The position numbers and the translations under genes were made by a program. From positions 1-64,000 of the forward strand of contig JAFLBS010000012.1 of NCBI GenBank assembly GCA_017303755.1: 64,000 nt of DNA. The letters run 5' to 3'. The notes beneath the pieces are model-generated. The model was not told where the DNA came from. It did not search any database and was given only the letters and a program-made list of their open reading frames with translations. This DNA is from Flavobacteriales bacterium. GTDB taxonomy: Bacteria > Bacteroidota > Bacteroidia > Flavobacteriales > Flavobacteriaceae. Shown here piece after piece: positions 1-64,000 of the stretch (its first letter is position 1; each line of letters starts with the position of its first letter).

Positions 1-143
1 ACTACAACTGCCCTAGCCCGGATAGCAGTGGAAATCCTGGCATTGCGCAAACAATCGGTGATTTTATCGCTTCGTTCCTCGCAATGACAGATTGGAACGA
101 ATAGCCGGATTAGCTTCTAATAAAAAAATAAAGCGACTCAAAC
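1..143. repeat. Intergenic stretch with a dispersed 'cattgcgaggaacgaagc' type repeat
   Basis: No gene is seen here. Read on the minus strand, positions about 68-90 give a tcattgcgaggaacgaagcg-like sequence. A close relative lies at 4223-4250. The copies sit only between genes, so this looks like a dispersed noncoding repeat. It could instead be the downstream flank of a gene outside the window. Confidence 0.4.
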
Positions 144-1379
144 CTACTCGAAACGAATGGTTTTTGCTGGAGAAATTTTGGTAATTATATAAGAAGGCAC
201 TAATAAAACAAAAAGACAAACTGCTATTGTACCTAGATTAAGCAGCAAGATATAAAACAAGTTAATGTCTACTGGAGCTACTGTTACGTAATAACTTTCG
301 GGATTGAGTTTTATGATCTCGAATTGTTTCTGCAGCACTAACAATCCAATTCCGATTAAATTCCCCCAAAACAAACCTCTTAGAATAAGGTAGAAGGCAT
401 TGTATAAAAATATCTTGCGAATGGACCAATTAGTAGTTCCCATGGATTTTAAAATTCCAATCATCTGTGTTCTTTCGAGAATAAGGACTAATAAGGCTAC
501 TATCATATTTATAGTTGCCACAATGATCATGATGACCAAAATGACTATAATATTAAAATCGAACAACTCCAACCATTCAAAAATGTAATAAAACTTTTCG
601 GTTATGGGTTGCGCATTTAATGTAGAGGGAATTTCATCGTACACTTCGTTAGTTTTTTCTTTTATCATGGAAAATTCATCCACAAAAACTTCAAACGAGC
701 CTACTTCATCGGATTTCCAACGGTTAATCATTTGAATGTGCCGAATATCACCTAGAATAAACGACGAATCAAATTCTTGAAAACCCGAATTAAAAACACC
801 AACAATCTTAAACCGTCTTGACTTAGGCATCTTATTCGTGTCTTCTTTCATAAAGAACGTATTGAATGAATCGCCCAACTTTAAATCCAAACGATTGGCT
901 AAAAACTGAGAAATGACTATTTCTGTATTGAGATTGCCTTTAAGATTCGGAATTCGACCTTCAACTAAATACTCTTTTATATTACTCCAATCGTAATCTT
1001 TACCTACACCTTTATATACAATTCCTTCAAAAGCAGTTTCTGTACGAATCATACCTGCTTTACTTGCTACCGCCTGAACGTGCTTAATGCCTTTGACCGT
1101 TTTGAAGACAGGATAAAATTTTTGATTGATTGAAATAGGATCAGTACTTACGTCCGATTGATTTCCGGTATAGCTTGAAATTATAATATGACCATTAAAC
1201 GCAGCTACTTTTTGGCGTATTTTTTGCTGTAGTCCAATACCTGTCGCTATTGAAACAATCATCATGATTATCCCGATGGCAACTGCAGCGATTGCAATTT
1301 TTATTATTGGTGCAGAAATACTACTTTTATGCTCTTTAGAGTTAAAAAGTCGTTTTGCAATGAAATATTCTAGTTTCAA
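144..1379 (-). CDS. ABC transporter permease, LolC/LolE (FtsX-like) family
   Basis: 411 residues. One membrane segment near residues 24-50, a periplasmic domain of about 220 residues, then three membrane segments (about 272-300, 322-350, 370-400). This is the layout of LolC/E-type permeases (MacB-like periplasmic core plus FtsX domain), which in the family pull lipoproteins out of the inner membrane with an ATPase partner. The conserved N-terminus (FIAKRLF) places the start at a TTG codon; there is no usable upstream ATG. It ends in TAG. A possible -7 element lies at 1397-1404. No LolD-like ATPase is adjacent. It is divergent from the NamZ-like gene. Family sure; exact substrate inferred. Confidence 0.88.
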   Translation of the reverse strand: MKLEYFIAKRLFNSKEHKSSISAPIIKIAIAAVAIGIIMMIVSIATGIGLQQKIRQKVAAFNGHIIISSYTGNQSDVSTDPISINQKFYPVFKTVKGIKHVQAVASKAGMIRTETAFEGIVYKGVGKDYDWSNIKEYLVEGRIPNLKGNLNTEIVISQFLANRLDLKLGDSFNTFFMKEDTNKMPKSRRFKIVGVFNSGFQEFDSSFILGDIRHIQMINRWKSDEVGSFEVFVDEFSMIKEKTNEVYDEIPSTLNAQPITEKFYYIFEWLELFDFNIIVILVIMIIVATINMIVALLVLILERTQMIGILKSMGTTNWSIRKIFLYNAFYLILRGLFWGNLIGIGLLVLQKQFEIIKLNPESYYVTVAPVDINLFYILLLNLGTIAVCLFVLLVPSYIITKISPAKTIRFE

Positions 1380-1396
1380 TACGCGTTGTTTTGTTG

Positions 1397-1404
1397 CAAA
1401 GATA
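1397..1404 (-). promoter_or_regulatory. Possible Bacteroidota -7 promoter element (TATCTTTG) of the LolC/E-type gene
   Basis: The minus strand reads TATCTTTG, a perfect match to the TAnnTTTG consensus of the primary Bacteroidota sigma factor, about 18 bases before the start codon. No TTG at the expected -33 spacing is clear, so confidence is limited. Confidence 0.35.
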
Positions 1405-1445
1405 GAGAAACAGACAAAGTTTAAAAGTGTAAATAGTAAAAGTTT

Positions 1446-2657
1446 ATGAAATACCTCATCACCTATTCGTTCGTATTGGTTAATAGTTTTTTTTCCATTT
1501 CGTGTAAAGCAGGAACACCAATTACTTCAAAAAGTGAAGTTATGGTTATCTCAAACCCTGATTTTACAAAGGGAATTTTAACAGGTGCTGAAAATATCGA
1601 AGCCTATTTCCCCATACTTCAGGACAAAAAAGTGGGAATCGTAACCAATCAATCGGGGATTTTATCCGACAAAACTCATTTGGTTGACTTTTTATTGGCT
1701 CGAAAAATTGATTTAAAGAAAATATATGCGCCTGAACACGGTTTTCGAGGAACAGCTGACGCTGGCGAATTAATTAAAGACGGAAAAGACACCAAAACAG
1801 GATTGACTATCATTTCGCTTTACGGCAACAACAAAAAACCAAAACCAGAGCAACTCAAAGGCATTGATGTCATGGTTTTTGACTTGCAAGATGTAGGAGC
1901 GCGTTTTTACACCTATATTTCTACATTACATTATATAATGGAAGCGTGTGCAGAGAACAAAATCACATTAATAGTATTAGACCGACCTAATCCCAATGGA
2001 AGTATTGTTGACGGTCCGGTTTTGGAGAAAGAGTTCACCAGTTTTGTAGGCATGCATCCAATTCCGCTGTTACACGGAATGACCATAGGTGAATACGCTC
2101 AAATGATTAACGGCGAAAAGTGGCTGAAAGACGGAGTTCAATGCGAATTGAAAGTCATACGATGCTTGAACTACAAACGCGAAATGCCTTACAGCTTACC
2201 TGTAAAACCATCGCCCAACTTACCTAACGATCAAGCTATTAATCTTTACGCAAGTTTGTGTTTGTTTGAAGGAACCAATGTTAGTTTGGGTCGTGGTACT
2301 GAAAAACAATTTCAAATTTATGGTTCGCCTTATTTACCTAAGAAAAGCACATTCAGTTTTACTCCGATGCCCAACTTGGGAGCCAAAGAACCTGTTCACA
2401 AAGGCGTTTTGTGTTATGGAGAAGACTTATCAACCATAAAAAAAGTAAATCGACTTGAATTACAATGGCTCATTAAAGCGTACAAATCAACTTCTGACAA
2501 AACCAAGTTTTTTAACGACTTCTTCCCTAAATTGGCTGGAACCAAAAAATTACAGCAACAAATCGAAGCAGGTTTTCCTGAAGAAAAAATCAGAGACACT
2601 TGGAAAAAAGGATTGGAAGATTTTAAACTAATGCGTCAAAAGTACCTAATCTACTAA
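1446..2657 (+). CDS. DUF1343 / NamZ-family exo-beta-N-acetylmuramidase-like lipoprotein
   Basis: 403 residues. The N-terminus is a lipoprotein signal with lipobox SISC (Cys20), so it should be exported and lipidated. The body has family hallmarks: VGIVTNQSG (about 62-70), PEHGFRG (about 96), FDLQDVGARFYTY (about 146) and LDRPNPNG (about 178). NamZ of Bacillus subtilis removes MurNAc from the non-reducing end of peptidoglycan fragments, and DUF1343 is the same family. A role in cell-wall recycling is inferred. Full length, ends in TAA. Its last 12 bases overlap the convergent small membrane gene. Confidence 0.85.
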   Translation: MKYLITYSFVLVNSFFSISCKAGTPITSKSEVMVISNPDFTKGILTGAENIEAYFPILQDKKVGIVTNQSGILSDKTHLVDFLLARKIDLKKIYAPEHGFRGTADAGELIKDGKDTKTGLTIISLYGNNKKPKPEQLKGIDVMVFDLQDVGARFYTYISTLHYIMEACAENKITLIVLDRPNPNGSIVDGPVLEKEFTSFVGMHPIPLLHGMTIGEYAQMINGEKWLKDGVQCELKVIRCLNYKREMPYSLPVKPSPNLPNDQAINLYASLCLFEGTNVSLGRGTEKQFQIYGSPYLPKKSTFSFTPMPNLGAKEPVHKGVLCYGEDLSTIKKVNRLELQWLIKAYKSTSDKTKFFNDFFPKLAGTKKLQQQIEAGFPEEKIRDTWKKGLEDFKLMRQKYLIY

Positions 2658-2879
2658 TTTTTGTTTGAGTAGTTTTTTTACTATTAGATAATACATTAAG
2701 TACAAGCCATAAATTACACCCGATATCATTCCGAAAATCACAAAGGAAAGCATTGCAATTTCAAAAATATTCATCAAAATGGAGTTGGTGTTTGGATCGG
2801 AATCGACTATGAATCCGAAAATGGAGAATACTAGCGAGAGAATGTAAATTCCCACTAATACGTAGTAGTGTCTTTTCAT
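2646..2879 (-). CDS. Small membrane protein of unknown function
   Basis: 77 residues with two hydrophobic segments (about 5-27 and 38-66) and a basic C-terminus ending KKLLKQK. No family recognised. The ATG start is followed by KRHYYV, a normal positive N-terminus. It is convergent with and overlaps the end of the NamZ-like gene, and may share transcription with the downstream YkgJ-type gene. Could be a two-TM DUF protein. Confidence 0.6.
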   Translation of the reverse strand: MKRHYYVLVGIYILSLVFSIFGFIVDSDPNTNSILMNIFEIAMLSFVIFGMISGVIYGLYLMYYLIVKKLLKQKLVD

Positions 2880-2924
2880 TGTAGCAGTTTTTTTTACAAT
2901 AACGGAAAAGATATTTACTTAGTA

Positions 2925-3419
2925 TTACAACGGCATTTTTTTCTTCATTTCTTCTACAATATTATATGCAGCCGGACAAATAGCCACATTCTTCAACGTC
3001 AAATCTGAAATTTGCTGGAACTTCTTGCGGTCGGTGTGCGGAAATTCTCTACACGCTTTCGGACGCACATCGTAAATCATACAGTAGTTTTCGGCATCCA
3101 AAAACGTACACGGCACACTTTGCAACACATAATCATTATCCTCATCAATACGCAAATACTGATCAATGAATTGCTGTGGTTTTTGCCTGAAGTGCTTTGA
3201 AATTCGTTCAATATCGGCCGAAGTAAAAAGCGGCCCAGTAGTTTTACAACAATTAGCACATTGCAAACAATCAGTCCGTTTGAACTCGGCTTCGTGCAAT
3301 GCTTCCATCACATAATCCAAATTCTTGGGCGTTTTCTTTTTCAGCTTATCGAAATACTTTTTGTTTTCGTTATGCTTATCTTTGGCTAGCTTCTGAAGTT
3401 GTTTAAGATTGTTTAACAT
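2925..3419 (-). CDS. YkgJ family cysteine-cluster (Zn/Fe-chelating) protein
   Basis: 164 residues. The cysteine pattern is typical of the YkgJ/UPF0153 family: CLQCANCC near residue 55, PCTF and YCMIYDVRPKACREFP in the second half. These cysteines are thought to bind a metal ion; the cellular role is not established. The N-terminal ~40 residues are charged and helical. Divergent from the methyltransferase gene across about 100 bases. Confidence 0.88.
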   Translation of the reverse strand: MLNNLKQLQKLAKDKHNENKKYFDKLKKKTPKNLDYVMEALHEAEFKRTDCLQCANCCKTTGPLFTSADIERISKHFRQKPQQFIDQYLRIDEDNDYVLQSVPCTFLDAENYCMIYDVRPKACREFPHTDRKKFQQISDLTLKNVAICPAAYNIVEEMKKKMPL

Positions 3420-3520
3420 TGTTTAAAATGGTTTAACTTTGTTTTATGTGGTTTAACCTTTCGAACAACAAATTTAAACTTTTAAACTTTTAAACCTTTA
3501 AACAATTTTAAACTTTAAAA
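3420..3520. repeat. Low-complexity TTTAAAC-rich intergenic segment
   Basis: About 100 bases between divergent genes are dominated by variants of tttaaac / ggtttaac, on the order of ten near-repeats. It probably holds both promoters, but none can be pinned down. Confidence 0.45.
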
Positions 3521-4222
3521 ATGAAAGATCTTTTCGGCCGCGCCATCCTCGACTACCAAACTAATAATGAGCCTCAAGACCTCATCACCGAAACCAACAT
3601 TTCGGAAGCCGATGAAATGAGTGTTGCTTATTTATTTCGCTCTTTGAAGGAAATGCCCAAATTAGAACAAAAAGCGCTTCAGTTATCCAAAGGAAAAATT
3701 CTTGATGTGGGCTGCGGAGCTGGAAGTCATAGTTTGTATTTGCAAGAAAAAGGGTTTGATGTGACTTCGATTGACATTTCTGAAAACGCCATTCAAGCCT
3801 GTCAATTGCGCGGATTGAAAAAGGCACGAGTGCAAAATCTACTCGACATTCACAACGAAACTTTCGACACTATTTTGCTTTTGATGAATGGCACCGGAAT
3901 TTTTGAAACGTTAGCACAAACATCCATTTACCTCCAAAAACTCAAAAGTTTGCTCAATCCCAATGGCCAAATTCTGATTGACAGTTCCGATATTATTTAT
4001 ATGTTCGACGAAGAAGAAGACGGAAGCAAATGGATTCCCGTCGATGGTTACTATGGCGAACTCACCTTTACCGTTTCCTATAAAAACCAAACCGAAGAGC
4101 CGTTTCCGTGGTTGTATTTGGATTACAATACCTTGCAAAACGCCGCTCACGCCAATGGTTTAAACTGCGAATTAATTACCGAAGGCGAACATTTTGATTA
4201 TTTAGCACAACTTTCTTTATAG
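3521..4222 (+). CDS. Class I SAM-dependent methyltransferase
   Basis: 233 residues. SAM-binding motif I DVGCGAGSHSL lies at about 62-72 with the acidic motif II DVTSIDIS about 20 residues later. The C-terminal half ends in the substrate region (WLYLDYNTL). This is a standard Rossmann-fold methyltransferase; the substrate cannot be told. It is alone on the plus strand and ends in TAG. Confidence 0.85.
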   Translation: MKDLFGRAILDYQTNNEPQDLITETNISEADEMSVAYLFRSLKEMPKLEQKALQLSKGKILDVGCGAGSHSLYLQEKGFDVTSIDISENAIQACQLRGLKKARVQNLLDIHNETFDTILLLMNGTGIFETLAQTSIYLQKLKSLLNPNGQILIDSSDIIYMFDEEEDGSKWIPVDGYYGELTFTVSYKNQTEEPFPWLYLDYNTLQNAAHANGLNCELITEGEHFDYLAQLSL

Positions 4223-4555
4223 TCATTGCGAGGAGAAACGACGAAGCAATCTGAAGCCAATCCAGCTATCCGTTTCAAGGTAGTTGGTTTCAAACCATTT
4301 TTGTAATTTGTAAAACAGCTTCCGTTGGTCGCTATTTTACAAAAACAAAAATTGGTCTTCAACTGCACTACGCTTTTCACTTCTATCTGGGCTAAGTCAG
4401 TCAGCAGAAAGCAGAAAGCAAAAGTTAGAAAAAAGAGCATAGAAAATAGATTTTCCAAATTACTTCAATTTCTCCAATCTGTGTTCCTAAAAGCTTCAAA
4501 GAGAATTTAAGTCAAAAACTTTGCGTTCCTTGCGACCAACTTTGCGCCTTTGCGG
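4223..4555. repeat. Gene-free region made of dispersed intergenic repeats
   Basis: Starts with tcattgcgaggagaaacgac, related to the sequence at 68-90, and ends with a ctttgcg...tttgcgcctttgcgg stretch typical of flavobacterial intergenic repeats. Open frames here show no family features and were left out. No promoter is evident. Confidence 0.4.
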
Positions 4556-5710
4556 TTACAATATCAAATCGGTAGTATTCAAAATATCCTCCAAAGCAGC
4601 ATACAATTTATCCAAGTCACTTTGCGAATTGTACATATTCATTGAATACCGCAAATACACTTTCCCGTTCAACGGCATCACTGGAACCTGAATTTTGTAT
4701 TTGGTATACAACAACTCTTTCAATTCCATTGGTTTTTCAGTCTGAACTGGGATGCTCGCCATTTGACCTAGAAACTCTTCAGTAATTGGGCAAATCGGTT
4801 GGGTTTTGAGCAAATCACAAAAACGCTGGTAATTATCAAAAACCAATTTTCTACACGCTTTGTACTTTTCTTTCCAATTGTTTTCTTTCAAAAATTCAAT
4901 CACTTTGGGCGTGCACAAATACGCCGAATGGTCGTTAGTTCCTTGGTATTCGTGGTAATCCAAAAACTGACTGTGACTTGGGAACAAACTCTCGTAACCC
5001 CAACTCACTACTAGCGGATCCAAATCGTTCTGAAATTCCTTTTTTACATACAAAAACGAACTTCCTTTGGGTGCTAACATCCATTTGTGTAATGTTCCTG
5101 TGTAATAATCTGGGTTCAGTTCGGTTATATTCAAATCAATATGACCTGGAACATGAGCTCCATCCACAATGGTAATCAAACCCAATTGCTGTGCTTTATC
5201 ACATATCTCTTTCACTGGAAAAATCAATGCGGTAGAACTCGAAATATGATTCAAAAACACCACTTTTGTTTTAGACGAATAGCCTTTCCAAAACTCTTCT
5301 ATAATTTGCTCTTTGGAAGTTATTGGCAATGTAATTTCCTGCCGAATGTATTTGGCTTTAGTTTTTTTGCAGTAAAAATTCCACGTTCGATCCATCGCAC
5401 CGTATTCGTGATTGGTTGTTAAAATTTCATCGCCCGCTTGCAAATTCAAACTGCGCATAATCGTATTAACTGCAAACGTCGGATTGGGCGTAAAAAAGAA
5501 ATCATCAGCTTCACAACCTAAAAATTCGGCCAAAGGTAGTTTGGCTTCTTTCAAATAAACGGGTAATTTCTTTTGAATAAAATTAACGGGTTCCGTTTCC
5601 AATTCCAATTGAAAGCGTTGAAATTCGGCAAAAACCGATTTTAGGCAAGCGCCAAACGAACCGTGATTTAAAAAGGTAATTGAATCGTCGAGAAGAAATT
5701 GTGATTTCAT
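4556..5710 (-). CDS. Aminotransferase class V-fold PLP-dependent enzyme
   Basis: 384 residues, the usual length for class V enzymes (cysteine desulfurase / isopenicillin-N epimerase-like). The N-terminus has FLNHGSFGA. The aspartate face reads TIVDGAHVPGHID, and the PLP lysine is in TGTLHKWMLAPKG (about residue 210). This NHGSFG type resembles the epimerase-like branch rather than IscS. Substrate unknown. Monocistronic on the minus strand. Confidence 0.85.
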   Translation of the reverse strand: MKSQFLLDDSITFLNHGSFGACLKSVFAEFQRFQLELETEPVNFIQKKLPVYLKEAKLPLAEFLGCEADDFFFTPNPTFAVNTIMRSLNLQAGDEILTTNHEYGAMDRTWNFYCKKTKAKYIRQEITLPITSKEQIIEEFWKGYSSKTKVVFLNHISSSTALIFPVKEICDKAQQLGLITIVDGAHVPGHIDLNITELNPDYYTGTLHKWMLAPKGSSFLYVKKEFQNDLDPLVVSWGYESLFPSHSQFLDYHEYQGTNDHSAYLCTPKVIEFLKENNWKEKYKACRKLVFDNYQRFCDLLKTQPICPITEEFLGQMASIPVQTEKPMELKELLYTKYKIQVPVMPLNGKVYLRYSMNMYNSQSDLDKLYAALEDILNTTDLIL

Positions 5711-5734
5711 GGAAGTAATTTTTTGTAAAAATAA

Positions 5735-5764
5735 AAAATCCCATTCGATTTGAATGGGATTTTA
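5735..5764 (-). terminator. Rho-independent terminator of the queE-TonB operon
   Basis: A strong hairpin, aaaatcccattc-gattt-gaatgggatttt, sits just past the stop of the last TonB gene and is flanked by A and T runs, so it may work in both directions. Confidence 0.75.
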
Positions 5765-5766
5765 TG

Positions 5767-6180
5767 TTAATTGCTTGACAATACTATTGGGAGCATATAG
5801 GAACATCGTACCGTCTTTCCATTTTGTTCAGCAGGTTTCCATTTGATGCATTCTTTCAAAACTCGAATGGTTTCTTCTTTTGTACCAAAACCAATATCTT
5901 TTTTTATATAAATATCGGTTATAGAACCATCTCTTTCAACAACGAAACTGACAAATATTTTACCTCCTTTAAAATTTTTATCAGTTGGAGCAAAAAAATT
6001 TCTACTGATATATTTGTAAAATTCTTGTATTCCACCAGGGAATTCTGGTTTTACATCAACTGTACCTGTGCTGTATAACAAACCATAATCGACGTCTTCA
6101 ACGGGTTGTTTTGAAGTGGTTGTTTGTGAAAAACCAAATTGGAAAATTAATAGAAATACTATTACAACTATCTTTTTCAT
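5767..6180 (-). CDS. TonB C-terminal domain (energy transducer-like) secreted protein
   Basis: 137 residues. Signal peptide MKKIVVIVFLLIFQFGFSQ, then one TonB_C-like domain (VKPEFPGGIQEFYKYI; GKIFVSFVVERDGSI; GFGTKEETIRVLKECIKWKPAEQNGKTVR). The N-terminal membrane anchor of a true TonB is absent, so it may be periplasmic rather than an energy transducer. It starts 2 bases after the upstream paralogue stops; the two domains are clearly related, so the pair arose by duplication. Confidence 0.82.
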   Translation of the reverse strand: MKKIVVIVFLLIFQFGFSQTTTSKQPVEDVDYGLLYSTGTVDVKPEFPGGIQEFYKYISRNFFAPTDKNFKGGKIFVSFVVERDGSITDIYIKKDIGFGTKEETIRVLKECIKWKPAEQNGKTVRCSYMLPIVLSSN

Positions 6181-6181
6181 A

Positions 6182-7054
6182 TTAGTTGGCTTTCAAAGTT
6201 ATTGGTAACATATAAGAACATCGAACCTTTCTACCACCATATTCTCCAGGAAGCCATTTGGGTATAAGCGACATAACCCTTAAAGTTTCCTCTTTAGTTC
6301 CAAAACCAATGTCTTTTACTTTAATGTTAGTTAATGAACCATCTTTCTCAATAATGAACATAATAAATATCTTTCCACCTGGGAAATCGGGTGTTGTTGG
6401 ACTTTTGAAATTACTTTGAAAGTACTTGTAAAATTTTTCGATTCCTCCAGGATACTCGGGTTTAACTTCTACACCAGCCGAATTGTAAAGTGAATTATCC
6501 TCTTCATCTGTTTGTTTGGCATCGTTATAATCATTGCGCGGTTCAATAACTAAATCTGGATCAGCATGATATTCCTTTACATCAATGGTACCAATGCGTT
6601 TTTCAACAATACCAGAAGTTCTCTGCATATAGCCAGCATTTGTATTGTTTTTTTCCCAAGTATACAATTCATCTCCAGTCACTGTACCTTTGTAAACATG
6701 CATTTGGAAATAAACATACACCAAAGTTGGCTTACCTTTTTTATAAGAAGGCTTCCATAGGTTTTTTGCTGATAGTTTAAATACTCGAAGTAGTTCTGCT
6801 CCGGTTTTATTGATTAACTCATCATTTGGATCCTCATTTTGGTCCAAGACAATATCTTTCATTACTCCTTTTTCAGTTATTACAGCGTTTACTAAAAAGC
6901 TGTACGAATACTCACTTTTAGGAAATTTAGCATTTGAAGTCAAAAAAGAATAAAAAGTTTCAATACTTTTTGATTTAAAAAGGGGCAGATTTTCCTTTTT
7001 CATTTGAGAAAAAGCAAACCATGGCATTAACACTAAAATTAGTATCTTTTTCAT
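6182..7054 (-). CDS. TonB C-terminal domain secreted protein, two-domain
   Basis: 290 residues. Signal peptide (MKKILILVLMPWFAFSQ). The first half (to about 130) is a degenerate TonB_C-like unit (SYSFLVNAVITEKGVMKDI). The second half (about 190-290) is a clear TonB_C domain almost repeating the next gene (EYPGGIEKFYKYFQ; GKIFIMFIIEKDGSL; GFGTKEETLRVM). Spacing of 11 bases from queE and 2 bases to the next gene indicates one operon. A link between queuosine synthesis and these proteins is not obvious. Confidence 0.8.
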   Translation of the reverse strand: MKKILILVLMPWFAFSQMKKENLPLFKSKSIETFYSFLTSNAKFPKSEYSYSFLVNAVITEKGVMKDIVLDQNEDPNDELINKTGAELLRVFKLSAKNLWKPSYKKGKPTLVYVYFQMHVYKGTVTGDELYTWEKNNTNAGYMQRTSGIVEKRIGTIDVKEYHADPDLVIEPRNDYNDAKQTDEEDNSLYNSAGVEVKPEYPGGIEKFYKYFQSNFKSPTTPDFPGGKIFIMFIIEKDGSLTNIKVKDIGFGTKEETLRVMSLIPKWLPGEYGGRKVRCSYMLPITLKAN

Positions 7055-7065
7055 GATAGAGTATG

Positions 7066-7713
7066 TTAAGGAATGTTCAAATATTTATGCGTTTGTAACG
7101 AGACGCGCCATTTAGGATTGTTCATTACATAATCAACAATGAGTGGCGTCATTTCTTCTTTCTTACTCCATTCGGGTTGAAGAAATAAGATAGCGTTGCC
7201 ATTTACTTTTGCTGCTTGTTCTTCGGCAAAAATAAAATCATGTTTGTTGTAAATAATCACTTTTAATTCGTTGGCAATCGCATAGGCATCATCAACTGGT
7301 AATTTATTTTTTTTGGGTGAAAGACAAAACCAATCCCATGAACCCGTAACTGGATAACAACCTGAAGTTTCGATGTGTACTTTTAGGTTTTGCTCTTTTA
7401 ATTTTTGCGTCAATAAAGTCATGTCCCAAGTCAAAGGTTCGCCTCCAGTTACCACAACAGTATCGGCGTATTGTTTGGCATTGGCCACAATCAAATCGGT
7501 TTGAGTTGGCGGATGCAGTTCGGCATTCCAGCTTTCTTTGACATCGCACCAATGACAACCTACATCGCATCCACCAATTCGGATGAAATAAGCAGCAGTT
7601 CCGGTATGAAATCCTTCGCCTTGAATGGTGTAAAATTCTTCCATTAACGGAAGCATTTCTCCTTTTTCTACGGCGAGTTGTATTTGTTTATTCAGCATAT
7701 TTTTTGAGGCCAC
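7066..7713 (-). CDS. queE: 7-carboxy-7-deazaguanine synthase QueE
   Basis: 215 residues. Radical SAM protein with the unusual cluster motif CDVGCHWC (about 49-56, CxxxCxxC). The N-terminus reads MEEFYTIQGEGFHTGTAAYFIRIGGC, diagnostic for QueE. VVTGGEPLTW binds SAM, and the C-terminus has LFLQPEW and VSLQTHKYLNIP. It converts 6-carboxytetrahydropterin to CDG in queuosine/7-deazaguanine synthesis. The other pathway genes are not in this window. First gene of an operon with two TonB-like genes. Confidence 0.93.
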   Translation of the reverse strand: MASKNMLNKQIQLAVEKGEMLPLMEEFYTIQGEGFHTGTAAYFIRIGGCDVGCHWCDVKESWNAELHPPTQTDLIVANAKQYADTVVVTGGEPLTWDMTLLTQKLKEQNLKVHIETSGCYPVTGSWDWFCLSPKKNKLPVDDAYAIANELKVIIYNKHDFIFAEEQAAKVNGNAILFLQPEWSKKEEMTPLIVDYVMNNPKWRVSLQTHKYLNIP

Positions 7714-7846
7714 GAAGGCGCTAAGTCACTAAGATATTTTAATAAGTTTTTAAGTAAATTGATGTCTTTCATAGATTAGAAAAACCACCCCGCCTTTCAG
7801 GCACCCCTCCAAGGGAGGGGAAACCTTAAAAACCTATTTTGTAATT
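7714..7846. repeat. Intergenic region with dispersed repeats
   Basis: Contains gaggccacgaaggcgctaag and, near 7785-7828, ccaccccgcctttcaggcac followed by cctccaagggagggg, a GC-rich inverted repeat (cccctcc/ggagggg) unlike the AT-rich surroundings. Both look like dispersed noncoding repeats. No gene is seen. Confidence 0.4.
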
Positions 7847-9157
7847 TTATTTCTCACGAATGTAAATATCAATCGGCACACCTGAGAAGTCCCAGTTTTC
7901 ACGGATTTTATTTTCGAGGAAACGTTTGTACGGTTCTTTTACGTACTGTGGCAAATTGGCAAAAAACACAAACTGAGGTGTTGGTGTTGGCAACTGCATA
8001 CAGTATTTTATTTTTACGTATTTACCTTTTAACGCTGGTGGTGGCATACTTTCAATGAGTTTCAACATATGGTCGTTGAACTTCGAAGTTGAAATACGTT
8101 GTTTTCTGTTCTCGTGTACTTTTACCGTTTCTTCCAACGCTTTTAGCAAACGTTGTTTAGTTAATGCTGAAATGAATATAATCGGCACATCGGTAAACGG
8201 TTCTAATTCTTTACGAATTTTATTTTCGTAATCGCGGGTTGACATCGTATCTTTTTCAACCAAATCCCATTTGTTTACTAAAATCACCACGCCTTTTCGG
8301 TTTTTCTCAGCCAACCAAAAGATGTTTTGATCCTGACTTTCGAATCCGCGTGTCGCATCAATGATTAATATAATCACATCACTGTGTTCGATTGCACGCA
8401 CTGAACGCATTACAGAATAAAACTCTAAATCTTCTTTTACTTTGGCTTTTCTACGAATTCCGGCTGTATCTACTAAGTTGAATTCGAAACCAAAACGGTT
8501 GTAACGAGTATCGATGGCGTCACGAGTAGTTCCAGCGATATCAGTAACTATGTATCGATCTTCACCAATTAAAGCATTGATGAACGATGATTTTCCGGCA
8601 TTAGGTCGTCCCACCACACAAAAACGCGGAAGTGCTTCTTCCTCTTCAGAAGTTTCAGGTAAATCGGGTAATACTTTTACTAATTCGTCAAGCAATTCGC
8701 CTGTTCCACTACCACTCATTCCGGCAATAGTAAAATATTCCCCTAAACCTAAATTGTAAAATTCAACCGCGTCTTTTTCACGCATCGAATTATCTACTTT
8801 ATTTACAGCAAGCAAAACAGGTTTGGTTACTTTTCGTAGTAATTTGGCTACTTCCGAATCCATTGGCGTAATGCCTTCTTCCACATCCACTAAAAAGATA
8901 ATCGCATCGGCTTCGTCTATGGCCAGTTCAACTTGTTTGCGGATTTCGGCTTCAAAAATATCGTCAGATCCTTTGATGTATCCACCCGTATCGATTACGG
9001 AGAATTCTTTTCCATTCCATTCACTTTTTCCGTAATTACGGTCACGCGTTACTCCGCTTACCGAGTCGACAATCGCCTCTCTGCGTTGGATTAATCGGTT
9101 AAAAAAAGTGGATTTCCCTACATTTGGTCTTCCTACAATGGCTACAATGTTATTCAT
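7847..9157 (-). CDS. der: Ribosome biogenesis GTPase Der (EngA)
   Basis: 436 residues from the ATG at 9157; a longer frame adds 32 unlike residues and is rejected because [17 protein letters not shown] is the conserved beginning. Two tandem GTPase domains: G1 GRPNVGKST (about 7) with DTGG, and G1 GRPNAGKSS (about 180) with DTAG and NKWD. The C-terminal KH-like domain ends PIDIYIREK. It acts in 50S subunit assembly. A possible -7 element TACCTTTG lies at 9178-9185 on the minus strand. Confidence 0.96.
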
Positions 9158-9177
9158 AATGATTTTAAAATAAGGTG

Positions 9178-9185
9178 CAAAGGTA
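9178..9185 (-). promoter_or_regulatory. Possible -7 promoter element (TACCTTTG) of der
   Basis: The minus strand reads TACCTTTG, matching the Bacteroidota TAnnTTTG -7 consensus, about 20 bases before the chosen der start. It also supports that start over the longer frame, which would begin upstream of it. No clear -33 TTG. Confidence 0.4.
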
Positions 9186-9262
9186 ATAAAGTTGCTTGTG
9201 GATGCGGGAAGTAAAATGATATTTTTTAATTTAGAGGTAACAAACCAAACCAACTTTAAAGC

Positions 9263-9766
9263 ATGAACACTGAGAATTCCATCCGTTTACGTCTGCGTTT
9301 TTACAAAGACATTGACGAAAACATTGAAGTAGTTCGACAAAAATTTGTGGACTATTCCAAAGTCATTTCACCCGATTTTTTGATGAAAATCAGAAACAAT
9401 CACATACAATTTACCATTAGAGGCGAAAAACAACGCTATTGGTCGCCCTATTTGTCGGTCGAATTAGAAGAGAAAGAAGGAAACGAAAAAAATGCGACTC
9501 ACATTCGAGGATTATTTGGACCCGCACAAACCATGTGGACGTTTTTTATTTTCCTACATTTTATTATTGCCGGAATATTTCTCACTTTTTTGATGTTTGC
9601 CTTTTCGGATTACGCACTGAAACAATCGATAGTGAATGATGTTATCATCATGATATCAATGATTATTTGTTGGATTTTATTGTATGTAATTGCTCGACAA
9701 ACCAGAGTTAATGGTTATGGTCAGATGGAAGAATTAGAAAAAGAATGTCAGAAAATAATTGGATAA
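9263..9766 (+). CDS. Conserved membrane protein of unknown function
   Basis: 167 residues. A soluble N-terminal part (1-90, charged, beta-like) is followed by two membrane segments (about 92-115 and 127-148) and a short charged tail. No family recognised; neighbourhood annotation as GTP-binding would be unjustified since no P-loop is present. It sits between der and era and its stop (TAA) abuts the stop of era with no gap. Confidence 0.65.
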
Positions 9767-10651
9767 TTACTTTTGATTGTAGCCAAATCGTTTCAACTGA
9801 TACGCACTGTTACGCCAGTCTTTGTTGACTTTAACGAACATTTCGATGTGAATTTGCTTTCCGAAAAACTTCTCAAGATCTTCACGAGCCTGCATGCCGA
9901 CTCTTTTGAGTGCTGCGCCTTTGTGTCCGATGATGATTCCTTTTTGTGTATCGCGTTCCACCATAATTACCGAACGAATTCGGATGATCTTCTCGTCTTC
10001 TAAGAATTCTTCTGTTTCGATTTCTACTGCGTACGGAATTTCTTTATCGTAGTTCAATAGGATTTTCTCGCGAATGGTTTCGTTGACAAAAAAACGTTCG
10101 GGTTTATCGGTCAAAGCATCTTTAGGATAATAAGGAGGAGAAACGGGAAGCAATTCTAAAATGCGAGCAAAAACCTCTTTTACATTGAAGTTTTCCAAAG
10201 CAGAAATCGGGTAAATTTCGGCATTCGGTACTTTTTCTTTCCACAAATCAATTTGCTCTTCGAGTTGTTCTTGATTGGATTTGTCGATTTTATTCAACAA
10301 CAACAACACTGGAATTTTAGCATGGATGATTTTATTGAAAAATGCTTCGTCTTTGAGTTCTTTTTCACCAATTTCAACCATATAAATCAATACATCGGCA
10401 TCTTCAAAAGCAGATTTTACAAAATCCATCATTGATTTCTGCATTTCGTAAGCAGGTTTGATGATTCCAGGTGTATCCGAAATCACCACTTGAAAATCGT
10501 CGCCATTAACAATTCCGAGAATTCTATGACGAGTCGTTTGTGCTTTAGAAGTAATAATCGACAAACGTTCGCCTATAAAAGCGTTCATAAGTGTTGATTT
10601 ACCTACGTTAGGATTTCCTATGATGTTGACAAAACCGGCTTTGTGTTCCAT
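9767..10651 (-). CDS. era: GTPase Era
   Basis: 294 residues. G1 GNPNVGKST (about 12-20), G2/G3 region TTRHRILG and DTPG, G4 NKID, then the C-terminal KH domain with GIIIGHKGAALKRVG (about 237-251). Full length. Era binds the 3' end of 16S rRNA and is needed for 30S maturation. Next to der across one small gene. Followed on the other strand by no gene; a bidirectional hairpin lies on its 5' side. Confidence 0.96.
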   Translation of the reverse strand: MEHKAGFVNIIGNPNVGKSTLMNAFIGERLSIITSKAQTTRHRILGIVNGDDFQVVISDTPGIIKPAYEMQKSMMDFVKSAFEDADVLIYMVEIGEKELKDEAFFNKIIHAKIPVLLLLNKIDKSNQEQLEEQIDLWKEKVPNAEIYPISALENFNVKEVFARILELLPVSPPYYPKDALTDKPERFFVNETIREKILLNYDKEIPYAVEIETEEFLEDEKIIRIRSVIMVERDTQKGIIIGHKGAALKRVGMQAREDLEKFFGKQIHIEMFVKVNKDWRNSAYQLKRFGYNQK

Positions 10652-10665
10652 TTTGATTGAGAATA

Positions 10666-10701
10666 AAAAAACCGAAAACGCAAGTAGTGTTTTCGGTTTT
10701 T
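10666..10701. terminator. Strong bidirectional terminator hairpin
   Basis: aaaaaccgaaaacgcaagtagtgttttcggttttt: a long stem with A and T runs on both sides. It lies between era (5' side) and the tRNA-like sequence transcribed toward it, so it would end transcription of that tRNA. Confidence 0.75.
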
Positions 10702-10710
10702 AATTGATTT

Positions 10711-10783
10711 TAGTAGCGGGAACAGGACTCGAACCTGTGACCTTCGGGTTATGAGTTGGATTTTTCAACTCCCTTTACCCCGC
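10711..10783 (-). tRNA. Damaged tRNA-Met-like sequence (CAT anticodon), possible integration scar
   Basis: On the minus strand the 3' half is a good tRNA: anticodon loop CTCATAA with CAT at 10751-10753, variable loop, T arm with GGTTCGAGTCC (10723-10733) and acceptor CCCGC followed by TA. The 5' half keeps a GCGGG acceptor strand, but a proper D arm is absent and the anticodon 5' stem does not pair (expected GGG before the loop). So only the 3' half is conserved, the pattern left when an element integrates into a tRNA 3' end. No integrase is next to it. Probably not a functional tRNA. Confidence 0.5.
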
Positions 10784-11111
10784 AAAATTGCAAAAACCTT
10801 ATAAAAGTGTGTACGAAATCGTGTACTGTGATTTACAGTGCAAATTTAGTCTTTTTTTGTTTTAAACTGTTTTTTTTCGAGAAAGTATTTTTTTCTATTC
10901 AAAACTAAAAAAGGTGTTTTTCCTCTACAAAAAAGGGTGTTTTTCCTCTTTTACATTCTTACGTATTTGCTTAAAATTGTTGCTTAACTGAGATTTAATA
11001 AAAATGCAATATAAAACCCAACCTTTTGGATCATTTTAACATCCTATATAATAATTAAGTTAATCTTAAGTTACAATAAAAACAACCCTTTATTAATCAA
11101 AATTACTTTGC
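10784..11111. other. Gene-free upstream region of the T9SS gene
   Basis: Contains an imperfect palindrome gtacgaaatcgtgtac near 10812-10827 and two near-identical aaggtgtttttcctct / agggtgtttttcctct units (about 10911-10940). Just before the ATG is ttactttg, a near match to a -7 element but too close to the start to serve a leader. Promoter not resolved. Confidence 0.35.
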
Positions 11112-13022
11112 ATGTCATTGAACCTAAAACCAATTATGCTAGTTGCTGGATTTCTTGCAACTAGTTTTCTATTTTCTCAAGAAATTCTTTGGGAAAAAAG
11201 CTATGGCGGATTGCACGCCGATTATTTAATGGATGCGCTTCCCACAGCCGATTACGGCTTTATACTCGCTGGAAGTTCACTCTCAAACAAAACAGGAAAC
11301 AAATCCGACAATAACAAAGGTGATTTGGATTATTGGGTTTGGAAAATGAATGAAAATGGTGATTTGGACTGGCAAAAAAGCTTTGGTGGTTCGAGTAGTG
11401 ATTTGTTGCAAAGTATTGCCCTGACTAACGATGGCGGATTCATTTTGGCAGGAGTATCTTCTTCTAATAAAGGATTGGATAAAAAAGAAGATTCACGTGG
11501 TCAGGATGATTTTTGGTTAATTAAACTCAATGCTAAAGGAGGTGAAGAATGGCAAGTAACGATTGGTGGTGATTCACAAGAGAAATTACATTCAATTAAA
11601 GTTACTAATGATGGTGGCTATATTTTGGGAGGAACGTCAAGTTCTGATAAGTCGTCTGAAAAGGATGAAGATAGTTTTGGAAATTTAGATTATTGGGTGG
11701 TTAAACTGGATAACAAAGGAAAAATTGAATGGCAAAAAACGTTTGGTGGTCGATATAGCGACGAACTTAGAAGCATTGACACCACTTTTGATGGAGGTTA
11801 CATTTTAGGTGGTTATTCTAATTCGCCTGCGTCTGGAAATAAAAATAACGACAACATTGGAACAGGTGACTATTGGGTGTTGAAATTGGACAACAAAGGA
11901 ACCATCCAATGGCAAAAAACAATCGGTGGAACTGGTGACGATCAATTGTATGTTGTAAAACAAACGTACGACAAAGGATATGTATTAGGTGGAAATTCCA
12001 ATTCTGAAAGTAGTGAATTCAAGACCAAAAGCAATTCGGAAGGAACTGATTTTTGGGTGGTTAAACTCGACGATAAAGGAGAGATTAAATGGCAAGAAAC
12101 CTATAACTATGGAAAATACGATGTCCTTACTTCAATTGTAGAAAACAAAGACCATAGTTTACTCATTGGTGGTTTTGCTAAAGGAGAATTTTCAACTTCT
12201 AAAATAACAGGAAAAGTAAAAGCGCAAAAAGGAACTGATGATTACATCGCTTTAAAGATTAATGAAAAAGGCGAAGAACTATGGACAGAGTCCGTAGGAA
12301 GTGATGGTGAAGATGTACTGCGCAAAGTAGTGGAAACAAGAGATGGTGGTTATCTCTTTGCAGGAACTGGTTCACCTACTTCATTGCAACAATCAAGAGC
12401 TAATAATGACTCGAACAATCCAAAATCATTGATTGGAAACGGAAATAATGAGGCGGTAAACTCAGCAGTTGCTGATGCTAGTAATGCTGTTAAAGAACAA
12501 ACGGATGCTGTAAACAACAAAGTAAACGACACCTACAATCAAGGTGCTGACAAGATAAAACAAACTTTAGGAGAAGATTCTCCTTTAAAACTTGGAGAAA
12601 ACCCCATGACTTCATCTTTAGGACTCAATCCAAGTTCAGGTGGAAATGGCTTGGCAGGAAATGGAAATTCAACGCCAAAAAAACTACCTGCTTCCCGTGA
12701 TAAAAACACCAATTTTGGAAGTCATGATTTTTGGGTAGTCAAACTAAGAGACAAAGACAAGCCTACAGAAGTTGTTGCAACTATTGAAGCTTATCCTAAT
12801 CCTACAACGGAATACACCAACATTATCGTAGGTTATGATTTCAAGAGTGGAACCGCTACTGTGGTAGATTTAGCAGGAAGACAACTCCAGCAATTTGAAA
12901 TTACCTCACGAACCGTTCCTGTTGACTTATCAGGACTTCCAGAAGGAATTTATATCATTAACATCAAAACGGATGTTCAAAGTGATGGAGTAAAAGTGAT
13001 GAAAACAGTAACAAAAAAATAA
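11112..13022 (+). CDS. T9SS type A sorting-domain protein with repeated propeller-like units
   Basis: 636 residues. Signal peptide (hydrophobic MLVAGFLATSFLFSQ). Six to seven repeats of about 60 residues share the pattern W-K-fGG..D-L....T-DGGyilaG.S.S (about 20-430), suggesting a beta-propeller. A low-complexity Asn/Ala/Ser-rich linker spans about 430-545. The C-terminal ~75 residues are a type A T9SS sorting domain (YPNPT, V..LAGRQL, LPEGIYIINI). So it is secreted to or past the cell surface. First gene of a likely operon with the two YD-repeat genes 10 bases downstream; it may act with them. Confidence 0.85.
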   Translation: MSLNLKPIMLVAGFLATSFLFSQEILWEKSYGGLHADYLMDALPTADYGFILAGSSLSNKTGNKSDNNKGDLDYWVWKMNENGDLDWQKSFGGSSSDLLQSIALTNDGGFILAGVSSSNKGLDKKEDSRGQDDFWLIKLNAKGGEEWQVTIGGDSQEKLHSIKVTNDGGYILGGTSSSDKSSEKDEDSFGNLDYWVVKLDNKGKIEWQKTFGGRYSDELRSIDTTFDGGYILGGYSNSPASGNKNNDNIGTGDYWVLKLDNKGTIQWQKTIGGTGDDQLYVVKQTYDKGYVLGGNSNSESSEFKTKSNSEGTDFWVVKLDDKGEIKWQETYNYGKYDVLTSIVENKDHSLLIGGFAKGEFSTSKITGKVKAQKGTDDYIALKINEKGEELWTESVGSDGEDVLRKVVETRDGGYLFAGTGSPTSLQQSRANNDSNNPKSLIGNGNNEAVNSAVADASNAVKEQTDAVNNKVNDTYNQGADKIKQTLGEDSPLKLGENPMTSSLGLNPSSGGNGLAGNGNSTPKKLPASRDKNTNFGSHDFWVVKLRDKDKPTEVVATIEAYPNPTTEYTNIIVGYDFKSGTATVVDLAGRQLQQFEITSRTVPVDLSGLPEGIYIINIKTDVQSDGVKVMKTVTKK

Positions 13023-13031
13023 AGGAAAGCC

Positions 13032-16000
13032 ATGAGAAAATATATTTTAATTTTATTACTTTCTATAGGTTGTGTAACATTAGCGCAATCCCCAGAAATT
13101 AAAACGGATTTACCAACTATAATTCCACCTTCACCAACAGTTGCGTCACTAATGAAATTTGAGGAAGTCCCTGTTAGCAATTATACAGGAATTCCCGATA
13201 TTAGCATTCCTTTATTTACTACATCTACCTTATCTAAAGATATAAATTTAGAGGTTTCTTTAAAGTATCATCCATCTGGAGTGGCTGTTGAGGAAAGAGC
13301 CAGCGACGTCGGCTTGGGATGGAGCCTATTTGCTGGGGGAACTATTTCAAGAACTGTTAGAGGATTGCCTGATGAAATTAATTCTATGGGTGATAATAAA
13401 TTTGGATTATATCAAAACTCTTCAACAAATATTCATAACAACAATTACTATTATGAAGCATTTGACGCTTTAACTGAATATCTAGGAGCAACGGGCAACT
13501 ATGATATAACATGGGATACTTTGAGAAAGTGTCTTTGGGATGCTAAAGTAAGAGGGGAAATGGATTCTGAGCACGATTTGTGGCAATTTAATTTTATGGG
13601 TAAATCAGGTCGATTTTACATTAAGAAAAATTTAAACAATCAATTAGAAGTTACTCCTCTTGATGATTATAGGTTAAAAATAATTAATTACTATGGCAAT
13701 ACATCCAATCAATACTTACCTACTTCATTTGTTATATTCGATGAAAAAGGATATAAATACACCTTTGATGTAATTGAAACCACTACACAACATAGCTTCT
13801 CATTATCTATATCATCAACAACCTATGAAGACAGTGGTCCAATACCAAGTCCTTCTACATTTTACAATAGTTCTTTCCATTTGAGTACAATAAATGATAA
13901 TCAAGGAAACTTAGTTGTTGAATTTCTTTATGATTCTACATTTAAAGAAAAAGTTTTACGAGGCTCTACAACCTATTTTCAGGAGGACTACCGAAACCGA
14001 CCTCCCAACAAACCTTCATTAAGAGATTTTTATCTAGGTGTAAATCAAAATATCGATCCAGAGTACATTAATTTATGTCAAGCAGGCGTTAACGATTTTG
14101 GACCTTACCCTATTTACAGTCTTTCTTCTAATCAAACAGATACCAATGTAAAAAAACTCCAACAAATAAAAGTTAATGGTATTGCAAAAATTGATTTTTC
14201 TTTTGAAACTGGAAGATTAGATGATAACGTTTTAAATCCTGAGAATTGGTCAGCATTTAAAGGAATTGTTGTTAAAGATTGGATTGGAAACAATATTAAG
14301 GAAGTAAGTTTAACTCACGATTACTCCACTGTAAAGTCTAAGAGAATGATTTTAAAAGAGGTTTCTTTCAAAAACTTTGTTAATTCTAAAGTTGAAAAAT
14401 ATTCATTAGAGTACAGAGTTAATTACAATCCTTATTCTGCTAGTACTTATATAGGTAAAGACTATTGGGGTTATTTTAATTATTTACCCTCTCCTTATAT
14501 AGGTAATTCATATGAGTCGTATAGAGAGGTTAATCCTAATTTTTGTACTTCAGATTTACTGCAAAAAATGTCACTTCCTACTGGAGGTTTTGTAATTTTT
14601 GATTTTGAACCCAACACTTATTCTTACATTGGTAGCACCGAACTTACTGATTTTGATGCTAATCCTAATAATTGGGATGCACATACAGATGGCGTTACAT
14701 TTAACACTGTTGATTATTTGAGCGATGATCCCAATCATAGACAAGTATTGTTTAGTATCACAGAAGAGCAAGATGTTATTTTTTCTTCAAGTATTTTCGA
14801 TACGACTAACTCAGGTGAGTATTGGCTTAGATTTTATCGCGTTACTGAAAATTCTGACGTATTAGTGGGTTCTCACCACGCAGAAGGCGATGGTACAGAT
14901 GCAATACAATATCAAGCATTTGAATTAAAAGACTTACTTCCTGGAACTTATAAAGTTTCCATTTTTACCACAAATATTCCTCCACCTCATATTTTTGATC
15001 ATGCACAAATTTATGCCTACTACAAGACTAGGAATGAAAATAATTATCAATTTCTTTATGGAGGAGGTAACAGAATTTCAAAGATTTCACATTATGAGAA
15101 TATTGGTGACTACAATGCTTATCCAAAACTACCTGCTAAAGAAAAAAAATATGATTATAGTATATTTGGAGCAGCAAAAAGTAGTGGCTCTCTCACATAT
15201 CATGTCCCTAAGTTTGATTATGAAAGAACTAAAAAAGAGTGTCCCCATTGTGAGAACACTCCCGTATATAGTGCTGTAACTAATGTCGTTGATGTGACAT
15301 GGAAAAGCGACGAGGTGTTTTGGGAATATGATGTTAGTACAACTTTTAATAATTTGAATCCTGTCAAAACACAAGGAGCTGATGTTGGTTACAAAAATGT
15401 CAAAGTTTTTGAAAGCGATAATGGCAGAATTGAATATGAATATTCCTCCCCAATTGATGTTCCTGAACAGATTGGTATTTATAATTTATCCCAACCTTTT
15501 ATGCCTACGGAAAATTACGATTACAAAAGAGGATTACTAAAAACTCAAACTGTTTTTAATCAGAGTGATAAAATAATAAGTAAAGAAGAGCTAACTTACG
15601 ATTATGAAAATTATTTGGAGACTACTGGTTTTAGAACATTTTATCCTCAGTATGATTTTATAAATATTTATAAACATAAATATTACACCGATTACAAAAG
15701 CTATCTGATATCTTGCAATCTGAATCCTGAATATAATGGTTTATGCAATGAATTGTTATTAACGGATAATTGCAGTGATTGTTTTTGTTATTTTGGTAAT
15801 CCTGAAGAGTTTATTTCTTATATATTTATAAAAGAAGCTTATGGTTGGGCAAAATTAATTTCAAAAACCAATAAAAACTATTTTTATGATTCAAACAACA
15901 ATCAAAAAGTTGTTCAAACTAATGAAACCTATTCATACAACCCAATAAACAAACAAATCTCAGAATCAACTGTAACTAACAGTCATGGCGAAGTATTGAA

Positions 16001-16607
16001 AACAAAGTATTTTTATCATACAGGTAATTCTACTTATTCTCAAAACCGTATTTCTGAAATTGAAAAGATTGAAACCTACAGAGGAACCGAACTACTCTCA
16101 TCAAGTCAAATTAACTATTCTAACAACTGGTCAAGTAATGCTTCATTTTTACCACAAAGTATTGTAGCTGCAAAAAGCAATGCTACTCCTGAAAACAGGA
16201 TTATTTATGAGTTATATGATGAGAATAGCAACCCACTCCAACTCAAACAAGAAGGAGGAACTGTCATATCGTACATCTGGGGTTACAATAAAACACAACC
16301 TATTGCAAAAATTGAAAATGCAACGTATGCTCAAGTAAGTTCCTATGTTTCAAACTTGCAAACGCTCTCTAACGGAACTAATGAGACAGGCTTAATTAGT
16401 GCCTTAAACGCTATGAGAACTGCTTTGCCCAATGCAATGATTACTACCTATACTTATATTCCTTTGGTGGGTGTGCATACCATAACCGACCCTAAAGGTG
16501 ATACTATTACCTATGAATACGACGAATTCAATAGGCTCAAGGCCGTTTATGATAAAGAAGGTTATAAGCTTGCTGAAAACGATTACCATTATAGAACCCA
16601 AAACTAA
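13032..16607 (+). CDS. Large secreted YD-repeat (Rhs-like) protein, first of pair
   Basis: 1191 residues. Signal peptide MRKYILILLLSIGCVTLAQ. The N-terminal segment (PVSNYTGIPDISIPL; LKYHPSGVAVEERASDVGLGWSL) is typical of the N-terminal half of Bacteroidota Rhs-like systems. The C-terminus carries YD-type motifs (TITDPKGDTITYEYDEFNRLKAV). It lacks a toxin tip and stops just where the second gene continues the shell, so the two probably build one Rhs-type container. 5 bases from the next gene. Confidence 0.8.
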   Translation: MRKYILILLLSIGCVTLAQSPEIKTDLPTIIPPSPTVASLMKFEEVPVSNYTGIPDISIPLFTTSTLSKDINLEVSLKYHPSGVAVEERASDVGLGWSLFAGGTISRTVRGLPDEINSMGDNKFGLYQNSSTNIHNNNYYYEAFDALTEYLGATGNYDITWDTLRKCLWDAKVRGEMDSEHDLWQFNFMGKSGRFYIKKNLNNQLEVTPLDDYRLKIINYYGNTSNQYLPTSFVIFDEKGYKYTFDVIETTTQHSFSLSISSTTYEDSGPIPSPSTFYNSSFHLSTINDNQGNLVVEFLYDSTFKEKVLRGSTTYFQEDYRNRPPNKPSLRDFYLGVNQNIDPEYINLCQAGVNDFGPYPIYSLSSNQTDTNVKKLQQIKVNGIAKIDFSFETGRLDDNVLNPENWSAFKGIVVKDWIGNNIKEVSLTHDYSTVKSKRMILKEVSFKNFVNSKVEKYSLEYRVNYNPYSASTYIGKDYWGYFNYLPSPYIGNSYESYREVNPNFCTSDLLQKMSLPTGGFVIFDFEPNTYSYIGSTELTDFDANPNNWDAHTDGVTFNTVDYLSDDPNHRQVLFSITEEQDVIFSSSIFDTTNSGEYWLRFYRVTENSDVLVGSHHAEGDGTDAIQYQAFELKDLLPGTYKVSIFTTNIPPPHIFDHAQIYAYYKTRNENNYQFLYGGGNRISKISHYENIGDYNAYPKLPAKEKKYDYSIFGAAKSSGSLTYHVPKFDYERTKKECPHCENTPVYSAVTNVVDVTWKSDEVFWEYDVSTTFNNLNPVKTQGADVGYKNVKVFESDNGRIEYEYSSPIDVPEQIGIYNLSQPFMPTENYDYKRGLLKTQTVFNQSDKIISKEELTYDYENYLETTGFRTFYPQYDFINIYKHKYYTDYKSYLISCNLNPEYNGLCNELLLTDNCSDCFCYFGNPEEFISYIFIKEAYGWAKLISKTNKNYFYDSNNNQKVVQTNETYSYNPINKQISESTVTNSHGEVLKTKYFYHTGNSTYSQNRISEIEKIETYRGTELLSSSQINYSNNWSSNASFLPQSIVAAKSNATPENRIIYELYDENSNPLQLKQEGGTVISYIWGYNKTQPIAKIENATYAQVSSYVSNLQTLSNGTNETGLISALNAMRTALPNAMITTYTYIPLVGVHTITDPKGDTITYEYDEFNRLKAVYDKEGYKLAENDYHYRTQN

Positions 16608-16612
16608 TAGCC

Positions 16613-19600
16613 ATGAAGAAATTATTATACCTTATCGTTTTGTTACCAATTCTAGTTATTGGTCAAACTACTACCGAAAATTATATTAAGTCAGTCACCT
16701 ATAAAGATTCTTTAGCACAAAATAGTGCAATTACCATTACTTACTTTGATGGACTTGGAAGACCAATTCAGCAAATTGCTAATGCACAATCGGCAACGGG
16801 TAAAAATATTGTAACCCCAATGTCTTATGATGCTCTGGGAAGACAAGATAAAGAATACTTGCCTTTCACTACTCAAACTAATAGCCTCGATTTTATTCCG
16901 AATGCTATTGCAGCACAAGAACAGTATACACCTTATGCTAATCAGGTTTCGTACAGTCAAAAAGTGTTTGAGGCTTCACCACTCAACCGAGTTTTAAAAC
17001 AAGGAGCTCCTGGCAATTCATGGGCAGTTGATCCCAATTCGAATAACGATCATACCATTAAGTTTGAATACCAAACCAATGATTCGCTCGAGGTAAGATT
17101 ATTCAAAGCAATTGCTACGTGGAGTGATGCTGAAGGATTATATACAACTGGATTTTCTGAAAGCGGAACCTCTTATTATCCAGAAAACCAACTGTACAAA
17201 ACCATCACCAAAGATGAAAATTGGGTATCAACAGATGGTAACAATAATACCACAATCGAGTTCAAAGACAAAGAAGGAAAAGTGGTATTGAAACGCACTT
17301 ACAATAATGATGATGCACACGATACCTATTATGTCTACGACCAATTCGGTAATCTTACTTATGTACTTCCTCCTTTAGCCGAAGGCAATACAACACCTGC
17401 TGTTTTAGATGGATTGTGCTATCAATACAAGTACGACTACCGTAACCGATTGGTAGAAAAGAAACTACCTGGAAAACAAAAAGAGTATATTGTGTATGAT
17501 AAGATTGATCGTGTGGTGGCAACTGGACCAGTTTTTAACCCTTTTGGTGGAACCGATACAGGATGGATGATTACCAAATATGATGCTTTTAACCGACCTG
17601 TTTATACTGCATGGAAACCACAAGCTAATATTACTAATGTCTTGAGAAAAAGTGTTCAAATGGATTATGCAGGAGCAACCGATGTCAATGAATACAAATC
17701 AAACGCCAGTATAGAAAGTATCGATACAGGATACTCCAATGTAGTATACCCAACGACAGATTTAAAATTGCTCACTATCAATTACTATGATAATTACAAC
17801 TATCCCAATGCTATGGCAGTGCCTACTGCAACTATATATGGTAAAACGGCAACTAGCGATGTAAAAGGATTGCCGACTGGTTCTTGGGTGCGAATTTTAG
17901 TAAACCCCAGTAATGTGGCATTTGAGATTACTCATACGTTTTACGACAACAAAAAGTACCGTCCTATTTTGACTAAAACGTTCAACTATTTGGGTGGCTA
18001 TACTCAAGTAAAAACCAAATACAATTTTGAAGGTCAAGTGTTGAAAACACTCACGAATCACCTAAGAGAAAATGGAGGTTATTTGGCAACTGTCTTAGAA
18101 GAATTTGAATACTCACCTCAAGGTCGATTACTCAATCATTATCATACCGTTGGTAATTATGGAACACAATTGTTGACTCATAATGAATACGATGAATTAG
18201 GACAATTGATTACCAAACAAGTGGGTGGAGAAGATGTAACTACTTTTGTTGGTTTGCAAAAAGTAGATTACCGCTACAACATTAGAGGTTGGTTGACCGA
18301 TATAAACAATATCAGAGATTTGACTATTGGAACTGATCCCGAAGATTTATTTGCTTTCCGAATTAGTTATGATTCTCCTGAGCGTAGTGTTAATGGAACA
18401 GTACAACCATTATTCAATGGAAACATTTCTGAAACTTTTTGGCGCACCAATAGTGACAATGCGGTACGAAAATACGGCTATGCTTATGATGATTTAAACC
18501 GATTAAAGGATGCCATTTACCAAAAAGATGAGTTTCCAATTATTGTAACCAATAGCTATGATGAATACATTAAATACGACAAAAACGGCAACATCACACG
18601 ATTGGATCGAAACGGAAATTTAGACGATCAAAGTATGTTCATTCAAATTGATGAGTTGGGATATAGTTATTTTCCTAATACCAATATATTGAAAGAAGTA
18701 CGAGACGATTCAGGAGATCCTATGGGATTCATAGACAGCCCAACAACAGGAACTGATTATAATTATGATGCCAATGGGAATATGATAAGTGATGCTAATA
18801 AAGGAATTGGACTAATCACCTACAATCATTTGAATTTACCAGTAACATTAGATTTTGGAACTACAGGAACAATTTCCTATCTTTACGATGCAACTGGCAG
18901 AAAAGTTAAAAAACAAGTTGACGATGTCAATTTAGGTTCGCAAGACAAAACGTATTACATGAATGGATTTCAATATAAAAACCAAATATTACAGTTCTTC
19001 CCAACGGCAGAAGGTTATGTAAATGCAACGTATTGTGAGAATTGCCAATTGAGTGATCAGTACAAAATCAGTTATGTATACAATTACACTGATCATTTAG
19101 GTAATATTAGAGTAAGTTATGCTATTGATCCTGATACTAGTGAATTGAAAATACTAGAAGAAAACCATTATTATCCTTTTGGACTCAAGCACACCAATTA
19201 TAATGGAACTGCAAGAGAATTTAAGGTGGAAGAAGAAGAGTTGTTAAAAATTAAAAATGTGCCTTCGTATTTTACTACGGCGTATAAGTATAAGTACAAC
19301 GGCAAGGAGTTCCAAGACGAGTTGGGGCTTAACTTCTACGACTATGGAGCGAGAAATTATGACCCTGCGATTGGTAGATGGATGAATATTGACCCACTAG
19401 CGGAAGCAGATAGACGGTGGACACCATACAGATATGCTTATGATAACCCTTTACGTTTTATCGACCCTGATGGAATGCTTGAGGATGATTATGGTGTGGA
19501 TGACAATGGTAAAGTGACTTTAATAAAAAAGACTAATGATAAGACCGACCATTTATATGCTGTTGACAATAACGGAAATAAAAAAGATGTTGATAATAGT

Positions 19601-20113
19601 GGCTCTGTTAGTAGCTCTGATTCTGTTGAAGTAAGTAAAGGAACGCTAAATCAATTAACAGCTAAAAGGAGTGGTTCTGAAGACAATGTTGAAGGTGGAT
19701 ATTTCAGTGCAATATCAGCTGATACACCACAAGCTCAATCAGACTTTAAAAAAGTTTTCAAATTTGTAGCAGATAATACATCGGCTGAGTTTTCATTAAC
19801 ATCGTTTAGTCATAAAGGTAAAGATTTTGTTCAAATAAGTACTTTTCAAGATTCTGCGTCTAGTCCTTCACCATTTCAACTTGGAATAGAAAATCCAAAT
19901 GTTAATGTCAAGAGTCATACCCATAGTCATCCTGATATAAGAACAGAACCCGCCTCTGAAAATTATAGTATGGGCGGAGATTATAGAAACGCAAAAGCTG
20001 ACAATAGACTCTATCCAAACAGAGTATATTTTCCAAATACCTCTAATTTATATAAGGTAACACCACAAGGAACTCAGCTTATTAAAAAAGTAAAATCTCC
20101 TAAAGACTTATAA
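16613..20113 (+). CDS. Rhs/YD-repeat protein with C-terminal JAB-type metallo-toxin tip
   Basis: 1166 residues. Signal peptide, a DUF6443-like N-terminus (ITITYFDGLGRPIQQI), many YD repeats, then the Rhs core at about 890-955 ([24 protein letters not shown]; ends in FIDPDGM). After the core, residues 956-1166 form a distinct tip with HTHSHPD (about 1101) and SMGGD: the JAMM metal-site pattern of JAB-like toxins (H-x-H-P plus S...D). The predicted role is a polymorphic toxin with a peptidase or deubiquitinase-like tip; actual target unknown. It is followed 4 bases later by a lipoprotein that is its likely immunity protein. A tip remnant with similar end (LIKKV/LIKNV) lies at 61.5 kb. Confidence 0.85.
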   Translation: MKKLLYLIVLLPILVIGQTTTENYIKSVTYKDSLAQNSAITITYFDGLGRPIQQIANAQSATGKNIVTPMSYDALGRQDKEYLPFTTQTNSLDFIPNAIAAQEQYTPYANQVSYSQKVFEASPLNRVLKQGAPGNSWAVDPNSNNDHTIKFEYQTNDSLEVRLFKAIATWSDAEGLYTTGFSESGTSYYPENQLYKTITKDENWVSTDGNNNTTIEFKDKEGKVVLKRTYNNDDAHDTYYVYDQFGNLTYVLPPLAEGNTTPAVLDGLCYQYKYDYRNRLVEKKLPGKQKEYIVYDKIDRVVATGPVFNPFGGTDTGWMITKYDAFNRPVYTAWKPQANITNVLRKSVQMDYAGATDVNEYKSNASIESIDTGYSNVVYPTTDLKLLTINYYDNYNYPNAMAVPTATIYGKTATSDVKGLPTGSWVRILVNPSNVAFEITHTFYDNKKYRPILTKTFNYLGGYTQVKTKYNFEGQVLKTLTNHLRENGGYLATVLEEFEYSPQGRLLNHYHTVGNYGTQLLTHNEYDELGQLITKQVGGEDVTTFVGLQKVDYRYNIRGWLTDINNIRDLTIGTDPEDLFAFRISYDSPERSVNGTVQPLFNGNISETFWRTNSDNAVRKYGYAYDDLNRLKDAIYQKDEFPIIVTNSYDEYIKYDKNGNITRLDRNGNLDDQSMFIQIDELGYSYFPNTNILKEVRDDSGDPMGFIDSPTTGTDYNYDANGNMISDANKGIGLITYNHLNLPVTLDFGTTGTISYLYDATGRKVKKQVDDVNLGSQDKTYYMNGFQYKNQILQFFPTAEGYVNATYCENCQLSDQYKISYVYNYTDHLGNIRVSYAIDPDTSELKILEENHYYPFGLKHTNYNGTAREFKVEEEELLKIKNVPSYFTTAYKYKYNGKEFQDELGLNFYDYGARNYDPAIGRWMNIDPLAEADRRWTPYRYAYDNPLRFIDPDGMLEDDYGVDDNGKVTLIKKTNDKTDHLYAVDNNGNKKDVDNSGSVSSSDSVEVSKGTLNQLTAKRSGSEDNVEGGYFSAISADTPQAQSDFKKVFKFVADNTSAEFSLTSFSHKGKDFVQISTFQDSASSPSPFQLGIENPNVNVKSHTHSHPDIRTEPASENYSMGGDYRNAKADNRLYPNRVYFPNTSNLYKVTPQGTQLIKKVKSPKDL

Positions 20114-20117
20114 AATC

Positions 20118-20582
20118 ATGAAACGTATATATATTTTTTTCTTGTTGCTATTTATAAATTGTACAAATAAAAAGGAAATAAATTTAGAATTAGAAAATGC
20201 AATAGTTGATTACCAGACAAAAGTGCCTTTCCCAAAATCTAATAAAAAAGAGGGCTATGTATTTTTATATGAAGTTAATTTTACGAAATCTAAAAATGAT
20301 ACTTTAATTCAAATTGTTAGACGTCCATCTGGTGTAGTAGAAAATTCAGATTGCTTTGGAGTATTTTTTGTTAATAACTATCCTGTAATCATGTATGATG
20401 ATTATAAGATATCAGGTCATTTTATTAATGAGAAAAAGAAAAATCAGAACATTAATGAGTTTATAATACCCAAAACAAAAAAACAATATGTAGATTATCC
20501 ACCAGTATATACATATAAAGTTAAAAATTCGAAGTTAGACTTGTATGCAATAGATACTATAAGCAACAAATGGATTAAGTAG
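20118..20582 (+). CDS. Lipoprotein, candidate immunity protein for the JAB-type Rhs toxin
   Basis: 154 residues. Lipoprotein signal with lipobox (INCT, Cys about 15). The mature part is about 135 residues with alternating beta pattern and aromatic-rich end (YPPVYTYKVKNSKLDLYAID). It directly follows the toxin tip gene (4-base gap). It is paralogous to the protein at 61648: both share LxxxxxxYQ...P.P, NDTLxxxxR, a YD..K/GD.FI segment, PPxYxYxxxxxxLxLxxIDT and end in W. No known family recognised; the immunity role is inferred from position and duplication. Confidence 0.7.
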   Translation: MKRIYIFFLLLFINCTNKKEINLELENAIVDYQTKVPFPKSNKKEGYVFLYEVNFTKSKNDTLIQIVRRPSGVVENSDCFGVFFVNNYPVIMYDDYKISGHFINEKKKNQNINEFIIPKTKKQYVDYPPVYTYKVKNSKLDLYAIDTISNKWIK

Positions 20583-20605
20583 CTTCTTGTTATTTTTTCA
20601 TATTT

Positions 20606-20639
20606 AAAAAAACGCTTCAAATTTGAAGCGTTTTTTTAA
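20606..20639. terminator. Terminator between convergent genes
   Basis: aaaaaaacgcttcaaatttgaagcgttttttt is a perfect stem with flanking A and T runs. It serves both the Rhs operon (plus) and the GIY-YIG-like gene (minus), whose stop codon it reaches. Confidence 0.85.
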
Positions 20640-21052
20640 ATAACTCCATTCAACCTAGCAGTTGGTTCATGAAACACATACACGTATTTTGAGGTTATAT
20701 AGATGCCTCCTTTAATAGAACTGTTGCCCATTTGGTGTTTTTCAAAGAGCTTTAATTCAAGGCTTCTCGCATTGCTCATGGTGTATAGATAGAATTTCTT
20801 GTAGTAAGGTAATTCATCTATCTTTCTTTGTTTCTTATGAGCATTATATCTATGATGTGTCTTGTCAGTCATTCCTGCATACCATTCGCTATAAATTGGC
20901 TCATCGCCTTTTTTATAACAACTTTTTATGTGCTTTATAATTTGTTTCTCTATTTTCGAAACTACATCTTTATTTGCAGGGTTGTGTCTAAGATAATCAT
21001 TGATTGAAAATCCAGCAGGTGCACTTAATCCTATAATTTTGAAATCAGCCAT
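20636..21052 (-). CDS. GIY-YIG-like fold protein (tentative)
   Basis: 138 residues. The middle reads EWYAGMTD (about 56-63), then R-x-x-x-H, KKFYLYTMS, and ARSLELKLFEKHQMGN, followed by GG....SKYVYVF. This order (Y-G-T, R/H, E in helix, final beta strand with VYVF) resembles small GIY-YIG endonuclease-like domains, though the canonical GIY is changed to WYAG. No neighbour gives context. It could instead be an unrelated phage-type protein. Confidence 0.5.
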   Translation of the reverse strand: MADFKIIGLSAPAGFSINDYLRHNPANKDVVSKIEKQIIKHIKSCYKKGDEPIYSEWYAGMTDKTHHRYNAHKKQRKIDELPYYKKFYLYTMSNARSLELKLFEKHQMGNSSIKGGIYITSKYVYVFHEPTARLNGVI

Positions 21053-21186
21053 ATTGTTTTTTAGCTAATTTAAGAAAAAATATATGATATAAAATCAATC
21101 TGTTATATGTATGATGTTCAAGTTATTTGGAGATATGATGAAAAATAACAAAACAAAATTTTAAAAGTCTATTTGTAATTTAACAT

Positions 21187-21194
21187 TACTTTTG
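21187..21194 (+). promoter_or_regulatory. Possible -7 promoter element (TACTTTTG) of the kinase gene
   Basis: TACTTTTG matches TAnnTTTG and lies 33 bases before the chosen ATG at 21228, a suitable leader. No clear TTG at -33. Confidence 0.4.
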
Positions 21195-21227
21195 TATTGT
21201 TAAATTACTTTTTAATTGAAGCAACTT

Positions 21228-22604
21228 ATGGATAAATTAAAACACATAGCACTAAGAGGGCAAGGTTATTTTTGCACCGTTAAACAATATGCTGATGATT
21301 TGGGAAATGAATTTGCTTTAAAGGAATTAAAAAAAGAGCATTTTCCTAATGATGATTATAGGTATAGACTAAACCGCGAAATAAGCCTTCTTCGTGATTT
21401 ACAAGGTTGTGAAAATATCATAGAACTTCTCGATTCGGGTCAGGATATACCAAATGAAAAATTATGGTATCTCATGCCTTTTGCAAAGCAGAACTTATAT
21501 GACTATGTCAAAAGAAAAAATGCCGATATGTCCAAAGAGTTGAGATACGATTTAGTTCAACAGATTATAAATGCTATAAAATTTGCTCATCAAAAAAACA
21601 TTTTACACAGGGATATATCCCCTAATAATGTTTTGGTTTTTGAAAAAGACAGTAAAATAATCTTAAAAGTGTCTGATTTTGGTCTTGGTAAAGATACAGA
21701 ATCTCTATCATTCTATTCAGGGTCAAGTGCTTCTGGCTATGGTCAAATACTTTACGTTTCTCCTGAACAACGCATAAGATTAAAAGATTCATCTGTACAA
21801 AGTGACATTTACTCATTAGGCAAATTAGTATATTTCATATTTACAGGCAAAGACCCCGATAATTTAAAGCAGTTTGAATTATCATCACTAGTAGCAAAGT
21901 GTGTAGAAGATAATCCCGCAGACAGGTTTTCAACTATCGAAGAATTTGAGATGCATTTTGCTTCCTTGAGAGAACTTCAACTTAATCAAAAAATCGATAT
22001 TCAACATTTAACTCTTGAAGAGATTTTAAAATCTACAGGCGAAATAAACTGGATAAAACTACATGAGATATTAGTTAAGGGAAACTATATTGACCATGTT
22101 TATAGTGATTACATATCTCCTGTAAATGAATTGATATTGAAAAAAGATAATTTACAGCAATACTATTCAGGTGTTGGAAATGCAATCAAAGACTTTGTAA
22201 AAACCTACGCCGAAAGATTAGAAGAATGCTACCAAACTGTGCGCTGGCCATTTACTGCTTTAAGCACTTTTGGGACTGTACTAATAAAAATTATTAAAAC
22301 AATTAATGACGAAGAAGCTAGATTGATTTGTTTCAAACAACTATGGTATATTGCCTATGAAGCTGACAAATGGAGTGTTCAAAAGGAAATCAAAGAAGTT
22401 TTTAATGATAAATACATATCTCCAGCCATAGAAACACAACTTGCGGAATTTATTATTGCTCGTGAGACGAAATTAGAAATGTCTCTATTTTCAGGACTTA
22501 CTTTGCCGACCATAGTAAAGTCAGGGATTATTAAAGGCGATGAAATAGCTACTGATAAAGAAGTTCAAAGAAATGCTGAATCTATAAGGTCAAGTGGTTG
22601 GTAA
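21228..22604 (+). CDS. Eukaryotic-like Ser/Thr protein kinase with unknown C-terminal domain
   Basis: 458 residues from the ATG at 21228 (a TTG four codons earlier is less likely). Kinase domain about 1-255: loop RGQGYFCTVKQY, Lys in FALKEL, catalytic HRDISPNNV, DFG motif SDFGLGKD and activation end YVSPEQ. All catalytic residues are present. The C-terminal 200 residues are helical with no recognised domain and no membrane segment, so it is cytosolic and unlike PASTA kinases. It converges with a DUF4365 protein (15-base gap). Pairing of a kinase with a DUF4365 protein suggests a possible defence module; this is inference. Confidence 0.82.
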   Translation: MDKLKHIALRGQGYFCTVKQYADDLGNEFALKELKKEHFPNDDYRYRLNREISLLRDLQGCENIIELLDSGQDIPNEKLWYLMPFAKQNLYDYVKRKNADMSKELRYDLVQQIINAIKFAHQKNILHRDISPNNVLVFEKDSKIILKVSDFGLGKDTESLSFYSGSSASGYGQILYVSPEQRIRLKDSSVQSDIYSLGKLVYFIFTGKDPDNLKQFELSSLVAKCVEDNPADRFSTIEEFEMHFASLRELQLNQKIDIQHLTLEEILKSTGEINWIKLHEILVKGNYIDHVYSDYISPVNELILKKDNLQQYYSGVGNAIKDFVKTYAERLEECYQTVRWPFTALSTFGTVLIKIIKTINDEEARLICFKQLWYIAYEADKWSVQKEIKEVFNDKYISPAIETQLAEFIIARETKLEMSLFSGLTLPTIVKSGIIKGDEIATDKEVQRNAESIRSSGW

Positions 22605-22619
22605 TTGGTGTAAAAGAAT

Positions 22620-24440
22620 TTAACCTTTAATGCTGTCAATTTTTTTAGGAAATTTGAATTCCAAAAAGTTATCAATCGACCATTCTGCTTTTCTATCAAG
22701 TAATAAATCTTCTGAGAAGTCGCTATAAAAATCTACTCCGCATTTTATTGCAAGGTCTTTTATGCCGTTAATTCGGGAAGTATAATTCTTAAGAAATTTA
22801 TCATGAGGATTCTTTCCATTAACCATATCGTTGTGTCTTGCTTTTAGCCCAACAAAATCATTAGTTTCAATAATCCCCAGTATCTTCCCTTTAGTTATTT
22901 CTGCTTCTTCTTTTTGCTCAATAAAAATTAATATTTCATATTTATTATTAAGACAGGAAATCATATTTTCTCGATGCTCAAGCATTTCATAGGTACTGGC
23001 AAGTTTATCAAGTTTATCACAATCTTGAGTCAAAATATCTAAATCTTCACAGCTGAGAACACTATTGACATCAAAGCCATCTTTTCCCCAATTCTTCAAT
23101 ATATGACTGTGAAAAATCTTTTTGTAGTTCCATGAAATTTTAGCAGAAGTAAGGTTGGTTACCCCCAAGAAATCTTTATTTTTAAGTGCAAATTCAATAA
23201 GTGCATCCATACGCTTCAAGTATGCTTTTTCGATTTCTAACCATTCCAAATAAACTTTAGTTTTAAGAGGCTCATTTACCCGTCCCATAAAATAAGAGAA
23301 ATTCAACTCTAGGTCATGAAATAAAATAACAGCCTCAGCTTCTAAAATTTTGGAATATGCTACAATACGGGTCGATATATTTTGCTCATTTTTTTTAATT
23401 ATATCCGATATCGTAGCATACAAAATTTTTAAGCCTTCGCTCGGCTTAACTTTATTACTAGAGATTTCGTTATAAGCTTTTTCAATTTCGAAGAATGCCC
23501 CTGAATTTTCATTTTCAGTAATTTTCGACATTTCTTGCTCGAATTCATCTTTACTCATAATTCCTAACAGAAATTTTGCATTAAGCAAAGTATATGTGAG
23601 CATCGCTTGTACATTTAATTCAAAGTTATCGGACTTTTGCTGAGCAAGTTTTAACAATTCCATTGCTTTATACAAATTACCATGCTGAAAGTATGCTATT
23701 CCACAGATAAGATTGAATCGAGGTGTTGCTTCAGTTCTTGGATGAGACCTTTGCTCGATTTCAATAATAAAATTAAAATGATGACCATTTATGAGTTCTT
23801 GACCAAATTGATCAATGTAAGCAATATTTTCAGCAATGCTATAAATTTCTTTGTCTTTGTCGATAACTATGCCTGAAGATTTACTATCGGATATAACAAA
23901 TTTTAAGTGTTGATTGAGTTGTCTAAATAACAATCCATTATTAAATGTTTCTTGATAAATTTCTAATAAAGCATCATTATCAAATAACTTCGAAAATCTC
24001 AAAGTATGTTTTTCTTGTTTGTCCCAATTGACATTTTTCTTTTGAAGTTCTACAAAAAAATTATTAACACTTTCATAATAAAACGAATTTGTCGGCTTAT
24101 GATAAAAAACATAAAAAGCTGGCATGCCATTATTCAGAAGATAATTTATATTGGATGAATAAATCTGTAAGCTAAAACTACCATCAATATTTGCTTCAAT
24201 AGAGTCTGTTGCCTTTAACTGCACAGCAAACCTAAAATTAGTATATACAGACTCTCCCGTTGATTGCTCTTTTTTTATCTCAATATGGAAATCAATACCT
24301 TTATCTCTTACTGTTTCAGAACGTATTTCAAACTTATTTACATCAAAGAGAGGTCTAAAGATATTATTAGAAATGGTTTCTAAATCTTCATTAAGATTTA
24401 CTTTGGGAAGATTAATATTGTCTAGGCTGTAATTTTTCAT
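22620..24440 (-). CDS. DUF4365 (nuclease-like) domain protein with helical-repeat C-terminus
   Basis: 606 residues. Residues about 20-150 match DUF4365: RDKGIDFHIEI and FAVQLKATDS, the D...E.QLK arrangement of PD-(D/E)XK-like nucleases. The remainder is helical, TPR-like (GIAYFQHGNLYKAMELLKLAQQ near 250-275). DUF4365 proteins are often found in defence loci; the function of this one is unknown. Convergent with the kinase. Terminator-like hairpin lies on its 5' side belonging to other transcription. Confidence 0.75.
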   Translation of the reverse strand: MKNYSLDNINLPKVNLNEDLETISNNIFRPLFDVNKFEIRSETVRDKGIDFHIEIKKEQSTGESVYTNFRFAVQLKATDSIEANIDGSFSLQIYSSNINYLLNNGMPAFYVFYHKPTNSFYYESVNNFFVELQKKNVNWDKQEKHTLRFSKLFDNDALLEIYQETFNNGLLFRQLNQHLKFVISDSKSSGIVIDKDKEIYSIAENIAYIDQFGQELINGHHFNFIIEIEQRSHPRTEATPRFNLICGIAYFQHGNLYKAMELLKLAQQKSDNFELNVQAMLTYTLLNAKFLLGIMSKDEFEQEMSKITENENSGAFFEIEKAYNEISSNKVKPSEGLKILYATISDIIKKNEQNISTRIVAYSKILEAEAVILFHDLELNFSYFMGRVNEPLKTKVYLEWLEIEKAYLKRMDALIEFALKNKDFLGVTNLTSAKISWNYKKIFHSHILKNWGKDGFDVNSVLSCEDLDILTQDCDKLDKLASTYEMLEHRENMISCLNNKYEILIFIEQKEEAEITKGKILGIIETNDFVGLKARHNDMVNGKNPHDKFLKNYTSRINGIKDLAIKCGVDFYSDFSEDLLLDRKAEWSIDNFLEFKFPKKIDSIKG

Positions 24441-24507
24441 GAGATTCTAAATTAACTTGCCGTAAAGTTAATTATTTGTATTCATTCTCTTTTTTTCTCG
24501 TAACAAA

Positions 24508-24553
24508 AAAAGACTCATTCATTCTGAAGTGAATTCAGAATTAAATAAGTCTT
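24508..24553. terminator. Hairpin between the DUF4365 gene and the lipoprotein gene
   Basis: aagact...attctgaa-gtg-aattcagaat...agtctt: two nested arms (AAGACT/AGTCTT and TTCTGAA/TTCAGAA). It lies just after the lipoprotein gene in its transcription direction (minus), so it probably terminates that gene. Confidence 0.55.
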
Positions 24554-24587
24554 AAATCTTGGTTATTTAAAATACTTTTTTCTCCGA

Positions 24588-25631
24588 TTAATTAGGATAA
24601 ATTTCCATTCTATAGTATCCACCATTTTTAAATTTAAGTTTTAGAACAACTAAGTCATTATCCTTGTCATAAAAAGTTATAGTAACATAAGCACCATCTG
24701 ACTGACTAAAATATTTTGTACTAATCTCATCATTAAAAGAGGCTATATCAGTATGTGTTGTGTAGTTTGTATCTCCCGAGATATATTGAACAGTAAATTT
24801 GCTTGTCTCTTCATCATACTTATGAGAGTAATCATTGCATCCGACGCTCAAATTGAAAGATGAATAATTTGTCTGTCCATCTTCTTTGGTAAATTCAAAT
24901 CGTTTTACACTAATCTGTTGGATAACTTCATAATTAGATGTACTTTGTGTATTGCTTGTTTGTGAACTTGTAGATGGCAAAGCCTTGCCTATTTCTTTAA
25001 CGGATTGACCAACTGCGGAATTATCATACGCTTGTCCTAATGCCTCAAGCATTCCTACTTCTTTTTTCTTCCCACTTTTAAGGTCAGCTATATCTTGTTT
25101 TACTTTTGAAGCATATTTACTATCAGGGAAATATTCCAAAAACACCTCTCTTTTCAAGTAAGGAACATCTTTATAAAAACTTGCCTCTAATTCATCTTTA
25201 CAACATTGTTTACAAAGTGATATTGCTCTTTCTATATTTTTACGAGATAAATTCGGACTTGGCATTCCTCTGTGAGCATCAACAATAGCGTCCCTGCAAG
25301 CTTTTTCATCTAACTTCTTGTAGTAATCAATCATATCTTCATTTTTTACAAAATAAAAGTAGTCTACAGCACCTGACCTCGAACCGCTAACTCCCATAAA
25401 AGTGTAGTTAGGTTTGTTTTCATTGAACCATTTTCTAATTTCAGCTTCACTCTTAGAGGTGTGATAAAGTCTTGTTCTTCTTACGTCTTGAGCAAAATAG
25501 ACATTTTGAACAGAGTACCGACCTGTGGCATTATCTTTTTGTGAATTATTCTCAACTAGTTTCTCTAAGGAAACACCACAAGAGTTGAGAGTTATTGCTA
25601 TTAAAATAATAAGTAAATAATTTTTTTTCAT
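24588..25631 (-). CDS. Lipoprotein of unknown function
   Basis: 347 residues. Signal with lipobox LNSCG (Cys18). Mature N-terminal part (about 30-180) is charged, with a CKQCCKDE cysteine cluster; a Ser/Thr/Gln-rich linker (about 222-236) separates a beta-rich C-terminal part ending RMEIYPN. No family recognised. Single gene on the minus strand, with its own hairpin downstream. Confidence 0.6.
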   Translation of the reverse strand: MKKNYLLIILIAITLNSCGVSLEKLVENNSQKDNATGRYSVQNVYFAQDVRRTRLYHTSKSEAEIRKWFNENKPNYTFMGVSGSRSGAVDYFYFVKNEDMIDYYKKLDEKACRDAIVDAHRGMPSPNLSRKNIERAISLCKQCCKDELEASFYKDVPYLKREVFLEYFPDSKYASKVKQDIADLKSGKKKEVGMLEALGQAYDNSAVGQSVKEIGKALPSTSSQTSNTQSTSNYEVIQQISVKRFEFTKEDGQTNYSSFNLSVGCNDYSHKYDEETSKFTVQYISGDTNYTTHTDIASFNDEISTKYFSQSDGAYVTITFYDKDNDLVVLKLKFKNGGYYRMEIYPN

Positions 25632-25667
25632 GAGTAAATTTTTAATGATTATAGAACAATTTTAAAA

Positions 25668-25692
25668 TAAAAAAAGCCCATAAAATAGGCTT
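25668..25692 (-). terminator. Terminator of the LytTR gene
   Basis: On the minus strand: aagcctattttatgggcttttttta, a short stem followed by a T run, about 75 bases beyond the LytTR stop codon. Confidence 0.6.
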
Positions 25693-25764
25693 ACAGGAGT
25701 TATTTACTTAACGGGTCATATTAGAGCATGAACCCTATAAAATAGAAAGTAAGAAAAAATGTAA

Positions 25765-26544
25765 TTACAGGTTTTTTGATGTCAAAAGGGTATGTTTTAC
25801 TCTTTCAAGAAAAACATCTCCGATTGGAATTTCGACAATTGTGTCTTTTAAAGTAAATATCTCGTCCAATCGTATTTTACTTTTCTCGGAGATTTCAAAA
25901 ACTCCTGTTTTAGCTCGAAGAATAATAAACTTTAAAGTAGTATTCATTTTCTCTATGTAATTGATGTTTACGATATATGATTTATGACATCGAAGAAAAG
26001 TTTTTGGAAGTAAATTTTCAATTTCTTTCAAGGGCTTTGTAACGGTAATCTTTTTATCGTTTAAACGATGAATATTACAATAGGAACCATCGGATTGGAT
26101 ATACAAAATACTATCATGCTTTACTAACCAGTGAGCCGTTTTGTCTTTTATACTGATATGGTTCTTAAGTTCGGAAAATCTTTTCTTGAACTTATTGATA
26201 GCAATAGCAAGTTTTACAGAGTTCACAGGCTTATCCAAATAAAACAGAATGTCGTCATAGTTTATTGCTTTTTTTGCAAACCTATCTACATCAGAAAGCA
26301 CAATCACAAAAGGGTGTTCATTAAAAAAGGCGTTTGTTTCTTTTAAGATTTCAAAGCCAGTTCCATCATCTAATTCAACATCTAAAAAGATGATATTAGG
26401 CATTTGGGTAAGGGTCAAAACAATGCCATCATTAACCGAAGATGCAATTCCTAAACAAATAAATTCGGGATATTGTTTGAGTTCATTTTGGAGGTGTTCC
26501 AAGCACTCTTTTTGGTCTTCTATAATGATGTAACTGTAATTCAT
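25765..26544 (-). CDS. LytTR-family response regulator, orphan
   Basis: 259 residues from the ATG at 26544 (MNYSYIIIEDQ is the receiver start; 7 extra residues are possible upstream). Receiver domain 1-125: acidic pair ED near 9, phosphoacceptor in IIFLDVELDDG (Asp about 58), KPVN near 108. LytTR DNA-binding domain about 140-235 (ILYIQSDGSYCNIH; FLRCHKSYIVNI). The phosphoacceptor is present, so regulation by a sensor kinase is expected, but no histidine kinase is adjacent. Last recognisable host-type gene before the mobile element. Confidence 0.88.
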   Translation of the reverse strand: MNYSYIIIEDQKECLEHLQNELKQYPEFICLGIASSVNDGIVLTLTQMPNIIFLDVELDDGTGFEILKETNAFFNEHPFVIVLSDVDRFAKKAINYDDILFYLDKPVNSVKLAIAINKFKKRFSELKNHISIKDKTAHWLVKHDSILYIQSDGSYCNIHRLNDKKITVTKPLKEIENLLPKTFLRCHKSYIVNINYIEKMNTTLKFIILRAKTGVFEISEKSKIRLDEIFTLKDTIVEIPIGDVFLERVKHTLLTSKNL

Positions 26545-27478
26545 AATGATGTGTTTAAAGGACAAACATCATCGAAAATAAGTACATAAAAAAGGTGAAC
26601 AAAGTGAAAGATTAGTTAATTTGGATTAACTTTCTAAACGAGTTAAATTTTGGTATAAACTACAGAAAATGGCTTGTATAATTGCTGAAAGCATTCTGAA
26701 AGAATCAGTTTGTGAATTTTTGATTTCGGGGTTCAAAGGGGTTTCCCCTTGCAAGGAGCAAATTAACACGGTTACGGGGTAATTTGCTAACTTGCAACTC
26801 CCCACAGCATCATTTTTGAATCTTTAAAGTTTGTTCTCTTATCGGCAGATTTTAGTTTTCTCTTTTTCATTTTCTTATTGGATTTTGCATTTCATTTTTC
26901 TATCATTTTTCTCTGAAGCATTCTCATTTTTTCTTAGTTCCTTTTTTTGGTTTACCTCTTCTTTGAACACTAGAAATTTTCTATTTGCTTTTACAGAATA
27001 TAGTTTTATCTCATGGTCATTAATTGCTTACTTCTATTTTAATTTTGATTAAACTCTAATCTTTCCAAGTAACTTTTCTTTCCCATTTTTAAATTGTTGT
27101 TGTGGGTAATTCAGAGACTCCCATTTTATTTGTTTTACTATTGGGTAATAACTACTCTGCTTTAGCAAATTGAATTTATTAAAAATCAATTTGACTTTCG
27201 GCATCTAATCAATATAAGACTTCTTGTTGTTGTGTTAGTTTGTGATTTTTGTCAAATAAGTCCTTATTGAATCTATACGAAAATTGAATAATTGGCTTTA
27301 TAACTACGAAATCTATCTCTTGGATTATCCTATTGACATGTTCGAAACTCTCCCGAACACCCTGATTATCTTGGATAAACACCTCGCTTAATCAAGGTTT
27401 AGTATTGAATACAAGTAGCTTTTCGGAGGTTATTGTTATGTTCGAAAAGAATAATGATGTAATTTTTCTTTTTCGAAC
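26545..27478. other. Gene-poor left margin of the mobile element
   Basis: About 930 bases with no convincing gene. It holds an inverted repeat resembling an oriT (26737-26805). Near 26880-27030 the minus strand has about 50 open codons without a start codon, possibly a gene remnant. TTCGAACA-type sites begin near 27340. The left end of the element probably lies in this interval but no direct repeat marking it could be found by eye. Confidence 0.45.
26737..26805. promoter_or_regulatory. Inverted repeat resembling a mobilisation origin (oriT)
   Basis: ggggtttccccttgcaagg, agcaaatta, then cacggttacgggg, then taatttgct and aacttgcaactcccc. Arms TTGCAAG..GCAAATTA and TAATTTGC..CTTGCAA pair around a loop with ggttacgggg. 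The form fits oriT regions of Bacteroidota mobilisable elements as remembered, but no relaxase lies nearby; the relaxase here is 24 kb away. Confidence 0.35.
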
Positions 27479-27479
27479 A
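27437..27479. repeat. Inverted repeat with TTCGAACA ends after the serine recombinase
   Basis: tatgttcgaaaag (about 27437) pairs with ctttttcgaacata (about 27467-27480). It overlaps the recombinase stop codon. It may be a terminator or, with similar sites at 27341 and 29122-29184, a recombination site. Confidence 0.45.
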
Positions 27480-29095
27480 TAAACAGCATCATCATATATC
27501 TCATTTATTTTTACAAGTCCCCAAATAAATCAATCAAGTTCTAGTATAGCATTTCTATGACTAACAGCAAGTTTTCCGATTTCCTTTTGTAAGTAATCAA
27601 TTTGATCTTGATATTTTTTTATGTCTGCTTGAAATACATTCTTTTGTAATTCATCAGGGTTGTTTTGTCTGTTAAAATTTCTTGCATAGTTTTCCATCAA
27701 TGAACTTATATGATTCATCTGAAGCTGTAGCTTTCTTCTTTTCTCATTAATATTTTTAATGGTCTTATCGTATTCGTTAATTTGAAACTCTCTGTATTTT
27801 TCGTAGTTATTTTCATTAATTTGAAAATGTTTTTTGAAAAAATCAGAAATCAAAATGATAAGTTCTTCTCCACTAATTGAGAATTGTTTATCATTTACTT
27901 TCATTCCTGTTAGTTTGTAATTGAATTGATGTGGCTTAACAATATCCTTTAATGATGCGTTAGGGTTACTAACTTTTAAATTAGCCAACGCACTGCGATG
28001 TCTTTTAGGATTTGGAAGTTCAAAAATCATCCCATGCTCTCCTTCAAAACGTAAAAACTTATTGGGTATGAGTTTTAACTCATCATATTCATCCTTAGTT
28101 TTATATGCTCTTAAAGAAGTTGGATTTGCTTGTAGATGCCTGTCGAGTAAGATTTTATGTTCTTCTTCAGTTATAAGTGGCTGGTAGTATGGACTTGCTC
28201 CATCACGCAAATCTACCTCATTGTTTCAACTTATAAGCACTCCATAATAGAATGGGTCTAGCCGTATCCTATACAATAGTTTCGTATTTAGCTTTGCTTC
28301 CTTATTTTTGTATTTTCTTTTAAATCAACTTGATATAATAAACTTTCCAATTGTTTCATCAGTTTGATTTTCATATACCTTTCTTCTGAAAGCTTCTTTC
28401 CATATTTCAAAATATTCTGGGTCGGGTTGGTGGTATTTCTCTTGATTGATAATGTATCCATATTTATGTTTTCCATCTGCCTGTCCTCTTTCAATAACTC
28501 CCATCTTTCAACGACCAACATTTTTACTTAGTACATCTGAGTAATTGTATGAAATTACAAAATTAATTCACAAAATCATTCTACCATTTTCATTGTTCTC
28601 AAAAGTGAAATTGGTGTATTGCACATCTAAGTAGTTTTGGTCTATTAGCTGAACTAATTCTCCACTTTCAACAAGATTTCTTGCGTGCCTGTCAGGTGCA
28701 TAACTAAGTATTCATTGAATTTTTCATTTCTTAACCAAACTAATTAGTTTACTTCGAAGAGGTCTGTTATTTGGTGTCTTTGCTGACTTTTGTTCTACAA
28801 TATAGAATAGTCCATTAGCTCTTTCAAGTACAACTTGTTCATAAGTGCCTTTACATTCATTTATCCATCTATGATAACTTTCATCACGAAAGAAAGTATC
28901 GGTTAAATCATTATGGTGCTCGACATTAATATCTCTTTGTTTTGCATAGTCCAAACAAGTTCTCAATTGGTCTAATAAACTTTGCTTTTGTCAGTCACCG
29001 CTCTCCTCTCTTGATTTCCTACAATAGATGACATATTTAATCTGACTTCTATCTAGGACAGGGTTTTTCTTAGGTGTTTTTTTGTTCTTAAGCAT
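27479..29095 (-). CDS. Large serine recombinase, intact only with TGA read as glycine
   Basis: 538 residues in one frame from the ATG at 29095 to TAA at 27479, crossed by eight TGA codons (starts at 28991, 28724, 28712, 28568, 28508, 28325, 28226, 27530). Read as Gly the order is that of large serine recombinases: N-terminal resolvase domain with catalytic Ser in YCRKSREES, VKKGKIQGIL, DRHARN, GRMILGIN, NVGRGKMG, then the recombinase domain (PFYYGVLIS) and a coiled coil (about 440-510). Gly is expected at KKGK, MILG and VGRG. Under the standard code it is cut into short fragments. It probably mobilises the element or its ancestor. Upstream inverted repeat and TTCGAACA sites flank it. Codon use unlike the chromosome. 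Confidence 0.85.
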
Positions 29096-29121
29096 ATATT
29101 TATGATATTTCTAAAATAAAA

Positions 29122-29184
29122 TGTTCGATTGCAATAGAAAAAAGTATAGCGATTTGAGATAAAAAAGCAAATAATAATCGAACA
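29122..29184. repeat. Inverted TTCGA(A)C sites upstream of the serine recombinase
   Basis: aatgttcgattg near 29122 and aataatcgaacaaatt near 29172 form an inverted pair with TGTTCGATT / AATCGAACA arms about 45 bases apart, just before the recombinase start. Similar motifs follow the gene. They could be recombinase binding sites. Confidence 0.4.
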
Positions 29185-29198
29185 AATTAACTACAAAA

Positions 29199-29223
29199 AA
29201 ACTATCTCGCTTTTGAGATAGTT
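29199..29223. terminator. Terminator hairpin after the small TGA gene
   Basis: aaaactatctcgcttttgagatagttctg: stem ACTATCTC/GAGATAGT with A run upstream. It overlaps the TAG stop of the small gene on the minus strand. Confidence 0.55.
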
Positions 29224-29411
29224 CTGTTTTCTTTTTCTTTCTTTATTTGTTCAATGATTCGTAATAATTCAGATAGGACTTGTCCTTCTGAGACAGGTTT
29301 AGCTTTTTTATCAAATTCCAATCTAAATCATTTTATGACAAATTTTTTACGCCTTTCTGCAATTCCCTTTTCTTGAATTTTCCACGCTACATTATCATTG
29401 CTTTTTTTCAT
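29202..29411 (-). CDS. Small basic protein with one in-frame TGA
   Basis: 69 residues from ATG at 29411 to TAG at 29202, with one TGA (29328-29330) in the middle. Read as Gly it gives KKFVIKGFRLEFD, then a helical LLRIIEQIKKEKE end. No family known; size and charge suggest a small DNA-associated or regulatory protein. It lies between the recombinase and the methylase on the same strand. The leader carries TAAAACAAAA, shared with neighbours. Confidence 0.6.
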
Positions 29412-29443
29412 ATCATTTTTGTTTTACTAGATAAAAGCAAAAA

Positions 29444-30271
29444 CTAAATCGGATAATTTGCCACTAACACTTCTTTTTTTCTTTTGATAGGTCAACTGTT
29501 CCTGTTGTGACTCGCTGATAGTGGCTTGTCAAAAGTTTTTACATATCGGTTATGTTTTTTAATAAACTCGTTTAGTATTTCAGAAGGATAGTTTGATAAT
29601 AGAAATTTTCATTTAATGTTTGCCAGTACTTCCAAATCACGAATAAAATGTTCTTTCTCATAACCACCGTAGTGTCCTTGGTTCGTTCCAATATAGGGTG
29701 GGTCTGCATAAATAAAAGCATCTACTCTGTCTCTACTTTCGATAACTTTGTAGGCATCGTTTTGTTCGATTTGGGTATGGCGAAGTCTGTCCATTAAATC
29801 CGAACCAAACATATCAATTTTATTTTTAAAGACAACTGACGACCTTCTTTCTCTGTCGTATCATCGGCTACCAATTTTGTTTAAAAATCCTTGATTGGTC
29901 ACTACATAGAATGCCCAAGCTCTGATAACAGTTTCGTCTGCGAACAATCGTGGGCAATCATAAATAAACAATGCTTTTCTGTAGGTTTCTCTGCTGTGGA
30001 GCGTGTCTTTAATTTTTTGCTCAAGTTCCGCTCATTTGTTTTTTAAAACCTTGTAAAAGTTAATCACGTTCATGTTCACATCATTGATGACTTCACACTT
30101 GGCAGGTTCTTTGGCTCGGTAGACACTTCATCCGCCAAAGTAAGGTTCAATGTAAATATTGTGTTTGGGAATCAAAGGCAAAATGTCCTTTAACATATTC
30201 TGCTTTCAACCGTAGTAGGAAATAGGTGTTTTTAAAATCACTTTAGGTCTGTTTTTGGGATTTGTTGTCAT
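29444..30271 (-). CDS. DNA adenine methylase (D12 class), intact only with TGA read as glycine
   Basis: 275 residues from ATG at 30271 to TAG at 29444, crossed by six TGA codons (30206, 30128, 30032, 29861, 29609, 29492). As Gly these complete motif glycines: SYYGGKQ (SAM motif I, residue 22), EPYFGGGSVYRAK (residue 48), and NIKGKFLLS. Catalytic motif DPPYIGT is intact. The C-terminus EVLVANYPI is usual for this family. Trp (code 4) would break all three motifs, so Gly is the right reading. Predicted N6-adenine methylation of DNA; the target site is unknown and no restriction enzyme is adjacent. Leader gTAAAACAAA. Confidence 0.9.
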
Positions 30272-30365
30272 TTTGTTTTACAGAGGATAAAATATCTATT
30301 ATACTAGATAACCAAATGAAAATGGCTTGCTAAAACAAGCCATTACTAATTACTGTGAAAACTGT

Positions 30366-30746
30366 CTACTTTTTATCTTCTTCAGTCACAACTTTCTTGT
30401 CCTTCTCATTTTTATCTTTGTTAACAAGAGTTGGTTTGTTGTTCCCTAATGGGATAATTTCAACTGGTGCTGAGGATACCTCTTTACTCCATTTGTTGGT
30501 CACATAGGAAATGATGCTAAAATCATCTCCTATGACTTTAAGTAACTCTTCGTTTTCCATATCAACAAGTTCATACTCTTCAGGGATAACCCCATCATAA
30601 ATATGATTGATGATTTCGATGAGTTCTTTCCTAGAGAAGTACTTTAACAAATCAGCTGAGATTTGTTTGGTTTCTTTCTCATCCTTTGCTCTGTTTTTTA
30701 GCACCAATGAAAATAATTTCATAAGTGCCCATTTTTGTTTTTCCAT
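30366..30746 (-). CDS. Small protein of the IGDDFxIxSY family, paralogue 1
   Basis: 126 residues, no in-frame TGA. Region about 35-85 has FSRKELIEIINHIYDG..., then MENEELLKVIGDDFSIISY. The 201-residue protein encoded at 31184 has the same order (KDELMDIIKWLY, MDKEELLQAIGDDFYILSY), so they are paralogues. The C-terminus is a Lys/Glu-rich tail. Function unknown. Leader taaaacaaaagccatt. Last of a six-gene minus-strand operon. Confidence 0.65.
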   Translation of the reverse strand: MEKQKWALMKLFSLVLKNRAKDEKETKQISADLLKYFSRKELIEIINHIYDGVIPEEYELVDMENEELLKVIGDDFSIISYVTNKWSKEVSSAPVEIIPLGNNKPTLVNKDKNEKDKKVVTEEDKK

Positions 30747-30764
30747 AATGGCTTTTGTTTTAAA

Positions 30765-30953
30765 TTAATTATCAAGTTTATACATCAGTTGTACTTTGGA
30801 GTTTTGCTCCGTTACTGTTTCTTCTTTTTCGATAAGTTCCTCTCGGACTTTTTGGGCTTCTTCTTTACTCAAATAGTAAGGTTTGGGATGGGTGTAAACC
30901 CATTCAAAATTGCCTTGCATATCTGCCAATAACACCACAAACACTTGTCTCAT
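30765..30953 (-). CDS. Small hypothetical protein
   Basis: 62 residues: MRQVFVVLLADMQG followed by YTHPKPYYLSKEEAQKVREELIEKEE, a beta strand then a charged helix. Middle gene of a tight operon (18 to 12 base gaps). Resembles small element-encoded proteins; no family named. Confidence 0.55.
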   Translation of the reverse strand: MRQVFVVLLADMQGNFEWVYTHPKPYYLSKEEAQKVREELIEKEETVTEQNSKVQLMYKLDN

Positions 30954-30964
30954 TTTAAATTGAT

Positions 30965-31177
30965 TTACATTATTATTTTATAGATTATAAACACTTTGGA
31001 GAAGTCTTCATTTGGAATAATTTCTTCTACAAATCGGTCTTCATCATAGAGTGAGCCTAGCATAAAATTTACAAAGCCTTCAAAGTCCATAGGTTCTTCC
31101 AAGAAATCATCCAAGTACTCTTGATGCATTTCTTTATTTAGAATTATCACTTGTTTTACGTATCTTTTGTTTTCCAT
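30965..31177 (-). CDS. Small hypothetical acidic protein
   Basis: 70 residues, rich in Asp/Glu and aromatic residues (MDFEGFVNFMLGSLYDED). No known domain. Starts 6 bases after the 201-residue gene stops, in the same operon. No in-frame TGA. Confidence 0.55.
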   Translation of the reverse strand: MENKRYVKQVIILNKEMHQEYLDDFLEEPMDFEGFVNFMLGSLYDEDRFVEEIIPNEDFSKVFIIYKIIM

Positions 31178-31183
31178 TTTATT

Positions 31184-31789
31184 TTACAGCATCATTATTT
31201 TAGCTTCTCCTTCTTTGAGTTGTCCATCCTCAATCATCTTAAGTAGTGCTTCGTTTGCCTCCTCTTCAGTATCATAGAACTTAGGAGGTGGCGTAGTTAC
31301 AATGTACTTGTCCTCTTCGCTAACTGAACTATCATAAATACCAAATACAGGAGTTGGATTTCCAGCCTTATGTGATAAAGCCCTGAAATTGGCACAATCA
31401 TATTCGTCCCAATCCGTTACGGGTTTTTCCATCAAATAATGCGTCTCCAATCCCAACTGAGCAAGGGTAGCTCGTACTCTTTGTGGAGTAACTTTGGTGG
31501 TTTCATATAGTTCCATTCTCGCTTGGTCTATCTCATAAGAAAGAATATAGAAGTCATCTCCAATGGCTTGCAACAGTTCTTCTTTGTCCATTTGGTCGTA
31601 ATTTATCCACTGGGGTACAGTAGGAACATACAACCATTTGATAATATCCATTAGTTCATCTTTGGAGTAGATCGAAAGGAAAACATTGTCTATGGTAGAG
31701 ACCTTTTCATTTTGCATAGTTTGTTGCAATCTTCTAAGGAAGTACTGTATAACCAAACGTGCTTTTGTTTTTCTAAGCATTTCTTTCAT
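31184..31789 (-). CDS. Hypothetical protein with IGDDFxIxSY domain, paralogue 2
   Basis: 201 residues. N-terminal domain (20-90) shared with the 126-residue gene: SKDELMDIIKWLY and EELLQAIGDDFYILSY. The C-terminal part (about 100-200) has LGLETHYLMEKPVTDWDEYD and an acidic helical end. No known family. Leader ccgTAAAACAAAAATTT. Confidence 0.6.
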   Translation of the reverse strand: MKEMLRKTKARLVIQYFLRRLQQTMQNEKVSTIDNVFLSIYSKDELMDIIKWLYVPTVPQWINYDQMDKEELLQAIGDDFYILSYEIDQARMELYETTKVTPQRVRATLAQLGLETHYLMEKPVTDWDEYDCANFRALSHKAGNPTPVFGIYDSSVSEEDKYIVTTPPPKFYDTEEEANEALLKMIEDGQLKEGEAKIMML

Positions 31790-31806
31790 TAAATTAAATT
31801 TTTGTT

Positions 31807-32265
31807 TTACGGTTGTTCATCTTTGAGCTTATCCTTTTGCCAAAATTCTTTTGAGGCTTCAAATCCTATCCACTGACCATTGTGGTCAAAACCACGATTG
31901 GCAAGTTCATGACGGATAAGTTTCTCTAGTGGAATTTCATATAAAAGGACAAAGCGTAGAAGTTCTGCTTCCATTACAGAAAACTTACCTAGTAAGTCTT
32001 CCCAATGTTCTAGCATATTGGTTTGTTGAGCGATGGCTTGCAATCTTTCATAAGAAAGATTTTTGTAGCTATCGGTAAGCGGATAAAAATGGTTGTCCAT
32101 TTCCATCTCTTGTGCCGTCTGTAAATCAGAAACTACAAAGTTGTCTTCGGGTCCGTCATAGACCACAAAATACCTCTTGGCATTTCTGTACTTAAATTGC
32201 AACCAAACCGCTCTGTCTATTGCATTGTTTAGGTCAGAGTAGAACTCCATAGCATTTTGTTTCAT
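31807..32265 (-). CDS. Hypothetical element protein
   Basis: 152 residues. Has RYFVVYDGPEDNFVVSDLQTAQEM, then a helical part (LSYERLQAIAQQ) and ends NGQWIGFEASKEFWQKDKL. The start after acaaaactc fits the leader motif. Second gene of the operon. No family named. Confidence 0.6.
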   Translation of the reverse strand: MKQNAMEFYSDLNNAIDRAVWLQFKYRNAKRYFVVYDGPEDNFVVSDLQTAQEMEMDNHFYPLTDSYKNLSYERLQAIAQQTNMLEHWEDLLGKFSVMEAELLRFVLLYEIPLEKLIRHELANRGFDHNGQWIGFEASKEFWQKDKLKDEQP

Positions 32266-32292
32266 GAGTTTTGTTTTTGAATTAAAAGTGAT

Positions 32293-32526
32293 TTAGTCTT
32301 GTTCTTCTTCATCCTCTTGCTTGTCTTGAGGTTCGCAGTAGGTCATAATGGTTGAAAGCAAGTGGTTGTAATCGCCACTTTGTGCCTCTTCAAGCACTTG
32401 GTCGATTTCATCTTGCGTCCAACCCTCACGTCTTGCTTGTCTTGAGAACACTCCCATAATGGCATACGCATTCCCATCAACCCCGACAAGTTCGAGGTCG
32501 ACTGTTTTTCCAATTTTGTTTTGCAT
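32293..32526 (-). CDS. Small hypothetical protein, first gene of operon
   Basis: 77 residues: N-terminal strand-rich piece (VDLELVGVDGNAYAIMGVF), then a helix (WTQDEIDQVLEEAQSGDYNHLLSTIM) and an acidic tail. Similar small proteins are common in Bacteroidota phages and elements. No in-frame TGA. Promoter likely within 32527-32640. Confidence 0.6.
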   Translation of the reverse strand: MQNKIGKTVDLELVGVDGNAYAIMGVFSRQARREGWTQDEIDQVLEEAQSGDYNHLLSTIMTYCEPQDKQEDEEEQD

Positions 32527-32948
32527 CGTTTTGTTTTTTAGTTGCTAAATAGTTTTTGCAGGAAGTATCCAATAACCAGAACTTAGGATTTAGAATCCCT
32601 ATTTTTTACTTCCGCTCCAACACTTTACATTTTTGTTTTAAGTGATTTGGTATGTTCTCTGGCGGTGGTGCTTGTATGGATTTTTTTTCATTTCGCAAGG
32701 GAATCAGCTTCACTTGAACTTTACATTTTCAAAATTTGTCAATGCAAAAAACAGAAGAAAAAAAAGTGTATTTCTATGGGGTTCTTTCTTGAAAAAATGG
32801 AGATATTGCTTGGGATTATGTGCGGTTTTTCATCTCCTTTAGAGGTTTCCAAAAAGGTAGGCAAAAAGGTAGTTAAAAAGGTACACGCCAATAGGTGTGC
32901 TTTTTGGTCTTTGTAGATAAAGGACTTGCATTTTTAAGTAAAACAGAT
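32527..32948. other. Divergent intergenic region
   Basis: 420 bases between two oppositely oriented gene sets. Several open frames are present but none has family features. The stretch from about 32848 holds short repeats gaaaggtaggcaaaaaggta-like (aaaaaggta three times) and then acacgccaataggtgtgct. It presumably contains both promoters. Confidence 0.4.
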
Positions 32949-34357
32949 ATGTACCACCTTCCGCTTTATTTTCTAGCTCGACACAAAATGACAGTACATA
33001 AACGCTTTTTTGATTTTATCGCCTGAACCATTCGTCTGTATTTTTTAGACCCAAGCCTGTTCCTGTGTACCTTCATGCACTAAAAAGACATCTGATTATT
33101 ACATGAAGGACGGGTTCAGGCAAATCGGTATTCTTGCAGTCGCTTTTTTACAAACTCCAATATCTATCGCATAAAAGACAGCAATATGCACTGGTACTAT
33201 TAGACCCACATGGGGATTTGGCGGAGCGTATATTGGCATTTCATTTAAACGCTCTCAAGCCACAGCGTATTATTTATATTGACTCGTCCCGAGAGAAAGA
33301 CTACATCCCGTGTATTAATCCCTTTCGAAAGAAAGTGAGTAATCCTATGATGGTGGATTTACTATCTCAGCAACGAGCCAAAACATTTGCAGAACTCATT
33401 CCCGAAGCAGGGATGTCCTTGCAAATGGAAACGCTTTTAAAACCATGCTTGGCGGTTCTGTTCTCTCATGGAGGATGTGGCTTATCGGATTTGCAGGATT
33501 TTATGAATGACGCTACCAACCAAAAACGGATTGAACTTTGAAAAAAAGCAACGCATCCAGTCTACAGGAGTTTCTTTACTTCTGCCTTTGAGAATAAAAA
33601 ATACAGTGCGACCAAACTTGCGGTATATACAAGACTTCAACACCTACAAAACAATTATAGTTTTTATAGGATGATGAACGGGGAAAGTGATTTTGATTTG
33701 AAAAAAGAAATGCAAAAGGGAAAGGTAATTTTATTTAATCTCTCCAAAGGAAAATTGGGTGAGGACACAAGCAAGGCACTTGGGAAGTTTGTATCGGCTA
33801 CGTTATTAAGCATAGCGTTGCAACGTGCATTTGAACAAGAACAGTATAGAAAGGCTTGTTATCTGTTTGTAGATGAATTTCACAATCTTGCTTCGGGTGG
33901 CAGTAGTATGGAGACGATATTCTCTGAAGCAAGAAAATACAAATTGCATCTGATAGTGGGAACACAAAGTGTCAATCAACTCCCTGTATCACTTAGGGAT
34001 ATGGTCATCAATAACACCGCTATTAAACTTGTTGGAATTAATGGACTTACTGCTTTAAAATCTCAAGCAGGAGATTTGGGTGTTCCCTTTACTATTTTAA
34101 AAACACTTCCTCCATTTTATTTCTACATTAAACAAGACCACTACGTTGCAAGAAGGATAAAAAGTCCGGACTTTCTTTTAAAACACTCTAAAAGGTATTT
34201 CTTATCCAAAAAAGAACAAGCCAAATTAAAAGCTCAAATCCTTTCTCAAAATTCAATTTACAGAAGCACTAAAAATCTTGATAGCGATTTGTCTGCTATC
34301 TGATCGCAAAACTCCACAGAGTCCAGCAATAATTTCAAACCCAAATTCCAACTGTAG
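32949..34357 (+). CDS. Conjugation-type ATPase (VirD4/TraG-like), TGA as glycine, with one frameshift
   Basis: About 467 residues. The ATG at 32949 follows a TAAAACA leader. Frame is shifted by one base at the T run near 33036-33048; adding one T joins IRLYF to FRPKPVPVYL, so a homopolymer error or mutation is likely. TGA at 33024, 33104, 33539 and 34301; 33104 gives the first Gly of Walker A (TGRTGSGKS). Walker B is LFVDEFHNL, with VGTQSVNQL and LRDMVINNT following as in type IV coupling proteins. LLDPHGDLAE is also typical. Reading through the last TGA extends it to TAG at 34355. N-terminal region is short. Broken under the standard code. Confidence 0.75.
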
Positions 34358-34375
34358 CGATTGTTGTTATAAAAA

Positions 34376-34402
34376 AAAGCAAGGCAGTCAGCCTTTTTAT
34401 TT
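34376..34402 (+). terminator. Probable terminator
   Basis: aaggcagtcagccttttta: stem AAGGC/GCCTT followed by a T run, between the coupling ATPase and the replication-relaxation gene. The run continues to only 17 bases before the next start. Confidence 0.5.
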
Positions 34403-34418
34403 TTTTATAAAAATCGAA

Positions 34419-35270
34419 ATGTTAACCAAAAGATTATTTTTCAAAACGCTCTCGCCATCACAAGAAAAAATCCTGCTGAGTTTGGCTCGTTATAAATTTC
34501 TAACCACAGGACAGATGCTTCGTTTGGGAATTATGTCCGATAGAGCCAATTTAAACAAACAAATCCTTGAACTCAGATATTGGAAAAACCCACTGGTGGG
34601 TTCTGCAACCTTTGGTGTGCATCCAAAGTTTTGAAAATTGGAAAGTATCCACCATCTGACTTCGCATGGAGCTAAACTTATCGAAGAGCGTTTATCTTCG
34701 AGTATGATTATAAGGTTTCCAAAGGCTAACACCGTGCTGTTTGGACAGGATTATTACCATAGAATCCACACCATTGATGTTCATATCGCTTTACAAGAAT
34801 GGGCATCAAGTGAGTCTATTGAGTTATCACTTTTTCTAACGTATTTGGATAAAGCCACCACTGGTAAAACAAAAGGATTCAGAGCAGAAACCTACATCTC
34901 ATTTTCAGATAATGAGTATTTGATTGCTGATGCTATTTGTATGCTTCAAACTCCAATCAGAAAAGAACTCTACGCCATCGAAGTATTTAATGGTATGAAT
35001 GTGCAACGTGTACATAATTCATTACTACAACATCTAATGGCTTTAAAAGAAGGTCAGCCAAGCAAACAATTTGGACTTGAGTACGGCTCAAGGGTGCTGA
35101 GCGTTTTTGGATTGGAAGCCTGTAAAACTCAAATCATCAAAAGAATTTTTGATGATGAGCGTTTTGCTTTTGCCAAAGAATATTTTCTTTTTAAAACACT
35201 CGATGGACTGAAAGAAAATGTGTTTGAGGGATGGGAGTTGTTTGATGGGACAGTAAGAACATTGTTTTAA
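34419..35270 (+). CDS. Replication-relaxation family protein, one TGA read as glycine
   Basis: 283 residues from ATG at 34419 to TAA. N-terminal helix-turn-helix-like segment (LARYKFLTTGQMLRLGI) is the family signature. One TGA (34632-34634) after FGVHPKF; as Gly it makes KFGKLESIHHLTSHGAKL, and Gly before the LT..G segment is usual in this family. C-terminal half has IDVHIALQEWA and ETYISFSDN. Replication-relaxation proteins are linked with plasmid and element mobilisation, commonly in Gram-positive and CPR elements. Same strand as the coupling ATPase, so part of its operon. Standard-code reading gives two half proteins. Confidence 0.7.
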
Positions 35271-35550
35271 ATATGATGAAAACTTATATAATTTCAGAAA
35301 TAACAAAAATTGCAAGAAAATATTTCTAGCATTTTAACTATTTTTGAAAAACATTTAGGTCATATTTTTATTTATCATGTATAGTTGACAAGCATTTATT
35401 GATTATATATACTTAAGTAACAAAGAAAGATAAATACAATCCACTTCATAAGGAATCAGAGTTAAGATTTAACTATTGATAACAGGAAGAAAATGTGTAC
35501 AAAAAATAACAAAAGATACTTAAAATTTATACTCAACAAATCTAGACCCT

Positions 35551-37683
35551 ATGTTTATATCAAAATTATCAATTAGAAACTTTAGAAATTTCAGAAATGT
35601 TTCACTGAAATTTAATAAAGGGGTAAATACAATTATCGGAGAAAATGGTTCTGGAAAAACGAATCTCTTTCATGCAATTAGGTTACTAATTGATGAAAGT
35701 ATGCCAAGAGGCGTGCGATTATATGAAAACGATTTTAATCGTTCACTTGGAAAATGGGCTGGACATTGGATAATAATTCAAATCGAATTTCAAGAACTTG
35801 ATTCTAGTGAGGAAGCACAATCTATCGCAATGCACAAAATTGGTACTGTAGATGATATTGATAGTACTATAGGAACTTATAATATGTTCTTCCGCCCTCG
35901 CATTGAAGTAAGACGTAATCTTTATAAACTTTCTCAGAGTGATGATAAGACAGTCGAAGAGTTAGATAAACTGTTAAACGAAATATCATTAAACGACTAT
36001 GAATCTGTTTTTACTGGAAGAGGAAATGTTGATTTTTCAGATGATGAGACATATTCTGAATATGTTGGTGATTTTGATGAAATAACATTTCCTGACCCTG
36101 ACCAAGAGCAAACGGATGTGTATGGTATAAAAATGTATGGTATTTCTATTCCCAATGAATTTGCCTTTACTTTTGCAAAAGCTCTTAGAGATGTTGAATC
36201 TGATTTACGCTCATATAGAGATAACCCGTTACTGAATTTATTGAGAGATAAAGAGAAAAATATTTCAATTGATAAGAAAAACGAAATTGAAGAACAGGTC
36301 GATAAATTAAATAAAAATATTTCAGGTTTAGAAGAAGTTAAAGGTGTTTCAAAAGGGATTACTCAAACCATAAAAGAAGCAGTTGGAGAGACATACGCAC
36401 CCAACGTAAATATTAAATCTGAGTTGCCTTCAGAAATGGAAAAAATACTTCAATCTTTAAAATTATGGGTTGGAGACCCTGACGAAGAAGGACACGAAGG
36501 TAGATTATGGGAATTGAGCCTCGGAGGAGCAAATCTTATTTATCTTTCACTTAAATTACTAGAATTTGAAAAAGTTAAGAAAGAAAATAAAATTGCAAAT
36601 TTTATTTTAATTGAAGAACCTGAAGCGCATATACACACTCATATTCAAAAAACGCTGTTTCAAAAATTAGATAAAGAAAAAACACAAGTTTTTATTTCTA
36701 CACATTCTACTCATATTTCATCAGTATGTGAAATAAGTTCTATGAATATTTTGGGAAGAGGAAAGAAAAAGGCTCATGTATATGCACCTTCAAATAATCT
36801 TGAACCAGACAAAATAACAAAACTAGAAAGATATTTAGATGCCAATAGGACTAATTTATTGTTTGCGAAAGGCGTAATTCTTGTCGAAGGAGATGCTGAA
36901 CACATATTAATCCCTGAAATTATAAAAAAAGCATTTGGTGTTTCTTTAGATGAACTTGGAGTTTCAATCATTAATATTGGAAGTACGGGATTTGACAATG
37001 TTGCCCAATTATTCCATAACGATAGAGTTCGTAGAAATTGTAGTATTCTGACAGATAACGACCTTTCTATTGTTGAGTTGCCCGATGACCCAAAAGATGA
37101 CAGTCAATACGAAAGAGATTGTCGTAATTCTCAAATATCAGGGGTAGATAGAAAAGAAAAACTAGAACTTTTTTGTAAGGATAATGATTTTGTGAAACCA
37201 TTCTATGCCAAACATACTTTTGAAGTTGATTTTTTACTTGAAGGAAATTCACACGAAGTTATTGAGACAATTAAAAAAACATATAAAAGACAAAACGACA
37301 TTGACCAAATTACAAAATTGCTTGAGGATGATGATGTTTCTATTTCAGGAAAGGAAGTTTTAAGATTAGCTGAAAAATTTGGAAAAGGTTGGTTTGCTAT
37401 TATGGTTTCCGAACAGATTAGCAACATTACATATATCCCCGATTACATTTTGGACGCCATAGTATTTGCGTGTCCAACTCTTAATCAAAGTATATTACTT
37501 ACTATTGCAAAATATAGGCTCAATAAATTAAAAGACAACCATTATACAGAAGATGAAACAGATTATAAATCACTTCTTGAGAAAATAAGCTTAATTGAAG
37601 ATACAGAAGAGGCATTAGAATTCTTCAAGACAGAACTTTCTGATGATGTATTATCTAAATTAATTAACAAACTAAATGCTTAA
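35551..37683 (+). CDS. gajA: Gabija GajA-type ATP-dependent OLD nuclease
   Basis: 710 residues, no in-frame TGA. N-terminal ABC-type ATPase: Walker A GENGSGKTN (about 31), signature LGGAN (about 325), Walker B FILIEEPEAH. C-terminal TOPRIM domain: ILVEGDAEHILI (about 445) and TDNDLS, the acidic catalytic pair. Longer than the Bacillus GajA (about 580). Overlaps the helicase gene by 8 bases. Together they match the Gabija anti-phage pair. Regulation by a leader of 280 bases is not resolved. Confidence 0.82.
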   Translation: MFISKLSIRNFRNFRNVSLKFNKGVNTIIGENGSGKTNLFHAIRLLIDESMPRGVRLYENDFNRSLGKWAGHWIIIQIEFQELDSSEEAQSIAMHKIGTVDDIDSTIGTYNMFFRPRIEVRRNLYKLSQSDDKTVEELDKLLNEISLNDYESVFTGRGNVDFSDDETYSEYVGDFDEITFPDPDQEQTDVYGIKMYGISIPNEFAFTFAKALRDVESDLRSYRDNPLLNLLRDKEKNISIDKKNEIEEQVDKLNKNISGLEEVKGVSKGITQTIKEAVGETYAPNVNIKSELPSEMEKILQSLKLWVGDPDEEGHEGRLWELSLGGANLIYLSLKLLEFEKVKKENKIANFILIEEPEAHIHTHIQKTLFQKLDKEKTQVFISTHSTHISSVCEISSMNILGRGKKKAHVYAPSNNLEPDKITKLERYLDANRTNLLFAKGVILVEGDAEHILIPEIIKKAFGVSLDELGVSIINIGSTGFDNVAQLFHNDRVRRNCSILTDNDLSIVELPDDPKDDSQYERDCRNSQISGVDRKEKLELFCKDNDFVKPFYAKHTFEVDFLLEGNSHEVIETIKKTYKRQNDIDQITKLLEDDDVSISGKEVLRLAEKFGKGWFAIMVSEQISNITYIPDYILDAIVFACPTLNQSILLTIAKYRLNKLKDNHYTEDETDYKSLLEKISLIEDTEEALEFFKTELSDDVLSKLINKLNA

Positions 37684-39418
37684 AGGTTTAAACCCGCAAC
37701 AAATTGAAGCAGTAATTGAAGAAGGAAACGTTCTTTTAACTGCTTGCCCAGGCAGTGGTAAAACTCGTGCGCTAACTTATAAAATAGCATACGAGTTGGA
37801 ACGTTTAACTAATTCAAAAAAAATCATTATAGCGGTTACCTTTACCAATAGAGCAGCTGATGAAATAAAAAAGAGAATACGTGAATTAAATGCAGACGAC
37901 ACTAATTTGTGGGCAGGAACGATTCATTCCTTTTGTTTGGAGTGGATTCTAAGACCTTATATGTGCTATTTAGATGAACTCAAAAATGGTTTTTCAATCT
38001 CTGACGAATATAATTCTGAAAATTTGATTAGTGAGTTGAAACCAATTTACGGTCTGGGTTATTGGGACTCAGTATCCACTAAATATCTACCAAATGGAGA
38101 GAAAGAAGAGATTGTTTACAGGGAATTATTAGATGAATACCACGAGATTTTAGCTAGTAAAAAACTTATTGATTTTGACCAAATACTTTATTATGCAAAT
38201 AAATTGATTTTATCTTATCCAAAAATATCTGAAATCCTTAAAAATATGTTTCATTTGATTTGCGTAGATGAGTACCAAGACACACAACAATTACAATATG
38301 CAATTTTGTCAAAAATAATGAAAGGAGCCTCTGGGAATTGCAAAATGTTTTTTGTTGGAGACTCTGATCAGGCTATTTATGGTTCATTAGGCGGTGTTGC
38401 GAAGAACCTCGAAGAAATCCAAACTGAGTTTGGAACAACGTTCACAAATAAAGAGCTATCTGGAAATTATAGGTCTAACCAACAAATTATTGATTATTAC
38501 AAAAACTTTCAAACTACTGATATTGATATAAAGGCATTAGGGTCAAATGCAGATGATATTGCTGTAATAACCTATAACAGGACAGTTCATAAGGATGATT
38601 TGACGGTTTATATTTCCGAAATAATAAAACAAAAGATATCAGAAGGGATTCCAGAACATGAGATATGTATTCTCGCTCCAACTTGGTATCTTGTGATTCC
38701 TATGGGCAGAAAATTAAAATCACTTTTACCCAATGTAAAGTTTGATGCAGTCGGCTTATCTCCTCTACAAAAAAATAGAGAAAACACTTGGTTTAAAGTA
38801 GCTAGATTATTTCTTGTATCTCCTTCTCCAAAGTCTTTTTTAACAAGAAAACGTTGGGCAACAGAATTAATCAACGAATTAGAAAGTTTAGGTGTTGTAA
38901 TCTTTGAGAACAAAGAATTTAAATCAAAAGCATTATTGAAGTTAATAAACTCCATATCATCCGAAGAGACCGATGGATTAAAATACTTGGAAGAGTGCTT
39001 TACTGAGTTAGTTGAGAAGTTAGAAATATCAATATCTTCAAATGAAATTCTTAAATTACACTGGACAGCATTTTTTGATGGTGCAAAATCAAGACTTGAA
39101 AATCCTGATTTTGATTTAGCAAAAGATATTGAAAGTTTTAGAAAAATGTTTAAGCATGAAGAAGGAGTTGTCGTTAATACCTGTCATGGAATTAAAGGCG
39201 AAGAATTTGATACAGTAATTGCATTTGGTTTATTACACGGAAAATTACCCAATTGGAATGAAACAGGACATGGAGCAACTGAGAAATTATTGTATGTAAT
39301 TTGTTCAAGAGCTAAACGTGAATTACATCTTATATCAGAGACAGGTCATGTAACAAAAAACAAAAAACCTTATAATCCAACATATCAACTTAGTTCACTT
39401 GAATATGATTATGATTGA
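37676..39418 (+). CDS. gajB: Gabija GajB-type UvrD-like helicase
   Basis: 580 residues, overlaps gajA. Superfamily 1 helicase: Walker A ACPGSGKTR (about 23), FTNRAADE, Walker B VDEYQDTQ (about 201), GDSDQAIYG, NYRSNQ, HGIKGEEFDTV, ICSRAKRELHL. Ends in TGA at 39416-39418 in the standard code. Under code 25 it would run on 16 codons to TAA. No internal TGA. The pair probably senses nucleotide depletion and cuts phage DNA, as for Gabija. Confidence 0.82.
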   Translation: MLKGLNPQQIEAVIEEGNVLLTACPGSGKTRALTYKIAYELERLTNSKKIIIAVTFTNRAADEIKKRIRELNADDTNLWAGTIHSFCLEWILRPYMCYLDELKNGFSISDEYNSENLISELKPIYGLGYWDSVSTKYLPNGEKEEIVYRELLDEYHEILASKKLIDFDQILYYANKLILSYPKISEILKNMFHLICVDEYQDTQQLQYAILSKIMKGASGNCKMFFVGDSDQAIYGSLGGVAKNLEEIQTEFGTTFTNKELSGNYRSNQQIIDYYKNFQTTDIDIKALGSNADDIAVITYNRTVHKDDLTVYISEIIKQKISEGIPEHEICILAPTWYLVIPMGRKLKSLLPNVKFDAVGLSPLQKNRENTWFKVARLFLVSPSPKSFLTRKRWATELINELESLGVVIFENKEFKSKALLKLINSISSEETDGLKYLEECFTELVEKLEISISSNEILKLHWTAFFDGAKSRLENPDFDLAKDIESFRKMFKHEEGVVVNTCHGIKGEEFDTVIAFGLLHGKLPNWNETGHGATEKLLYVICSRAKRELHLISETGHVTKNKKPYNPTYQLSSLEYDYD

Positions 39419-39447
39419 AGTTTTGAATTTTGAAATGTAATAAAAAA

Positions 39448-39469
39448 GGATTATACCGAAGCATAATCC
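39448..39469. terminator. Hairpin between converging genes
   Basis: ggattataccgaagcataatcc: a perfect 7-base stem with an A-rich run before and a T run after. It contains the TAA of the opposite gene. Confidence 0.6.
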
Positions 39470-39861
39470 GAAAGGTTATTTAAAACATGTCCTGCTAATC
39501 TTGAGTAAAATAAATACTGTCCCATTTGGAATAAACCTATCATTCCTCTTGATTTATCAAATCAAAATTCATTTAAGGCATCTTCAACCCACCATTGGAA
39601 CTTTGGTGCTTTTTCCCATAAATCGGAATTATAAATATCAACTTGTGAATCAGCCCATTCGCTTGCAAGGTCGCAATAGTAGTGTCCGTCTTTATTTTGG
39701 TCATTTCGGTAATCGCAACCTTCGGTAATTTCGATGTCATAAGATGATAGAAAATCTTTGGCAAATTCCAATAATTCTGAATTGGTAAGCACATCATAGA
39801 AGTCAGTGTCAAATTCTAGTTGCTCAAGGAAGTTTTCAATTGATTTTTCGAAGTAAGTCAT
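39451..39861 (-). CDS. Small conserved element protein, extended by one TGA read as glycine
   Basis: 136 residues from ATG at 39861 to TAA at 39451. In the standard code it would end at TGA 39562 after DALNEF; as Gly it continues FDKSRGMIGLFQMGQYLFYSR, which looks like a natural protein end. Contains ADSQVDIYNSDLW, a motif familiar from phage and element proteins. Function unknown. Two earlier start options (GTG at 39894, ATG at 39867) are possible. Confidence 0.55.
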
Positions 39862-39880
39862 GTGCATTATATTAAAAAAT

Positions 39881-40009
39881 AAAGAATAATACACGGTCGA
39901 TACATCTAAAGCAGGATAGCAGAAAAATCAACACAAAAAATCCTTTTCCAGCCTGTTTGTGTTTAATTTATGCGAGCTTTAGATACGACATACGTGTAAA
40001 TTATTCTTT
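39881..40009. repeat. Long nested inverted repeat
   Basis: Outer arms 39881-39912 and 39976-40009 pair over about 30 bases with few gaps (aaagaataat..acacg..atctaaagc). Inside, aacacaaa pairs with tttgtgtt. The 130-base unit could be a structured RNA, an origin, or a miniature inverted-repeat element. The surrounding 39895-40424 stretch has no gene. Confidence 0.5.
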
Positions 40010-40424
40010 TTATAATGCACCTTGAATTATAAAATCATGAAAACTTACAGTATAAGTTTTGACACTTTTATATGTGCTACTTCAGAATTTGGAATGCTAT
40101 TTTTTATCTTCCGATATCGTTAGAGGGTTGAGTAAATGACCAAACTTATGGACTGACCTGCAAGTTAATGCTGATGTTGATTGTATCTGTTTTGGGAAAA
40201 CGAATTGATGATTGAAAAAATGAATTGAATTGTTAAGAATGTAACTTTTTATTGCAATATGTGAAGTAAAAAAAGGACAATAAAAATCTTTAAGCAAAAA
40301 AAAGCCCGCCTTAAAAATTGAAAGCAGGTGTTTATTGTGAATTTAATCTATTAACATATTAGCAGTATGACTGCTGGTACTGTCTGAAAATCTTCTTTTG
40401 TAAGTTATAAGGTTTTGGAATTTA

Positions 40425-40658
40425 TCAAATATTGAATAAATTTTTAAGAACCCTAATAAATTCATTATCTTCTTTCTTCTTTACTATTACTTCTCCCGAA
40501 GAATCTATCATTGCTTTTTGCAATTCTATAATGTGTTCAAGTTGCTTTTCTGTATAAGCTGCGACAGGGATTTTTTTGAGTGTTGGGTTACCTTCTACGG
40601 CTACAAAGGTCTGATTACCTTCAATAATGACCCCAAATGTTGATTCTTGTCTATTCAT
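40425..40658 (-). CDS. Small hypothetical protein
   Basis: 77 residues. Has GNQTFVAVEGNPTLKKIPV and a helix AYTEKQLEHIIELQKAMI. It lies downstream of the GAF membrane gene on the same strand with a 23-base gap. No family. No TGA inside. Confidence 0.5.
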   Translation of the reverse strand: MNRQESTFGVIIEGNQTFVAVEGNPTLKKIPVAAYTEKQLEHIIELQKAMIDSSGEVIVKKKEDNEFIRVLKNLFNI

Positions 40659-40681
40659 GATTTTTAATAATTATATAAATA

Positions 40682-41665
40682 TTATTGTTTTAACTGTTCT
40701 TTTTCTCTTATTGAGCGAAGGGCATTGTAGATACCTGCTGAGAGACCTCTTAGAATATCTACATCACGTTTATTAAATCTTTTATATTTCATGCTATCTA
40801 TACACAAAAATCCTTCCAAATGCAAGTTAGATTCTCTTTTTTCGTCAAACTTAGATGAACCTATCGATTTTGTGCCATACTCTTCTGTTTTTAACGGGAA
40901 TACTGGCGTAACTATTGTACTTTTGTAAAATTTCCAAAACAAGATAGATAAATAATTGCCTATTAAATGAGAATCAATAGAAAGCCATTTTATCAAAAAC
41001 TTTGGAGGATATTTATTTTCTCTTTTTAATTCCACAATTCTAGTGTTAATGTAATTCTTTGTTGATGGAATATTATTATTAAAGTAAAAATCGTTTTGGA
41101 TTTCCATTTTTTCCTCAATAAAAATATCTGTAAAGCAGGTATTTTCACTAAGCCAAGTAAATTTTCTTGCTTTTAATTTCTCAATATCATTCTTCATTTC
41201 TTCAGGCTCATCTCTTACTAGTGGTTGCAAATAATATTTATTCTTTTCGTTATCAATAACTAAAATCTTAATACATACCCTAACTTTTCCATTACCTAAC
41301 TTTTCGAAAACTTCTTTAATTAAGACACAAAATTTTCGTAAAAGAATTAAATCATCATTATAATCATTGTCATCTATATCAGGATTGGTAATTGAATGTA
41401 TAATATCAAAGGCTTCATTTAATTTTGGAAAAGAATCATAATATCTTTTGTATTTTTCTTTCTTTCTATAAAGAGATAACGCATATATTCCTATTAAACA
41501 ACAAAGAACAGTTAAGATTTTAGAAAAGACATCTATATTACTGTTTGTGACTCCAAAAAAAGAGACTAATCCAAAACATAAAGTCATTAGGTTGCTTAAA
41601 ATATCCGATGCTTTCAATAAAAATGATTTAGTTACAAAACAAAAACAACTACATCTATGATACAT
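40682..41665 (-). CDS. Membrane-anchored GAF-like domain protein
   Basis: 327 residues. Two membrane segments near 20-45 and 48-65, then a cytosolic part. The C-terminal region (about 270-320) reads LEGFLCIDSMKYKRFNKRDVDILRGLSAGIYNAL, typical of the end of a GAF domain. So it may sense a ligand. No TGA codon inside. Same strand as the small gene. Proximity to Gabija and to the STAND-like ATPase suggests a defence island; role inferred. Confidence 0.5.
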   Translation of the reverse strand: MYHRCSCFCFVTKSFLLKASDILSNLMTLCFGLVSFFGVTNSNIDVFSKILTVLCCLIGIYALSLYRKKEKYKRYYDSFPKLNEAFDIIHSITNPDIDDNDYNDDLILLRKFCVLIKEVFEKLGNGKVRVCIKILVIDNEKNKYYLQPLVRDEPEEMKNDIEKLKARKFTWLSENTCFTDIFIEEKMEIQNDFYFNNNIPSTKNYINTRIVELKRENKYPPKFLIKWLSIDSHLIGNYLSILFWKFYKSTIVTPVFPLKTEEYGTKSIGSSKFDEKRESNLHLEGFLCIDSMKYKRFNKRDVDILRGLSAGIYNALRSIREKEQLKQ

Positions 41666-41797
41666 TTTTTATTTGTTCATAGAAGAGCCACGTTTCACAA
41701 ACGTACAAAATTTTCTGAAATTGAGAACATTAGAAATAAAAATTATTAAAAAAGTTATTTACTTTTTTTATCATAATTTATCAAAAACCATTTTTAG

Positions 41798-42868
41798 TTA
41801 TTTATTAGATTTGGAATCAACTGGCAAGAAGAAAGCCAATTTTCCTCAATCAAAATTATCTTCATCACAAACGCATCTATCATCCACAGTACAAATAATC
41901 AGGGTAACAATACCACCTTTAGTAATTTTACAAGGGATCAACATGTTTTTTCTCGTTAATGTATAGAGTCCAGATGCGATAGTCTCAATCGTTTCATCAT
42001 TTCTCTCATTTTCTACAAAATCCATATCTATTTTTACATCCAATCATAATCCATCTGCAACCTTCTGCATTAGCTTGAAATGAAAATCGACACATTCTTT
42101 CATTGACATATATACTTTTGCATCAGAATCTTTTACAAGTTCATTAAATTTTTGGTTAAATTGCAGATAAAGAATACTCTTTGTTTTGGGATTGTTTTCT
42201 TCTTCCATCAAGTCTTTAATATTAAAACTACCGTAGGGTGTCTTGTCTGTGATTACAGAGGAAAACTTTAAACCATTTAGATTGCTGATAGTAATACCTT
42301 TGTTGTTTACTGACTCATTGTAATTCATGTTTTTTAATTTCAAAAGTTCAACTCCTTGCAGTGCATTATCATCAACTTTGGCAAATTCTTCTATTTTCTC
42401 CCATAGCGGAGAAAGTATTCATTGATTTGTTTGATCGGAATTATTTTTAAAATCATGGACACGGGACTTCACGTATTTTTTAATTTTCTCTAAGGATATG
42501 TACTTTCCGTTCTCATATAAAATATGATCTTCCTGTTTCATATCCATACTATTATCTGTTATCTTGCTTTGAACCCATGCAGGGAATTGTCACTGGTATC
42601 TTTTTACAATTAGGTCGAAAGTTTCCTGATTTACATCAATTAAATTAAGGAAATCCGTTGCTTCATCATGTGTTAGTTTTATGGATTCATCTTCTAATTT
42701 ACACATGATATTACGAACAAACCATTTTGCCAATTTCCCTTTGGAAGAGATGTGATTAAGAATCTTCTTTGAAAAATCACTTTTTAGTGCTTCAAGTGGT
42801 TTAGTGATACCGCAGGTTTTAATTTCATCATCATAGTTAATCTTATTAAGAAAGTTTTTAGATGGCAT
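41798..42868 (-). CDS. Unknown protein of 356 residues, intact only with TGA as glycine
   Basis: ATG at 42868 to TAA at 41798, one frame crossed by TGA at 42590, 42419, 42044 and 41846. Each lies in coding-like text: RYQ-G-QFPAW, NQ-G-ILSPLW, ADGL-G-LDVKID, NFD-G-GKLAFF. It looks continuous and no similar protein is recalled. Helical, no membrane segment. Placed 91 bases after the STAND-like ATPase gene (minus strand), so may be its partner. Standard code would break it into four pieces. Confidence 0.65.
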
Positions 42869-42959
42869 TATTATATCTTTACAACTTAAAAGTATGATAG
42901 ATTGTACAGATTTATTTGAGTTTGTCAACTAAAAGTCAAGTTTAAGTTTGAAGCCTTAC

Positions 42960-45263
42960 TTAATCGAATGCACTTTGAAACAATAATACTAAAAAGTTAT
43001 ATGAATCGCGCATTTCTTTAGCCTTAATTGGGTCAAAATATTCAACACATTTAAAAAATAGCTCAACTTTATCACTTTCAATAGGATTAAAACATTCAAA
43101 AGTATGACATGATTCAATCCAATCTTTATCTTCTAAAACTCCCTCAATAAAATTTAGTTTGTCTTGATGAACTGCAAAATCAAAAGCTTCGACTAATATT
43201 TGACTATCAATTATCTTATGATTTCCTTTTGATATAACATCAGAAATAAATTTTTTTTTATTTTTTGTATTCCGTGTAAGTGTCATTATTAATTTGACAA
43301 AAGCGGGGTCGTAATTGTGATAATAATCAATATTTAATATTTCATTAACTAAAGGATAAATAATTTTAGTACTCTTAAATCTATTAAAATAGCTGTCCCA
43401 AAATGTTGGACAATCGATTTTCTTTTCCCATATTAACTTGGCAAATTTTATGAATGTTTCATCATCTAATTTTAATTGAGTGAGTGCATACAAGTGATAA
43501 TCTTCTTTATTATTATTTTTTATTAGTTTTTCAATAAAAAACAGCTCTTCCTCTTGATTTTTAAATATCTGTTTTTCACGGGTCAACATAGAACTGAGAA
43601 ACTGAGATGTGGAATAATCATCTCCTGTATCAATTATAATCTCTAACAATTGAAACTTAATTCTATCTCCAAATTTTTCGAATTCTTCCAAATCTAACTT
43701 ACCTAATCCTGAGTTAACCAATATATCATGATTAAAAAAAATAAAATTTAAATAATTTTTATTTCTATTAAAGGATGTTTTATTAATATAAATTTTTAAT
43801 CTATCAAGAACATCATCATCCTTTGCCTCCCACCTACAAAACCAATTACTTATCTCATTTTTACCCGTATCATTATAATAATCAGCAATATTTAAAAATG
43901 TTTCATAAGAAATGAAAACCTTATTATTTGAGTACAAACATCCCCAATAATATAAAGCTTTAGCTAAACCAGGATATCTATTATAAATAAATTTCAAATC
44001 ACTTTCAATAATGTTTTGAAATACTTGTTGAGCTTCAAATGTTCCAAATATATTTTTATTATTTTTTTCTTGATTAAAACGAGAAATAATGAAAAGTAAT
44101 AGAAATAATGAAGGTTGGTAATTTTTTGTTTTACCATATAACTTTTTAGTGTCCAATTCCCAATTAGGATTTTTTTCAATAATCTTTTCAATGATTTCTT
44201 GATTGTCTTTTGAAGATACTAACAATTCAAAATCATTATTTCTATATTTTTTATATGAACTATTATTATTCCTATCTCCAATAATAATTCTTGTGTTGTT
44301 GATACTATAGGTTTGATTAAGGATTTTATTGCCCAACTTAGCTCCCGTTATATCATTGAACATTCCATCCCAATCTTCAATAATAATTAAAAACTTTCTG
44401 TCTACATTTCTCTCAATTTCATTTTTAATGATGGTAAGACCTTTTTCTGCAAACTCATCTGTTTCTCCTTTATCCAACCAGACTACAACAAATGATTCGG
44501 CATGAAAATCTATAGCAAGTCTTCTAAGTATTGTCGACTTACCACTTCCGCCTGTTCCATATACAATGGCAGAAACCTTACCGTCTTTTTCTTCTATAAA
44601 ACTATCAAGAACAGTTTTTTTTAAGAGATCATAACCACTTCTTAGAACGTCAAAGTCATTTATTATTCCATACCATTGGCAGTTGTTATTTTGCTTAGCT
44701 CCATAAAATTCTGACATCGTAAATTCTTTACCTGACTTTACGGTAGCTATAAATTCTGCATTAATAATTGTCGCTCCATTAATATATAGCTTCGATGGTT
44801 TTACAGACGGGTTAGTTGACTTTTTGTTTGATCTAACTATAGAACTTAATAAGGTTTTCCCATATTCACGTTCCTGCGTTCTGCAAAATGCATTAAAAAA
44901 ATCAATCGTTTTGGGATTGGAAACTCGGTTAGCCATGAAAAAATCTTCTATTGTATCAGCACTAATGACGCATGATTTTAGAAGTTTATTATAATGTAAA
45001 CTATTAATGTCTGATTTGTTTTTCAAGTATTTTTTAAAATTATCAGTTTCAAAAATATCTATTGATTTATTTCTGAAAATTCTTTTTGCATCTAGGTCAT
45101 CATTATCAATAATGCGGTAATCATTGTTAATGGCTTTTAATTCATCTCTAACACTATCAATAATCCATTGATTTCTAGTGGATTTCGAAAGAGCATAACC
45201 AATACTTAATTCTTCATTAGCTATGTAAGTTTTTACAACATCGAGTAAAGGGTTTTTATCCAT
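42960..45263 (-). CDS. STAND-like P-loop ATPase, possible defence protein
   Basis: 767 residues from the ATG at 45263; an extra 27 residues upstream are unlikely. Walker A YGTGGSGKST (about 240), Walker B FLIIIEDWD (about 295), then a long helical C-terminal half. N-terminal 1-190 unknown, with NNCQWYGIINDFDVLR before the P-loop. About 30 Gly codons and no TGA, whereas the gene after it has four. No membrane segment. STAND-type ATPases are often anti-phage sensors; that role is inferred. Ends in TAA. Confidence 0.6.
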   Translation of the reverse strand: MDKNPLLDVVKTYIANEELSIGYALSKSTRNQWIIDSVRDELKAINNDYRIIDNDDLDAKRIFRNKSIDIFETDNFKKYLKNKSDINSLHYNKLLKSCVISADTIEDFFMANRVSNPKTIDFFNAFCRTQEREYGKTLLSSIVRSNKKSTNPSVKPSKLYINGATIINAEFIATVKSGKEFTMSEFYGAKQNNNCQWYGIINDFDVLRSGYDLLKKTVLDSFIEEKDGKVSAIVYGTGGSGKSTILRRLAIDFHAESFVVVWLDKGETDEFAEKGLTIIKNEIERNVDRKFLIIIEDWDGMFNDITGAKLGNKILNQTYSINNTRIIIGDRNNNSSYKKYRNNDFELLVSSKDNQEIIEKIIEKNPNWELDTKKLYGKTKNYQPSLFLLLFIISRFNQEKNNKNIFGTFEAQQVFQNIIESDLKFIYNRYPGLAKALYYWGCLYSNNKVFISYETFLNIADYYNDTGKNEISNWFCRWEAKDDDVLDRLKIYINKTSFNRNKNYLNFIFFNHDILVNSGLGKLDLEEFEKFGDRIKFQLLEIIIDTGDDYSTSQFLSSMLTREKQIFKNQEEELFFIEKLIKNNNKEDYHLYALTQLKLDDETFIKFAKLIWEKKIDCPTFWDSYFNRFKSTKIIYPLVNEILNIDYYHNYDPAFVKLIMTLTRNTKNKKKFISDVISKGNHKIIDSQILVEAFDFAVHQDKLNFIEGVLEDKDWIESCHTFECFNPIESDKVELFFKCVEYFDPIKAKEMRDSYNFLVLLFQSAFD

Positions 45264-45703
45264 AAAGTTTGAAAATGTTGACCGAAAATTACAAAATAAA
45301 AAATGTTTAAAAAATAAAATAAAAATCTTAATAATTAAAAACACTCAAGTAAATCAGTATTATAGAGCTTTTTTCTCTTTTTATCCTTTATAAAATCCAT
45401 GTTTCTTTCGTACTTGATTTCCCGATAGTGACATTGCCTGTAGTTGTTCCTTTGCCTTGTTAAATCAAACTAACAGGTTTACTTCCTTAACCGCAAAAGG
45501 AGACACAAAAGTTTAATCTTAATCATTAAAGCGATGAGAAATTCCAACAGAAAAGGTGTGGATGAATTAGAGCCAGGCACTTTACATGCTTAGTCCGCAC
45601 TTTGGGAAGTGAGTGAAGTAGAGTAACTCTCCCTGTAGTCTTGGAGCAGGAACATTTCCTGCTCCATTTTAAAAACAGTTACAAATCAATAAAATTTATA
45701 AAA
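45264..45703. other. Gene-free interval and terminator before the mobilisation module
   Basis: Near 45641-45666 is a strong stem ggagcaggaa-catt-tcctgctcc followed by attttaaaa, a terminator-like hairpin. A tiny 19-codon ORF (45534-45593, ends GTLHA) is seen but not supported. No promoter identified. Confidence 0.4.
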
Positions 45704-46057
45704 ATGAAAAAATTAAACTCTCTGACTTCAGGCACGTTATATAGCCAGCAGACTTATCGCTACAAAACAAGAGATGGTAGAGCCGTGTTTACATTCTCCT
45801 ACGAGCAGGAAATGGGATTCTACGACATCATTATCCATGACCATCCAAGCTACAATGGTCGAGACGAATTTCCCTCTGTAGCCCATTGGCTTAACTGTGA
45901 TATTTCTCCCATAGGCAGAAAAGTCTGTTTCACTCAAGGTAAAGAACCTGATAGTTTGGAAAAAGCCAAAAAAATCTCCATGCAATACGCCGAGCTTACT
46001 TGGACTTACATCCTTACAGGTATGACAATAGACGAACAACTTCTTCGAAGAAACTAA
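45704..46057 (+). CDS. Hypothetical protein, first of the mobilisation module
   Basis: 117 residues from ATG at 45704. Has RYKTRDGRAVFTFSYEQEMGFYDI and SVAHWLNCDISPIGRKVCF. No known family seen; looks like a small conserved element protein. It precedes the JAB and ThiF genes by 18 bases and might be their substrate or partner. No TGA inside. Confidence 0.55.
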   Translation: MKKLNSLTSGTLYSQQTYRYKTRDGRAVFTFSYEQEMGFYDIIIHDHPSYNGRDEFPSVAHWLNCDISPIGRKVCFTQGKEPDSLEKAKKISMQYAELTWTYILTGMTIDEQLLRRN

Positions 46058-46075
46058 ATATTAAATACTACAATT

Positions 46076-46747
46076 ATGAAACTACAAATAACAACTAATG
46101 CTTATCAAAGCATCGTTAAGAAAATCGGCTCAGGTGTTCCTGAAAAAGGAGGTATTTTGATGGGAATCGATGGAATTATAACTGATTTTATTTTTGATAA
46201 AAACGCTCACACTACAGGTTCTACTTACTCCCTTGATGTTGCCTACCTCAATCCAATAATCAAGGAACACAAAAAACAAGGCAAACAACTTATGGGAATT
46301 ATTCATTCCCACCCTTATGGATGCTCCGAGCTTTCGTATCCTGATAGAGAATATTTTTTAAGTCAATTTAAAAATTTCCCCAGTTTGGATTTTATGTACA
46401 CACCGATTGTATTCTCTGCCAAACAAAATGAATTTGAGTTCTTTCCTTATGTGTTTTATAAAGATGGAACTGTTGAAAAAGCAGAACTTGAAGTCTTGCC
46501 CAACAATTACAGAGAGTACTTGCAAGAAGAAATCCAAGAGCCAAACCATCAAACTATCATTGTAAGACAGGAGTTACTAATTGTAATCAAACAGGAAACA
46601 CACGCTTCTGCACCTGAAAAAGAACGTCAGTTGGAATTTGAGCCATTATCTATGATAATCTTATTTTCTAACCTGTATTTCTTCTTACTTGGATTAGCTA
46701 CAGCCATTGTACCATTCACTCTTATCCACATCATTAAAAATCTATAA
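46076..46747 (+). CDS. JAB/MPN (Mov34) domain metalloprotease-like protein
   Basis: 223 residues. JAMM motif is complete: Glu in PEKGGILMG (about 23) and HSHPYGCSELSYPD (about 81-94), so it can be a zinc peptidase. A membrane segment ends the protein (LYFFLLGLATAIVPFTLIHII). Followed 2 bases later by a ThiF-type gene. The pair resembles the JAB-ThiF genes of PRTRC-like plasmid systems. Confidence 0.78.
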   Translation: MKLQITTNAYQSIVKKIGSGVPEKGGILMGIDGIITDFIFDKNAHTTGSTYSLDVAYLNPIIKEHKKQGKQLMGIIHSHPYGCSELSYPDREYFLSQFKNFPSLDFMYTPIVFSAKQNEFEFFPYVFYKDGTVEKAELEVLPNNYREYLQEEIQEPNHQTIIVRQELLIVIKQETHASAPEKERQLEFEPLSMIILFSNLYFFLLGLATAIVPFTLIHIIKNL

Positions 46748-46749
46748 TC

Positions 46750-47658
46750 ATGGACTACTCAAGAATACAAGACAGTGTAGATATGGGAATCATCAAAAAT
46801 TCCCATATCGTAATAGTTGGTGCAGGTGGCTCATACTCCTTAATTACTTCACTTGCAAGATGTGGTGTTGGCACATTAACAGTACTCGACTTTGACACCG
46901 TAGAACAAACCAACATCGTTCGTCAAGGATATAAAATTTCTGATATTGGAAGATATAAAGTTGATGCGCTCGGTAACGAAGTAGCGAGTATCAATCCCGA
47001 AGTAAACTACAAAGGGATTACCAAGAACTTTTTAGAAATGAACGACAAGGAACTGGATGCGATATTCAAACAAGCCGATTTATTATTATTTCTTACCGAT
47101 TCATTTAAAGCACAAGCCTTTGGAAATCTCATTGCTTTAAAATATAATACGCCTGCCATTTGGGCTGGGTGGTACACACAAAGCCGTACCGCAGAATTAT
47201 TTTTTCAAGTTCCCCAATATACCACCGCTTGTTTTCGTTGTGCAGCCTCTTCACGATATAAAGCTAATGAGCAAGAAGAAGTAAAAATTACATCTAATTG
47301 TAATACCATTTTTCATTCACAATTACTCGATTCGCTTATTGGTATGATGGCTCTAGCCATTTTGCATCGAAACACAAATAAAACGGATATTAAAGTAATG
47401 AATGAGTACGAGTTGTTTTGGGATTCTCTTGTGTCAAAAGACGGCTCAACACCATTTAATTTCTTTCAGTTCAAGGCACATCCGGTGGGTGGTAATAAGT
47501 TATTTGACAAAGCCTATTCACATTTAAGAATGAATGCCCACAATTTTGTAAGTCACTGGCAAAACGCAGAAGCGGAGCTCAAAATACACGGTTACGATTA
47601 TGATTGTCCTGACTGCAAAGGAAATCTTCATCACGCTGTAAATAACTCAAATCCGTAA
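46750..47658 (+). CDS. ThiF/HesA-type E1-like adenylyltransferase
   Basis: 302 residues. Rossmann start IVIVGAGGSYS (about 23), TVLDFDTVEQTNIVRQ (about 45-60), typical for E1/ThiF. Two Cys pairs CFRC (about 159) and CPDC near the C-terminus could bind zinc. The usual GxGxxG is changed to GAGGSYS, so activity is not certain. Directly after the JAB gene. No ubiquitin-like protein is recognisable. Confidence 0.75.
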   Translation: MDYSRIQDSVDMGIIKNSHIVIVGAGGSYSLITSLARCGVGTLTVLDFDTVEQTNIVRQGYKISDIGRYKVDALGNEVASINPEVNYKGITKNFLEMNDKELDAIFKQADLLLFLTDSFKAQAFGNLIALKYNTPAIWAGWYTQSRTAELFFQVPQYTTACFRCAASSRYKANEQEEVKITSNCNTIFHSQLLDSLIGMMALAILHRNTNKTDIKVMNEYELFWDSLVSKDGSTPFNFFQFKAHPVGGNKLFDKAYSHLRMNAHNFVSHWQNAEAELKIHGYDYDCPDCKGNLHHAVNNSNP

Positions 47659-47662
47659 CACA

Positions 47663-47827
47663 ATGAACGCTACAGTCAAACTATTTTTTTCTGCTATAGG
47701 CAGTTTATGTATCGCCATTCTCAGATTCATTTTAGCTTGTTTTTATGGATTAACCAAACTGCTGAGTGCTATCTGTCAATTTTTAATAAGTGCCTTTGAT
47801 GAAATGCTAAACAAACTAAAGCCATGA
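47663..47827 (+). CDS. Small membrane protein
   Basis: 54 residues, mostly hydrophobic (LFFSAIGSLCIAILRFILACFYGL). Its TGA stop overlaps the ATG of the coupling ATPase (ATGA) and is followed at once by TAA (TGATAA), so in code 25 it would gain only one Gly. It may be a membrane partner of the coupling protein. Confidence 0.5.
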   Translation: MNATVKLFFSAIGSLCIAILRFILACFYGLTKLLSAICQFLISAFDEMLNKLKP

Positions 47828-49233
47828 TAAAAAAATTCATCCTTAATCAAATTAAAGCGAGTTCTCCAACTGCCAAACAAGTTGTGGAAACGATATGGGG
47901 CAAAGACCATACCCTTAAAGCAGAGTTCGGAAAGGCTACCAATTTGATCTCAACTGCTAATGATGGGTTCTGTATTGATGGAATACGTTTTTTGTCATTA
48001 GTACAAAGTAGGTCAAATTATTTAGTCGTAGCCCCATCTGGAAAAGGTAAAAGTCAGGTCTCAGTATTCCCATTCATATTGAACGCCAAAAGCAAACACT
48101 CCCTTATTGTTAATGACCCAAGTGGTGAGTTAAGTGCTACTATACCATTTCTGGAATCAGTCGGTTATAAATGTCATATCCTAGATTTCGGAAAGAAAAC
48201 TGGTGTGTATTTCAATCCTCTCGATGGATGTGTAAATCATAATCTTACTCAAATGAGAAAAGTTGCTAAAACATTGCTGACTGCCACCACCAAAGAAACT
48301 GAAGATTTTTTTAGCATATCAGCAGAAGACTGTTTGGTGTTGTTCATTCAGTTGCTCATGGAATCAGAACCTATGCAGTTTAGAAATCTAGCCAATGTAT
48401 ATAGACTTATTCTTGAGTACCAAGCCAGCCCACATCTGATTGAAAACCTTGTAGCAAATAAAGGTTCTGAAGAGGTATTCAGAAAATTTAGAGCCTTGGC
48501 AGGAGCTTCTGAGAACACCCGAAAATCAATTGTAGCAAGTGCCTTAACTGCTTTGTCCTTTATTGGAGAAGACCCAACCCTGTGTGATATTACCTCTCGA
48601 ACCACTATCCGTTTTGAGGATTTTAGAACACGACCAAGTGCCTTGTTTGTTCATGTGCCTGTGGGTGATGTACGATATTATGCTCCAATGGTTTCGCTGT
48701 TTTTTCAAGAGTTCTACCGTTTTGCTTTTTCGTATCTACCAAGTGATAGAGAACTCGATATTATGATGGTACTTGACGAGTTCGACACCCTAACTGCCAT
48801 TCAGGGATACTCTGAAATTATTTCCAATGCGAGAAAATTTAAAATCCCACAGCAACTCATTTTACAATCTGAAGCTCTACTGAGTAAGTATGGCGATAAG
48901 GCAAAAAATATTTTAAACAATTGTAACGTCAAATGTTATTATGGAGGTTTGGGTCAGGAAGCCTACGATTTGGAAAGAGTCTTAGGGAGTTTTGAGTACA
49001 AGGATGATAAATCGGGAGGCATTAGACAACGACCTCTGATGACTGCCTCTGAAATCCGTGAGATGAAGGATGAAGTACTAGTTATCCCATCGGGAGAAAA
49101 ACCATTAAAAATTCCCATCACTCCTGCCTACAAACAGAAACTACTGGTAACAAAACTATGTACTCGACCAAAAAGTAAACCACATCCTGTGCAGTACAAC
49201 GTCAGTTATTTAGACCTTTCCATTTACAGATAA
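47824..49233 (+). CDS. Type IV coupling protein (TraG/VirD4-like)
   Basis: 469 residues. Walker A APSGKGKSQ (about 76), DPSGEL, Walker B MMVLDEFDTL (about 317), then KFKIPQQLILQSEA and a C-terminal TraM-recognition-type part. Function: links the relaxosome to the conjugation channel. TGA-free, TAA stop. This second coupling ATPase of the element is distinct from the one at 32.9 kb. Confidence 0.82.
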   Translation: MIKKFILNQIKASSPTAKQVVETIWGKDHTLKAEFGKATNLISTANDGFCIDGIRFLSLVQSRSNYLVVAPSGKGKSQVSVFPFILNAKSKHSLIVNDPSGELSATIPFLESVGYKCHILDFGKKTGVYFNPLDGCVNHNLTQMRKVAKTLLTATTKETEDFFSISAEDCLVLFIQLLMESEPMQFRNLANVYRLILEYQASPHLIENLVANKGSEEVFRKFRALAGASENTRKSIVASALTALSFIGEDPTLCDITSRTTIRFEDFRTRPSALFVHVPVGDVRYYAPMVSLFFQEFYRFAFSYLPSDRELDIMMVLDEFDTLTAIQGYSEIISNARKFKIPQQLILQSEALLSKYGDKAKNILNNCNVKCYYGGLGQEAYDLERVLGSFEYKDDKSGGIRQRPLMTASEIREMKDEVLVIPSGEKPLKIPITPAYKQKLLVTKLCTRPKSKPHPVQYNVSYLDLSIYR

Positions 49234-49268
49234 GAACCATTTTCAAGAACCGTATAACCTTTAGTACA

Positions 49269-49583
49269 ATGAAACTGATAACAATAGCATTAGAAGAGCG
49301 ATTTGAGAAAATCGGTGACCAGTCGCAAACTACAGACCCAATTATCGTTGCCAAGTTTTTTAATCCCTGTGGTTCTGCTACATGGTATGCTACTGAGTAC
49401 GATAAAGAAAATAAAATTTGTTTTGGTTATGTTACAGGAATGGCTTTTGACGAATGGGGAACATTTTCAATTGAAGAGTTGGAGTCTATTAAACTACCAT
49501 TTGGATTGGGCATTGAACGGGATATTTATTTTAAAGAAACCCGCTTTAAAGAAATAATAAAAGAACAAGACTTGGAACGCTAA
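49269..49583 (+). CDS. DUF2958 domain protein
   Basis: 104 residues. Matches DUF2958: PIIVAKFFNPCGSATWYATEYD, GYVTGMAFDEWGTFSIEEL and LGIERDIYF. These proteins are common on mobilisable elements; their function is unknown. In the module between coupling ATPase and relaxase genes. Confidence 0.75.
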   Translation: MKLITIALEERFEKIGDQSQTTDPIIVAKFFNPCGSATWYATEYDKENKICFGYVTGMAFDEWGTFSIEELESIKLPFGLGIERDIYFKETRFKEIIKEQDLER

Positions 49584-49614
49584 ACACTATTGCATCATTT
49601 TAAAATAACTAAAC

Positions 49615-50259
49615 ATGGGAACACGAAATTTAACTATGGTCATTCAAGACCAACAGACTAAAGTAGCCCAATATGGACAATGGGATGGCTATCCCGAAGG
49701 TCAAGGACTTACCATTCTTTCTTTTTTAGAGGAGAAAACCAATATTGAAAAACTTAAACAAATACTTCCTAAAGTACGCTTTGAGAATAAACAGGACATG
49801 AAGCAGAAATCCGAGTTTTTTAAATCAATGGGTGCGGAAGATGGGTGGATGAATATGGAACAGGCTGATCAATTCCACAAGCGATATCCACTTCTTACCC
49901 GTAATCTGGGAGGAGAAATTTTAAGTAAGATGTTAGAGTATGCAAACCAAAAAGAAATTGTACTGGTTAATTCTGAGGATTTTGCCTTGGATAGTTTGTT
50001 CTGTGAATGGGCGTATGTAGTGGACTTGGATAAAAATACGCTAGAAGTGTACAAGGGATTTAATCAATCTGCGATTACTCCCAAAGATAGATTTTATAAT
50101 CTCTACGATAAAAAGAATCGCTACAAGCCTATTAAGATTGTCAAAAGTTTCTCTTTGGATAAACTTCCTGATGCAGAGAAATTCATTTCTGAATGTAATA
50201 AACAGCATCAAAGAGATAAGACACTATCTAAATCCCAAGATAATGATTTAGAACGCTAA
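49615..50259 (+). CDS. Hypothetical element protein (GTRNLT type)
   Basis: 214 residues. Starts MGTRNLTMVIQDQQTKVAQYGQWDGYPEG, a pattern seen in many phage and plasmid proteins of unknown function. C-terminal part has LFCEWAYVVDLDKNTLEVYKG. TAA stop abuts the start of the next gene (overlap TAATG). Confidence 0.65.
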   Translation: MGTRNLTMVIQDQQTKVAQYGQWDGYPEGQGLTILSFLEEKTNIEKLKQILPKVRFENKQDMKQKSEFFKSMGAEDGWMNMEQADQFHKRYPLLTRNLGGEILSKMLEYANQKEIVLVNSEDFALDSLFCEWAYVVDLDKNTLEVYKGFNQSAITPKDRFYNLYDKKNRYKPIKIVKSFSLDKLPDAEKFISECNKQHQRDKTLSKSQDNDLER

Positions 50260-50708
50260 TGGCTCACGACTTCCCCTATAAAAGCCTTCATGAATATCTG
50301 GATAGTATTTTCAAAGGTGTAACACCTAGTGAAAATGATATCATCCAAGCTAAAAAGTCCTATTGGAAAGCTTACAATACCCGACTCAAACAACATCAAA
50401 GAAAAAAGCGAAAAGAGATAACTATTGCTTTAGATAAAAAAGAATGGGAAGCGCTTTTGCAAAGACGAAGTACAAATCAATCTATACACGACTATATTAA
50501 AGAATGGCTTACTCATCATATAAGTAACAGCCCAATAGTAACAAATACCATCGTACAAGATACAAGCCAAATTGAACAACAACTTTTTGTTGTATGTGAT
50601 TATTTGGAAGGTTTAGTATATCAAAGACGGCATATTGATAACAACAGTATCGCAACACTTGAACAACTGCTGTATAAGTTGCAAAAATTATTAGAAGATA
50701 AATTTTAA
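50259..50708 (+). CDS. MobC-like relaxosome accessory protein
   Basis: 149 residues. Basic (KQHQRKKRKEITIALDKKEWEALLQRR) with a ribbon-helix-helix-like pattern, then a helical end. Position immediately before the relaxase fits a MobC/MbpB accessory protein that binds oriT. Start codon overlaps the previous stop. Confidence 0.6.
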   Translation: MAHDFPYKSLHEYLDSIFKGVTPSENDIIQAKKSYWKAYNTRLKQHQRKKRKEITIALDKKEWEALLQRRSTNQSIHDYIKEWLTHHISNSPIVTNTIVQDTSQIEQQLFVVCDYLEGLVYQRRHIDNNSIATLEQLLYKLQKLLEDKF

Positions 50709-50712
50709 AAAA

Positions 50713-51570
50713 ATGATAATCAAAAGTAAATCATATAAGAACATTCGAAGTTTTACTACGGTACTTGGTTATATCTTTCGTGAGAATGAGAAAGACCAGT
50801 CTTTTATGCTCACTAAATTTATCAAAGGCAAAGATCTTTCAACTGAGGAGTTGCATCAGCAGTTTCTAACCAATGAAGCACTCAGAATAAACAGGCGAAA
50901 AAATAATGTCGTTCTGTATATGGATATACTCTCGTTTCATCCCGAGGATGCAAAGCGACTGGGCAACGAAAAACTGTATCAGATAACTTTAAAGTATTTA
51001 TCACTAAGAGCTCCAAAGTCACTAGCCGTTGCTACTGTCCATCGTAATGAGAAGAACCATACTCATCTTCACGTTTGTTTCTCGGGAATCGAGTATAAAT
51101 CAGGAAAGTCCATTCGGATTTCAAAGGATGACTTCAAGCAAAAAGTAAAACTTCCGATGGAGAAATTCCAACAGGATGTTTTCCCTGAGTTAACACTCTC
51201 TAAAATACGACATGAAAAATCATTTTCAATAAATAAAGAACTCAAAAAGGATAATGAAAAGATACTTGAGGCTAAAGGCGAGCTATCAGAAAAACAACAA
51301 CTTCTGAAGATACTCGAAGAGATTTTCAAAACAGCAAAATCAGAGCAAGACTTTTATCAAAAGTTAGAGGAAAAAGGAGTAAAACTTTATACAAGAAATG
51401 AAAAAATTACTGGGATACAAGGCAAACGAAAATTCAGATTTAAGGTGCTTGGGTACACTTCTGAAATCTTACAATCGCTAGAACAAAATCTAACGCTTCA
51501 TAGACGATTAGAACTGCTCCAAAAAGTAAAAGAAAATGAGCAACAACGAAACCAAAATTCCAAATTTTAA
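50713..51570 (+). CDS. Relaxase/mobilisation nuclease (MobA-like)
   Basis: 285 residues. Relaxase motif KNHTHLHVCFSGIEY (about 115, H-x-H) plus a catalytic-type Tyr near the N-terminus (LGYIFRENE). Length is short for MobA, so only the nuclease domain is present. Acts at oriT to nick DNA for transfer. TAA stop; a large noncoding region with an inverted repeat follows. Confidence 0.75.
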   Translation: MIIKSKSYKNIRSFTTVLGYIFRENEKDQSFMLTKFIKGKDLSTEELHQQFLTNEALRINRRKNNVVLYMDILSFHPEDAKRLGNEKLYQITLKYLSLRAPKSLAVATVHRNEKNHTHLHVCFSGIEYKSGKSIRISKDDFKQKVKLPMEKFQQDVFPELTLSKIRHEKSFSINKELKKDNEKILEAKGELSEKQQLLKILEEIFKTAKSEQDFYQKLEEKGVKLYTRNEKITGIQGKRKFRFKVLGYTSEILQSLEQNLTLHRRLELLQKVKENEQQRNQNSKF

Positions 51571-52064
51571 GATGATTAGCACAAGGACGAGCTAAGGGTT
51601 TTTAGGGAAGTATTCCCTAAACAGGTTACATTTGCAAGGTCGTTCAGACCGTCATAATGCAATCCTGCACACAGTAGTCGAAGTGAGAGAATTTATTGTT
51701 CAACCAATGGAAATTGAGGTTTGAAAAAATGTTTTTCCATTCTATTTTTTGGATGCACTATCAAAAAAATGTTGATTTTTTCTTCTCCTTGTTTTGGTTT
51801 TTTGGAGGTTTCAAAACGGCATTTTTCAAGCCGAAAAATAATCCCGAAAAACCTCCGTAACCCCTTCAAATACAAGAGGTTTCACTCGGAAGTATGGAAA
51901 GGTTTGCTTAGTATTGCATGACACTGAAAGCCAGTGTTTTAGATTGAGAAATAACCTTAAAATAACAGTAAAATGCTTGGATTTGACACAAAAAATGTGC
52001 ATTGCATAGCCTCGAGCGAAAAGCCAAAAAAAACCGATTTACCAACCCTTAAAAATGGGCGATT
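51571..52064. other. Noncoding region with possible oriT
   Basis: About 490 bases downstream of the relaxase. It holds the perfect inverted repeat at 51601-51621 and the tract acaggttacatttgcaaggtcg. Several small frames look spurious. The region 51830-51880 contains ccgaaaaacctccgtaacc. Probably the origin of transfer region. Confidence 0.4.
51601..51621. promoter_or_regulatory. Perfect inverted repeat, candidate oriT
   Basis: tttagggaa-gta-ttccctaaa: 9-base arms with a 3-base loop, next to acaggttacatttgcaagg. Just beyond the relaxase, the usual place for oriT. Other roles such as a terminator are possible. Confidence 0.45.
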
Positions 52065-52628
52065 ATGAAAGATTTACACAGTTTGTACTTATCCTTTGAA
52101 ACGGGCATCCGCTCTTCAAAAGCAGTTGACCCTAAACGCTACTTGGAAAGCATCGGACTAAATTATACCGAGCTTCGTATCGGTTTTAATTCAGGTCAGT
52201 TTCATCACAGACAACCTCAAGAGTTCAAAGACCATTTTGAATCCTTGGGGATGCTAACCAAAAGTGAAGCAGGAGTTAATCAAGAAGGACTCATGGCGTA
52301 CACCGTTTTTGGACGCTACGGAGTTATTTTTCCGCTGATGGACAAACACAATCAAGTGGTAAATTATTTTGCTATACGATTTAAGATGGCGTCTCCAATT
52401 GAAGAGTATCTCAATGATAAAGGATTGTATCCATCTTATCCTCACCCGAGTACCAAAACACTATATATAGTACCAACGGTTCTTGATGGAGCAAGTCTTT
52501 TGCAAAGCAAAGCCTTGGAGAATAAAGAAGCGGTTTTGGCACTGCATGATGGAAAATTTCTTGACCAACATAGAGAAGCTATAAGTCAGTTGGAACATTT
52601 AGAACAAATCATCATTATAAAACGCTAA
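52065..52628 (+). CDS. Primase-like Toprim protein, N-terminal part
   Basis: 187 residues. SIGLNYTELRIGFNSGQFHH and YGVIFPLMDKHNQVVNYFAIRFK match primase N-terminal regions of Bacteroidota elements. Ends in HLEQIIIIKR with TAA, just where the Toprim DxD motif would be expected; the next gene continues with LHSKVHISVVSLPDGD. So the Toprim fold seems split with residues missing. Confidence 0.6.
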   Translation: MKDLHSLYLSFETGIRSSKAVDPKRYLESIGLNYTELRIGFNSGQFHHRQPQEFKDHFESLGMLTKSEAGVNQEGLMAYTVFGRYGVIFPLMDKHNQVVNYFAIRFKMASPIEEYLNDKGLYPSYPHPSTKTLYIVPTVLDGASLLQSKALENKEAVLALHDGKFLDQHREAISQLEHLEQIIIIKR

Positions 52629-52633
52629 TCAAA

Positions 52634-54307
52634 ATGGAAATACTACAACAAGAAATTCAAAAGCTACATTCAAAAGTTCACATTAGTGTGGTTTCACTTC
52701 CCGATGGAGATACCATAAATGAGACTTGGCTGAAGTATGGAACTGAGGGAGTGGCTGAACTAATTAAAAGTAGTTCGCCTGTCGAACCACCAAAAGAGAA
52801 ACTTAATATTATCAATGCGTATAAAATTTCTTTTGAAGGCGAAGCAGGAACATACTATGTGATTGGTAAGCTATCAATGGAAATGCAAAATTTAAAAGTG
52901 GCTTTGCAAATTGTGGAGCGAACAACTCAAAGAAAGCACCGACTAAAAATTGACCTTTTTGAATTTTCCCACGTTCAATTCCAATGCAAGGAGTTATCGG
53001 AAAAACAAAACTTGGATTATAATACTCTTGAAACGGATTTAATTCGCTTAACGGACTTACTCGAAGTCTATCGTGAGGAATTGTTTGAAAAAGAAATTAA
53101 TCCTATTGCCGAGCAATATTCTGCAAAAGAATTAACTCCCAAGGCATCGCAGAAGGCAATGGAATTTTTATCCAAACCAAACCTTATAAAAAATATTGAT
53201 GCTTTGCTTGAGCAAAGCGGAATTATTGGAGAAGAAGACAACCGCATGATGCTCTTTGTGATTGCCTCGGGATATAAAATGCCGTACTTATTACACGCAC
53301 TGGTGCAAGGAACTTCGGGAGAAGGTAAAAGTCATCTTCTAAATTCCATCGCTGGGTGTATGCCACAGGAGGATGTCATGAACACTACCCGTATTACTAA
53401 AAAATCATTATACCATTATCAAGATAAGGAACTCACAAATAAATTGGTTTTAATCCAAGACTTCGATGGATTGGATGATGAGGCACAATTCGCTTTTAGA
53501 GAAATGCAATCGGCAAAGTTTTTAACCTCTTCAACCATAACCAAAGATCAATTTGGAAACGTAAGAGGTAAACTCAAACAAGTCAATTGTCACTTCGCTA
53601 GTTTAACTGCTACCACCAAAGCGGAGGTATATTATGATAATATGTCTCGCTCAGTTGTAATTGGTGTAGATGAATCCATTGAACAAACACTTCGTATTGT
53701 TCAAGAGCAAAATAAAAAAATTGCAGGACTTATTGATTCTGAAAAAGAACAACAAGCAAAGGAACTGCTTCGAAATTCCATTCGGGTTTTAAAATCGTAT
53801 GTGGTTATAAATCCTTATGCCGATAAAATTATGCTCCCACTCGAAGCCAAGATGCTTCGTAGACTCAACAGTCAATTTCAAAACTTCGTTTCACAAATCA
53901 CTATCCTACATCAGTATCAACGTAAAACAGATAGTAAAGGAAGACTTATCGCTACGAAAGATGATATTGAACTTGCCGTTGATATTTTCTTTAGTGCCAT
54001 CATGATAAAAGTCGATGAACTCGATGGTAGCACTCGTCAGTTTTTTGAAAAAATGAAACAGTATGTCAAAAAGCAACCCAAGGGAACAACCCACCGTTTT
54101 ACCGCAAGAGAAATCCGTCAAGAGGTTAATATCAGCAAATCCACCAACTTTAAATATTTCAATTCTCTACTTGAATTGGAATATATACAAGCTGTGGAGG
54201 GTTCTCCAAATAGGGGTTTCAAGTACATGATTGTCCATTGGGACGATATTGAAAAAATACGAACTAAAATTCGGAGCGATTTAAAGGAGCAACTTGCGGG
54301 ATTGTAA
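52634..54307 (+). CDS. DNA primase/helicase-like P-loop protein
   Basis: 557 residues. N-terminal 1-60 looks like the second half of a Toprim domain. P-loop QGTSGEGKSHLLNS (about 229), LVLIQDFDGLDDEA (Walker B-like), and FASLTATT near 320. C-terminal winged-helix-like part. Fits replicative helicase/primase of integrative elements. Begins 5 bases after the previous gene. No TGA. Confidence 0.68.
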   Translation: MEILQQEIQKLHSKVHISVVSLPDGDTINETWLKYGTEGVAELIKSSSPVEPPKEKLNIINAYKISFEGEAGTYYVIGKLSMEMQNLKVALQIVERTTQRKHRLKIDLFEFSHVQFQCKELSEKQNLDYNTLETDLIRLTDLLEVYREELFEKEINPIAEQYSAKELTPKASQKAMEFLSKPNLIKNIDALLEQSGIIGEEDNRMMLFVIASGYKMPYLLHALVQGTSGEGKSHLLNSIAGCMPQEDVMNTTRITKKSLYHYQDKELTNKLVLIQDFDGLDDEAQFAFREMQSAKFLTSSTITKDQFGNVRGKLKQVNCHFASLTATTKAEVYYDNMSRSVVIGVDESIEQTLRIVQEQNKKIAGLIDSEKEQQAKELLRNSIRVLKSYVVINPYADKIMLPLEAKMLRRLNSQFQNFVSQITILHQYQRKTDSKGRLIATKDDIELAVDIFFSAIMIKVDELDGSTRQFFEKMKQYVKKQPKGTTHRFTAREIRQEVNISKSTNFKYFNSLLELEYIQAVEGSPNRGFKYMIVHWDDIEKIRTKIRSDLKEQLAGL

Positions 54308-54313
54308 AACACC

Positions 54314-54371
54314 AAAAAAACGCCACAGCCCCCTAAAATCAAAGCATACGCCGTTGGTGTTCGGCGTTTTT
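54314..54371. terminator. Terminator-like hairpin
   Basis: aaaaaaacgcc ... ggcgtttttgata: complementary arms (AAAAACGCC/GGCGTTTTT) about 35 bases apart with T run. Placed between the helicase gene and the recombinase gene. Confidence 0.45.
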
Positions 54372-54415
54372 GATACTCCGCTTAAGGATAAAACAGTAAA
54401 TTAAACTAGTATATA

Positions 54416-55339
54416 ATGATGAAAAAAACAATCCAAACCCCTGTCTACGAGTCGCTACTAAGCGACTTTGATAGTTTTATCAAGGTGCGTAATTACAAAT
54501 TGGGCAGATCAAATATGCACAAAACTTCGGTGAGTGAGTTTTTGATTTGGCTCGAAGAGCATGGGGTTACCAAAATTAAAGAAGTAACAAGCAAAGAAGT
54601 GCTTGGATACTTTGAGCATTTAATTATTAGACCCAACCAAAGAAGAGAAGGAACACTGGCTGAGAAAACAATCAAATTGCATTTATATGCTATTGGTTTG
54701 TTTATGCAAAATCTTCTTGAGAATAAAATTATTGATAATGCTTTTTATATTCCATCGTACGGTGGTACGGGAGCTTCCAAAAGTCGGAACACGTTAAGTG
54801 TAGAAGAAATTAAACTCGTTTATGCTCATTGTGAAAATGATTTAGAGAGTGCTTTGCTCTCTGTAGCTTATGGCTGTGGACTTCGTAGAACGGAACTCGT
54901 ACAACTGAATTTGCGTGATGTTCAGTTATCGGCTGGAGAACTTATTGTTCGTGAAGGGAAAGGTTCAAAGCGTAGAGTTGTCCCAATGAGTGACTCGGTT
55001 GTGGAATCCATTAGAAAATATGTTCATAGCGAACGTCACGAAAGATTAATGAAAGGCAACCATATCGAAGATGCTTTTTTTATCAATCCAAAAGGCAAAC
55101 GAATGACGGGAGAATATCTAAACGATACCCTTAAAAAAATGATTGAACAAACAGGAAGCTATGAACTTGTTCAAAAAGAAATAACCCTGCATTGCCTTCG
55201 ACATAGTATTGCCAATCATCTCGCTGAGAATAACGCAGGGATAGATTTTATAAGACGCTTTTTAGGTCATGCGGAAATCAATACCGCTTACATCTACGCT
55301 ATCAAAAACAAAAGACGCAAAATAATAACATCATTTTAA
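54416..55339 (+). CDS. Tyrosine recombinase/integrase (first of pair)
   Basis: 307 residues. Core-binding N-terminal SAM-like domain, then catalytic domain: Arg in CGLRRTELVQL (about 153), HCLRHS (HxxR, about 261), GHAEINTAYIYAI (His/Tyr, about 284). All catalytic residues present. Likely integrates the element. TAA stop, 9 bases before the second recombinase. Confidence 0.85.
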   Translation: MMKKTIQTPVYESLLSDFDSFIKVRNYKLGRSNMHKTSVSEFLIWLEEHGVTKIKEVTSKEVLGYFEHLIIRPNQRREGTLAEKTIKLHLYAIGLFMQNLLENKIIDNAFYIPSYGGTGASKSRNTLSVEEIKLVYAHCENDLESALLSVAYGCGLRRTELVQLNLRDVQLSAGELIVREGKGSKRRVVPMSDSVVESIRKYVHSERHERLMKGNHIEDAFFINPKGKRMTGEYLNDTLKKMIEQTGSYELVQKEITLHCLRHSIANHLAENNAGIDFIRRFLGHAEINTAYIYAIKNKRRKIITSF

Positions 55340-55348
55340 TAACAGGTT

Positions 55349-56221
55349 ATGAAAAAGCAAACCATCGAGCAGTTTCTATTACAGCAGTATTCATCTCAAA
55401 CCGTTAAAACATATTTGTTTAATATCAATCATTTTCTAAAACTCAATCCAAAAGCCAAACGTTACAAGTATCAAAACATTGTAGGCTATATGCAAGAGAT
55501 TAGTAAACAACAATCCAATCCGAAGTATCGAGTGGTTATTCTATCTGCAATTAAAAAGTATTATGATTATTTGGTTATCACGGGTTACAGAAATGACCAT
55601 CCGTGCAAACTTTTAAATATCAAAGTCAAACACAATGAGCCAATTCAGGTGCAGGATTTATTTTCTAGTGAAGAATTACTCTTGCTTCTCAAAAGAGAAA
55701 ACCGCTATCAGTATATTGATACCCGAAACGCTGTGGTGCTGTCGCTTCTTATTTATCAAGGGTTAACAAGTGAAGAGATTATTAGTCTTAAAGTAAGGGA
55801 TATTGATTTGGATAACGGAACGGTGTATGTAAAATCTTCTACCAATCTCAATCGTAGAACTCTTGAACTGGTAAACAGACAAATGATAGTGTTTTCAAAG
55901 TATATCAATGAGGCAAGACCTAAACTTTTACGATGGGATTCTGATAAACTTGTCTTAAGTAAACTCGGCAAACCAATAGCCGATGTAAGCAGTATCAAGT
56001 CGATAGTTGAACCTCTCAAGGATTTATTCCCTGATAAAAAGTTGTGTCCGCAAACTATTCGCATGAGTGTCATCTGCAATTGGCTTAATGAAAAAAAATA
56101 TCCGCTAGAACACGTTCAGGAATTGGCTGGACATAAGTGGCCGAGTACGACTGAAAAATACATAAAAGCCAATAGTGAACAACAAAGGGAATTGATAAAC
56201 CGATTTTTTCCTACTTTATAA
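55349..56221 (+). CDS. Tyrosine recombinase-like protein, catalytically degenerate partner
   Basis: 290 residues. Same fold: YQGLTSEEIISLKVRDIDL, but Arg I is replaced (GLTSEE instead of GLRxxE). PQTIRMS keeps Arg II while His is changed to Pro, and AGHKWPSTTEKYIKAN keeps the final His and Tyr. So it is probably an inactive or regulatory partner of the first recombinase. Ends the mobile module. Confidence 0.75.
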   Translation: MKKQTIEQFLLQQYSSQTVKTYLFNINHFLKLNPKAKRYKYQNIVGYMQEISKQQSNPKYRVVILSAIKKYYDYLVITGYRNDHPCKLLNIKVKHNEPIQVQDLFSSEELLLLLKRENRYQYIDTRNAVVLSLLIYQGLTSEEIISLKVRDIDLDNGTVYVKSSTNLNRRTLELVNRQMIVFSKYINEARPKLLRWDSDKLVLSKLGKPIADVSSIKSIVEPLKDLFPDKKLCPQTIRMSVICNWLNEKKYPLEHVQELAGHKWPSTTEKYIKANSEQQRELINRFFPTL

Positions 56222-56226
56222 TTTAC

Positions 56227-56234
56227 TACTTTTG
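56227..56234 (+). promoter_or_regulatory. Possible -7 element (TACTTTTG)
   Basis: TACTTTTG matches the -7 consensus and lies 18 bases before the ATG at 56253. The -33 TTG is not clear. It suggests that the PRTase gene has its own promoter. Confidence 0.4.
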
Positions 56235-56252
56235 ACGAATTAATTCAATCTA

Positions 56253-57296
56253 ATGAGAGAAATCGCAGATAAAATATTAGAAACAATCAAGGACTACAGA
56301 AATGATGATGGTCTTTTTTTGGATTCTGACCACATCCTAAACTGGGCAAATCAATTTGGAGATGATGCCGAGTTTATGCTTAATGAAATCAGTCACATAT
56401 TACCGCAAGTTTATATCTCTAAAGAAACAGCAAAAGAGTATATTGACCAACATATACAAGCATTAAAAAGAGAATTCGGTTATTCTAATATTACCGATTT
56501 GCTAATTAATTCGGAGTTCTTAGATATGCAGGAATCATATAAAAGCCAACCAGCTATTTTAAATATTCTTGAAAGTTTATTGAACGAAAAATACGGAGAA
56601 TCTTATCTAAAATACAAAACATATCCAAAAGTTAACTTTGTGTATTTTGATGATATTCTAGCTTCGGGTAGTACGATAGGAAACCATTTAGTAAAATGGT
56701 TAAATCTTGAAAATAATGACGGAATAAAAAACATTGATAATGTGCTCAATGGAAATTATAGATTATCAGTAAATTTGTTTTGTTGTCATACTTGGGGGCA
56801 TTCTTTTCAAAAATATAGGTTGATAAAAACATTTGAAGATAAAATTGATAAAAGGATTTTATGGTTTTGGAATTTACAAATTCAGAATCATGCCAAGTGG
56901 AATAATCAATCATTGAATATTGCTTTTCCAACTGATGAACAACCAGCGAATGTAAAATCTTATTTAGCAAATCTAACCGCTGAAAAATATGAAGATTACG
57001 CATACAGAAAGGTTGGAACTCCTGCTAATGAAGGCTTTTTTACATCGCCTGAAAGTAGAATTATTTATGAAAATATTTTACTCCAAAAAGGAATTTCAAT
57101 AATTGAAATGATTAAAGGAGAAGTTAGACCAAACCTACGACCACTGGGGTTAATTAATCCTTCTTATAAGACTTTTGGACTTGGAACACATTTTTTTACT
57201 TGGCGTAATATTCCTAATAATAGTCCGTTAGTATTTTGGTGGGAAGTGCAAGGCCATGATTGGCAACCACTTTTTCCTGTTGCAAATCGTGGATAA
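56253..57296 (+). CDS. Phosphoribosyltransferase-like (PRTase-CE) protein
   Basis: 347 residues. Central part has VNFVYFDDILASGSTIGNHL (about 128-147), the PRPP-binding motif D-D-x-x-x-S-G-x-T of phosphoribosyltransferases. N- and C-terminal parts are unlike known nucleotide salvage enzymes, matching the PRTase-CE type seen near conflict effectors. Paired with a NADAR gene. Enzyme reaction unknown. No TGA inside. Confidence 0.65.
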   Translation: MREIADKILETIKDYRNDDGLFLDSDHILNWANQFGDDAEFMLNEISHILPQVYISKETAKEYIDQHIQALKREFGYSNITDLLINSEFLDMQESYKSQPAILNILESLLNEKYGESYLKYKTYPKVNFVYFDDILASGSTIGNHLVKWLNLENNDGIKNIDNVLNGNYRLSVNLFCCHTWGHSFQKYRLIKTFEDKIDKRILWFWNLQIQNHAKWNNQSLNIAFPTDEQPANVKSYLANLTAEKYEDYAYRKVGTPANEGFFTSPESRIIYENILLQKGISIIEMIKGEVRPNLRPLGLINPSYKTFGLGTHFFTWRNIPNNSPLVFWWEVQGHDWQPLFPVANRG

Positions 57297-57325
57297 TATT
57301 AAAAAATTGTTTTAATTTGTATATT

Positions 57326-57940
57326 ATGAAAATTAGTGAGAGAACATATCACAAGAATCAAGTTATTACTTTTAGTAAAACTACTGCTGAATTTGGAGGT
57401 CTTTCTAATATGGCTTCAGGCTATTCTTTGTTCATAAATGAAACCAACATAGCCAATACAGAAATACTATATCAAGCCTGTAGATTCCCTTTGTTTCCTA
57501 AAATTCAAGAGGAGATAATATCTCAATCAAACCCTATGGAAGCCAAAGAGATTAGTAGAAAATATATTCAGTATTCAAGACAAGATTGGGATATAGTTAA
57601 ATTCGACATAATGAGATGGTGTTTGCAAGTCAAACTTCTTCAAAATTTTGATAAATTTTCGAATTTACTTTTAAGTACCGATGATACTCCGATTGTTGAG
57701 TTTTCTATGAAGGATAATGTTTGGGGTGCGATTCCTATTAGTAAAGATTTATTGAAAGGTAAAAACGCTTTAGGTAGACTACTAATGGAAATTAGAGAAA
57801 GTTACGTTAAAAAATCTGTTGAAATAGAGTGTGTAAATTCATTAAATATACCTGCGTTTTTATTATTTGATCGCCCAATTGATAAAGCACATAAACCTGA
57901 GTTTGTAATTAAAGACCTAGACGACATATACGCTTACTAG
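57326..57940 (+). CDS. NADAR domain protein (YbiA-like)
   Basis: 204 residues from ATG at 57326; the longer frame adds 22 unlike residues. Family motifs: FGGLSNMASG (about 22), YQACRFPLFP, RQDWDIVKFDIMRWCLQVKLLQN, and WGAIPISKDLLKGKNALGRLLMEIRE. NADAR proteins are ADP-ribose-removing glycosidases, some in anti-phage or NAD+ systems. Probably acts with the PRTase upstream. Confidence 0.82.
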   Translation: MKISERTYHKNQVITFSKTTAEFGGLSNMASGYSLFINETNIANTEILYQACRFPLFPKIQEEIISQSNPMEAKEISRKYIQYSRQDWDIVKFDIMRWCLQVKLLQNFDKFSNLLLSTDDTPIVEFSMKDNVWGAIPISKDLLKGKNALGRLLMEIRESYVKKSVEIECVNSLNIPAFLLFDRPIDKAHKPEFVIKDLDDIYAY

Positions 57941-57952
57941 ATAAGATTTAAG

Positions 57953-57976
57953 GCTCTCAAATTTGAGAGCTTTTTT
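57953..57976 (+). terminator. Terminator of the PRTase-NADAR operon
   Basis: ggctctcaaatttgagagctttttt: a perfect stem with a T run, 13 bases after the stop codon. Confidence 0.8.
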
Positions 57977-58053
57977 GTTTCCGTTTTTAAAATTCTAAAC
58001 AAAACCAACAATAATTTTACTTAACACAATTTTTTAACTACTTTCGTAGTTAA

Positions 58054-58992
58054 GTGAATAATGCTGAGTGGACGTTCTTACATTGGCGTGGTTTCAAAAA
58101 GGCGTATAAGTATAAGTACAATGGAAAAGAGTACCAAGACGAGTTAGGGCTTAATATGTATGACTACGGAGCAAGGAATTATGACCCTGCTTTAGGGCGT
58201 TGGATGAATGTTGATCCAAAAGCAGAAACTTCAAGAAGATGGAGTCCATTTACTTATTGTTACAATAATCCATTGCGTTTTACTGACCCTGACGGGATGG
58301 AGGGAACAGATTGGATACAAAGAGGAAAAGAATACTTCTTTGACCCAACAATTAATAACCAAAAAGACGCGACAGAAGTTTATGGAAGCGAGGCAAATCA
58401 CTTAAATGACGGAACAAAGATTGTTGCGAGAGACGGCTCATACGAATACAAATTAAACAATTCTAATGGCACAGTAACTGATTGCAATGGAGCAACAGTT
58501 GACACTTCACAAGATATAAAAACACCAGGAGGAAGCACTATCATAAGTCCAGATTCTAAAAAAGGAATTAATACAGGTATTGGAGTTGGTGGTGCATTAG
58601 TTGGAGGAATATCTATAGAAATAGGTATTGTATTAGATGCGACAGGTAATTTTGCTGCCTATTTTTCTTTTGGCGGTAATTTTGGCATTGGAGCAGACGT
58701 AGGATTTAAAGGAGGAGCAATAGAACCAACAGGCAATAATCCCTTTGCGGTGAGTGATTTTGCAGGATATGGCAGTTCATATAGTGCAAGCCTCGGTCCT
58801 TTTGGTGGTGAATATGGAGGTTCTGATGGAAGTAAAGACGCAGGGGTAAGTAGAATGAATCCTTTAGGTTTTGGACAAAATAAGAGAGGGTATACATCTT
58901 GTAGTCACGTTACAGGTACTTCGCAAACAGAACCTAAAGTAAGCGTAGGCGCTCAATTTACCGGTTCTCAAACATGGGTTTGGGATTTTTAA
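58054..58992 (+). CDS. Displaced (orphan) Rhs core and toxin tip
   Basis: 312 residues, opening at a GTG; no signal peptide or shell. Residues about 17-80 match the Rhs core of the gene at 16.6 kb ([30 protein letters not shown], ends FTDPDGM). The tip (82-312) is Gly-rich ([30 protein letters not shown]), with no recognised catalytic motif. This is likely a displaced alternate tip that could recombine into the main Rhs gene. A small palindrome taactactttcgtagtta precedes it (58035-58052). Two small genes follow as candidate immunity. Confidence 0.72.
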
Positions 58993-59002
58993 TCAAAAAA
59001 AT

Positions 59003-59365
59003 ATGAGGAATGATTGTAAAATTTGCAAAGTTTTCGGTATAGTAGTTATTTTTTTTGGCTTTTTCTATTTACTAACTATAGATTATAAAAAAGGATTTGA
59101 TTTGGTTTTAAAAACCATTAAGTTAGACTCTTATGAAGGCATAGTAATTGATAAATATTATGATAAAAAAAATCATAATAATCCGACTTTAATTTTATCT
59201 ACAAATAGAAGTATTACTTTATACGGTGAACAATATAGTCAAATAAACTTAAATGATAGTCTATCAAAGAAAAAGAATTCGACTAAATTATATGTTTTTA
59301 AAAAAGATAGAATAATAGTAATAGATTTGAAAGAATATATTGAAACATTAAAAATGAAAAGATGA
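59003..59365 (+). CDS. Small membrane protein, candidate immunity
   Basis: 120 residues. A membrane segment near 10-28 (GIVVIFFGFFYLLTI), then a periplasmic or cytosolic part with GIVIDKYYDKKNHNNPT. Ends in TGA overlapping the ATG of the next gene (ATGA), which argues that TGA is a stop codon in the flanking chromosome. Follows the orphan tip by 10 bases. Confidence 0.55.
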   Translation: MRNDCKICKVFGIVVIFFGFFYLLTIDYKKGFDLVLKTIKLDSYEGIVIDKYYDKKNHNNPTLILSTNRSITLYGEQYSQINLNDSLSKKKNSTKLYVFKKDRIIVIDLKEYIETLKMKR

Positions 59366-59763
59366 AAGTTAAAACCTTAATTTTAATTGCTTTAATTTTA
59401 CCCCTATTATTTAGTTGTAGTGAAAATCAAGAGGAGATAGATTTAGCTAAGAAAACGGTCGATGCATTTTATTCCTTTGAAAAAGTAAGTGACTATAAAT
59501 CTATTGATAAGTTAATGTCCACACGATTTTATATGACTACTCCTTTCTTTAAATTCAAAGAGTTTTTAGAAGCTAAGAAGAGTATGCTTGGTTCATTTAA
59601 AGGAAAGGAATTAGAATCATTCGACATAACTGTTTCAACAAACTCTATTAGTCAGGTAGTACTAAAGTACAAAGTTAATTATACCTATAAAAAAGCTAAT
59701 GAATCTTTTGTTTTGGAGAAAAACAAAAATAATTTTAGAATTTTAAAATATAGTATCGAATAA
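59362..59763 (+). CDS. Lipoprotein, candidate immunity (DUF4019-like)
   Basis: 133 residues. Lipoprotein signal with lipobox LFSCS (Cys19). Body has IDLAKKTVDAFYSFEKVSDYKSIDKLMS, a helix-strand pattern of small lipoproteins with a DUF4019-like look. Overlaps the previous gene. It may be part of the tip immunity set. Confidence 0.55.
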   Translation: MKVKTLILIALILPLLFSCSENQEEIDLAKKTVDAFYSFEKVSDYKSIDKLMSTRFYMTTPFFKFKEFLEAKKSMLGSFKGKELESFDITVSTNSISQVVLKYKVNYTYKKANESFVLEKNKNNFRILKYSIE

Positions 59764-59764
59764 G

Positions 59765-59815
59765 GCACTGACCATTTAGGTAATATAGGAGTAAGTTATG
59801 CTATTGATCCCGATG
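59765..59815 (+). pseudogene. Fragment of an Rhs gene
   Basis: cactgaccatttaggtaata and the following 30 bases closely match 19086-19135 inside the main Rhs gene (TDHLGNIRVSYAIDPD). A leftover of another Rhs copy. Confidence 0.7.
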
Positions 59816-59902
59816 GCGCGGATATCCCGATAGCGCGGATTTGCAACCCGATAGCGCGGATATGTTCCAACTATTGATAGCGCGGATTTGCAATCCGTGC
59901 CC
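59811..59902. repeat. REP-like palindromic repeats upstream of the transposase
   Basis: Four copies of gatagcgcggat... (starting near 59812, 59829, 59850, 59876); the last is the full unit gatagcgcggatttgcaatc cgtgccc. Similar units lie at 60530, 61074 and 61223. They belong to the RAYT gene. Confidence 0.75.
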
Positions 59903-59976
59903 ACAAAGAGAATAAAACAAAAACTACATTTATTACAGTGTAGTTTTTTTTATATTTGAATATAAATTATACGCCA

Positions 59977-60531
59977 ATGTCAACCAAGTACAAAGCCACT
60001 AATACAGAGGAAGCCTATTTTATAACTATTACTACCGTTGGATGGATTGATGTTTTCACTCGATTGAACCAAAAAGAAATCATAATTAAGGCTCTCAATT
60101 ACTGCCAACAAAATAAAGGTTTAGAAATTTATGCCTATTGTTTGATGAGCAGCCATATTCATTTGTTATGTAAAGCAACTAATGGTTATGTCTTATCGGA
60201 TGTAATGCGGGATTTTAAAAAATTTACTTCAAAGAACATTATTAAAGCGATCATTAATGAACCAGAAAGCCGAAGAGAATGGTTATTGGATTATTTTCAA
60301 AAAGCCTGTAAACATTTAAAAAGAGAGCAACAATTTAAGGTTTGGCAAGACGGTTATCATGCAGAAATAGTTGAGACGAATTGGTTTATTAAGCAAAAAG
60401 TAAATTACATTCACAACAATCCCGTCAAAGATAAAATTGTGCAATTTCCAGAAGACTATTACTTTAGTTCTGCTCGTAACTATGCTGGTTTGCAAAATGA
60501 TTTAGAAGTTATTTTGTTGTATTTGTTTTAG
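59977..60531 (+). CDS. REP-associated tyrosine transposase (RAYT, Y1_Tnp)
   Basis: 184 residues from ATG at 59977. HxH motif SSHIHLLCK (about 63), and the Y1 catalytic region with IHNNPVKDKIV and YYFSSARNYAG. It ends in TAG that overlaps the next REP-like unit. Function: single-strand transposase that uses REP palindromes. Flanked by REP units on both sides. Confidence 0.85.
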   Translation: MSTKYKATNTEEAYFITITTVGWIDVFTRLNQKEIIIKALNYCQQNKGLEIYAYCLMSSHIHLLCKATNGYVLSDVMRDFKKFTSKNIIKAIINEPESRREWLLDYFQKACKHLKREQQFKVWQDGYHAEIVETNWFIKQKVNYIHNNPVKDKIVQFPEDYYFSSARNYAGLQNDLEVILLYLF

Positions 60532-60553
60532 CGCGGATTTGCAATCCGTGCCA
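60530..60553. repeat. REP-like unit after the RAYT gene
   Basis: agcgcggatttgcaatccgtgcca: same core as the unit at 59876. It overlaps the transposase stop codon. Confidence 0.75.
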
Positions 60554-60557
60554 TCAG

Positions 60558-60608
60558 GAGTATTTTAACGGTAATAATACAAGCGAGAATAAAATTCCAA
60601 CCAAGTAA
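60558..60608 (+). pseudogene. Possible toxin-tip remnant
   Basis: Seventeen codons (EYFNGNNTSENKIPTK) end in TAA one base before the ATG of the membrane gene at 60610. The arrangement equals the end of a lost tip followed by its immunity gene. Short, so tentative. Confidence 0.35.
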
Positions 60609-60609
60609 T

Positions 60610-61059
60610 ATGAAAAAATCAATTTTAATTTACAACTTAGTTATATATAGTATTTGTTTTATCTTACATTTCATAAATCTATTTTTAAGGTTTGATTTTA
60701 AAAATACATTTTTTACTTTATTTTGTGGATTATGTATTGTCAGTATTTATTTCATTTTCTCCAAGAAATTCATAAAAAAATCACTTGTTTTTTTATGTGT
60801 TGCAAACATCATGCAATCATTTACAATAGTTGCTCTTGGTTGTACATTTAAGTTACTTATTGGCCCCGATGCTTCAATGTATTTCATGAGTTCAAGTGAT
60901 AAAATTGTAGAATTCTCAATAAAATTCTTTAATATTTATTTTTTCGCTGATTATTCTCCTGGAGAAAGGATGTTTTTATTAGGTATTAATTTCATCCATC
61001 TGATTTTATTTGTTTATTTCTATTATGAAGCTAGAAAAATTACTTCCTCTAATGATTAA
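60610..61059 (+). CDS. Membrane protein, candidate immunity
   Basis: 149 residues with four hydrophobic segments (about 5-25, 32-53, 60-90, 118-140). No family recognised. Comes directly after a possible tip remnant and within the Rhs tip region, so it may be an immunity protein against a membrane-active tip. Confidence 0.5.
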   Translation: MKKSILIYNLVIYSICFILHFINLFLRFDFKNTFFTLFCGLCIVSIYFIFSKKFIKKSLVFLCVANIMQSFTIVALGCTFKLLIGPDASMYFMSSSDKIVEFSIKFFNIYFFADYSPGERMFLLGINFIHLILFVYFYYEARKITSSND

Positions 61060-61073
61060 AAGCTAAAAAACCT

Positions 61074-61246
61074 GATAGCGCGGAATTGCATTCCGTGCCC
61101 ACAAAGAATAAAAAAACACATCAAAATCGGTGTAGTTTTTTTTTATATTTGAGTATTAATTTATACGCATAACTATGCTGGTTTGCAAAATGATTTAGAA
61201 GTTATTTTGTTGTATTTGTTTTAGCACGGATTGCAAATCCGCGCCA
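61074..61246. mobile_element. Internally deleted RAYT derivative bounded by REP units
   Basis: REP-like unit (61074-61100), then a leader like that of the RAYT gene (ggtgtagttttttttatattt ... atacgc), then the last ~60 bases of the RAYT coding region (aactatgctggtttgcaaaa), and a REP-like unit (61223-61246). The middle of the gene is missing. It is a non-autonomous miniature form. Confidence 0.72.
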
Positions 61247-61248
61247 TC

Positions 61249-61502
61249 AGGACTATTTTAATAAAGAAGCTGCAAAAAGTTCAAATACTACTAATTTTCA
61301 ATTTTGGCGACATGACAACAAGCCAATCGAGTTGTGGAGTAATGAAGTCATTCAGCAAAAAATAGATTATATACATAACAATCCAGTTGAAGAAGGTATT
61401 GTGTTTAGACCTGAAGATTACAAATACAGCAGTGCTCCTGACTATGCAGGTGAAAAAGGAATGTTAGATGGTGTTTGTGTTTTTCAATATTTTAAATTGT
61501 AA
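61249..61502 (+). pseudogene. Second RAYT-like fragment (C-terminal)
   Basis: 84 open codons end in TAA at 61502: FWRHDNKPIELWSNEV, YIHNNPVEEGIVFRPEDYKYSSAPDYAG. Matches the end of the RAYT at 59977 in order but differs in sequence, so it is a different family member. The N-terminal half is missing. Confidence 0.72.
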
Positions 61503-61532
61503 GACCACGCGAAGGGATTCGCGCGGTAGCTT

Positions 61533-61648
61533 GGGAGCACAATTATGTCTACTATCCGCTTTCAAAGAGATTGTATAGTGTAACAGCTTATGGCGTTGAG
61601 TTAATTAAGAATGTAAATAATTCAAATGATTTTAAAGTTAAAAATTAA
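61533..61648 (+). pseudogene. JAB toxin-tip remnant
   Basis: The open frame EHNYVYYPLSKRLYSVTAYG, then VELIKNVN, aligns with the end of the JAB tip of the main Rhs gene (RVYFPNTSNLYKVTPQGTQLI, then KKV). The frame then runs on into the start of the next gene without a stop, so the last codons appear frameshifted. It is followed directly by the paralogous lipoprotein gene. Confidence 0.6.
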
Positions 61649-62151
61649 TGAAAAATATAATTTATTTTTTTACTGTTTTTTTATTTCTTTCATGTAACGA
61701 TAAAACTAATAAAGATTCTGAAGGAAAAGTCAAAACTCAAGTAGTTGAAGAAAAACATCTTGATGAGGGTTTGAAAAAACTTCTTATTGAATATCAAAAT
61801 GAGTACCCAATCCCAATAAAAAAAAGAAAACGTAACTATGTTTACTCAGCATTTTTTTTAAAACACAATAATGATACTCTATTGCTTCTTTCTCGAACTT
61901 ATGGTATTTTGAAATTGTATAAAGGATATGGATTATATCAGGATAGTGAATTGAAGCCAACATTTATTTATGACAACGATCATTTTGGAGACAAGTTTAT
62001 TTTTAAAAAAATAAATAAAAATAATGGTGATTTTTATGAAGGTTATAGCTCAAAAATTTATGATGGACATCCCCCTAAATATTGGTATAGAATTAATAAT
62101 AAATCATTTAACTTAATTAAGATTGATACGGTCTGGGATAGATGGGATTAG
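61648..62151 (+). CDS. Lipoprotein, paralogue of the candidate JAB immunity protein
   Basis: 167 residues. Lipobox LSCN (Cys16). Shares with the 20118 protein: Y-Q-x-x-x-P-x-P near 50, NDTL near 74, GDKFI, PPKYWYRINNKSFNLIKIDT and a C-terminal Trp. It follows a JAB tip remnant, as the other follows the complete JAB tip. So the two are likely variants of one immunity family. Confidence 0.7.
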   Translation: MKNIIYFFTVFLFLSCNDKTNKDSEGKVKTQVVEEKHLDEGLKKLLIEYQNEYPIPIKKRKRNYVYSAFFLKHNNDTLLLLSRTYGILKLYKGYGLYQDSELKPTFIYDNDHFGDKFIFKKINKNNGDFYEGYSSKIYDGHPPKYWYRINNKSFNLIKIDTVWDRWD

Positions 62152-62329
62152 GAAGTATTTAGGAAGAGTGTATCAAACGTTTTTTTTAAATAAAACCCAA
62201 CACATTTTTTTCGATATAAAATAAAATCAGTTTATAATAGGAAAGGTGACCAAATTGTTGCCTTTCCTATTAATTCACAATTAAGACTTATAAGTTGGAG
62301 AAAACTATTTCATATCAAATTTAGTTTTT

Positions 62330-62515
62330 TTATTTCACCCTACAAAACACAGTTTTATACAAATATTCAATTGCTTCTTCATCAGTAATAAGCGGTTTCT
62401 TTTTCTTCTTTGGAAATTTAATTTTATTTAGTTTCTCACCTAGCATACAATACAAGCGCTCCTGTTCCTCTCGGGAAAGGTGTGATGCAATTGTAAAAAT
62501 ATCTTCGGCAAGCAT
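62330..62515 (-). CDS. Small protein of a triplicated family, copy 1
   Basis: 61 residues: MLAEDIFTIASHLSREEQER, LYCMLGEKLNKIKFP, ITDEEAIEYLYKTVFCRVK. Helical, basic patch KKKKK. Nearly identical copies follow at 62720 and 63087. Same strand. Each copy is followed on its 5' side by its own repeat array. Function unknown; it could be a regulator or antitoxin. Confidence 0.6.
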   Translation of the reverse strand: MLAEDIFTIASHLSREEQERLYCMLGEKLNKIKFPKKKKKPLITDEEAIEYLYKTVFCRVK

Positions 62516-62579
62516 AACTATTAGTAAGGTATACCTGTAAAGTTTGGGATTATTTAAATAGCGAATTTAAGATTCGCTA

Positions 62580-62672
62580 ACGTTTGCCCGCTTTTGCTCA
62601 CTTTTGCTCACATTCGTATAACATTTGCTCACATTTTGCCAACATCGTTAAACATTCTACTAACATTGAAGA
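62580..62672. repeat. Degenerate short repeats upstream of copy 1
   Basis: Variants of tttgctcac(a)ttt (gcttttgctcacttttgctcac, acatttgctcacattt, acatcgttaaacattc). About six units of 11 to 14 bases with core GCTCACATT. Confidence 0.5.
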
Positions 62673-62719
62673 TAGTTTTTTTTATGGATTAATAAACTGA
62701 AAAACATATAATATACCAT

Positions 62720-62905
62720 TTATTTCACCCTACAAAAAACCGTCCTATACAAATACTCAATAGCTTCTTCATCGGTAATGAGTGGTTTCTTTCTCTTCTT
62801 AGGGATTTTGATTTTATTTAACTTCTCACCTAGCATACAATACAAGCGCTCCTGTTCCTCGGAGGAAAGGTGTGATGCAATTGTAAAAATGTCTTCGGCA
62901 AGCAT
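62720..62905 (-). CDS. Small protein of the triplicated family, copy 2
   Basis: 61 residues from ATG at 62905; an upstream extension of 30 residues crosses repeat DNA and is rejected. Differs from copy 1 in a few residues only (SSEEQER, KIPKKRKK). Shares the aagcat start context with the others. Confidence 0.6.
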   Translation of the reverse strand: MLAEDIFTIASHLSSEEQERLYCMLGEKLNKIKIPKKRKKPLITDEEAIEYLYRTVFCRVK

Positions 62906-62959
62906 AATCTTTTTTAAAAATGCACTTGCAAAGTTTATACATCTCACAATATCAAAAAT

Positions 62960-63052
62960 AGGATTTCCGAACATTAGGGTAAGATTCCCGAACATTCAGG
63001 TAAGATTTCCGAACATTTCCGAGCATTCGGGTAACATTTCCGAACATTTTTA
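62960..63052. repeat. Degenerate short repeats upstream of copy 2
   Basis: Units of about 18 bases: ttccgaacattagggtaaga, ttcccgaacattcaggtaag, tttccgaacatttccgagca. Core CCGAACATT differs from the core of the other arrays. Confidence 0.55.
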
Positions 63053-63086
63053 TGCTTAATAAACTGAAAAAATCGCAATAGCTCAT

Positions 63087-63272
63087 CTATTTCACCCTAC
63101 AAAAAACCGTCCTATACAAATACTCAATAGCTTCTTCATCGGTAATGAGTGGTTTCTTTCTCTTCTTATGGATTTTGATTTTATTTAACTTCTCACCTAG
63201 CATACAATACAAGCGCTCCTGTTCCTCTCGGGAAAGGTGTGATGCGATTGTAAAAATGTCTTCGGCAAGCAT
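63087..63272 (-). CDS. Small protein of the triplicated family, copy 3
   Basis: 61 residues. Same sequence as copy 2 save a few changes (SREEQER, KIHKKRKK). The 5' flank also matches copy 2 for about 60 bases before diverging into its own repeats, so the unit duplicated as a block. Confidence 0.6.
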   Translation of the reverse strand: MLAEDIFTIASHLSREEQERLYCMLGEKLNKIKIHKKRKKPLITDEEAIEYLYRTVFCRVK

Positions 63273-63329
63273 ATTCTTCTTTTAAAAAGTGTACTTGCAA
63301 AGTTTATTCATCTCACAATATCAAAAATA

Positions 63330-63420
63330 GGATTTCGGAGGATTCGGGTAGGATTCCCGAGGATTTAGGTAGGATTCCGTCGGATTTCGTCGGATTTCAA
63401 TGGGTTTTTGTAAGATTTTT
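63330..63420. repeat. Degenerate short repeats upstream of copy 3
   Basis: gatttcggaggattcgggta, ggattcccgaggatttaggt, aggattccgtcggatttcgt: core GGAGGATT / CGAGGATT. Period about 18-20 like copy 2 but with another core. Confidence 0.55.
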
Positions 63421-63449
63421 ATTTCAAACCATTAAAAGTAAAGTTCGTA

Positions 63450-63612
63450 TGATTTTCACGCAATGCGTGGCGCACTTTCACGCGGAACGCCACGCACGTT
63501 TCACGCAGAACGTGGCGCGACATTCACGCAGAACGCCACGCACGTTTCACGTAGCACGTGGCGTTGGTTTCACGCGTAATTCACGCACGTTTCACGTGTT
63601 TCACGTGCAAAT
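63450..63612. repeat. GC-rich palindromic repeats with TTCACG start
   Basis: Units ttcacgcggaacgccacgca, ttcacgcagaacgtggcgcg, ttcacgcagaacgccacgca, ttcacgtagcacgtggcgtt (about 22-23 bases), then shorter ttcacgcg, ttcacgca, ttcacgtg. CGCCACG and CGTGGCG alternate so neighbouring units can pair. Much richer in G and C than the surroundings. Confidence 0.6.
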
Positions 63613-63675
63613 TTGATTGAAGATGATGAAAAAAGGTAGACCGCGAAATAAAATCCACGTCGAGTAAAAATCAGA

Positions 63676-64000
63676 TTACTTACATGGTACAACATAATTA
63701 TCAATCATATGTTGAGTAATGGGTTTTAAAGAAACTTTATTCTCAGGATTTTCTCCATACATATTAAAAAACTGGACAACATTATTTTTTTTACTATACC
63801 AAACTTTTGCTTTGTCTCCAACAAAAAATTCAGTGGTATCGCAAACGGTTAATTCTTTTCTTTCAAATTCAATTTTATCATAAGGCTTTATAATTTCATA
63901 ACTTCCTATGTCTTGTGTTTCTTTTATACAATCTACTAATTCATAATGATCTTCCATCCATTTCATACACTGCTTTTCGGGAAACAATAAATCTTTAGTT
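63676..64000 (-). CDS. Hypothetical protein, 5' end outside the window
   Basis: At least 107 residues, open at the right edge. Readable: FPEKQCMKWMEDHYELVDCI, EFFVGDKAKVWYSKKNNVVQ, and YGENPENKVSLKPIT, ending PCK. No family named. TAA stop at 63676. Confidence 0.5.
   Translation of the reverse strand, partial: TKDLLFPEKQCMKWMEDHYELVDCIKETQDIGSYEIIKPYDKIEFERKELTVCDTTEFFVGDKAKVWYSKKNNVVQFFNMYGENPENKVSLKPITQHMIDNYVVPCK

Follow-up and report, generated by a model that had tools for sequence, protein, structure and literature searches.

The DNA adenine methylase gene at 29444..30271 (minus strand) of the window, that is, the whole 64,000-nucleotide stretch of Flavobacteriales contig JAFLBS010000012.1 that was analysed, belongs to a foreign-coded module carried within a mobile element that otherwise uses the standard code. 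As judged from aligned codons, the genes of this module (recoded or R genes) are written in the published Absconditabacteria (SR1) code, in which UGA is read as Gly and both CGA and CGG as Trp (Shulgina & Eddy, 2021; PMC8629427). The R set comprised a serine recombinase, a TraG/HerA ATPase, a replication-relaxation-like protein, adenine and cytosine methylases and, in some cases, Rep3; a cluster of standard-code (S) genes lay among them, and both sets were under selection where this was measured. The element is best explained as a two-code mobile element that probably cycles between Flavobacteriales and an Absconditabacterium-like bacterium.

Codon assignments in the methylase and neighbouring genes

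Under table 25 the methylase formed a single open frame of 275 aa. It contained the six in-frame TGA codons of the original prediction (residues 22, 48, 80, 137, 221 and 260) and four CGA codons that had been missed; from base composition alone, the probability of a 275-codon run free of TAA and TAG was about 2e-7. The protein matched Pfam MethyltransfD12 over most of its length (E 1.3e-24) and DpnM (2dpm) at the sequence level (E 3.3e-13), and its predicted model (pLDDT 78.7) matched E. coli Dam in Foldseek (E 1.2e-14) as well as DpnM. Family and fold thus place it in the D12 class, with adenine methylation as its predicted activity. Residues 190–193 form the DPPY motif.

The TGA and CGA columns were compared with 13 standard-code homologues (11 IMG/VR contigs, L164 and a partial frame in L057). 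Gly was found at residue 22 in all 12 homologues with a letter there, at residue 48 in nine of 12 (Ala in the other three), at residue 137 in 12 of 13 and at residue 221 in all 13, whereas none of the homologues had Gly at residues 80 or 260, so that the preference for Gly expected at TGA columns held at four of the six sites. The three motif glycines named in the original prediction were correct, a fourth TGA in a Gly column had gone unnamed, and a reading of TGA as Trp or as a stop would disrupt conserved motif columns. Among the CGA codons, residue 242 was Trp in all 13 homologues, residue 52 was Trp in six and Phe in six (n=12), residue 136 was Trp in seven, Phe in five and Asp in one (n=13), and residue 108 lay in a variable column (Trp in 1/13). 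With CGA and CGG acting as Trp codons, NCBI table 25 does not fully describe this gene.

This second REASSIGNMENT in the R genes was evident in the recombinase alignments, where CGA or CGG occupied positions at which another copy had TGG. In four gene families with three copies each, CGA/CGG faced TGG 23 times, CGA/CGG 48 times and another Arg codon never (n=80), and other Arg codons faced CGA/CGG in 0 of 444 cases. A pooled count was made over 23 aligned R genes from six loci and 22 S genes. Left out of it were the Rep3, HTH, second D12 and second hypB-like genes of L189, the standard-code TraG and replication-relaxation genes of the same locus, the L163 genes, cargo and flanking genes, and hyp192, hyp109/110, hyp111 and hypE. 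In the pooled R genes TGA faced a Gly codon in 205 pairs and TGA in 190 (395/477); 82 of the 477 pairs faced a residue other than Gly, and a reading of TGA as Trp was rejected, as TGG occurred in a single pair. CGA/CGG faced TGG 55 times, CGA/CGG 168 times and other Arg codons not once (n=249). At the positions where five R copies of TraG have CGA/CGG (19 sites) or TGA (34 sites), the standard-code L189 orthologue had Trp in 11 and Gly in 20, respectively; the corresponding values for the standard-code replication-relaxation gene of L189 were 4/6 and 9/14, with Trp opposite one TGA of the recoded copies. Both reassignments of the Absconditabacteria code were thus present in the R genes.

TGA made up 159 of 517 Gly codons in the R genes versus 0 of 139 in the S genes (Fisher p 7.6e-20). 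The CGA/CGG codons of S genes faced other Arg codons (14), Lys (14) and TGG (10; n=60), and one S gene (L068, 7406–7831) had CGG at a Trp column. In the window the S genes hypA (30366..30746), hypB (31184..31789) and hypC (31807..32265) and the 77 aa hypE (32293..32526), all on the minus strand, had no TGA. A family match for hypA was sub-threshold only, no family was found for hypB, whose predicted fold was too weak for use (pLDDT 67, pTM 0.42), and hypC matched phrog_22970 (unknown function; 1.6e-06) and otherwise no family; hypE had no Pfam family, and an orthologue in L069 was recognized by eye.

The remaining R genes of the window flank this cluster. The large serine recombinase (27179..29095, minus strand; Resolvase, 1.8e-12) contained 10 TGA, two CGA and two CGG codons, and its relatives with in-frame TGA in L068 and L069 were 75 and 69 % identical, respectively. 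Its putative promoter is enclosed by an inverted repeat (arms 29122–29129 and 29177–29184; span 29122..29184), the arms of which recur at the matching place in L068 and, differing by one letter, in L069; isolated arms were present elsewhere in the window. Hairpins were seen by eye ahead of the recombinase, D12 and replication-relaxation genes in the window, L068 and L069. The TraG/HerA-type ATPase (33065..34357, plus strand) had three TGA codons, one of them at the leading Gly of the Walker A motif, and CGA/CGG at Trp columns. Its N-terminal part lay upstream in another frame (32928–33100), and searches reported one TAA inside the TraG match, not just for the window but also for the L068-type and L188 copies. 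The replication-relaxation-like gene (34419..35270, plus strand) had one TGA; Pfam Replic_Relax matched only its relatives, weakly (5.1e-05 and 8.3e-04, both under Pfam's cut-off), the window copy having no match.

The recoded module is adjoined by a complete-looking, standard-code Gabija pair (35551..39418), GajA (35551–37683; 1.6e-289) and GajB (37676–39418; 9.9e-231), both on the plus strand. A STAND-type NTPase gene (Pfam) lay at 42960–45344, and a look-alike was seen by eye at the matching place in L153 (5860–9018), which belongs to the L068 element. A standard-code kit on the plus strand (46076..51570), starting 11 kb on from the recoded module, consisted of a JAB-like gene (under Pfam's cut-off), ThiF, a type IV secretion system (T4SS) coupling protein (47824–49233), a small gene without a Pfam family (50259–50708) and a MobA/VirD2-like relaxase (50713–51570). 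It was followed by two standard-code tyrosine recombinases (54416–55339 and 55349–56221, plus strand), so that 47824–56221 holds the relaxase, coupling protein and recombinase expected of an integrative mobilizable element. A similar JAB-to-relaxase series was seen by eye in L153, the continuation of L068, its relaxase being found by search, and a similar pair of tyrosine recombinases (by eye) lay beside a recoded-recombinase remnant in L150. The relaxase, coupling protein and tyrosine recombinase kit was not seen beside the L069 module, and no exact direct repeat of 11–12 bases was shared by the element end regions compared.

Distribution, selection and ancestry of the element

Seven distinct elements were found in Flavobacteriales (the window, L068 from Flavobacterium sp. 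UBA2787, L069 from Chryseobacterium limigenitum SUR2, L163, L187, L188 and L189), plus one remnant of a window-type recombinase in L150, on a contig of 4.86 Mb in genome G525. The order replication-relaxation gene, TraG, hyp genes, hypA, D12 and recombinase was shared by the window, L068, L069, L187 and L188, with hypA–hypC between the R genes in all five. L189 had a similar core with hypA, hypB and a hypC-like gene and no recombinase in the stretch read; here Rep3, a second D12 and a C5 methylase were recoded, and TraG and the replication-relaxation gene (10345–13023) were in the standard code. On L163, a lone 7.4 kb contig, a standard-code three-gene ABC-3C cassette was surrounded by recoded genes for a Rep3 initiator and TraG and by the beginning of a replication-relaxation gene (by eye). 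The R-code serine recombinases were of two types without significant mutual similarity. The L069 module lies between genes that we take to encode a LytTR-type regulator and a prolyl-peptidase-like protein. Small genes that resemble each other lie next to the recombinase end in L187 (18892–19761) and L069 (12048–12912); they either belong to the element or mark an insertion hot spot common to both loci. The own genome of the window (G000) held a standard-code relative on C1 (L057) with a tyrosine recombinase, TraG, hypB and hypC, in which the D12 match was split in two with one TGA inside.

A single scan of genome contigs gave only two loci, both in Flavobacteriales. The recombinase protein matched nine of 100 relatives at E 0.001, of which only its own copy had TGA and was near full length, and its profile matched one of 395 genomes of the order and two of 320 of the family of G452, one of the latter being a remnant. 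The TraG profile matched 6/397, 13/375 and 4/398 genomes in three sets, with TGA-bearing matches in two, two and three, respectively. In the third of these sets one TGA-bearing match, G1696, which is listed in the genus of G000, had the same sequence as L068 at this locus, so that G000 belongs to the genus of Flavobacterium sp. UBA2787; the fourth match, G1666, combined a standard-code TraG with recoded methylases and Rep3. These genome sets overlap, and all include G000 except the family-of-G452 set, which lists G452 instead. No recombinase relatives were found in plasmids, in phages or, by protein and by profile, in IMG/VR, and the replication-relaxation profile found none in IMG/VR; the TraG profile matched one IMG/VR contig, a 29 % relative whose frame had no TGA.

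In the comparison of the window with L068, four R genes read in the altered code gave dN/dS of 0.07–0.11 (dS 1.4–2.1) and three S genes read in the standard code gave 0.12–0.18 (dS 1.15–1.4); dS to L069 was saturated, and dN/dS therefore rests on this one pair of elements. The low dN/dS and similar dS indicate that the two sets were inherited jointly and translated throughout one long shared history, the R genes in the altered code and the S genes in the standard one. A pseudogene or sequencing error was rejected for the R set, as D12 relatives at 67–82 % DNA identity keep the open frame, and dN/dS between the window and L068 is low.

The six R methylases adjoining hypA (the window copy and five others) formed a clade (96/91), outside which the second D12 of L189 fell. 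The sisters of this clade were two standard-code viral contigs, which suggests that the methylase probably came from Bacteroidota-type mobile DNA and was later recoded. The R TraG sequences grouped in a single clade, within which the standard-code TraG of L189 also fell (100/99; exact place 92/88), which indicates at least one code switch; it is the L189 TraG that seems to have switched. The window TraG, split between frames, and the L150 remnant indicate that some chromosomal copies decay.

Code of the carriers and origin of the two codes

In-frame TGA was found in four of the 51 tabulated window frames (the recombinase, methylase, TraG and replication-relaxation genes). As the other 47 frames had been selected with table 11, in which an internal TGA cannot show, the table-25 listing is the fair test of the window. 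In that listing 42 of these 47 non-R frames kept their coordinates with no TGA inside and the other five only lengthened at one end; TGA was the terminator of two. Release factor 2 (RF2) was above the cut-off in all six carrier genomes searched, the own genome included. Typing of tRNAs for a UCA anticodon covered three carriers (G000, G451 and G452). The own genome gave 46 tRNA matches, of which 44 were typed by ARAGORN, none with UCA, and two were folded and read by eye and were not UCA. In G451 and G452 the regions around tRNA matches gave 172 ARAGORN calls (repeats included), none with UCA, the calls covering all but a few of the matches. A dense run of about 10 tRNA genes, including an Asn(att) call, was noted in G000 (C8:415299-416122) and is perhaps prophage-derived.

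ARAGORN found no tRNA in the stretches examined of the window, L057, L058, L068, L069, L150, L153, L163 or L187–L189, so that an element-encoded suppressor tRNA of the kind used to recognize recoded phages was not detected there. An Rfam scan of the window from 26 to 36 kb gave no match reaching the gathering score, relaxed ARAGORN settings gave indiscriminate calls only, and a short anticodon pattern run over the genome was uninformative. A cell using the Absconditabacteria code would be marked by tRNA-Gly(UCA) together with absence of RF2, the latter trait being deduced from a contrast made in PMC8629427. The flavobacterial carriers did not show this pairing in the genomes searched for RF2 and the tRNAs typed, so that the code is that of the module and not of its carriers. 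The claim that TGA means Gly therefore stands for the methylase gene and fails as a statement about the genome, in which RF2 is present, no UCA tRNA was found and the non-R frames are unaffected.

The code split tells where each gene has been translated, and we infer that the simplest history is an element returning repeatedly to two hosts. The second host would be Absconditabacterium-like, a name taken from the genetic code alone. In the flavobacterium the standard-code genes would work (hypA–hypE and cargo; in the window also the relaxase, coupling protein and tyrosine recombinases). Element DNA would then enter an Absconditabacterium-like bacterium, for example one that feeds on the flavobacterium and imports DNA, and there the R genes would become readable: the methylases may mark the element DNA, the recombinase or Rep3 protein may install or replicate the element, and TraG and the replication-relaxation-like protein may move it onward, so that the genetic code would act as a host-specific switch. 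Import of host DNA via ComEC, ComEA and type IV pili has been inferred for Vampirococcus, an Absconditabacterium (PMC8080830), a survey of Patescibacteria lists 5,713 homologues of VirD4-type coupling proteins versus only 109 of relaxases (PMC12102498), and some predicted Gracilibacteria phages are matched by Bacteroidetes spacers (PMC10746230). We tentatively put forward a narrower version, which may or may not hold, in which the element is vectored by a parasite: an epibiont would pick up the DNA during attack and carry it to the next flavobacterium, a second set of mobility genes being legible only in the epibiont and the code acting as the switch between hosts. Set against a two-code cycle are the standard-code TraG and replication-relaxation genes of L189, the former nested among recoded copies and the latter with Trp opposite one TGA, CGG at Trp in an S gene and the 10 of 60 S-gene CGA/CGG codons that face TGG, the 82 of 477 TGA pairs that do not face Gly, the decayed copies, the lack of shared repeats marking element ends or integration sites in the regions compared, and the contig scan in which both loci were from Flavobacteriales.

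Some of these observations would also follow if Absconditabacterial plasmids or transposons landed repeatedly in Flavobacteriales and went no further, their genes being dead there and the S genes being local additions, a history that we consider unlikely. The R genes should indeed be unreadable in the carriers (RF2 in 6/6; no UCA among the typed tRNAs of three), some copies are damaged, and the R-code Rep3 initiators look like donor plasmid genes. This history does not account for the conserved position of hypA–hypC among the R genes, shared by the window, L068, L069, L187 and L188, nor for S genes without adaptation to a recoded host; divergence of the S genes keeps pace with that of the R genes across the three copies compared, which makes a separate addition hardly likely.

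The conservation of R genes between Flavobacteriales copies could instead reflect a switch of code inside the flavobacterium, where an unseen suppressor tRNA or an induced change would permit their translation at some stage. Mixed-code phages are known, and in-host recoding has been proposed for recoded phages. Mixed-code phages are also discussed by Liu (2023; PMC10746230). Such a switch appears improbable here, as no tRNA was called by ARAGORN in the window or the other stretches listed above, and two reassignments would be needed, one of them of a sense pair that is read as Arg in S genes, which together match the Absconditabacteria code.

Contamination joining Absconditabacterial and flavobacterial DNA has been reported for other genomes (PMC8629427), and L163 is a lone 7.4 kb contig, but a chimeric assembly is very hard to reconcile with the interleaving of R and S genes, seen at six loci whose contigs measure about 95 to 477 kb and include the C. 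limigenitum SUR2 record. Use of table 25 by the host genome itself, which would suit the rarity of TGA as a stop (2/47 non-R frames), is already contradicted by the unaffected non-R frames (42 of 47 unchanged, five lengthened), RF2 and the missing UCA anticodon, and was rejected as having practically no probability.

Relation to known systems and significance

The window element shares both reassignments of its R genes with the Absconditabacteria code (PMC8629427) and differs in that only some element genes are recoded, in standard-code hosts and without the tRNAs. Like the predicted Gracilibacteria and Absconditabacteria phages (Liu, 2023; PMC10746230), it is mobile DNA linked to recoded and standard-code hosts. 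Each of those phage genomes is classed there as a unit, either compatible with code 11 or using code 25, whereas the code here differs gene by gene within chromosomal, plasmid-like elements. A split by function between two codes in one genome is also a likeness to stop-recoded phages, from which the element differs in that no suppressor tRNA was found and sense codons change too. Stop-recoded phages have standard-code early and recoded late genes and often carry suppressor tRNAs. Flavobacterial integrative elements typically comprise a relaxase, a T4SS coupling protein and a tyrosine recombinase; the standard-code half of the window looks alike, the recoded module being an addition. No two-code element of this kind was described among the open-licence literature matches listed, mostly at the level of titles and the first lines of abstracts.

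Differences in genetic code are generally regarded as an obstacle to the exchange of genes. The element appears to turn this barrier into a switch, with each gene kept in the code of the host in which it is active. It gives gene-by-gene evidence for one reassignment of a stop codon and one of sense codons, in genes that standard annotation can hide as fragments. If the proposed cycle is true, genes could pass by this route between epibiotic CPR bacteria and Flavobacteriales, cultured members among the latter, and the hosts of a largely uncultured lineage would be indicated from DNA alone.
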